Notes under the pieces: generated by a model
Seen by the model: the letters and a program-made list of their open reading frames with translations, nothing else
Told to the model about the DNA's origin: nothing
The model's database searches: none
Source: a virus
Virus record (IMG/VR): IMGVR_UViG_3300022848_000082
Coordinates: 1 to 22,826 of that record
Reading direction: 5' to 3' (one strand)
Length of the DNA stretch: 22,826 nt
Part shown: piece after piece, positions 1-22,826 of the stretch
Layout of the letters: each line of letters begins with the position of its first letter
How positions within the stretch are numbered: the stretch's first letter is position 1
Translations under genes and position numbers: made by a program

Positions 1-299
1 CCCGATAACACCAACTGCTCCGCCAACGCACATAAGGCATGGCTCTTCCCCGAGCCCGGTTTGCCGAACAGCAGAAGATTCTCTCGGCGATCCAAGAACG
101 ATCCCAGGAGATTCCCAGGAATACTTATCCACAATTGCTGCAGCGGTTTGAGTAGGCGAATCGTTGGATCTGAGCGTCGGTAGCGTGTTCGGAATTGCGC
201 TTGTGGAAAATATTCTTGCGAGAATCGGAATTGACTTGCTGCAACGAGCTCGCGTAACGTCTCGCCAGACGTTTGACACTTTGTCAGACGCAAACGCAA
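1..299 (-). CDS. IstB/DnaC-like ATPase, N-terminal part, cut by the window edge
   Basis: Reading the minus strand from about 299 to 1 gives an uninterrupted frame. It contains FLDRRENLLLFGKPGSGKSHA, printed here only to the Ala, followed by LCALAEQLVLSG. This is a Walker A P-loop (GKPGSGKSH) in the exact context of IstB/DnaC-family AAA+ ATPases, where a helix ending in F(I/L)xRxEN precedes the loop and a long helix follows. The family acts either as helicase loaders or as IS21 transposition helpers. Next to a phage replication-type region a helicase loader is the more natural reading, but that is inference. The start is unclear: there is no in-frame ATG near by, and a TTG at 299 is only a placeholder because the frame stays open further upstream under the plus-strand gene at 325. 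The residues before the P-loop do not show the usual IstB N-terminal motif, so a degraded copy is possible. Confidence 0.5.
   Translation of the reverse strand, partial: MRLRLTKCQTSGETLRELVAASQFRFSQEYFPQAQFRTRYRRSDPTIRLLKPLQQLWISIPGNLLGSFLDRRENLLLFGKPGSGKSHALCALAEQLVLS
125..133 (+). promoter_or_regulatory. DnaA-box-like site (TTATCCACA)
   Basis: The nine bases TTATCCACA match the strict bacterial DnaA-box consensus. A second site fitting TTWTNCACA lies 69 bp away on the other strand, next to an AT-rich patch. The pair could mark a DnaA-responsive origin or promoter. The site also lies inside the open minus-strand frame of the ATPase, so chance is possible. Confidence 0.35.
202..210 (-). promoter_or_regulatory. 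DnaA-box-like site (TTTTCCACA)
   Basis: On the minus strand this reads TTTTCCACA, which fits the relaxed DnaA-box pattern TTWTNCACA. It adjoins the AT-rich stretch GAAAATATTC. It is only meaningful together with the site at 125-133. Confidence 0.3.
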
Positions 300-324
300 T
301 CCCGATAACCTAAAGGATCGGATT

Positions 325-1278
325 ATGAAAGTTGCTGAATTAGACCTGTGTGGTGGCGTACGCGCTGCTTTTCCGTTTGCCTGCCCTTGGCGAACTGACC
401 GGGAGTTACCTGAGACAATGCCGCAGGGCTCGGTGGTGCGGCGATTGGAACCGTTTGACGATGGCGATGATGCCATCGTTGGCGATGATACCAACGATGG
501 CATCATAACCGCGGGGCGCAAGCACGATAGGACGGGGCGTGATGATGCGCGGGGCGTCGGTGATGATTCGGAGCGATACGCAGCTCTGGCGGACGTGCTG
601 GGTGATGATGACGCGACGATGGATGAGCTGTGCGCCGCATTCCTCAGCGCATCGCGGGACGCTGTGCGTGGTGCCCTGGACGATGCGGAATCGGCCCTGC
701 TTGCGGAGTCGTTCCAAGAGACCCTGCCCGCGCTCGAGAAGGCGTTGAAGCGATACTATCATAACAGAACCGGTAATGTCGACGATGCGGTGTCTTGGTG
801 CGTGTCCGAGCTGTATACGAGCGTGGTCGATGCGGTGTTGCGGGGTCGTCTTGCAGTCCCGGCCAATGCTAGCCAATGGATCGGCAGCGCTCGCAAAATT
901 CGAGGTGGCTATTGGAGCTCCAACCAGATCGTGATAGATGGAATGCCCGTAGCGCTGTTCGGGTGTGATGACACGGCTAACGATCACTACGAAAGTAGCC
1001 ACCTCGATAGCGATGACACAATCCGCGTCTCTCGCCTGCGTCTGGATAACGAGCAGTTTGCTAAACATCTCGTTTCGTTGTACGAACTCGGTGCGCAGTG
1101 TGACGACGCACCGGGCTGGGTAGTCGAATCCCTTTGCCTGCTAGTGGAGCATCCTACCGCTACGCAGTCAGAATACGCCGCACAACGTGGAGTCACGGTG
1201 GCATGGTGGAAGCGGTCGCTAGTCGACATCCGCAAAGCAATCCGGTTCGGCGCGTTGCTAGGCGTATTGGATTGCTAA
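325..1278 (+). CDS. Unknown acidic protein with a possible sigma-like/HTH C-terminus
   Basis: A 317-residue protein. The ATG at 325 is preceded by AAAGGA at good spacing. Residues about 40-90 are rich in Asp and Gly and partly encoded by an inverted repeat (467-506). Residues about 130-195 are helical, with a DDAVSWCVSELY segment that loosely recalls sigma-70 region 2. The C-terminus (EYAAQRGVTVAWWKRSLVDIRKAIR) looks like a helix-turn-helix of the region-4 type. A phage transcription factor or sigma-like protein is therefore possible, but I do not recognise the family. The gene stands alone and ends in a strong terminator at 1287-1322. The coding direction is supported by the ribosome site and terminator. 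A 220-residue open frame on the opposite strand (406-1068) is treated as a shadow. Confidence 0.75.
   Translation: MKVAELDLCGGVRAAFPFACPWRTDRELPETMPQGSVVRRLEPFDDGDDAIVGDDTNDGIITAGRKHDRTGRDDARGVGDDSERYAALADVLGDDDATMDELCAAFLSASRDAVRGALDDAESALLAESFQETLPALEKALKRYYHNRTGNVDDAVSWCVSELYTSVVDAVLRGRLAVPANASQWIGSARKIRGGYWSSNQIVIDGMPVALFGCDDTANDHYESSHLDSDDTIRVSRLRLDNEQFAKHLVSLYELGAQCDDAPGWVVESLCLLVEHPTATQSEYAAQRGVTVAWWKRSLVDIRKAIRFGALLGVLDC
467..506. repeat. Perfect 16-bp inverted repeat with 8-base loop inside a gene
   Basis: ATGATGCCATCGTTGG at 467-482 is the exact reverse complement of 491-506, with CGATGATA between. A second, overlapping palindrome (GATGGC-GATGAT-GCCATC, 460-477) shares the left arm. 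It lies in the Asp/Gly-rich linker of the gene at 325. It could be an operator, an mRNA hairpin or a small inserted palindromic element. Confidence 0.8.
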
Positions 1279-1286
1279 GAAACGAG

Positions 1287-1322
1287 AAAACCCCGCGTGA
1301 CACACAATCACGCGGGGTTTTT
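1287..1322 (+). terminator. Intrinsic terminator after the gene at 325
   Basis: A perfect GC-rich hairpin (AAAACCCCGCGTGA, loop CACACAA, then TCACGCGGGG followed by a T run) starts nine bases after the stop codon at 1278. The A run on the left arm means it could also act on the minus strand. Confidence 0.92.
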
Positions 1323-1353
1323 ATTTGCCTTGACCTGATCGGATCGGCGCACG

Positions 1354-1396
1354 AAAAAACCGCTCGCCCCAATTGTTGAGGCGAGCGGTTGTGTTT
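1354..1396 (-). terminator. Bidirectional terminator between convergent genes
   Basis: AACCGCTCGCC (1358-1368) pairs perfectly with GGCGAGCGGTT (1380-1390). A run of six A on the left (1354-1359) gives a T run for minus-strand transcripts, and GTGTTTTT follows on the right. It lies just beyond the stop of the minus-strand gene 1410-1883 and is its most likely terminator. Confidence 0.85.
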
Positions 1397-1409
1397 TTCC
1401 TTGTGGAAC

Positions 1410-1883
1410 TCAACGGTTCAGTTGAGCCTTGACTCGATCGCCCATCGTTGATGCCGATTTAGCGGGCGTCTTGGCCTGCTTCGCGGGTTGAGCGGCCGCC
1501 GACGCCTCGTTTGACGGCGCCCCCCCCTGCGATGATATGAACTGGGCGAACATTGCGAGCATCTCGGCCGGCATGGCCGGCATGGCCGGCATGGCAACTG
1601 TCGGCGCTTCCACTGTCGGCGCTTCCACTTTCGGCGCTTCCACTTTCGGCGCGGCCTGCTGTGCCGTGGCTGCGTCCATCGCGTCGAGCATCTTTTGGAA
1701 CGTCTTAGCGTCGCCAAGAATCGCGTGCAATTCGTCGCGATAGATGGAGCGGAAGCGCCCCCGGGCACCAGCCTGCAATTGCAGAACTGGTGTAGCATCG
1801 GATCGTCCACCGAACGTGGTGAGCTGTGCTGTAAAAGTCGTTTTGCCATGGACGACTTCCGAAATGATCTGATTCGTGGTCAT
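1410..1883 (-). CDS. Unknown protein with an Ala/Pro/Val repeat linker
   Basis: A 157-residue protein on the minus strand. The ATG at 1883 is preceded by CTGGAGAATCACA, the same Shine-Dalgarno context used by its plus-strand neighbours. The N-terminal 75 residues (MTTNQIISEVVHGKTTFTAQ onward) look like a small folded domain with beta-strand character. Then comes a low-complexity linker of KVEAP/TVEAP repeats and MPA repeats, then a helical stretch (EMLAMFAQFISSQ) and an Ala/Lys-rich tail. I do not recognise the family. It diverges from the DUF932 gene, and both have their own copy of the 22-bp element upstream, which suggests the same class of regulation. Confidence 0.75.
   Translation of the reverse strand: MTTNQIISEVVHGKTTFTAQLTTFGGRSDATPVLQLQAGARGRFRSIYRDELHAILGDAKTFQKMLDAMDAATAQQAAPKVEAPKVEAPTVEAPTVAMPAMPAMPAEMLAMFAQFISSQGGAPSNEASAAAQPAKQAKTPAKSASTMGDRVKAQLNR
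1568..1652. repeat. In-frame short tandem repeats (9-bp and 15-bp units)
   Basis: Three tandem copies of CCGGCATGG (1568-1594) are followed by three full copies and one partial copy of a 15-bp unit TCGGCGCTTCCACTG/T (1601-1652). Both unit lengths are multiples of three, so the array encodes the MPA and VEAP repeats of the minus-strand gene and can change length without a frameshift. Confidence 0.9.
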
Positions 1884-1945
1884 TGTGATTCTCCAGTTTG
1901 TGAATCAAGTGAACGTCTTGCCCCGGTCTGTCGCCGGGTTCGTTT

Positions 1946-1967
1946 CAAGGTGCCGAGGGGGGTGGTT
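1946..1967 (-). promoter_or_regulatory. Early 22-bp element, copy A (minus orientation)
   Basis: On the minus strand this reads AACCACCCC-CCTCGG-CACCTTG. It lies 62 bp upstream of the start of the minus gene 1410-1883. It is the only minus-strand copy and faces the only minus-strand gene in this part, which ties the element to gene starts rather than to a fixed strand. Confidence 0.75.
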
Positions 1968-2009
1968 GGTCATGGATGCGTTGCGATGCGAACGCGATAC
2001 GTCTATCGA

Positions 2010-2050
2010 AATCCGCCAGTCGCGTTAAATCGCAATCCGTCAGTCGCGTT
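2010..2050 (+). repeat. Direct repeat pair with 24-bp period in a divergent intergenic region
   Basis: AATCCGCCAGTCGCGTT (2010-2026) is repeated as AATCCGTCAGTCGCGTT (2034-2050), one mismatch in 17. It sits between two divergently transcribed genes (286-bp gap, 1884-2169), where an operator or iteron would be expected. The rest of this gap holds copies A and B of the 22-bp element and no gene that I can support. Confidence 0.7.
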
Positions 2051-2088
2051 TCCATTGCATCGATTGACTTGAATTGAATTCCGCCAGC

Positions 2089-2110
2089 CACCACCCCCCT
2101 GCCCACCTTG
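2089..2110 (+). promoter_or_regulatory. Early 22-bp element, copy B
   Basis: CACCACCCC-CCTGCC-CACCTTG, ending 59 bp before the preferred ATG of the DUF932 gene. It pairs with copy A across the divergent intergenic region. Confidence 0.75.
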
Positions 2111-2169
2111 GACCGACAGCACCGGGCACTTGGCTCGGTAGCACCTGGTTCATTCTGGAGATTGATACA

Positions 2170-3156
2170 ATGCCCGCTTACTTCGATAAGGGACTCATGG
2201 TCGGACAGTCCGCATGGCACAAAGAGGGAACGGTGATTCCCGAAGACGATGATCGACGATTCGACATTGCCGCCTGCATCGGACTCGCCGACATGGACGA
2301 TACGATCATCAAAGGCCGCTGCTTCTACGTTCTCGATGAAGAGGACGGACAACCGTGTGACGAAGTTGAAGGGTCTTACGTCACTGTGCGTAGGTATGCC
2401 GATGGGTCTTACAAGGCCCTTGGGACCGTCGGCAGCAAGTACCAGCCATTGCAACCTCGGGAGGCGTTCGATTGGTTCCAACCGTGGCTCGAAACTCGGG
2501 AAGTGTCGATCGAGACCGCCGGGACTCTGCAAGGGGGCCGCGTTGATTGGGTGATGGCTCGCATCCTTCGGGACAACGTGGATGTCGGTGGGGGCGACGA
2601 GATCGCCAAGTATCTCATGCTCTCGACCGCTCACGATGGGTCACAAGCGACGTATTTGGGGTTCACGCCTCAACGGGTCGTTTGCAGCAACACGTTGGCG
2701 ATGGCCACGAGCAACAACGCATCGAAGTTACTTCGTGTCCGTCACACCAAAGGGCAAGAGCAAGCGTTGTCGACGATTCGAGAGACCATCGACCTGATCG
2801 ACCGCGAATTCAATGCGACTGGCGAGCAGTATCGCACGATGATGGAATGCAAAGTCAATCTGTCGGACATTCGAGCGTATGTCAAAATGGTCAACTCGGT
2901 CGATCCTGACATTGACGACGATGCGATCGGCAAGAAGATCGGCAAACGCATCAACGACATGGTGGGGATGGCCGTTGACGGTTTGGGGCAATCGCCAAAC
3001 GATCTAACGGCATGGTCAGCGTACAACGGGGTCACTCAGTATTTGAGCCACAAGTACGGATCGGATAACGAGAAACGTGTCGTTTCGATGATGCGAGGGA
3101 CCGCTGCCGATATGGGTCGTCGTGCTTACGATCTTGCGTTGCAATTGGCCAGCTAA
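2170..3156 (+). CDS. DUF932 family phage/plasmid protein
   Basis: A 328-residue protein. The start at 2170 is chosen because it has TTCATTCTGGAG just upstream and because the protein then begins MPAYFDKGLMVGQSAWHKEG, the usual opening of DUF932 (TIGR03299) proteins. The longer frame from 2074 would translate through the 22-bp element. The central part has the family-typical stretch STAHDGSQATYLGFTPQRVVC followed by SNTLAMA, then RVRHT (about residues 150-195). DUF932 proteins are common in phages and plasmids and are often encoded near replication or recombination genes, but the biochemical function is not settled. The gene ends in TAA, whose last two bases belong to copy C of the 22-bp element, and a terminator follows. 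Confidence 0.88.
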   Translation: MPAYFDKGLMVGQSAWHKEGTVIPEDDDRRFDIAACIGLADMDDTIIKGRCFYVLDEEDGQPCDEVEGSYVTVRRYADGSYKALGTVGSKYQPLQPREAFDWFQPWLETREVSIETAGTLQGGRVDWVMARILRDNVDVGGGDEIAKYLMLSTAHDGSQATYLGFTPQRVVCSNTLAMATSNNASKLLRVRHTKGQEQALSTIRETIDLIDREFNATGEQYRTMMECKVNLSDIRAYVKMVNSVDPDIDDDAIGKKIGKRINDMVGMAVDGLGQSPNDLTAWSAYNGVTQYLSHKYGSDNEKRVVSMMRGTAADMGRRAYDLALQLAS

Positions 3157-3176
3157 CCACCCCGGTCACCACCTTG
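3155..3176 (+). promoter_or_regulatory. Early 22-bp element, copy C
   Basis: AACCACCCC-GGTCAC-CACCTTG. It overlaps the DUF932 stop codon and is followed after four bases by an intrinsic terminator. If the element were itself a promoter start, its transcript would meet that hairpin at once. This copy is therefore informative about what the element does. Confidence 0.72.
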
Positions 3177-3180
3177 CTAC

Positions 3181-3213
3181 AAGCCCTCAGTCTTCGGACT
3201 GGGGGCTTTTTTT
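3181..3213 (+). terminator. Intrinsic terminator with TTCG tetraloop
   Basis: AAGCCCTCAGTC, loop TTCG, GACTGGGGGCTT then a run of T. The 11-bp stem has one G-T pair. It separates the DUF932 gene from the small gene at 3249. Confidence 0.93.
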
Positions 3214-3248
3214 GTAGACAGACCGTTCACTCACTTTGGAGATTCAAG

Positions 3249-3419
3249 ATGCTTGAGGAACTACATCCACTGATCGCAGCAAGAGTGCTGCAAATGATGG
3301 GAGAGCCCATTGAAGACCTGGCCCCTTTCAATGATGAACATCGTGAGATTGTTATCAAGTCTTTGCGAGTTGCATCTGACAAACGTCGGCCACTCACCAC
3401 CCCCCTCACCACCTTGTAG
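3249..3419 (+). CDS. Small unknown protein (56 residues)
   Basis: The ATG at 3249 has CACTTTGGAGATTCAAG before it, matching the ribosome-site context of neighbouring genes. The product begins MLEELHPLIAARVLQMMGEP and is acidic and helical through residue 45. Its last ten residues, RPLTTPLTTL, and its TAG stop come from copy D of the 22-bp element, so the element overlaps the 3' end of this gene. No family is recognised. The longer frame opening at 3174 is not used because it would begin inside the element and cross the terminator. Confidence 0.62.
   Translation: MLEELHPLIAARVLQMMGEPIEDLAPFNDEHREIVIKSLRVASDKRRPLTTPLTTL
3395..3416 (+). promoter_or_regulatory. Early 22-bp element, copy D
   Basis: CACCACCCC-CCTCAC-CACCTTG, in the 3' end of the gene at 3249 and 37 bp before the ATG at 3454. 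It is the closest copy to a start codon. Confidence 0.72.
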
Positions 3420-3453
3420 CGGACAAACCGCCACACAAACCTGGAGAACAATC

Positions 3454-3702
3454 ATGGACCCCAACGCATGTCTTGCTCGCATCTTTGAAGCACTGGAAGA
3501 TGGCGGTCACGAAGAGGCATTTTACGCTTGCCTTGATATGAAGGGCTGGCTCAACAAAGGCGGCTTCACGCCGACGCCCTACATGACACTCAAGAACGCT
3601 GACGGCGAAACGGCTTACAACATCGACGATCTCAAGGGCTTCTTGAAGATCACGATGGACAACTGCAAGCGTCGTTCGTCTCTCAACCCAGCCAACGGAT
3701 AG
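3454..3702 (+). CDS. Small unknown protein (82 residues)
   Basis: The start at 3454 is chosen over the longer frame at 3310 because AACCTGGAGAACAATC lies directly upstream and copy D of the 22-bp element precedes it. The protein (MDPNACLARIFEALEDGG at the start) has an N-terminal helix, then FTPTPYMTLKNADGETAYNI, and a basic end. I do not recognise it. The next gene follows after 13 bp, so the two are probably co-transcribed. Confidence 0.7.
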   Translation: MDPNACLARIFEALEDGGHEEAFYACLDMKGWLNKGGFTPTPYMTLKNADGETAYNIDDLKGFLKITMDNCKRRSSLNPANG

Positions 3703-3715
3703 GAATCAAACGATC

Positions 3716-4096
3716 ATGACCACCGCAACACTCAAAGCCAAGCACGGCGACGACCCGACGTACCTGAAGTTCCGACGCGATCTTGCCCAACGCAAATGGG
3801 CCAAGCGGAAACGAGCACGCAATGCGTTGTTCATCACCGCTGGGGCCAAGGCCGTTCGCCTAGTCAACGAATCTGGGGGCCAGTTGTTAATCCACCGGGC
3901 CACCCGAACCGACCGGACGAGCGATTGGCAACTCACAACGGTCAGCGCTCACGATGGACGACCGTTCGGCCACAATAACCCGCCGACGTTCCAAGAGGCC
4001 GTCCTGCGAGCTGTGGGGGCCTCGGAGGATTGTTACTGGAACGAACACGGATACGAAATCGTCGAAGTCATCTCAAGCGAGGTGGTCGATGCTTGA
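3716..4096 (+). CDS. Unknown basic protein (126 residues)
   Basis: The ATG at 3716 is preceded by a weak GGAA. Residues 1-40 are very basic (KFRRDLAQRKWAKRKRARNA), which suggests nucleic-acid contact. The rest is a mixed alpha/beta segment with WQLTTVSAHDGRPFGHNNPP. No family is recognised. The stop overlaps the start of the next small gene by eight bases, indicating translational coupling. Confidence 0.7.
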   Translation: MTTATLKAKHGDDPTYLKFRRDLAQRKWAKRKRARNALFITAGAKAVRLVNESGGQLLIHRATRTDRTSDWQLTTVSAHDGRPFGHNNPPTFQEAVLRAVGASEDCYWNEHGYEIVEVISSEVVDA

Positions 4097-4217
4097 TCTG
4101 TTCAACACAGCCTGCGATTGGATCGGCCCCGAGTGGGTCGGTTCGATCATCGGGATCGTTATCGTCGTGCCGTATGCGGCATGGCTGTTTTCACCAACTA
4201 CAAAGCAACGAGGATAG
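4089..4217 (+). CDS. Single-pass membrane peptide (42 residues)
   Basis: The ATG at 4089 overlaps the end of the preceding gene, with GAGG just upstream. The product has one hydrophobic segment (VGSIIGIVIVVPYAAWLF, about residues 17-34) and a short basic tail TTKQRG. It is too small to assign. Phage peptides of this shape include holin-like, superinfection-exclusion and accessory membrane proteins, but nothing here chooses between them. Confidence 0.5.
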   Translation: MLDLFNTACDWIGPEWVGSIIGIVIVVPYAAWLFSPTTKQRG

Positions 4218-4236
4218 CCCAGCTATCAAGTGGGCT

Positions 4237-4258
4237 GACCACCCTGCGGTCCACCTTG
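4237..4258 (+). promoter_or_regulatory. Early 22-bp element, copy E
   Basis: GACCACCCT-GCGGTC-CACCTTG, 19 bp after the preceding stop codon and about 150 bp before the ATG at 4406. It is the most diverged of the seven copies in the first half, but the spacing is kept. Confidence 0.65.
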
Positions 4259-4311
4259 CTTCGGCCCATCAGGCTGCTTACACTCCACTACAGAGGCGTA
4301 ACCGCCGTGAA

Positions 4312-4375
4312 CACGAGAGTCCCTGTAAGGGGCTCGACTGCCCGCGACGCTTGCGGTACCGACGCAACACGGTTT
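4312..4375 (+). promoter_or_regulatory. Structured leader upstream of the gene at 4406
   Basis: GAGTCCCT-GTA-AGGGGCTC (4317-4335) forms an eight-pair hairpin with one G-T pair. It is followed by CCGC-gacgctt-GCGG and the palindrome CGGTACCG. There is no T run, so these are not terminators. They could fold in the 5' leader of the next gene. I see no tRNA or known riboswitch here. Confidence 0.3.
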
Positions 4376-4405
4376 TCATGTTGCAACACATCTACAGGTT
4401 TCACG

Positions 4406-4816
4406 ATGTCAAACACAAGAACAATCACGCTCACCGGCCGTCCACCCGTGACGATCAATGAGGAAAACTGGCCGATGTTTGCCTCGGCCAGCGACAAGTC
4501 CCATGATGGACAGATCGAGTGTCAAGCTAACCGAATGACCAGATGGTTTATCGGTGTTCGCAAACACAAAGACGGCCGAGCGATCGTCAACGCAACTTAC
4601 AGTTACACGTCCAACTGGCAGGGGGCGCGGGACTATTCCGCCAAGCGAGGCGTCTTGCTCGATGGATCGCCGGATGTATCACAGATCATCGACGCGATCC
4701 ACGAAGTCGCCAACGAGATTGCGGAAGCAGAGCACAACAGCGAGGAGCACATCGCAAGATGGCCGACACTCGTTGCCGAGGTGATCGCTGACATGCCAGC
4801 CGAAAATTTGGAATAA
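4406..4816 (+). CDS. Unknown protein (136 residues)
   Basis: The start at 4406 (MSNTRTITLTGRPPVTINEE) is preferred over the open frame beginning at 4118, because the latter would read through the membrane-peptide gene, the 22-bp element and the leader hairpins. The ribosome site is weak (ACAGG). The protein has a beta-rich N-terminal half with FIGVRKHKDGRAIVNATYSY and a helical, acidic C-terminal half (residues about 90-136). No family is recognised. A strong terminator follows. Confidence 0.68.
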   Translation: MSNTRTITLTGRPPVTINEENWPMFASASDKSHDGQIECQANRMTRWFIGVRKHKDGRAIVNATYSYTSNWQGARDYSAKRGVLLDGSPDVSQIIDAIHEVANEIAEAEHNSEEHIARWPTLVAEVIADMPAENLE

Positions 4817-4831
4817 CCACCGTCTCTCCAG

Positions 4832-4876
4832 AGCCCCCTTTCCCGTCACTTCGGTGGCGGGTCTGGGGGTTTTTTC
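4832..4876 (+). terminator. Intrinsic terminator with TTCG loop
   Basis: The inner stem is CCCGTCAC, loop TTCG, GTGGCGGG. An outer CCCCC/GGGGG stem encloses it, followed by TTTTTT. It lies 16 bases after the plus-strand stop and just beyond the stop of the convergent minus gene. Confidence 0.92.
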
Positions 4877-4890
4877 GTTTCTGGACTCGA

Positions 4891-5526
4891 TCAACCGCGA
4901 GTATCGCACAGAAGCGAGACCGAGTAGATCACCGGTGTGACCGCCGTCCCCGTGGCCGCGTCGTTACAAGCGACCGCGATCCGCACGTCCAAGAGATCGC
5001 CAGGGTCAACGCCACTGGCATCAATGGTGAAGTCGACATCGGCCGGCGTCAGGCTGTTCATCGTCGCCGCTGCGGTCGTTACCAACTCCGCGCTGACACT
5101 GCCCGCCCCATCGCTCTTACGCGCCTCACAGTCCACCGTGCAGGTCGTGTCGGCAACGGTGGTTTCCATCGCACATCGCAGCCGCAACTGGATCGTCTCG
5201 CCGTCCTGATAGTGATCCGGCACCGGGATCTGGAACCTTGCGTACCGGGTGGTCGCCCCGGCTGCCTTGAGGTCTCCCGCTAGGAGTTCTGGGCAGTTAG
5301 TGCCAAACGATCCCGCGTCGATTCCCAGGTCATCGGATGCCGCTGAAGCTGGCAAGAGAGAGGTGATCGCATCGTGAACGCGACCATTGGTCAGTGCAAC
5401 AGGGATCTCCTGCAACACCCTTTGCGCTAGCTTCTCGACGCCGATCGCAGCCTGGGAACTGATACATCGATCAGTGACAAAGCTGTCAGGAAGGATAATT
5501 GTGGTTGACTCGACAATGGTGGTCAT
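4891..5526 (-). CDS. Unknown beta-rich, virion-like protein on the minus strand
   Basis: A 211-residue protein from the ATG at 5526 (MTTIVESTTIILPDSFVTDR). A GTG at 5559 would add 11 residues. The upstream GAGATCAG is a modest ribosome site. The middle and C-terminal parts are rich in Thr, Ala and alternating hydrophobic residues (FTIDASGVDPGDLLDVRIAV, then CNDAATGTAVTPVIYSVSLL). This fits a beta-sandwich structural protein. Similar compositions occur in phage virion proteins, but this is only a compositional judgement. It is the only minus gene in the 2-10 kb stretch and no copy of the 22-bp element faces it, so it may be expressed at a different time. Confidence 0.65.
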   Translation of the reverse strand: MTTIVESTTIILPDSFVTDRCISSQAAIGVEKLAQRVLQEIPVALTNGRVHDAITSLLPASAASDDLGIDAGSFGTNCPELLAGDLKAAGATTRYARFQIPVPDHYQDGETIQLRLRCAMETTVADTTCTVDCEARKSDGAGSVSAELVTTAAATMNSLTPADVDFTIDASGVDPGDLLDVRIAVACNDAATGTAVTPVIYSVSLLCDTRG

Positions 5527-5624
5527 TGAACTGATCTCAAATACGGGTAACTGATCCACTTAGAGGGTAAAGCGATGCCATATCGTATCGCCTCGAATCG
5601 AAAAACCAAGTCTATTTATCGGCA

Positions 5625-5646
5625 GACCACCCCGCTAACCACCTTG
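5625..5646 (+). promoter_or_regulatory. Early 22-bp element, copy F
   Basis: GACCACCCC-GCTAAC-CACCTTG, ending 59 bp before the start of the clamp gene. Here it is not attached to any preceding stop codon, since the neighbouring gene is divergent. It therefore seems to serve the downstream gene. Confidence 0.75.
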
Positions 5647-5705
5647 GTTCGACCGAGCAGCACACCGCTGCCAACCATGTTCCTTTCACTTCACTGGAGA
5701 ATCTT

Positions 5706-6776
5706 ATGTCCGCTGCAACATCGAGCGTCGTCTCACAAAAACGACTCGCCACCTTCCTGCGTTTGTTCAAGCCAAAGACGTGCCGTATCTCGTCCGACGG
5801 CGGATTGATCTGGGCCTTCCATCCCATCGAAGGCAGCCCGTGTCTCGTCGCACCCGCCATCTGCATCGGCGAAGGTGACGCCAAGGGGGCCATCGAGATC
5901 GACGTGAAAAAGTACGGCAAGTTCATCCGCTCATCGGGAACCAATGCCGACATCGCCGCGACCTACGATGGCAAGTCCCTGTCACTGGAGTCCGACAAGC
6001 TCGGCAGCATGGAGTTCGAGAAAGACGCCAAGCACGTCAGTGAGTACGCACCACTGGATGAACGGGGCGAATACCTCGTCACCATCCCGGCCGACGTGGT
6101 GAAGCAGATGGCGGGCTACGCTGACCGAACTGATTCCGAGTCCAGACGCTACGCATTGAGCGGGTTCCTCGTCGAGCAAGAACACTTCATCGCCACCGAT
6201 GGTCGTCGGTTACTGGTAGGCAAGATCGACCACCTCGGGGCTCAGGAGTTTGCCATCGGCGCCAAGGAAAACAAACCGGGAGACGAACTGGTTCCGTTTT
6301 CGGTCAATGTCCCCGCCGATCTGGTCCGCTACGCTGCCATGCTGGGCGAGTCGATCGACGTGTTCCAACAACGGCTGATCGCCGGCGACGTGGTGGCGGC
6401 TCCGGTCGATGGGCGCTTCCCAACCTGGCGGCAAGTGCTCGTGGAAACCGACACCGAAACGCCAGTCGACATTGACGATATGATCCAACGATGCGATAAG
6501 CAACTCGCCATTTCCAAGATCAACAATGGGGAGGAGATGGGGCTGGAACTGGTAATGAGCCACGACGATGAGGAATTCAAGGCCACGTTTGACTGCCGTT
6601 ACCTGGCCGCCGCAATCAAGGGGCGATCCGCTGCGACGATCAACTACGCCAGCGACGGGGTTCAGTCGAAATACAACGAACGGTGCTTTGAATCGCCCAT
6701 TGTGGTGACCAACGCCGACGAGCCGAACGTCCAAGAGGTTATCATGGCAATGTCCCGCAATCCGAAGCGGGAATAA
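5706..6776 (+). CDS. dnaN: DNA polymerase III beta-subunit-like sliding clamp
   Basis: A 356-residue protein, close to the 365-380 usual for DnaN. The ATG at 5706 has CACTGGAGAATCTT upstream. Family hallmarks are RRYALSGFLVEQEHFIATDG (about residues 146-165), followed by RRLLV, which matches the clamp R-Y-x-L-x-G...ATDGxRL signature. Also seen are VDGRFPTWRQVLV in the third domain, FDCRYLAAAIKG before the last domain, and a C-terminal EVIMAMSR in the place of the usual MPMR end. The clamp would encircle DNA and tether a polymerase during phage replication. It has its own 22-bp element and forms a single-gene unit. No polymerase gene is visible in the window. Confidence 0.82.
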   Translation: MSAATSSVVSQKRLATFLRLFKPKTCRISSDGGLIWAFHPIEGSPCLVAPAICIGEGDAKGAIEIDVKKYGKFIRSSGTNADIAATYDGKSLSLESDKLGSMEFEKDAKHVSEYAPLDERGEYLVTIPADVVKQMAGYADRTDSESRRYALSGFLVEQEHFIATDGRRLLVGKIDHLGAQEFAIGAKENKPGDELVPFSVNVPADLVRYAAMLGESIDVFQQRLIAGDVVAAPVDGRFPTWRQVLVETDTETPVDIDDMIQRCDKQLAISKINNGEEMGLELVMSHDDEEFKATFDCRYLAAAIKGRSAATINYASDGVQSKYNERCFESPIVVTNADEPNVQEVIMAMSRNPKRE

Positions 6777-6781
6777 TCCTC

Positions 6782-6803
6782 AACCACCCCCCTCCCCATC
6801 TTG
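6782..6803 (+). promoter_or_regulatory. Early 22-bp element, copy G
   Basis: AACCACCCC-CCTCCC-CATCTTG, five bases after the clamp stop codon and 124 bp before the ATG at 6928. The rest of the 6804-6927 gap shows only a GC-rich imperfect hairpin near 6850-6875. Confidence 0.72.
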
Positions 6804-6927
6804 TACCGGGCGGCATCCGTGTCGCCCACCCTCGGCCCTCTATCTCGCTCGCCTGCTCGTTGGCGGGGGCTGCACAATCCAAGCGGTTTGGGTTGACTAG
6901 GAAGCGATACCATTCTGGAGAATTAAG

Positions 6928-7251
6928 ATGACCAAACTAATTGAATCCGTATCCGTCGAACGAGACTACGGAAGGACCGGAACCGATGCCATTGTCGAAG
7001 CGAACGACGGGGAGCGATACCTGATTCGAGACGGGTTCGGCGGCGTCGATTCGCTCGAAGGCGGGGCGGTGCGTTGGAGCAATGGCGCGATGTACCATCT
7101 GCAACCAGAGGACACGATCGCGTCACTCCAGTCGGAAGCGTGGAACGAGACCACTAGCGTTTGGGACGCAGTGGTCGCCGGATTCGACGGATCGCGACCA
7201 GTTGTTTTGATCGACCCAACAAACATGGCGAAGGCAGTCGGCCTCACCTGA
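6928..7251 (+). CDS. Unknown protein (107 residues)
   Basis: The ATG at 6928 follows CATTCTGGAGAATTAAG, the same start context as the DUF932 gene. The protein begins MTKLIESVSVERDYGRTGTD and is beta-rich and acidic, with no motif I recognise. The next gene starts 28 bp downstream, so the two probably share a transcript. Confidence 0.7.
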   Translation: MTKLIESVSVERDYGRTGTDAIVEANDGERYLIRDGFGGVDSLEGGAVRWSNGAMYHLQPEDTIASLQSEAWNETTSVWDAVVAGFDGSRPVVLIDPTNMAKAVGLT

Positions 7252-7279
7252 AAACCACAACCACCCACCAAGGAACATC

Positions 7280-7810
7280 ATGGACATTCCCAATCTAATC
7301 AATCGGATGCGTAGCGGTGACACACTCGCTGCCCGTGGATTGATCGAGGCACAACGACACGGACGGGCGCTGCGATTGTATCCCGACGGACGCAACGGAC
7401 CCAACGACGAAGGCGTCGCACCAATCCTGCTGGAACAAACCGAAAACCTGCTCGTCCATCTGCGACTAGGGCGACCCTGCATTGTCGTTCTCCGACGCGA
7501 CCAACTCGGCCCGGTCTTGATGTTCCTGTTCCGCTGCTCTGCCCGTATGATGGCGAACCTAGATCGGTACGATGAATCATCGATCACGCCAGGCATCGGA
7601 TACCAGACCGGATGCACCAACGATCCATGGAAAATCGTGATTTCCTTTTCACCACACGGGCGAATCGATTACGATCTCGGCATCGAGGACTGCATCAGTA
7701 TCATTACTTCATGGCTTACGTTCATCGACCAGCACGAGTGGGAAATCGACGACTGCTCGCTGACCGACGAAGAATACATGGCCCTTTCCCATATCGCCAA
7801 TCATGTGTGA
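7280..7810 (+). CDS. Unknown protein (176 residues)
   Basis: The ATG at 7280 has CCAAGGAACATC upstream. The sequence begins MDIPNLINRMRSGDTLAARG and has no signal peptide or membrane segment. The C-terminal part (WEIDDCSLTDEEYMALSHIA) looks helical. No family is recognised. The stop codon lies within the 5' box of the first attC-like site, as happens with cassette genes, but I find no matching cassette boundary upstream of it. It may be the last phage gene before the cassette array, or the 3' gene of an eroded cassette. Confidence 0.68.
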   Translation: MDIPNLINRMRSGDTLAARGLIEAQRHGRALRLYPDGRNGPNDEGVAPILLEQTENLLVHLRLGRPCIVVLRRDQLGPVLMFLFRCSARMMANLDRYDESSITPGIGYQTGCTNDPWKIVISFSPHGRIDYDLGIEDCISIITSWLTFIDQHEWEIDDCSLTDEEYMALSHIANHV

Positions 7811-7930
7811 ACGCTTGCGATAACCGGTCGGCTTCGTGGCACTCATTGATCCTCAAAAGACAAAACCAAAAACCAATTTTACAACCCTCCCCAGATGATC
7901 GCCGATCCGCGTTCATCGCATTGTTACTCG
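7806..7930. repeat. attC-like site 1
   Basis: The left arm starts with box TGTGAAC (7806-7812), then GCT, then TGCGAT and further bases to 7832. The right arm, 7901-7930, pairs with it: GCCGA, CCG, GTT and ATCGCA match after reverse-complementing the left arm. An unpaired T follows GCCGA, and an unpaired C precedes ATCGCA. The right arm ends TT-GTTACTC, with the predicted crossover after G7923. The central loop is about 68 bases. The next gene begins at 7935. Confidence 0.68.
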
Positions 7931-7934
7931 TCTC

Positions 7935-8264
7935 ATGCACAAAATCACAGCAACGTCATTCAGTGAAATAGCTGAACTGTCAGCATCATCAGAGTGCGAG
8001 TCGTACTCACAAGCATCGTACAATGTCTTTTGTGCGTTAAATCAGCGGGCGAATACGCTCATGTTTGTGGGCGAACACGCCATCGTAGGAATTGAGCAAA
8101 TCGTTTGTCACGACACCGATGGTTGCGACGAATACGAATTGAGAGAGGCTTGTGAGAATCTCCGAGCGATCGTCATATTTCTCAAAAGTACGAAACTTGA
8201 AACCGCTGTCAAATATGCCAGAGCAGTAGCGAAGGCCGAGAAGTTCCTGAAAGAGTACGAGTAA
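7935..8264 (+). CDS. Cassette A gene, unknown protein (109 residues)
   Basis: The ATG at 7935 lies only 11 bases after the predicted cassette boundary and has no Shine-Dalgarno sequence. The product (MHKITATSFSEIAELSASSE at the start) is mostly helical, with five Cys residues in the first 90 residues and a Lys/Glu-rich final helix. The DNA is more AT-rich than its neighbours, which fits foreign origin. The TAA stop is part of the R''-type box CGAGTAAC of site 2. No family is recognised. Confidence 0.62.
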   Translation: MHKITATSFSEIAELSASSECESYSQASYNVFCALNQRANTLMFVGEHAIVGIEQIVCHDTDGCDEYELREACENLRAIVIFLKSTKLETAVKYARAVAKAEKFLKEYE

Positions 8265-8350
8265 CGCTTTGATTATCCCGTTTTGCGGCGGGAAAACTAA
8301 ACCTAACCGATTGATCTTGACCGCAAACGGGATCAATCAATTGTTCGTGC
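8258..8350. repeat. attC-like site 2
   Basis: Box CGAGTAAC (8258-8265), then GCT, then a left arm TTGATTATCCCGTTTTGCGG (8269-8288). The right arm CCGCAAACGGGAT-C-AATCAA (8321-8340) pairs with it apart from one extra A on the left and an unpaired C on the right. The right end is TT-GTTCGTG with crossover after G8343. The loop is about 32 bases. CGAGTAAC is the exact complement of GTTACTCG at site 1. Confidence 0.72.
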
Positions 8351-8359
8351 GGTGCGATT

Positions 8360-8578
8360 ATGTGGGATGACATTGACGACGAGGGAATCGTTGCGGGCCG
8401 AGAAATCGAAACGCACTGGAAGTCATGCGGCGGGTTCGGGATCGACTGGGATCGAAACGTGTTTATCGTCGAAGGCGACGGCGGGCATGTGAATCTTGAA
8501 ATTCGGATACCGCTATCGGATCTTGTAGACGCTGGATTTACCCTGCCAGACAAAGGCAGCAGCAAGAGCAATGGGTAA
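8360..8578 (+). CDS. Cassette B gene 1, unknown acidic protein (72 residues)
   Basis: The ATG at 8360 lies 16 bases after the cassette boundary, again without a clear ribosome site. The product (MWDDIDDEGIVAGREIETHW at the start) is acidic and beta-rich. Its stop overlaps the next start in ATGGGTAA, so the two are translationally coupled. No family is recognised. Confidence 0.58.
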   Translation: MWDDIDDEGIVAGREIETHWKSCGGFGIDWDRNVFIVEGDGGHVNLEIRIPLSDLVDAGFTLPDKGSSKSNG

Positions 8579-8792
8579 AATTAAGGGCCGACCACGAAAG
8601 TCAAACGAGCCTGTTTATGTCGTCAAAGGTTGCCCAGCAGACGAACGCCGCAGTGTCATTCGGACACTCGGCAAGTTTGCGAAACGCCAGCAAGCAAGGC
8701 AGTGGTGCCGCAACCAAGGCAGTTGGGAATATGCAGAATTGATAATCATCCACCCTGATGGAACGAGAGAGGAACACCAATGGCAGAGTTAA
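8571..8792 (+). CDS. Cassette B gene 2, small basic protein (73 residues)
   Basis: The start at 8571 overlaps the end of the previous gene. The product is basic at the N-terminus (MGKIKGRPRKSNEPVYVVKG) and contains KFAKRQQARQWCRNQG, which suggests a small nucleic-acid-binding protein, although no fold is recognised. The 3' end overlaps the next start by 13 bases. The three coupled frames fit a compact operon within one cassette. Confidence 0.58.
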   Translation: MGKIKGRPRKSNEPVYVVKGCPADERRSVIRTLGKFAKRQQARQWCRNQGSWEYAELIIIHPDGTREEHQWQS

Positions 8793-9118
8793 AAGTTGGC
8801 GACCAAGTGGAAGTGATAGACGAAGGGCTGGCGATGCTTCGCCGATTGTGTCCGGGGATGCCCCCGAACCATCGCGGAAGGATCGAGGAAATCGACGGCG
8901 AAGATGGCAAAGCACAACGGACGGCGATACATCGGGATCGAAGTGAACCCGGAGTATTGCGAGATTGCAGAGAAACGCTTAGCGCAACAAGTGCTGTTCT
9001 AGGTCAGGGGAACGCTGCCGATAAAAAGCGACGGCGAGAAAACGTAACCATCACCAACCAACCCAAAGCCGTCGTCTTTTTCAACGGCTTGTTACGATCG
9101 CGACCAGTAAAACCATGA
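8780..9118 (+). CDS. Cassette B gene 3, truncated KOW-like protein fused out of frame
   Basis: The ATG at 8780 is followed by MAELKVGDQVEVIDEGLAML, then RRLCPGMPPNHRGRIEEIDG. This resembles the start of short SH3/KOW-like proteins in which VGDxVxV opens a beta-barrel. From about codon 40 the sequence loses this character. In the +1-shifted frame the DNA encodes a DNA methyltransferase tail instead. The frame then runs through attC-like site 3 and stops at 9118, which is not how an intact cassette gene behaves. The natural C-terminus seems to have been lost in a deletion or recombination near 8890-8905. Confidence 0.5.
   Translation: MAELKVGDQVEVIDEGLAMLRRLCPGMPPNHRGRIEEIDGEDGKAQRTAIHRDRSEPGVLRDCRETLSATSAVLGQGNAADKKRRRENVTITNQPKAVVFFNGLLRSRPVKP
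8889..9002 (+). pseudogene. DNA methyltransferase C-terminal remnant
   Basis: In the frame starting at 8889 the DNA reads STAKMAKHNG followed by RRYIGIEVNPEYCEIAEKRL and AQQVLF, stopping at TAG 9000-9002. GRRxIGIExxPEYxxIAxxRL is the typical end of N4/N6 amino-group DNA methyltransferases. The catalytic (D/N/S)PP(Y/F) and AdoMet-binding FxGxG parts are absent, so the fragment is not an active enzyme by itself. An internal ATG at 8904 could start a 32-residue peptide. The stop lies five bases before the R''-type box of site 3, the normal position for a cassette gene end. This suggests the cassette once carried a whole methyltransferase. Confidence 0.72.
9007..9098. repeat. attC-like site 3
   Basis: Box GGGGAAC (9007-9013), then GCT, then the left arm GCCGATAAAAAGCGACGGC (9017-9035). 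The right arm from 9068 is GCCGTCG-T-CTTTTT-C-AACGGC. It pairs with the left arm apart from one mismatch and has unpaired T and C six bases apart. The right end is TT-GTTACGA with crossover after G9091. The loop is about 32 bases. Confidence 0.7.
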
Positions 9119-9420
9119 TTACGAAAACCCGGAAAGAAGTGACGGAAGCGGTGTTGTCAGCATTGCACCAAGAGATCGGCGGTGACGTTTTGTTCCGCGA
9201 AGTTTACTACGGGCTGTTTTGGAACGGTCCGGAGAAAGAGCGATCGCCGGAGCAGTGGTTTGACGACTTTCAGTGGTTCACGAAAAAGTTCATTCACATC
9301 GCGGCAGCGAAAGACTTGCTGTTCGCGTGGCATACGTGCAATCCCGATAGCGACATCACGCCGACAGGATTCAGTGATGATCAGATGACGATGCACTTCA
9401 AGCGGAAGTCGTCGTCGTAA
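9115..9420 (+). CDS. Cassette C gene, unknown protein (101 residues)
   Basis: The ATG at 9115 lies 23 bases after the cassette boundary with no obvious ribosome site. The product (MITKTRKEVTEAVLSALHQE at the start) is mainly helical and rich in aromatics (YYGLFWNGPEKERSPEQWFD), ending in a basic KRKSSS tail. No family is recognised. The TAA stop is embedded in the box TCGTAAC of site 4. Confidence 0.62.
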   Translation: MITKTRKEVTEAVLSALHQEIGGDVLFREVYYGLFWNGPEKERSPEQWFDDFQWFTKKFIHIAAAKDLLFAWHTCNPDSDITPTGFSDDQMTMHFKRKSSS

Positions 9421-9505
9421 CGCTTCCAATCAACCGGTTGCGGCCAGTTGATTTCCCACTTCAAAAACCTTTACCCGCAACTCGGTTGCATTGGATTGTT
9501 ACGTT
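9415..9505. repeat. attC-like site 4
   Basis: Box TCGTAAC (9415-9421), then GCT, then the left arm TCCAATCAACCGGTTGCGG (9425-9443). The right arm CCGCAAC-T-CGGTTG-C-ATTGGA (9475-9496) pairs perfectly with it except for the two unpaired bases. The right end is TT-GTTACGT with crossover after G9498. The box pairs with the right end over six bases. The loop is about 31 bases. This is the cleanest of the four sites. Confidence 0.75.
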
Positions 9506-9560
9506 CGGGCACAAGTCCGGCAAGGCAGCAACAACGCACTGGGTGACGTTCATCAAGTGC

Positions 9561-9598
9561 GGATAACAAGTAATTACCCTGCGCCGCGCAGGATAACA
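9561..9598. repeat. Repeat/palindrome upstream of the recombinase genes
   Basis: GGATAACA occurs at 9561-9568 and 9591-9598, 30 bp apart, flanking the palindrome CCTGCGCCGCGCAGG (9578-9592). It lies in the 9506-9624 gap just before the two-gene recombinase unit, a usual place for a res-type crossover site or an operator. I see no gene in this gap. Confidence 0.4.
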
Positions 9599-9624
9599 CA
9601 CCAGACTGTCATCAAAAGAATACC

Positions 9625-9834
9625 ATGCCTCTTCCCGATCTGACGACTCGCCAGCAATCCACTCTCATCAACAAGGTGGATCACAACTGCCGTCGAAATG
9701 GCAAGAGATTCCTGCGTGATCTCGGCGGAACTGGGCACGCCGCTGAACTCGACGCGCAATTACAAATCGCCCGTAACAATCCCGATGCGGTGAAAGCCGC
9801 CGAACTCTTTACGAAGGAGAAAGATCGGAAATGA
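9625..9834 (+). CDS. Small unknown protein upstream of the recombinase (69 residues)
   Basis: The ATG at 9625 has only a weak ribosome site. The product begins MPLPDLTTRQQSTLINKVDH and is helical and charged. Its stop overlaps the recombinase start in ATGA, so both are translated together. It could be an accessory factor of the recombinase, but there is no recognisable motif. Confidence 0.62.
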   Translation: MPLPDLTTRQQSTLINKVDHNCRRNGKRFLRDLGGTGHAAELDAQLQIARNNPDAVKAAELFTKEKDRK

Positions 9835-10655
9835 AAGTCATAGGATATGGTCGTGAATCGACCGCCGACCAATCGATTTCTGCCGAAGTGCAGCAGCGAC
9901 AATGCCGCGAGTGGTTTGACCGAACATTCAAGGACAATCCTGACGCGAAGTTTGTGCGAATGCTCAACGACGAGTCCGTCTCAGGCAAGACACGCCTGTT
10001 CCAACGTCCGCAGGGGAGTCTCCTGTTGACCATGCTCGAACGAGGCGACACCGTCGTCGCGTCCAAAATGTCACGGATGTTTCGATCCATGCCCGACACG
10101 GTCAACACGCTCGACGTGTTCAATGAAGCCGGCATCAAGGTCGTGCTGCTCGACATCGGCATGGACTTCGACACGCCAGTGGGCAAACTAATCTTCCACA
10201 TCCTCGGGGCAGTCAATCAGTTTGAACGCGAACTAATCTCCGAGCGGACCAAGGAAGCTCTCGCCCAGCTCCGTGAACGTGGCCAATACCTCGGCTCACC
10301 ACCGCCGGGGTGGAAGTTCGACAGCAAGCGGACCAACGGGATTCGGGAACTGATCCCTGACATGGACCGCCGCACCTTCGGGGAATACTCCCTCGATCAA
10401 CTGGTCGAAGGCCGATCCGCCAAGTCGATTGCCTGCGAGATCGAAGCACTATTGCGGCGCGAGCACATCCAACGACACGGCACCAACCTGAAGGAAAAAC
10501 GAGAGAAGATCGCGTTCTCCGACACCGATGTCGTTCGACTCGCCGCCTTTGCAGTGGCCGGGTTCCCGCCGATCAATAGCACGGCGCTGAAAAAAGTCCT
10601 CGGTGTCAATCCATTCCGAGTTGAAACCCTGCGGCAACTGGCAGCGTCCGCCTAA
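9831..10655 (+). CDS. Serine recombinase (resolvase/invertase family)
   Basis: A 274-residue protein. The start at 9831 has AAGGAGAAA upstream. The N-terminal catalytic domain (about residues 1-145) opens with IGYGRESTADQS, placing the nucleophile at Ser10. It also contains VVASKMSRMFRSMPDT (the resolvase K..R..R signature) and FERELISERTKEAL, which begins the long E helix. The enzyme would form a 5'-phosphoserine link to DNA during site-specific recombination. The C-terminal 125 residues are longer than in small resolvases but much shorter than in large serine integrases. The end (TALKKVLGVNPFRVETLRQL) looks like a DNA-binding helix-turn-helix. It could be the phage integrase or a resolvase/invertase. 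It is not an integron integrase, since those are tyrosine recombinases. Confidence 0.88.
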   Translation: MKVIGYGRESTADQSISAEVQQRQCREWFDRTFKDNPDAKFVRMLNDESVSGKTRLFQRPQGSLLLTMLERGDTVVASKMSRMFRSMPDTVNTLDVFNEAGIKVVLLDIGMDFDTPVGKLIFHILGAVNQFERELISERTKEALAQLRERGQYLGSPPPGWKFDSKRTNGIRELIPDMDRRTFGEYSLDQLVEGRSAKSIACEIEALLRREHIQRHGTNLKEKREKIAFSDTDVVRLAAFAVAGFPPINSTALKKVLGVNPFRVETLRQLAASA

Positions 10656-10942
10656 CCGGACTTCGAGCCGATGAATTCTTTCGCCCAGCGGATCGTGCTG
10701 TAGCGGACGTTGCCGATCCACTGGATCTTCAGTGTCTTGGAATGCTTCTTCTTCTTCCGTGAGAGCCCGCCGGTTGCCCATCGCTGATACGTGCGATACG
10801 TGCAATTGATGACACCCGCCTTCTCCATCGCTTTCGCAAGCTGCGGTAGCGTCATCAGGGTTGTCTCCTCAGCGACATCCTGATCGCCCCAAATCTCTTG
10901 CGCCTCGTGGCTTGTAGCCACCGTCTTCTTCGTCGCAGTCAT
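10652..10942 (-). CDS. Excisionase-like/DUF1580-like HTH protein
   Basis: A 96-residue protein from the ATG at 10942 (MTATKKTVATSHEAQEIWGD), chosen over 10993 because GGTGGGAATG lies upstream. The core TLPQLAKAMEKAG, TYRTYQRWATGGLSRKKK and then IGNVRYSTIRWAKEFI has the layout of MerR/excisionase-type winged HTH proteins, where YRWATxG is the recognition helix. Planctomycete DUF1580 proteins share this layout. It converges on the recombinase with a 4-bp overlap of ends. It may act as a recombination directionality factor, or as a repressor of the late region whose leader starts at about 10943. The function is inferred. Confidence 0.6.
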   Translation of the reverse strand: MTATKKTVATSHEAQEIWGDQDVAEETTLMTLPQLAKAMEKAGVINCTYRTYQRWATGGLSRKKKKHSKTLKIQWIGNVRYSTIRWAKEFIGSKSG

Positions 10943-11008
10943 GCGATCATTCCCACCATGGTGTGCTGAAACTGCCCTTCCGTGAGCAAACAAAACTGTA
11001 CAAATCTT

Positions 11009-11034
11009 AACGACTTTATACGAAGTTGCGACAC
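11009..11034 (+). promoter_or_regulatory. Late 26-bp element, copy 1
   Basis: AACGACTTTATACGA followed by AGTTGCGACAC. It matches 24 of 26 bases at 21213-21238. It ends 99 bp before the ATG of the first head gene in the otherwise empty 10943-11133 gap. Both copies have the same orientation and similar distance to an operon start, so this may be a late promoter or activator site. The 10-bp palindrome CACCATGGTG at 10954-10963 lies near the start of the divergent HTH gene. Confidence 0.6.
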
Positions 11035-11133
11035 AAACACCGAAAAACTATTGCTGCTTTACCACTCGTCGGTTTCATTGCAAAAGCTGAACTGCCTTTA
11101 CAGACGCAATGAATTCTTGGGAAAGCCGACGCA

Positions 11134-12285
11134 ATGCCTGTCGAAGACACCACCAACGACGACGCGATTGACAACGAAACCGATGTCGTAGTCGACGATG
11201 CGATCGATCAAACCGACGTGGCCTCGGTCGATGACCAAGCGGTCGATGCGGTCGACGACAACGCGATCGATGAAGTGGGTGTTGGCGCAAACGCTACCGA
11301 TGATTCCGCCGCCGATGATTGGCAAGCGCCCTATCGCGAACTCGGTTTTGAAAACCTGGAGTCGCCCGAGCAGGCCCAGCAACGCGTCATGGAATCGCTG
11401 CGTCAAGAGCGGATGCGTGCCCAGGAAGCCGTTCAACAGGCGCGTTACTTCCAAACCGCCTACACCAATCACGTCGGGCAAGCCTCTCCTGCGCAGCCCG
11501 ATACGCCGACCGCTCCCGAGCAACCCTCTTCGTTGTTCGCCCAGATGGCATCCGATTGGCCCGAGATTGCCCAAGACGAGATCGATCCGTTCATCGAAAA
11601 GGATGACAACGGACGGGCGACCGGATGGAAGAACGGCACGCCCCCGAGTCTGATCGAGAAATCGAACGCTTACATTCGCGCCCGTGCCAAGTGGGACGAA
11701 GTTGTCAGCGATCCACGACGCCTCTCCGAAGCGATCGAGCAACAGTTCCAAACGATGCTCGACTCACACCTCGATGGTCGACTGGAACAACGCGAGCAGG
11801 TCACCACCGAACAGCGCGCCGAACAGGAATTCCTCACCAGCAACTCGGATTGGCTGTACGAAAAAGACCCGTACTCCGGCCAGCCATCGAACCAACCGAC
11901 CGCCGCCGGCCGCCAGTTCCATTCGATCTTCGAGTCCACGAAGGAGCAGTACGGCGTGACCAACATGGCCAAACGGATTCAACTCGCCACGCAGTTATTC
12001 CAAGCACAACAAGCCGCCGCCGGAATCACACCCAACCAACCTGCCGCTGCGCCAGTTCCCGCTCGCCCCGCTACGGTGCCTGCCGGTCAACAACAACCCG
12101 CTGCGACTCAAACCACCGCCGCCGATGTCCGCCGTCAAATGCTCGGTCAACGCAACGGCGCTCCCGCTCGACCAACTTCCGCCGCCGGTGTGAACGATGG
12201 ACCGGGCGGTTCACCCGCTGGCGCATCACGCATGTCCTATGGGCAATTGGTCGCAAGCGGAATGAAACAAGAGGGCACGTTATAG
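11134..12285 (+). CDS. Putative scaffolding protein
   Basis: A 383-residue protein with an extremely acidic, repetitive N-terminus (residues 1-62, many DD and VD pairs), a predicted long helical and coiled-coil region (QAQQRVMESLRQERMRAQEA and following, about 85-110), and a Pro/Ala/Gln-rich tail ending in MSYGQLVASGMKQEGTL. It lies immediately upstream of the capsid candidate. Acidic, helical, poorly conserved proteins in this position are typical phage scaffolds, which assemble the procapsid and then leave. A GGGAAAG ribosome site precedes the ATG. No sequence signature proves the role. Confidence 0.65.
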   Translation: MPVEDTTNDDAIDNETDVVVDDAIDQTDVASVDDQAVDAVDDNAIDEVGVGANATDDSAADDWQAPYRELGFENLESPEQAQQRVMESLRQERMRAQEAVQQARYFQTAYTNHVGQASPAQPDTPTAPEQPSSLFAQMASDWPEIAQDEIDPFIEKDDNGRATGWKNGTPPSLIEKSNAYIRARAKWDEVVSDPRRLSEAIEQQFQTMLDSHLDGRLEQREQVTTEQRAEQEFLTSNSDWLYEKDPYSGQPSNQPTAAGRQFHSIFESTKEQYGVTNMAKRIQLATQLFQAQQAAAGITPNQPAAAPVPARPATVPAGQQQPAATQTTAADVRRQMLGQRNGAPARPTSAAGVNDGPGGSPAGASRMSYGQLVASGMKQEGTL

Positions 12286-12356
12286 CGAGACGCCACGGCG
12301 GACTTTGAAGCCGTCGCCTCCACATCTCCGATTACGAATCACAGAGGAACGTTACG

Positions 12357-13520
12357 ATGCCCGAACAGGTACTCGGACTTTTTGACGGGCGGCTAACCGA
12401 ACGCCAACTCCAGTCAAACCGCACCAACATTCTCGAGGGCATCACCGATGCCTGTACCCGCAACCTGCAAATGATGGCCCTGCTTCAGCAATCGGGCAAC
12501 ATTTTGTACGGACAAGGTGGGTTCGGAATGTTCTGGAAGATCAAGCACAAGTTGCACCGACTGATTGGCAGCAACGGCGAACGTGCGCGTAACTACAACC
12601 AGGTCAACCAGTACAAGACCGCTCGGTTGGACTATCGCGGTTACGAAGTCAACGACACGATCAGCCGCAAGGAACTCAAGCAGAACCGTGGCGACTCGGC
12701 GGTCATTAAGATCTTCGACGACTTCGAGCAAAACCTCATCACGTCCATGGAACAGGGGCTCGGCCCGCAGTTCTACGGCGATGGTGACAACGTCGCCAAT
12801 CCCGATAGCTGGCACGGTCTGTTGTCGATGGTTCGCCAGAACGGGGAAACCATCAACGCCGCGACCAATACCGCACGGGCTCGCAACGGTGCCGACAAGG
12901 TCGTCTCGCCGACGGGAACCTACGCCGGATTGGAATGCGGTCTTGGTGAATACGGGGGCGCTCAAAACGAGACCAACGTGACCTGGCCGGAAGGAACCGC
13001 TGGCACCGAGTACGACTTCTGGTCGCCGCTCATGCTGCAATGGGACGGAACCGGATTCGGCACGTCCGCCTCGCCGACCGATGGGGAGAAACTTGTTGAC
13101 GCGCTGCAGTATGGATTGATCCATGCCCAACGCAACACCAACAAGAACGGTGCGATCTCCAACTTCTGGACCGATCGCACAAGTTTCTTCTCGCTCAAAC
13201 GCCACGCCACTTCGTTGCAAACGATCGAAGTCACCACCGGCGGCGACCTCTACAAACTCGGCTTCAAAAACACGATTGAAGTCGACGGCGTGACCTGCTC
13301 ATTCGAGAACGCGATCCCCGTTGGATACGGTTTCGGAATGAACATGGCCGACATGGAACTGCGATGCCTCGATGACCAGATGTTCGAGATCGACGGGCCG
13401 GAATGGGACATGGATCTGCAACTCTGGAAGACCGCCGTTCAAACGAACAGCAACCTCGTCTTCCGCAGCCCTCGCAACTGCCTGTTCCTGTTGCCGGCGT
13501 CGGCCATCGTCGCTGCCTAA
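12357..13520 (+). CDS. Putative major capsid protein
   Basis: A 387-residue protein whose ATG follows AGAGGAACGTTACG. Length and neighbours (scaffold candidate before, decoration candidate after) fit the phage major head protein. The N-terminal part is helical (RLTERQLQSNRTNILEGITD). The middle is mixed alpha/beta with many Asn, Gly and aromatics, and the C-terminus is short and hydrophobic (LFLLPASAIVAA). No HK97-type protease cleavage motif is obvious. A weak GC-rich hairpin after the gene may limit downstream expression, as often seen after capsid genes. The fold is not verified. Confidence 0.7.
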   Translation: MPEQVLGLFDGRLTERQLQSNRTNILEGITDACTRNLQMMALLQQSGNILYGQGGFGMFWKIKHKLHRLIGSNGERARNYNQVNQYKTARLDYRGYEVNDTISRKELKQNRGDSAVIKIFDDFEQNLITSMEQGLGPQFYGDGDNVANPDSWHGLLSMVRQNGETINAATNTARARNGADKVVSPTGTYAGLECGLGEYGGAQNETNVTWPEGTAGTEYDFWSPLMLQWDGTGFGTSASPTDGEKLVDALQYGLIHAQRNTNKNGAISNFWTDRTSFFSLKRHATSLQTIEVTTGGDLYKLGFKNTIEVDGVTCSFENAIPVGYGFGMNMADMELRCLDDQMFEIDGPEWDMDLQLWKTAVQTNSNLVFRSPRNCLFLLPASAIVAA

Positions 13521-13539
13521 GCCTCGCTGTTGATTGTCG

Positions 13540-13567
13540 CCACGCCCGCACACCGGGCGTGGTTGTT
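13540..13567 (+). terminator. Weak intrinsic terminator after the capsid gene
   Basis: CCACGCCCG (13540-13548) pairs with CGGGCGTGG (13554-13562), and the sequence TTGTTT follows. The T run is short and interrupted, so partial termination or mRNA end protection is more likely than full stop. Confidence 0.55.
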
Positions 13568-13612
13568 TGCCCTCCATCCTGAACCAATCCAAAACCTTCC
13601 GCGAGGAATCCT

Positions 13613-14203
13613 ATGTCAGTTATCAAAGACGGTGTCACCGTCATCCGCCCAGGCGAAGCGCTCATGGGCACCCATGAAACACGCTTGGTCAACTCCGATC
13701 TGGAAGGCCGCGAAGTCGTTATCTCTCACGAGAACGTCATCGACGCCTCCGATCCCAAGCTGGTTGCCACCGCGATCGGTCGACGGACCCACGCTCGCAT
13801 CATGCGAAACACCACCGGCTCCAAGCTCAACCCCGGTGAGATCGTCACGATCGACCTCAGTGCGGGGCTTGCTGGAACCGGCAAGGCATCGTCGCTCGGT
13901 GGTGCAGAAGACCGCTTCTGTTATGTGGTCGACCCGTTGTTGCCTACTGCGACGGGCTGTCCCGACGACGACCTGTTCCTGGCTTACTACCGAGGCCCGG
14001 CCAAGGTGTTGATGAACGGCACCGGGATTGACCTCAGCGCCGGCGAGGGGATTCAGTTCACGTCCGGCGCCAGCGGTCACCCGGCCATCGTTGACGGATC
14101 GCCAGTCGATGGGACTCTCATGGGCACCTTCCTGGTGGACTCGCTTGCGGCGGCCAACCTCGACCAACTCGTTGAAGTGATCTTGCATCCCGAGTGGGAA
14201 TAG
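13613..14203 (+). CDS. Putative head decoration/stabilisation protein
   Basis: A 196-residue protein. The ATG at 13613 follows CGAGGAATCCT. The sequence is rich in Gly, Thr and Asp with beta-strand pattern (NPGEIVTIDLSAGLAGTGKA in the middle, residues about 75-95). It lies directly after the capsid candidate, where cement or decoration proteins are usually encoded. The role is inferred from position and composition only. The next gene starts 9 bp downstream. Confidence 0.5.
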   Translation: MSVIKDGVTVIRPGEALMGTHETRLVNSDLEGREVVISHENVIDASDPKLVATAIGRRTHARIMRNTTGSKLNPGEIVTIDLSAGLAGTGKASSLGGAEDRFCYVVDPLLPTATGCPDDDLFLAYYRGPAKVLMNGTGIDLSAGEGIQFTSGASGHPAIVDGSPVDGTLMGTFLVDSLAAANLDQLVEVILHPEWE

Positions 14204-14212
14204 GAAGCCGCC

Positions 14213-14803
14213 GTGCCCCGCCCTGCTGACGAACCTGCTTTCACGCCCGAGCATCCGCCGGGCGACGAAAAGTTCTGCACGCTATGCGGGGAAGAAAAAC
14301 CCATCGACGAATTCCACGTCGATGAGTCGGCTCATGACGGACGCAAGTCCAATTGCAAGGCGTGCCGATCACTTCAGCACGCCGAAGATGTGGAGTCTAA
14401 GGTCGACCCCCGCCTCGCCAAGATTGAAGAGGCAGGACTCGAAGCGCTCGACGCCTTCGCGGGTGGCGGATCATTCAACCCGCACACCCAAGAGCTGATC
14501 GACGGGTTTATGAGATTCCTGGGCGGTCACTACGGCCTGGTGAAACTGACGATGGCCCACTACCACGCGGCCAAACCAGGCAGTGCCGAGCGAGGGAAGA
14601 CACTCGATAAAATCTACCGGCTGATCGCCGCTGAGGACAAGCAGGATGGCTCGCTCGACAAACTTGACCGACGCCAACTCGAAGCCCTCGTCGTCAGCAT
14701 CGGCACCAAAGCCGGGATGCTGCCCAAGCCGAACGACACGCTGTCTCTCGATCACCCCGAAACCGTCAACGCGATCGCCCGTTCCAAAGGCGACGCACTA
14801 TGA
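14213..14803 (+). CDS. Putative small terminase subunit with zinc-finger N-terminus
   Basis: A 196-residue protein beginning at GTG 14213 with AGGAAG upstream. Near the N-terminus it has FCTLCGEEKPIDEF, then about 14 residues later NCKACRS. This is a CxxC...CxxC zinc site like that of endonuclease-VII-like and HNH-associated zinc domains. The rest is helical (KLDRRQLEALVVSIGTKAGM). It overlaps the large terminase gene in ATGA, the usual place for the small terminase, which recognises packaging DNA. A nuclease role cannot be excluded, but no His-Me active-site motif is visible. Confidence 0.55.
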   Translation: MPRPADEPAFTPEHPPGDEKFCTLCGEEKPIDEFHVDESAHDGRKSNCKACRSLQHAEDVESKVDPRLAKIEEAGLEALDAFAGGGSFNPHTQELIDGFMRFLGGHYGLVKLTMAHYHAAKPGSAERGKTLDKIYRLIAAEDKQDGSLDKLDRRQLEALVVSIGTKAGMLPKPNDTLSLDHPETVNAIARSKGDAL

Positions 14804-17658
14804 TTGACGACATCGAATTCAGTGACATCGATCTTTCGACACACCTCGACACCGCCAACGAGATGCAGTCGGGCAGCGAAGCCAACGACTACGTGATCGA
14901 CGAGTATCACCTGCACAAGATGCACTCCGCAGCGTCGGAGATCCAGCGCCGGGACATGGAGGCGATGCGGATCTATCGCCCCTCCAAAATCCAAGAGCAG
15001 TACCACGCATCCACTGCCAAGGAGACCGTGTTCGTTGCCGGGAACCAAATCGGCAAATCCATTGCCGGATACTCGGAAGACGGACGAGCTGCCGGTGGAT
15101 GCGACCCGTACGGCAAGTACCCCGAGAAAGATGGCATCCTGGCCATCGTGGTCTACAAGGAATCGCAGATCAGGCTGAACACCTATCGGTATCTCCTCAA
15201 GCCCGGTGCGTTCGACATCATCCAAGACGAAGAGACCGGCATCTGGAAACCCTATTATCCCTGGGTTCCCTCCGATGTTGCTCGCGCCGATCAACGGCGG
15301 CCCGCCCCACCGATCCTTCCACCGCGAATGATTAAGAGAATCCACTGGAAGTCCAAGATGGGCAACGTCCTGTCTCGGATCGACATGGAGAACGGTTGGG
15401 AGATTCACGTCTTCTCGTCGACCGCGAAACCAGATGCCGGGTTCCAAGCCGACCTCGTTCATATCGATGAAGACATCGCCAACGAAGAATGGTACGTCGA
15501 GATGATCGCCCGTCTCTCGATCCGCAAGGGACTCCTGCGATGGACCGCCCTACCGCTGTTCGATAACGACGCGCTGCCTCGTATCGTCGAACGGGCCGAC
15601 GACGAAGCGGAGAAGCACGCACGCGGCGGACCTGTGCCTACCACGACGGTCGTTCGCGGAACCATTTTCGATAACCCGTACCTGACCGACGATACCCGCG
15701 AAGAAAACATCAAGCGATGGAAGGACGCGGGCGACGATGTCTACCGGCAACGTGCCCTCGGAGAACTCATCACCGACACGGTTCGGATGTACCCGACGTT
15801 CACGCCGGAAATCCATGCCGTCCAACGTTACGGCGAATCGCATCCTGAGTTGTTCGGCGAGTACCTTCGCACCCGTCGAATCCCCGACGATTGGTGTCTG
15901 AGATTGTTTGTTGACCCTGGGTTCTCCACCTGTGCCGCGTTGCTGTTCGCGACCCTGCGACCCGAGGGCGGCGACGACTCCGAACCAATGATTCACGTTG
16001 CTGTGCGTGAAATCTATCGCCAGCAATGTGACGCCTCGATCTTTGCCCAACTCGCCTCGCAAACCGTTGGCGATCGATGGTTGCAAGCGATGGTCATCGA
16101 CGCCCACGGTGGTCGACTCACCGGCATCGGCGATGGTCGGCGTCCACAAGAGATCTACGAAAGCGAACTGGCCGAACGAAACGTCGTGTGCGTGGAGACC
16201 GGCTCTCGCTTCCGTGCTGGCTGCGACGACATCGTCTACCGGGAAACCGCACTGCGACAACGGTTGATCGTCTCGCCAGTCACCGGGCTACCGGAGTTTA
16301 TGTACGACGAGGAGATGTGCCCGAACCTTGAAAAAGAAATGGTGCGGTTCCGAAAGCTGAGAACCCGTGGCGTCATCACCGATAAAGGCAACCGCAAAGC
16401 ATTTACGCACGCTGTCGAGTGTTTCTGTGACCAAACCGAAGTCCTTACTGAAAGTGGCTGGAAGCGTTTTGCAGACGCCAGTATCAGCGACCGTTTAGCG
16501 ACCGTGAACTTGGATACCGATACGCTTGAGTTTCAGCATCCATCTCGAATTGTTGAAAGACCTCACAACGGACCGATGGTTCATGTTCACGCACAGAAGC
16601 TCAATGCGATGGTCACTCCTAATCATCGGATGGTTTACTACTCCGACACCGCAAGGCGAAAAAAGACAGGTCCATCTATCTGTTTCGCGGGCGACCTGTC
16701 TCCAAGCTATGCGTTAAAGCTGGCGGCAAAAAACTGGAACGCAGTTTCACCAAAGACATTCGTGCTGCCTGCGGTAGAACTGGATTCGCGACCAGGTAAG
16801 CCTGCCGAATTAAACAGACTCGACTTCGCCCGGTTCATGGGATGGTACATCGCCGAAGGCTCTGCGGACAAAACAGTGCGTTGCCCTGGAAAGGGCTATC
16901 GCGTGTGCATTGCACAGAGAAAAGAACACGGCATCAACGCGATTCGCGAAATGCTTTCAAAGCTACCGTTTCATTTCGTTGTATCGGGCGACTGCTTCGT
17001 GATCTCCAACAAGCAACTGTGGTCGTACCTTCGCCAGTTCGGAGACTGCTACACCAAGTTCGTTCCAGACTGGGTGCGACACGGAAGCAGAGAAGTCATC
17101 GAGTCGTTTATGGAAGGCGCTATGGCTGGCGATGGGTGGGTACAAAAGAACGCTCGACGATACGGAACCTCCAGCCCCCGCCTCGCCGACGACATCCAAG
17201 AACTATTCCTCAAACTCGGTTGTTCTGCATCTGTCACTGTTCGGTCGGCAGAGACGGCCGTGTCAAGGATGGTGAGAGGAAAGCCCTGCAAATCTACCTG
17301 TGATTTCTTCACGGTAATCGAGAGGCTTGTTCCGAGCGTCCGCCTTAGTGACGCACACGACAAGCCGAATTTCAGCACAACGAACTACACCGGAAAGGTG
17401 TTCTGCGCAACCGTCCCCAATGGGACTCTTGTTGTAAGACGCAACGGCCAACCGCTCGTCGCTGGCAATTGCTATGAGTACGCAGCCGCCGACGAACTCA
17501 AGTACCACGCACCTCCCGCCCGTCGAACCCGCGAAACCCCCGGCGAACGTCGTGTTCGGATGTGGCGGGAACGCCAAGCGAAGCGACGAAAACAAATGGG
17601 TGGCGCTCTCGGCGTCATCCATGGCGGCATCGACCTGTCTGCTCCCATGCCCACTTAA
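14800..17658 (+). CDS. terL: Phage terminase large subunit, interrupted by an intein
   Basis: A 952-residue precursor; without the intein it is 602 residues. The ATPase half has a Walker A-like GNQIGKS (residues 81-87) and Walker B LVHIDED with D223/E224. The nuclease half (RNase H fold) shows FVDPG with D372 and VIDAHGG with D434. The mature protein would read HAVE-CYEYAAADEL at the splice junction, placing the intein in the last conserved nuclease motif near the C-terminus. TerL pumps DNA into the procapsid and cuts the concatemer. It starts inside the end of the preceding gene (ATGA). Splicing is needed for function, since the intein separates the last nuclease motif. Confidence 0.9.
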   Translation: MIDDIEFSDIDLSTHLDTANEMQSGSEANDYVIDEYHLHKMHSAASEIQRRDMEAMRIYRPSKIQEQYHASTAKETVFVAGNQIGKSIAGYSEDGRAAGGCDPYGKYPEKDGILAIVVYKESQIRLNTYRYLLKPGAFDIIQDEETGIWKPYYPWVPSDVARADQRRPAPPILPPRMIKRIHWKSKMGNVLSRIDMENGWEIHVFSSTAKPDAGFQADLVHIDEDIANEEWYVEMIARLSIRKGLLRWTALPLFDNDALPRIVERADDEAEKHARGGPVPTTTVVRGTIFDNPYLTDDTREENIKRWKDAGDDVYRQRALGELITDTVRMYPTFTPEIHAVQRYGESHPELFGEYLRTRRIPDDWCLRLFVDPGFSTCAALLFATLRPEGGDDSEPMIHVAVREIYRQQCDASIFAQLASQTVGDRWLQAMVIDAHGGRLTGIGDGRRPQEIYESELAERNVVCVETGSRFRAGCDDIVYRETALRQRLIVSPVTGLPEFMYDEEMCPNLEKEMVRFRKLRTRGVITDKGNRKAFTHAVECFCDQTEVLTESGWKRFADASISDRLATVNLDTDTLEFQHPSRIVERPHNGPMVHVHAQKLNAMVTPNHRMVYYSDTARRKKTGPSICFAGDLSPSYALKLAAKNWNAVSPKTFVLPAVELDSRPGKPAELNRLDFARFMGWYIAEGSADKTVRCPGKGYRVCIAQRKEHGINAIREMLSKLPFHFVVSGDCFVISNKQLWSYLRQFGDCYTKFVPDWVRHGSREVIESFMEGAMAGDGWVQKNARRYGTSSPRLADDIQELFLKLGCSASVTVRSAETAVSRMVRGKPCKSTCDFFTVIERLVPSVRLSDAHDKPNFSTTNYTGKVFCATVPNGTLVVRRNGQPLVAGNCYEYAAADELKYHAPPARRTRETPGERRVRMWRERQAKRRKQMGGALGVIHGGIDLSAPMPT
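16420..17469 (+). other. Intein with LAGLIDADG homing endonuclease (350 residues)
   Basis: Intein residues 541-890 of the precursor. It begins CFCDQTEVLTESGWKRF, matching the block A pattern CxxxxTxVLTxxGW. Block B is VTPNHRM with T606 and H609. LAGLIDADG motif 1 is MGWYIAEGS (680-688, acidic E686), and motif 2 is MEGAMAGDG (771-779, acidic D778). The end is TVPNGTLVVRRNGQPLVAGN, then Cys+1. The penultimate residue is Gly instead of the usual His, a variation known in some active inteins. Both catalytic acids are present, so the endonuclease may be active. Base use in this part is less GC-rich than in the exteins, as expected for an invader. Confidence 0.92.
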
Positions 17659-17681
17659 CCCTCTTCCTCGATTGGAAAACC

Positions 17682-18020
17682 ATGCCAAAGCCCGCGATCA
17701 ACCCAACCGCCACCGACACCACCGATACGCCGTGGAAAATGCCACAGCCCCACCGTGGGCAAACGGTCATCTTCCATCGCCTCGGACTCAAGAACGAAGT
17801 CACTGACGTGCTCGCCATCGTGCTCGCCGTCAGCCCGGTCAACGTCGAAATGTCGATCAACGGAATCGTTTACGAATCCATTCGGCACTGCGACGACCCT
17901 CGCGCAAAGGGACGGCCGGAACTGCGAGACCCTGGAACCTGGGACTTCAGTGACCACGAGAAGGAACTCTGGGATCGCATCGCCAAGCTGGAAGAACAGA
18001 TGGCGGAACTCCTGAAGTAG
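17682..18020 (+). CDS. Unknown protein with C-terminal coiled coil (112 residues)
   Basis: The ATG at 17682 (MPKPAINPTATDTTDTPWKM) is preferred over the frame from 17562, which lies inside the terminase end. GGAAAACC upstream is a weak ribosome site. The middle has a small beta segment (GQTVIFHRLGLKNEVTDVLA) with some resemblance to phage head-tail adaptor-like domains. The C-terminus WDRIAKLEEQMAELLK is a short coiled coil. It sits between terminase and portal, so a packaging or connector role is plausible but unproven. Confidence 0.68.
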   Translation: MPKPAINPTATDTTDTPWKMPQPHRGQTVIFHRLGLKNEVTDVLAIVLAVSPVNVEMSINGIVYESIRHCDDPRAKGRPELRDPGTWDFSDHEKELWDRIAKLEEQMAELLK

Positions 18021-18054
18021 ACACCACCACCCCCTACGCCTGTACCACGCAACC

Positions 18055-20211
18055 ATGACCGACTTCGATCCCATCACCGCCGACGGCAATAACTCGAAAC
18101 GACGATTCGCCCCATTGGTGGAGCGTTGGAAGGGGGCCATCAAGGCTGCCACAGAGCACCGTAAAAAGGAATTCGATTGCGTGGCCGATGAGGCACGTCG
18201 GTTCTTCGACGGCAAAGCGTCGGACTTTTGGGAGGGCATGGCCAAGCAGGCGTCCGAATCCACGGACCAAGGATTCCTGGCGGGATCGTCGCTCGTTCCT
18301 CAGTTCAAGATCTCACTCAACCGGATGTTCGATGCGGTCGCCATGTTCGGCCCCGCACTGTACCACCAAAACCCAACGATCGCGGTCACGTCGCGGCCGT
18401 CCACTGGCGTCTCGATCGACACGTTCTACGCGGGCAACCCGCAAGCGACTCAGATCCTCGATCTTATCCCGGCATTGCAGTCGGGACAGATCCAAGACCC
18501 TAACGTCGGATTCATGGTCACGCAGCTCCAGCAGCAGTACGACAATGCCATTCGAGCGAACCAACGACGCATCGACATCAACAACGATCACGCGATCTTG
18601 ATGCAGTCGCTCTCCAATTACTACCAAAACGAAGGGCACAAGCAGGATGAAGCACGCCTCGCGATCACCGAGGCCATCGTCACCGGGCTCGGACTGCTCG
18701 AACCCATCCTTGAGTCTTCACCCGCTGGCGGACCACGTATCCCCGCTTGTCGCTTCATCTCCAACAAAGACTTCATCATCGATCCCGATGCGTGCTACTG
18801 GCGTGACGTGACCTGGATCGCTGTCCGTCGCGCCAGCCCGCGAAACGTCGTCGAACAGAAATTCAATTTGCCACCGGGTTCACTCAAGGGAAAGCACGCC
18901 TCCAACACGGCACTGACCGGCGAAAACCCACGGCAAAAGAAACGCCACGGCAACGGCAAGGTCGTCAACCGATCGCACGAAATCGTGGAATACTACGATC
19001 TCTTTTCCAAGAACGGCGCAGGCCAGAACCTCCAAATCCTCGAAAACCAAAAGGGACTCTCGCCAGAACTGGAACTGCTCGGTGACTTCGTCTACTTGGC
19101 GATCTGCCCGGGCTGCCATTACCCGCTGAATTTGCCTGACGAACTGCCACTCGTCGCACCTCCCGAGATGGTGATCGGGGAAGACGGTCTTCCAATGATG
19201 CCGGAGATGTCGGCGCCTCCCGAACCCAACCCGGCGGCACTCGAAGCGACCGCTTGGCCCGCTCCGTTCTGGGATGACGTTCACACCGATGGCGGTTGGC
19301 CTATCTGTCGACTGACGTTCTACGAGAACCCGGGCAAGACCTGGCCCCTGTCCATGGCCGCGCCGTGCATCGGCGAAATGAAGTTCATCAACTGGTGCAT
19401 GTCGTTCCTCGCCGATGGGGTCGCTGCCGGATCCAAGATCTACGTCGCCTGCCAGAAGTCCGCTGCGGAGAACCTCAAGTCCCAATTGGTCGGTGGCGGC
19501 GGACCCTTCACGACGATCGAACTGGAAGCAATCACCGGCAAGAACATCAACGAGATCATCTCGTTCTTGACCGCTCCCACGTTCAACGTCGACATCTGGA
19601 ACATGATCGCCCAAGTCAACGACCAGATCGACAAGCGACTCGGACTCAACGAGCTGATGTACGGGTCGTCGTCACGACAAATGCGATCGGCCGCCGAGGC
19701 CCAGTACCGTCAATCCAATATCAACATCCGTCCCGACGACATGGCGTCCCGCGTGGAGGATTGGTTGTCCATCACTGCGGTTCGTGAGATTCAACTACTG
19801 CGATGGGACGGAACGTACGAAGATGTCCAACCGATCATCGGGGACATCGGAGCCCGCGTCTTCGCCGAACAGATTCAAACCCGCAGCGTCTCCGATGTGA
19901 CACGAGAGTTTCACTTCCGAGTCGAAGCCGGCACGGCACGCAAGCCGAACAAAGACACCCGAATCGCACAACTCAACGAACTCTCGCAATACCTCCTGCC
20001 GACCGCCCAACAAGCGATGTCCATGGGACTGCCGGGGCCGTTCAATGCGTTCATGGAAGACCTCGGTCGTGCGATGGACATTGATCCAACACGCTACATG
20101 ATCGACGCGGAAGACCAAGCCATGATGCAAGCCCAGGCGATGCAGCAGGCCACCATGAACCAGCAAGCGATGCAAGCCAACGAGGCAAACGCTCCAGCGG
20201 AGGCGGCATGA
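18055..20211 (+). CDS. Putative portal protein
   Basis: A 718-residue protein. The ATG at 18055 has no clear Shine-Dalgarno sequence. The size, position after terminase and layout fit a long phage portal: an N-terminal helical part (residues about 20-60), LNRMFDAVAMFGPALYHQNP (a typical early portal stretch), a central beta/alpha core and a long C-terminal Gln/Met/Ala-rich helix (TMNQQAMQANEANAPAEAA). A Pro/Met-rich insert with CPGCHYPLNLPDE lies near residues 350-400. CPGC could bind metal. The portal forms the dodecameric DNA gate and docks terminase. Assignment rests on context and length more than on a signature motif. Confidence 0.75.
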   Translation: MTDFDPITADGNNSKRRFAPLVERWKGAIKAATEHRKKEFDCVADEARRFFDGKASDFWEGMAKQASESTDQGFLAGSSLVPQFKISLNRMFDAVAMFGPALYHQNPTIAVTSRPSTGVSIDTFYAGNPQATQILDLIPALQSGQIQDPNVGFMVTQLQQQYDNAIRANQRRIDINNDHAILMQSLSNYYQNEGHKQDEARLAITEAIVTGLGLLEPILESSPAGGPRIPACRFISNKDFIIDPDACYWRDVTWIAVRRASPRNVVEQKFNLPPGSLKGKHASNTALTGENPRQKKRHGNGKVVNRSHEIVEYYDLFSKNGAGQNLQILENQKGLSPELELLGDFVYLAICPGCHYPLNLPDELPLVAPPEMVIGEDGLPMMPEMSAPPEPNPAALEATAWPAPFWDDVHTDGGWPICRLTFYENPGKTWPLSMAAPCIGEMKFINWCMSFLADGVAAGSKIYVACQKSAAENLKSQLVGGGGPFTTIELEAITGKNINEIISFLTAPTFNVDIWNMIAQVNDQIDKRLGLNELMYGSSSRQMRSAAEAQYRQSNINIRPDDMASRVEDWLSITAVREIQLLRWDGTYEDVQPIIGDIGARVFAEQIQTRSVSDVTREFHFRVEAGTARKPNKDTRIAQLNELSQYLLPTAQQAMSMGLPGPFNAFMEDLGRAMDIDPTRYMIDAEDQAMMQAQAMQQATMNQQAMQANEANAPAEAA

Positions 20212-20573
20212 GAAAGCGGACGCAACGAATTCACGATGGTCGTGTCGAGCTAACAATCAGCCGACATGCCATCGATCGGTTCCGCTTTCGGGTTGCCAAG
20301 ATTCGGCCAGATCTCATTCCCGCCGAAGTCGCCAGGATGATGCGGGACGTGACGCCCATCCACCGAAACAGCCACGACGACAACAAAATCTACCTGTCTC
20401 ACAAAGAATGTGTCTTCGTCATTGCCCGTCGATCCGGTGTGCTCGTCACCGTTCTCCCGCCCGATGGTGAAAGCACCTCGCGATTCTCCAAGTCCTACAA
20501 GGACCAACGTTCTGAACGACGCACTCGAAAGCTGCGTTCATTCGCTCCCCATCAACGCCCCCGACAGGAATGA
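20208..20573 (+). CDS. Unknown basic protein (121 residues)
   Basis: The start at 20208 overlaps the portal stop in ATGA, showing coupling. The protein is basic. It contains ISRHAIDRFRFRVAKIR, reminiscent of the DUF4258-like pattern (sHaxxRxxxR) seen in small toxin-like and phage proteins, then KIYLSHKECVFVIARRSG and VLVTVLP. The function is unknown. In this location a small virion or host-acting protein is possible. Confidence 0.62.
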   Translation: MRKRTQRIHDGRVELTISRHAIDRFRFRVAKIRPDLIPAEVARMMRDVTPIHRNSHDDNKIYLSHKECVFVIARRSGVLVTVLPPDGESTSRFSKSYKDQRSERRTRKLRSFAPHQRPRQE

Positions 20574-20579
20574 TCCACC

Positions 20580-21197
20580 TTGACTATCAAGCAGACCATC
20601 GACGCCTTCGACGCCGCATGTGACAAGCACGGCATCTCGCTGACGCAACGTGAATCCATGCTGCAAGAATCACTCGACAAGAATGTGACCGGTCGGATGC
20701 TCGACATGGTTCTCAATGGCGAGTCGCCGCGAATGGCACTAATGCTCGCGATGCAGCAACCACCCGGCACCAAGGGAACCGATTCCGTGTTCAATGCTGC
20801 CGAAAATCGACGCGTCGGCCAACAGTACAGTGACGAATACATGAGCAAGATCACCGCGATCGCCAAGCGGGCAGGCGTCGACACCACCGGCAAAACCTAC
20901 AACGGGCAACTCGGAAAGTATCACGACCCGCACGCCTGGGTATCAGGACTCGGCGACGTTCGCGCCGCAGCCAAGGCCAAGGGCTACCGAATCGAGGGCG
21001 CGGTCAACGTCGATCACCTCGATGAGAACGCACCGCCCAAGCCTGCCCCGAAATTGTCCGAGAGATTGATTCGCGAGCAAACCGAAAACGTGGTGGCTCA
21101 GAACCCAGGGATCGCCGCTAAGGTTGCACAGTCACCCAGGGCGGCGAAGACCCTGCGAGAGCAGATCATCGACCGGCACGGCTCCAAGCGAACCTGA
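20580..21197 (+). CDS. Unknown, possibly virion-associated protein (205 residues)
   Basis: It begins with TTG at 20580, supported by AGGAATGA upstream and by tight spacing to the previous gene. The product (MTIKQTIDAFDAACDKHGIS at the start) is helical and charged. A mid segment, GLGDVRAAAKAKGYRIEGAV, and a basic tail follow. It is the last gene of the head operon before the second late element. No family is recognised. Confidence 0.6.
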   Translation: MTIKQTIDAFDAACDKHGISLTQRESMLQESLDKNVTGRMLDMVLNGESPRMALMLAMQQPPGTKGTDSVFNAAENRRVGQQYSDEYMSKITAIAKRAGVDTTGKTYNGQLGKYHDPHAWVSGLGDVRAAAKAKGYRIEGAVNVDHLDENAPPKPAPKLSERLIREQTENVVAQNPGIAAKVAQSPRAAKTLREQIIDRHGSKRT

Positions 21198-21212
21198 TCG
21201 CTTACCAAACTG

Positions 21213-21238
21213 AACGAATTTATACGAACTTGCGACAC
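21213..21238 (+). promoter_or_regulatory. Late 26-bp element, copy 2
   Basis: AACGAATTTATACGA followed by ACTTGCGACAC, 24 of 26 identical to 11009-11034. It ends 91 bp before the preferred ATG at 21330. The flanks of the two copies differ, which argues that the element itself is under selection. Confidence 0.6.
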
Positions 21239-21329
21239 TTCGGAGTTCTTGTTCTTCCCAGAGCCAGATGGGTTCTTATCTTCGAGTGGTCTGACTCACG
21301 GTGCCTATTCCTGTTTTCACGGCGACCCC

Positions 21330-21686
21330 ATGCCCCACCCACCACTCGGCCTGACTGCTCGCGCAACGATCGACCGTGTAATCGACGGCGATACGGTAGT
21401 CTTATCGCATCCGTGGCCGATGACGCTCCGGCTGAAGGATTGCTGGGCACCCGAGCTGCGTGGCGAGCAATCGGAAGCTGGGGTTGAATCCCGCGATGCT
21501 TTGGTTGACATGCTCGACCCGCCTTGTGAAGTCGTGGTGCATATCCCGACTGGCGAGGCTCGCTCATTGTCGGATGTGATTTCTTTCGGTCGGCCCGTGG
21601 CAAATATCTGGCGGCTGGGAATCGATGCGACTTTGAGCGACGAGTTGATCAACCTCGGATTTGCGACAGCGGAGAAGGAATCTTGA
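21330..21686 (+). CDS. Staphylococcal-nuclease-like (SNase) domain protein
   Basis: The start at 21330 (MPHPPLGLTARATIDRVIDG) is chosen over 21249 because the SNase domain begins about ten residues later and the upstream part overlaps the leader. The 118-residue product has VIDGDTVVL, then LRLKDCWAPELRG, GVESRDALVDML and FGRPVANIWRLG. These line up with the SNase pattern. The equivalents of catalytic Arg35 (LRL), Glu43 (APE) and Arg87 (FGR) are present. It would cut DNA or RNA with calcium. No signal peptide is seen. The next gene overlaps by four bases. A role in host DNA breakdown or nucleotide scavenging is inference. Confidence 0.78.
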   Translation: MPHPPLGLTARATIDRVIDGDTVVLSHPWPMTLRLKDCWAPELRGEQSEAGVESRDALVDMLDPPCEVVVHIPTGEARSLSDVISFGRPVANIWRLGIDATLSDELINLGFATAEKES

Positions 21687-21907
21687 TCCAACTCCCTTGG
21701 CAAATCATTGCCGCGTCCATTGCGTTGTTCGGCCTGCATTTAATCATCGGCTACCTCCGCCGGACCAACTGCGACGAGCGGATCGAAGTTGCCAAGCGGC
21801 AACAGCACCGCGATTCGATAAGCATCTATCGCGAAGCCTATCTGGCGGGATGGGTCCACGGGGACCAGGACTCAACCAAACTCACAGAGGAGATCGACCG
21901 TGCGTGA
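21683..21907 (+). CDS. Single-pass membrane protein (74 residues)
   Basis: It starts at TTG 21683, overlapping the previous stop, with GAGAAGGAATC upstream. Residues 4-24 (LPWQIIAASIALFGLHLIIG) form one membrane segment. A soluble, charged helical part follows. Its end overlaps the protease start by eight bases. Small membrane proteins in late phage clusters can be holins or spanins, but no diagnostic feature is visible. Confidence 0.65.
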   Translation: MIQLPWQIIAASIALFGLHLIIGYLRRTNCDERIEVAKRQQHRDSISIYREAYLAGWVHGDQDSTKLTEEIDRA

Positions 21908-22826
21908 TTTTATCCTGATTGTCTTGCTTTTTTTGCCGGTGCCTGTATTTGCGCAACCGCAGACGTCATTGGGTCGCATCTCGCAATCCAACATTGGCCG
22001 GCAGACCGACGCATCAATCGGGCTAGTCCGGCTGAAGTCGGACCAACCGATCCCGGCGGCAGTGAGAGAGGCGGCGAAGTCAGTCTGCCGCGTGAATATC
22101 CGTGGCCGTGACGGCGGCGGTTACGCAGGATCGGGAACGTACATTGGCGAACGAACGATCGTCACAGCTCGGCATGTTGTCGCCGAAGGCGTTTTGACCA
22201 CGACCACTGTTGACTTCGCAGGTCAGGTTTTCTCCGGTCGCGGATTCCTGGCGAACAAGACGGCCGATCAGTATTTGATTCAGATTGCCGAGACGCCCAA
22301 CGTTCGGCCGATCCCGCTTGCCAGCCGACAGCCCGAACCGGGTGAAGTCGTCTTCGTCATGGGATTCGGCCACAACAAGTTTGACATTTGGTCGGCTCGT
22401 CTCACGTCCTACGGCTCAGCGGTTAGCCAACAAGACTCAGGGTTTTACACAGGCCGACGAAGCCGATCGGGCGACAGTGGCGGGGCGGTACTCAACGCGG
22501 CTGGCGAATACGTAGGCACGATTTGGGGCGGAGGCAAGAACGACGCTGTTGCGGTCACGTACACACAGACTCGATCGTTTTTTCAGCGGTCAGGATTGCT
22601 CGGTCGATTGTTCGGCAGACGTGGCACGCCGGTGACCGAGGAGCAAACGATCACCGCAGGATGTTTCGGTGGCCAATGCACGCCACGCCCAAGACAACCA
22701 TCACCGCAGCCATCGCCGCAGCCATCAACGAACGATCAAGGCTACGTGCCTGGGCCTGACTACTTTGGACAGCCGCCATCTAATCCGCCGGTGGACGCGC
22801 CGGCACCTTCTCTTGATGTCGACGGA
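21900..22826 (+). CDS. Secreted trypsin-like serine protease, cut by the window end
   Basis: It begins at GTG 21900 with AGAGGAG upstream; 309 residues are visible and the frame is open at the edge. Residues 1-18 (MRDFILIVLLFLPVPVFA) are a clear signal peptide with cleavage expected before Gln19. The chymotrypsin-fold triad is present: His92 in TARHVV, Asp123 in ADQYLIQI and Ser193 in SGDSGGAV. After about residue 250 comes a Pro/Gln/Ser-rich linker (PSPQPSPQPS), leading to an unseen C-terminal part. An exported protease in a phage-like region is unusual. It may act in the host envelope, or be a cargo gene. It forms a coupled unit with the nuclease and the membrane protein. Confidence 0.85.
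   Translation, partial: MRDFILIVLLFLPVPVFAQPQTSLGRISQSNIGRQTDASIGLVRLKSDQPIPAAVREAAKSVCRVNIRGRDGGGYAGSGTYIGERTIVTARHVVAEGVLTTTTVDFAGQVFSGRGFLANKTADQYLIQIAETPNVRPIPLASRQPEPGEVVFVMGFGHNKFDIWSARLTSYGSAVSQQDSGFYTGRRSRSGDSGGAVLNAAGEYVGTIWGGGKNDAVAVTYTQTRSFFQRSGLLGRLFGRRGTPVTEEQTITAGCFGGQCTPRPRQPSPQPSPQPSTNDQGYVPGPDYFGQPPSNPPVDAPAPSLDVDG

What the first reader, a model, noticed from the sequence alone, without database searches (positions are those of the whole stretch)
1946..6803. Seven copies of a spaced 22-bp element mark early gene units on both strands
The consensus is (A/G)ACCACCCC, six variable bases, CACCTTG, with constant length. Copies lie at 1946 (minus), 2089, 3155, 3395, 4237, 5625 and 6782. 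Each faces the next gene, including the single minus copy that faces a minus gene. They occur only in the presumed early half, not in the head operon. ACCACC recurs with a 13-bp period inside the better copies, which suggests two contacts by one protein. The motif does not look like a sigma-70 promoter. Copy C is followed at once by a terminator, so the element could also be a C-rich Rho-loading or antitermination site.
Basis: partly seen in the sequence, partly recalled or inferred. Interest (0 to 1): 0.82.

Follow-up and report, generated by a model that had tools for sequence, protein, structure and literature searches.

The report
Repeated leader signal in phage genes
A virus of bacteria carries seven near-identical 22-base signals, each at the start of a gene unit in one block of its genome, each followed at once by a small RNA hairpin and usually by a shared ribosome-binding sequence, which suggests a private switch that controls a whole set of viral genes together.

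Summary
Seven 22-bp copies exist where stated (chance expectation 0.35); the next best site scores 12 bits against 27-33. All seven face the next gene. None lies in the rest of the window or in a 99.9%-identical contig that extends the same phage by about 17 kb of tail genes. No other virus or bacterial genome searched holds such an array.

Three things are new. (1) Conservation runs about 8 bp further (CACCTTG-NNN-CGR-N-C). (2) A local hairpin of unrelated sequence starts 3-11 nt after every copy (combined z about -7, only at that offset). (3) Six of the seven genes carry YTGGAGA 5-8 nt before ATG; none of 26 other genes does (P = 6e-6). The internal repeat has a 12-bp period, not 13.

So this is a composite leader (box + hairpin + start-site element) defining one early regulon. 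I favour a signal read in the nascent RNA, working like a nut/antitermination or leader-control site (0.40), over an unusual promoter (0.30) or repressor operator (0.12). The nearest known kind is the SAS/ESAS pair of cluster K mycobacteriophages; it works like that but is not a member. No protein partner was identified; a sigma-factor idea was tested and dropped.

The parts
1946..1967 (-). Box copy A (AACCACCCCCCTCGGCACCTTG), 62 nt before ATG of gene 1410-1883(-)
1922..1938 (-). Hairpin after copy A (CCCGG-CGACAGA-CCGGG)
1890..1895 (-). Start-site element TGGAGA (CTGGAGA), 6 nt before ATG
2089..2110 (+). Box copy B, 59 nt before ATG 2170
2121..2139 (+). Hairpin after copy B
2156..2161 (+). 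Start-site element TGGAGA, 8 nt before ATG
3155..3176 (+). Box copy C; overlaps the TAA stop of the DUF932 gene; 72 nt before ATG 3249
3181..3208 (+). Hairpin after copy C; it has a 12-bp stem and a following T-run, i.e. an intrinsic terminator
3237..3242 (+). Start-site element TGGAGA (TTGGAGA), 6 nt before ATG 3249
3395..3416 (+). Box copy D, inside the 3' end of ORF 3249-3419; 37 nt before ATG 3454
3419..3431 (+). Hairpin after copy D (GCGG-ACAAA-CCGC)
3442..3447 (+). Start-site element TGGAGA, 6 nt before ATG 3454
4237..4258 (+). Box copy E (weakest), 147 nt before ATG 4406; an in-frame GTG at 4307 would be 48 nt away
   Evidence: GTG by inspection
4262..4276 (+). Hairpin after copy E; no TGGAGA follows in this leader
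5625..5646 (+). Box copy F, 59 nt before ATG 5706 (sliding-clamp-like gene)
5657..5671 (+). Hairpin after copy F (GCAGC-ACACC-GCTGC)
5695..5700 (+). Start-site element TGGAGA, 5 nt before ATG
6782..6803 (+). Box copy G, 124 nt before ATG 6928
6808..6827 (+). Hairpin after copy G
6916..6921 (+). Start-site element TGGAGA, 6 nt before ATG
2170..3156 (+). DUF932 protein (phrog_1221), first rightward gene of the regulon
5706..6776 (+). DNA polymerase processivity factor-like protein (phrog_947)
1410..1883 (-). 157-aa protein divergent from the DUF932 gene; predicted beta-rich N-terminus; no homologue found; candidate regulator by position only

Best explanation
A composite leader signal defines one early regulon. 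Shown: each of seven units starts with a fixed box (ACCACCCC-N6-CACCTTG-NNN-CGR), then a hairpin 3-11 nt later, and in six of seven a YTGGAGA element just before ATG. Inferred: the box and hairpin are read in the nascent RNA by a phage-specified factor, much as lambda N reads nut sites. The factor either makes the polymerase read through (for example past the terminator directly behind copy C, in front of gene 3249) or licenses and protects the leader, so that the units are switched on together. Which of these two, and which protein does it, is not shown.
For: Hairpin energy is significant only in the 30 nt directly after the box (Stouffer z -7.2 for seven copies, -5.6 without copy C; other offsets -3.4 to +1.3; P about 5e-6 from random windows). 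Stems and loops differ between copies, so the structure is kept but not the sequence. The start-site element, a feature of the mRNA, occurs at 6 of 7 box genes and 0 of 26 others. All copies point along transcription, including the divergent pair A/B. The box is C-rich, mostly unpaired, has no AT-rich stretch and no sigma-70 site beside it. Gene 3249 carries the regulon start element but lies directly behind a strong terminator, with about 20 nt between terminator and start element, so some read-through is needed. Copies occur in one module only.
Against: Hairpin loops and the box-hairpin distance (3-11 nt) are not conserved, unlike lambda boxB. Hairpins also occur in other gaps of this phage and at leader starts in relative L142 without any box, so the hairpin may be a general feature. 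Copies C and D lie where ribosomes finishing the upstream gene would cover the RNA. The box blocks are spaced about one DNA turn apart, which fits a DNA-binding protein. No antiterminator or RNA-binding partner was found in the sequence held. No relative covering the whole module was found, so there is no comparative test.
Confidence: 0.4

Rival explanations
1. An unusual promoter or activator site. The box is bound as DNA by a phage-specified initiation factor, transcription starts at its 3' edge, and the hairpin is the protective 5' end of each mRNA.
For: Oriented at unit starts on both strands; blocks about one helical turn apart (positions 2-9, 15-22, 26-28); the hairpin locked just after the box fits a 5'-terminal stem; no sigma-70 promoters nearby; copies C and D lie in ribosome-covered DNA, which would not hinder a DNA site.
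Against: No AT-rich melting region in or after the box; no -10-like columns; copy C would drive straight into a terminator at +5; no single-subunit RNA polymerase or sigma factor recognised in the window, G001 or L187; the sigma idea for gene 325-1278 failed.
Confidence: 0.3
2. Dispersed asymmetric operators of a phage repressor, working like the stoperators of cluster A mycobacteriophages.
For: Asymmetric, dispersed, oriented sites in intergenic gaps of the non-structural region; a serine recombinase gene at 9831-10655 leaves a temperate lifestyle open.
Against: No repressor identified; stoperators are genome-wide and here the late genes have none; a downstream hairpin and a start-site element are not explained.
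Confidence: 0.12
3. An RNA processing site: a nuclease cuts in the unpaired box and the downstream hairpin protects the new 5' end, making single-unit mRNAs (works like the early RNase III sites of T7).
For: Intercistronic placement directly after stop codons (C, D, G); a generic, sequence-variable hairpin just downstream.
Against: Copies A, B and F are first in their units, where no upstream cistron needs to be cut off; stems of 4-12 bp are far shorter than RNase III sites; no nuclease candidate.
Confidence: 0.1
4. Boundaries of recombining gene cassettes, with the repeat as crossover site.
For: Copies sit at gene ends in one direction, and the middle six bases vary.
Against: No arm symmetry as in dif or att sites; start-site element and hairpin unexplained; no empty or rearranged versions seen.
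Confidence: 0.04

Closest known systems
SAS and ESAS of cluster K mycobacteriophages (PMC3203893, PMC11373665, PMC12699233)
   Same: Short asymmetric repeats, oriented with the gene, in large intergenic gaps of the non-structural half, absent from host genomes, with two linked elements: one upstream and one at the ribosome-binding site whose conservation exceeds a plain Shine-Dalgarno.
   Different: Different sequences. The upstream element here is a C-rich 22-30 nt box followed by variable hairpins, not conserved 17-bp inverted repeats with SigA-like -35/-10 hexamers, and it lies 37-147 nt from the start codon. SAS is GGGATAGGAGCCC; here the start element is YTGGAGA. One copy here faces a minus-strand gene; the single reversed SAS of some cluster K phages does not face a gene start.
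Lambda nut sites (boxA plus boxB hairpin), from general knowledge
   Same: Linear box followed by a hairpin in the leader of early units on both strands, confined to early genes.
   Different: Seven copies instead of two; no boxA similarity; hairpin sequence and spacing not fixed; no N-like protein found.
Stoperators of cluster A mycobacteriophages (PMC9283540)
   Same: Asymmetric, dispersed, oriented repeats in phage intergenic DNA.
   Different: Confined to one module, longer, linked to hairpin and start-site element; no repressor identified.
Single-subunit phage RNA polymerase promoters (T7 class), from general knowledge
   Same: About 20-bp highly conserved oriented repeats before units, transcripts often with a 5' stem-loop.
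   Different: Variable six-base centre, no AT-rich start region, no polymerase gene in any sequence held.

Membership tests
SAS/ESAS (cluster K) | 13-bp GGGATAGGAGCCC within about 3-9 bp of start codons | tested here: not met
   The start-site element is YTGGAGA, 5-8 nt before ATG
SAS/ESAS (cluster K) | 17-bp conserved inverted repeats with SigA-like hexamers upstream | tested here: not met
   Box is asymmetric; hairpins differ between copies; no -35/-10
SAS/ESAS (cluster K) | Restricted to the non-structural half, oriented with the gene | tested here: met
Lambda-type nut site | Unpaired box followed by hairpin in the leader | tested here: met
   that the box is transcribed is inferred
Lambda-type nut site | Conserved hairpin loop and fixed geometry recognised by an N-like protein | tested here: not met
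   Loops and spacing vary
Lambda-type nut site | Terminator read-through depends on the site and Nus factors | not testable with these tools
   Needs expression experiments
Sigma-70 promoter | -35 and -10 hexamers 16-18 nt apart | tested here: not met
   6 sites against 5.1 expected, none beside a copy
Phage-encoded sigma factor with cognate promoters | A sigma-family protein in the phage | tested here: not met
   Gene 325-1278: no sigma hit in Pfam, PHROGs or PDB; not above shuffles with a 20-sequence sigma profile. The genome held is incomplete.
Cluster A stoperator | Bound by the immunity repressor and found genome-wide | tested here: inconclusive
   Not in about 17 kb of late DNA; no repressor recognised; genome incomplete
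Rho utilisation site | Long C-rich, G-poor unstructured RNA | tested here: not met
   C>G bias is essentially limited to 22 nt and a hairpin follows

The most novel reading that the evidence does not exclude
A phage lineage has evolved its own three-part leader code (linear box, generic hairpin, dedicated start-site sequence) read by an undescribed phage factor that couples transcription read-through and translation start for a set of early genes, a mechanism distinct from nut, stoperator and SAS/ESAS systems.
Probability: 0.2. Interest if true: 0.75.

Novelty: new variant of a known kind. Interest (0 to 1): 0.5.

Why it matters
How uncultured phages group their early genes into regulons is mostly unknown, and the function of the best-studied comparable repeats (SAS/ESAS) is still open. 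Here a well-defined seven-member set links an upstream box, a hairpin and a start-site sequence in one small module, and one copy stands directly before a terminator, so read-through, promoter and translation models make opposite and simple predictions in a reporter assay.

Tried and rejected
Chance or low complexity: rejected. Shared host element: rejected; a stringent pattern gave 39 single hits in 84,980 genomes and 1 in IMG/VR, those examined (3) lying inside ORFs, and two planctomycete genomes (host unproven) held it no more often than the reversed control. Known RNA family: no match above threshold, none at the boxes. tRNA: none. Gene 325-1278 as sigma factor with CGR as -10: suggested by inspection, dropped; AlphaFold model useless (pLDDT 37). 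Gene 1410-1883 as PC4-like: fold search gave nothing significant. Finding relatives of the module: searches with DUF932, clamp, mixed early proteins and box-plus-start pattern found nothing; portal relatives do not reach it, except L142, which overlaps its right edge. There the homologue of gene 7280 is preceded by a hairpin but no box. Consensus RNA structure over the copies: none, as the hairpins are unrelated in sequence. Prophage in bacterial genomes: no convincing portal relative.
Full report
OBSERVATION. The motif RACCACCCCNNNNNNCACCTTG occurs seven times at up to 3 mismatches, against 0.35 expected from dinucleotide shuffles, none of which reached seven. On a weight matrix the seven copies score 26.7-33.4 bits; the eighth best site in the window scores 12.4. 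Coordinates and strands are as given. The internal repeat is ACCACC at positions 2-7 and NCCACC at 14-19, a 12-bp period, not 13.

EXTENT. Around the copies, columns 26 (C 7/7), 27 (G 6/7), 28 (A/G 7/7) and 30 (C 6/7) are also conserved; no random set of seven windows in 5000 reached this downstream signal, while the upstream side is marginal at 0.05. The element is about 30 bp: RACCACCCCSSTNNCCACCTTGNWNCGRNC.

DISTRIBUTION. The window is a virus record. Contig G001 (L125/L146) is 99.9% identical over window 14565-22826 and continues about 17 kb through tail genes; it has no copy with fewer than two mismatches. L187 is a related phage (89% DNA over window 98-836) that extends to the other side, with CsrA, DUF3799 nuclease and RecT genes and no copy. 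A stringent form that four of the seven copies match gave 39 single hits in 84,980 bacterial and archaeal genomes and one in IMG/VR; the three examined lay inside ORFs. In two planctomycete genomes the looser pattern was no commoner than its reversed control. The host is not known; the array is private to this phage as far as the collections show.

PLACEMENT. Copies precede genes 1410(-), 2170, 3249, 3454, 4406, 5706 and 6928, with 62, 59, 72, 37, 147, 59 and 124 nt to the start codon (the row for 3454 was entered there one base early). Copy C overlaps the stop codon of the DUF932 gene and copy D lies in the last codons of ORF 3249-3419. Units at 325(+), 4891(-), 7935(+) and beyond have large gaps but no copy, so this is a specific set and not a general feature of gene starts.

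HAIRPIN. In all seven copies a stem-loop starts 3-11 nt after the box and ends by +32. Folding 30-nt windows against dinucleotide shuffles, the combined z is -7.2 directly after the box (-5.6 without copy C) and between -3.4 and +1.3 at every other offset from -110 to +100; random windows reach the seven-copy value with P about 5e-6. I noticed the hairpins by eye first; the offset scan is the control. Stems are unrelated in sequence and no consensus structure exists. Other gaps of this phage also contain hairpins, and in relative L142 leaders begin with hairpins without a box, so what is special here is the locking of hairpin to box.

START-SITE ELEMENT. Six of the seven box genes have YTGGAGA 5-8 nt before ATG. 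None of the 26 other genes I listed does (P = 6e-6), and in the window TGGAGA followed by ATG within 16 nt occurs at these six places only. The exception is 4406, which may start at an in-frame GTG (4307) instead. The contrast was found after the fact but is nearly complete. L142 has one such start, before its recombinase gene.

MECHANISM. Two of the three parts (hairpin, start-site element) act in RNA; the box is C-rich, mostly unpaired in predicted leaders, and without AT-rich DNA or sigma-70 sites. Gene 3249 carries the regulon's start element yet stands directly behind an intrinsic terminator that follows copy C by 5 nt, with about 20 nt between terminator and start element. Its expression needs read-through or a promoter buried in the terminator. 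I therefore rank a leader signal in RNA, working like nut or a translation/stability control site, first (0.40). An unusual promoter whose transcripts begin with the hairpin is close behind (0.30): it explains the locked hairpin and the roughly helical spacing of the conserved blocks, but not the AT-poor site or the terminator after copy C. Repressor operators (0.12), processing sites (0.10) and cassette boundaries (0.04) follow.

PARTNER. None found. Gene 325-1278 looked by eye like a sigma factor with a C-terminal HTH, but Pfam, PHROGs, PDB and a 20-sequence sigma profile give no support. The divergent gene 1410-1883 is a candidate by position only; its model and fold searches are inconclusive.

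COMPARISON. The closest published kind is the SAS/ESAS pair of cluster K mycobacteriophages: oriented, non-structural half, large gaps, absent from the host, with one element at the ribosome-binding site and one upstream (PMC3203893). In Adephagia the ESAS contains putative SigA-like promoters (PMC11373665), and the function of both elements is still called unclear (PMC11373665, PMC12699233). The present system works like that in layout but fails its defining sequences, so it is a new variant of the kind, not a member.

LIMITS. The genome is incomplete, the host unknown, no relative covers the whole module, and everything rests on one genome's seven copies.

Noticed in passing
2011-2093: The divergent region between copies A and B holds two copies of AATCCGYCAGTCGCGTT 24 bp apart and a third partial copy (ATTCCGCCAGCC) abutting copy B; possibly a separate operator or promoter repeat.
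   Followed up: no
L187:4852-5103: A related phage (89% DNA identity over 750 bp) encodes a CsrA protein (Pfam E 6e-19); the regulon start element TGGAGA contains GGA, the CsrA core, so a link is worth testing.
   Followed up: partly
14800-17658: The terminase-like gene carries an in-frame LAGLIDADG intein region.
   Followed up: partly
L142:97-113 and L142:1495-1511: The relative phage has an identical 17-nt hairpin sequence (CCTCGGCACTCGCCGGG) in two leaders, and two other genes share GGATTACGA before ATG: perhaps its own start-associated set.
   Followed up: partly
467-506: A perfect 16-bp inverted repeat (ATGATGCCATCGTTGG, 8-nt spacer) lies inside gene 325-1278; the L187 homologue differs there.
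   Followed up: no
1286-1390: Two strong terminator hairpins in tandem separate convergent genes 325-1278(+) and 1410-1883(-).
   Followed up: no
1-97: Identity with L187 stops at about window position 64-98, inside the DnaC-like gene, a mosaic boundary.
   Followed up: no
21900-22826: Trypsin-like protease with a predicted signal-like N-terminus among the phage structural genes.
   Followed up: no

Follow-up and report, generated by a model that had tools for sequence, protein, structure and literature searches.

A probable integrase-less cluster of integron-type attC sites, with genes in reversed direction, in a tailed phage

The window analysed here is the whole of IMG/VR virus record IMGVR_UViG_3300022848_000082 (22,826 nt, positions 1-22,826), and its phage genes include a terminase, a P22-like portal, and head genes. 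Between two plus-strand backbone genes, one for a 176-aa protein (7280..7810) and the other for a serine recombinase (9831..10655; PF00239, 2e-33), lies an array of four inverted repeats and small genes. A related phage without the array (L019), whose portal is 71% identical to that of the window, has homologues of both flanking genes (the first at 1538-2083, the second at the same place as in the window), one small ORF between them, and no such repeats; the array is therefore most simply read as an insertion that starts where the 176-aa gene ends, at its stop codon. Elsewhere in the window, an internal part of the 952-aa terminase ORF (14800-17658) matches LAGLIDADG_3 as well as PHROGs of thymidylate synthase, PhoH, and ribonucleotide reductase, so the terminase may contain an intein, and 2074-3156 encodes a DUF932 protein (PF06067, 6.6e-41) that corresponds to phrog_1221, a family with no assigned function in PHROG.

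On the plus strand the four repeats begin with AAC (at 7810, 8263, 9011, and 9419) and end with TTGTT (at 7925, 8345, 9093, and 9500). An earlier reading, made from the sequence alone, had described this frame and inner arms that differ from site to site yet pair, and both descriptions hold: the right and left arms of sites 1 to 4 are ATCGCA/TGCGAT, AATCAA/TTGATT, AACGGC/GCCGAT (one mismatch), and ATTGGA/TCCAAT. The unpaired C that it reported occupies the identical place in all four sites; the additional unpaired T lies six bases before the C in sites 3 and 4 as described, while that of site 1 is placed more loosely. Start-to-start distances of 453, 748, and 408 bp agree with the claimed spacing of ~410-750 bp. 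Site lengths are about 83-116 nt, with a variable loop. A fixed rule in this frame (AACGCT and TTGTT enclosing at least 10 of 12 inner pairs) yields four sites on the plus strand of the window and none on the minus strand; neither 300 dinucleotide shuffles of the window nor a further 1.2 Mb of viral sequence contains one. The repeats are not due to chance.

The genes of the array, which we call cassette genes, are small and mostly without assigned function. A 109-aa gene (7935..8264, plus strand) is the only stop-free frame of its cassette, has its stop codon within the next R box, and has a GC content below that of the phage genes; its protein has no Pfam or PHROG match and no relatives among the viral contigs searched. 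It is followed, on the same strand, by ORFs of 72 aa (8360..8578; no assigned function, stop-free, positive codon score) and 73 aa (8571..8792; stop-free, codon score near zero, hence weak coding support) and by a remnant comprising the C-terminal 32 aa of an N6/N4 DNA methyltransferase (8904..9002; PF01555 positions 198-221 of 221, E = 1.1e-4). The last gene (9115..9420, plus strand) encodes 101 aa of no assigned function, also stops within the next R box, and has a homologue in another viral contig (L153:2678-3016). Beyond site 4, a putative short cassette without a clear gene (9501..9564) ends in GT-N6-AAC; its own two ends match by one base only beyond GTT. Comparison of cassette proteins with phages and plasmids gave no matches.

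Sites of the same kind were found in three further contigs. L052 (36 kb; tail tape measure, DNA polymerase, and helicase), detected by a pattern scan of viral contigs, has two attC sites. L153 (a 95-kb contig whose viral status is based mainly on its inclusion in IMG/VR) was found via the 101-aa cassette protein and has nine sites plus part of a tenth at the contig end. L159 (31 kb; RecT and exonuclease genes) was found via a leader motif and has one intact and two chimeric sites; the leader-motif matches in L158 and L161 arose by chance, and these two were rejected as further arrays. Outside the arrays we see no meaningful similarity between the window and these contigs at the loci compared, and nothing in the complete L052, L153, and L159 records matches the window portal. 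Among the cargo of the relatives, a cassette gene in L159 (3585-4370, minus strand) is similar to PADLOC SspD (phosphorothioation, E = 6.4e-11), with a weak PAPS reductase match as well, and an ORF in L153 (3791-4330, between sites 8 and 9) was recognised by eye as resembling a TnpB transposase fragment.

Over 13 sites from the four contigs, 11 of the 12 inner pairs have changed on both sides, 91% of inner-pair cells pair (compared with 28-46% in slid controls), and the covariation score is reached by none of 500 shuffles. Structure is thus kept while the arm sequence changes, as expected of attC sites, and an absence of covariation, the outcome that the earlier reading had named as counting against its proposal, is not what the data show. 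We regard this covariation of the arms as decisive.

The canonical attC frame, AACAA...AGCGTT, lies on the minus strand, so that the sequence-only reading, which had used the plus strand, had taken the boxes as their reverse complement. In the minus frame each window site has the layout NNNN-AAC-AA-N6-G-N6-...-N6-N6-AGC-GTT-NNNN, in which the R''/R' core AAC...GTT flanks paired L''/L' boxes. The extrahelical base is the ninth after AAC in all window sites, as it is in the aadA, blaVIM-2, and aac(6') attCs. That the boxes miss the GTTRRRY consensus is true in this frame also (R' boxes GTTCACA, GTTACTC, GTTCCCC, and GTTACGA), and VCR sites (GTTATGC) likewise miss the strict consensus. The divergence that had been tentatively read into this needs moderating: because core, extrahelical base, and spacers are those of ordinary attCs, the sites are less diverged than first thought.

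A position-and-pairing scorer trained on eight plasmid attCs only, run over 1.24 Mb, places the window sites at the top when they are read on the minus strand. Site 4 (9419..9500) scores 33.4, the highest match of all, followed by site 2 (8263..8345; 26.7), site 3 (9011..9093; 25.7), and the long-looped site 1 (7810..7925; 25.3), which is last in canonical order; a single unrelated match (25.5) falls among these values. Read on the plus strand, the same sites score from -8 to 10 (site 1, -4.4). In the reverse direction, the seven best matches to a covariance model of six phage sites are aadA and blaVIM-2 attCs, all on the canonical strand. A plasmid-trained covariance model of loop-trimmed sites matched no window site, a miss that we judge to be technical, because loop-trimmed models could not span sites of 83-116 bases and the phage-trained model missed its own long sites too. 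An Rfam search returned nothing relevant to the hairpins. Layout, plasmid-trained score, and covariation agree that the inverted repeats are integron-type attC sites.

With four attCs in 1.7 kb and no intI in the record, the array qualifies as a CALIN (at least two nearby attCs, no intI), and the proposal of an integrase-less attC cluster surrounded by phage backbone genes is upheld. No IntI was found in the window, in line with the earlier claim, or in the L052, L153, and L159 records, although all four records may be fragments. A tyrosine recombinase in L159 was considered as a candidate IntI and ruled out by NCBIfam.

Cassette genes usually, if not universally, run in the same sense as their attC, which lies at the 3' end of the gene. 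In the four contigs, every cassette gene instead runs opposite to its attC, which lies at the 5' end of the gene. The co-directional genes had been taken as fitting cassettes; all are indeed on the plus strand, but this is opposite to the usual cassette direction. In the two single-gene cassettes, the sole frames without stops are on the plus strand (codon use agrees for one and is neutral for the other), and the methyltransferase tail at 8904-9002 supports the same direction; in the relatives, gene direction is set by an HNH, a DUF7736, and a methyltransferase domain. The plasmid controls and phage TJE1 have gene-sense attCs. Unpaired features of attC steer recombination to the bottom strand, and cassettes are inserted so as to be readable from Pc (reviewed in PMC8946536); by this rule the window cassettes would insert backwards. 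In L052 sites A and B and at L153:536, reading frames start inside the attC loop and have similar N-termini (MNTEDATTSAPV, MTTEKTTTGAPV, and MNTKETLPVAPV), so that attC may encode the start of a protein at these sites.

In integrons, the R' box contributes its outer part to the following cassette. A match is therefore expected between both ends of any one cassette, but not necessarily between the boxes of a standing site. Among 17 cassettes in the four contigs, the ends match for 6, 1, 4, 1, 1, 5, 2, 6, 6, 4, 3, 1, 1, 6, 6, 0, and 4 bases beyond GTT. The mean of 3.35 compares with 0.72 within standing sites, and none of 100,000 permutations reaches the observed sum. Cassette ends match as circular cassettes require. 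We also note GT six bases outside AAC (GT-N6-AAC) in 15 of 21 cassette-end boxes, a pattern spotted post hoc that may be an extended cassette-end signature of the arrays in the four contigs; it is missing from the three left-terminal boxes (those of site 1, L052_A, and L159_h1).

The left (far) end of the array reads GTTCACA in both the window and L159. At the right, both arrays are closed by the same 35-bp element (AACAAGTAATTACCCTGCGCCGCGCAGGATAACAC; 9565..9599, minus strand, in the window), which contains a strong palindrome, joins the last cassette at TTG/TT in the canonical frame, and has flanks that are unrelated between the two contigs. No other copy was found in the viral or bacterial collections. 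The element fits a candidate attI-like landing site; it may instead be a terminator-like hairpin.

Comparison of the contigs shows genes and attC sites to be reassorted among unrelated phages, since a gene and two attCs recur among different neighbours without a shared phage backbone. Window positions 9089-9420 are 84% identical in DNA to L153:2678-3016 (93% in protein), and the homology starts exactly at TTGTTACG; the left attCs of this shared 101-aa gene are unrelated, and the right attCs only loosely alike. The attC at L153:757-839 matches site 2 at 94% identity, and L159:2644-2727 is a close relative of site 3; in both cases the genes to either side differ. Cassettes are thus found exchanged as units between arrays, with unit boundaries that fit single-cassette exchange only partly. 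A fixed order of genes and hairpins across related phages, the second outcome named earlier as adverse, is not found; reassortment is seen instead. The recurrence of sites 2 and 3 without either neighbouring gene is more than one-cassette exchange accounts for and counts against the explanation we prefer below. Three attC sites, which also count against it, are chimeric and do not pair (L153 3596-3680, and L159 near 4991 and near 4415 on the minus strand); at least that near 4991 joins a left half like L153_5 to a right half like site 2. These chimeras suggest that homologous recombination also contributes. A VCR query gave no match in phages, and the L052 loop pattern was not found in the bacterial genomes searched.

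We consider it likely that the locus is a CALIN in a tailed phage, with attCs in the minus frame, IntI supplied in trans by the host, and genes reversed relative to the usual arrangement. The array sits between two backbone genes, and with the attC frame on the minus strand, it is the plus strand that would be expected to form the hairpin that recombines. The enzyme we infer is IntI, acting in trans and most likely provided by the host; by cutting the folded hairpin at its R box it would excise or insert circular cassettes, possibly still today. Besides the points already named, the lack of an IntI match in the four contigs, the R boxes that miss GTTRRRY, and the viral status of L153 weigh against this explanation. 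Because the genes are reversed within the cassettes and the array is antisense in the phage, the cassette genes would be read together with the phage genes.

An arrangement in the normal direction, in which each gene travels with its 3' attC while the unpaired bases now sit on the opposite arm in this lineage and the integrase prefers that strand, strikes us as unlikely. It draws on the way the genes occupy the interval between one GTT and the following AAC, as they do in ordinary arrays, and on the shared gene, whose right-hand attC is somewhat more alike than the left and counts against the flipped reading (when 105 site pairs are ordered by similarity, site 4 with L153_7 comes 9th and the left-hand pair 96th). 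However, the rank of 9th means little because L153_7 resembles many sites, the AACAA and AGCGTT ends and the extrahelical base all point to the minus frame, and the array ends make sense in that frame only, with an R box without attC at the right. General homologous recombination between similar hairpins or loops, not site-specific, could have made the mosaics and would explain the chimeric sites and the attCs shared without their genes; yet a cassette-end match of this kind is peculiar to circles whose cut falls within the R box, and homologous recombination, improbable as the whole account, could add to site-specific exchange but not replace it.

That the cassettes are moved by the neighbouring serine recombinase or another non-IntI recombinase is very improbable. 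The serine recombinase lies 230 bp beyond the array and IntI was not found in the four contigs, but the enzyme belongs to the backbone and has a homologue in place in array-less L019, no array-linked copy occurs in the examined parts of L052, L153, and L159, and the sites match IntI attCs in detail; no relatives of it were found in viral contigs. Hairpins between co-directional genes might also be terminators or other transcript elements, and attCs can be weak terminators, according to PMC9892861. This explanation predicts neither the fixed unpaired bases, nor the cassette-end matching, nor reassortment among unrelated phages, and no Rfam family was found; we hold it to be scarcely credible. 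More ambitious, and possible though on balance doubtful, is a phage-specialised integron system, in which a pool of cassettes with flipped attCs would move between unrelated phages via an attI-like site carried by phages, with a host integrase or another one as the driver; the flipped attCs would then, equally tentatively, be suited to phage transcription.

Integrase-less attC clusters in phages are already published. CALINs occur in virulent and temperate phages, for example Tetrasphaera phage TJE1, and several phage CALIN attCs were shown to be used by IntI1, as reported by Qi et al. 2023 (PMC9892861). They resemble the window array in being integrase-less attC clusters in phage genomes with small genes that include methyltransferases. 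The attCs of TJE1 (1020-1071 and 1466-1515, plus strand, with plus-strand genes) are sense, whereas those of the window are all antisense. Class 1 integron cassettes (aadA1/2, blaVIM-2, aac(6')) share with the window sites the AAC/GTT core, the extrahelical ninth base, and the L boxes; aadA1 also has the AACAA and AGCGTT ends, and the blaVIM-2 attC the 2/3 spacer and six-pair L box. They differ in their gene-sense attCs, GTTRRRY boxes, and adjacent intI1 and attI1. The sedentary chromosomal integron of Vibrio sp. HDW18 (VCR-type) is similar in its tandem small genes, similar attCs, and diverse unassigned cargo, and differs in its mostly attC-sense genes, longer attCs, and bacterial replicon. 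The part of PMC9892861 consulted mentions neither cassette sharing across unrelated phages nor an end element in common. Within the limited coverage of the open-access literature searched, we found no description of consistently flipped gene direction, extended boxes, cross-phage cassette sharing, or a common end element.

The choice of attC strand has been explained as the means by which cassettes become readable from the integron promoter (PMC8946536), and a pool of opposite-orientation cassettes living in phages would be a natural test of that rule. Comparison of the arrays also indicates that phages unrelated to one another share a pool of cassettes, and phages may be partners in cassette exchange, beyond accidental carriers.
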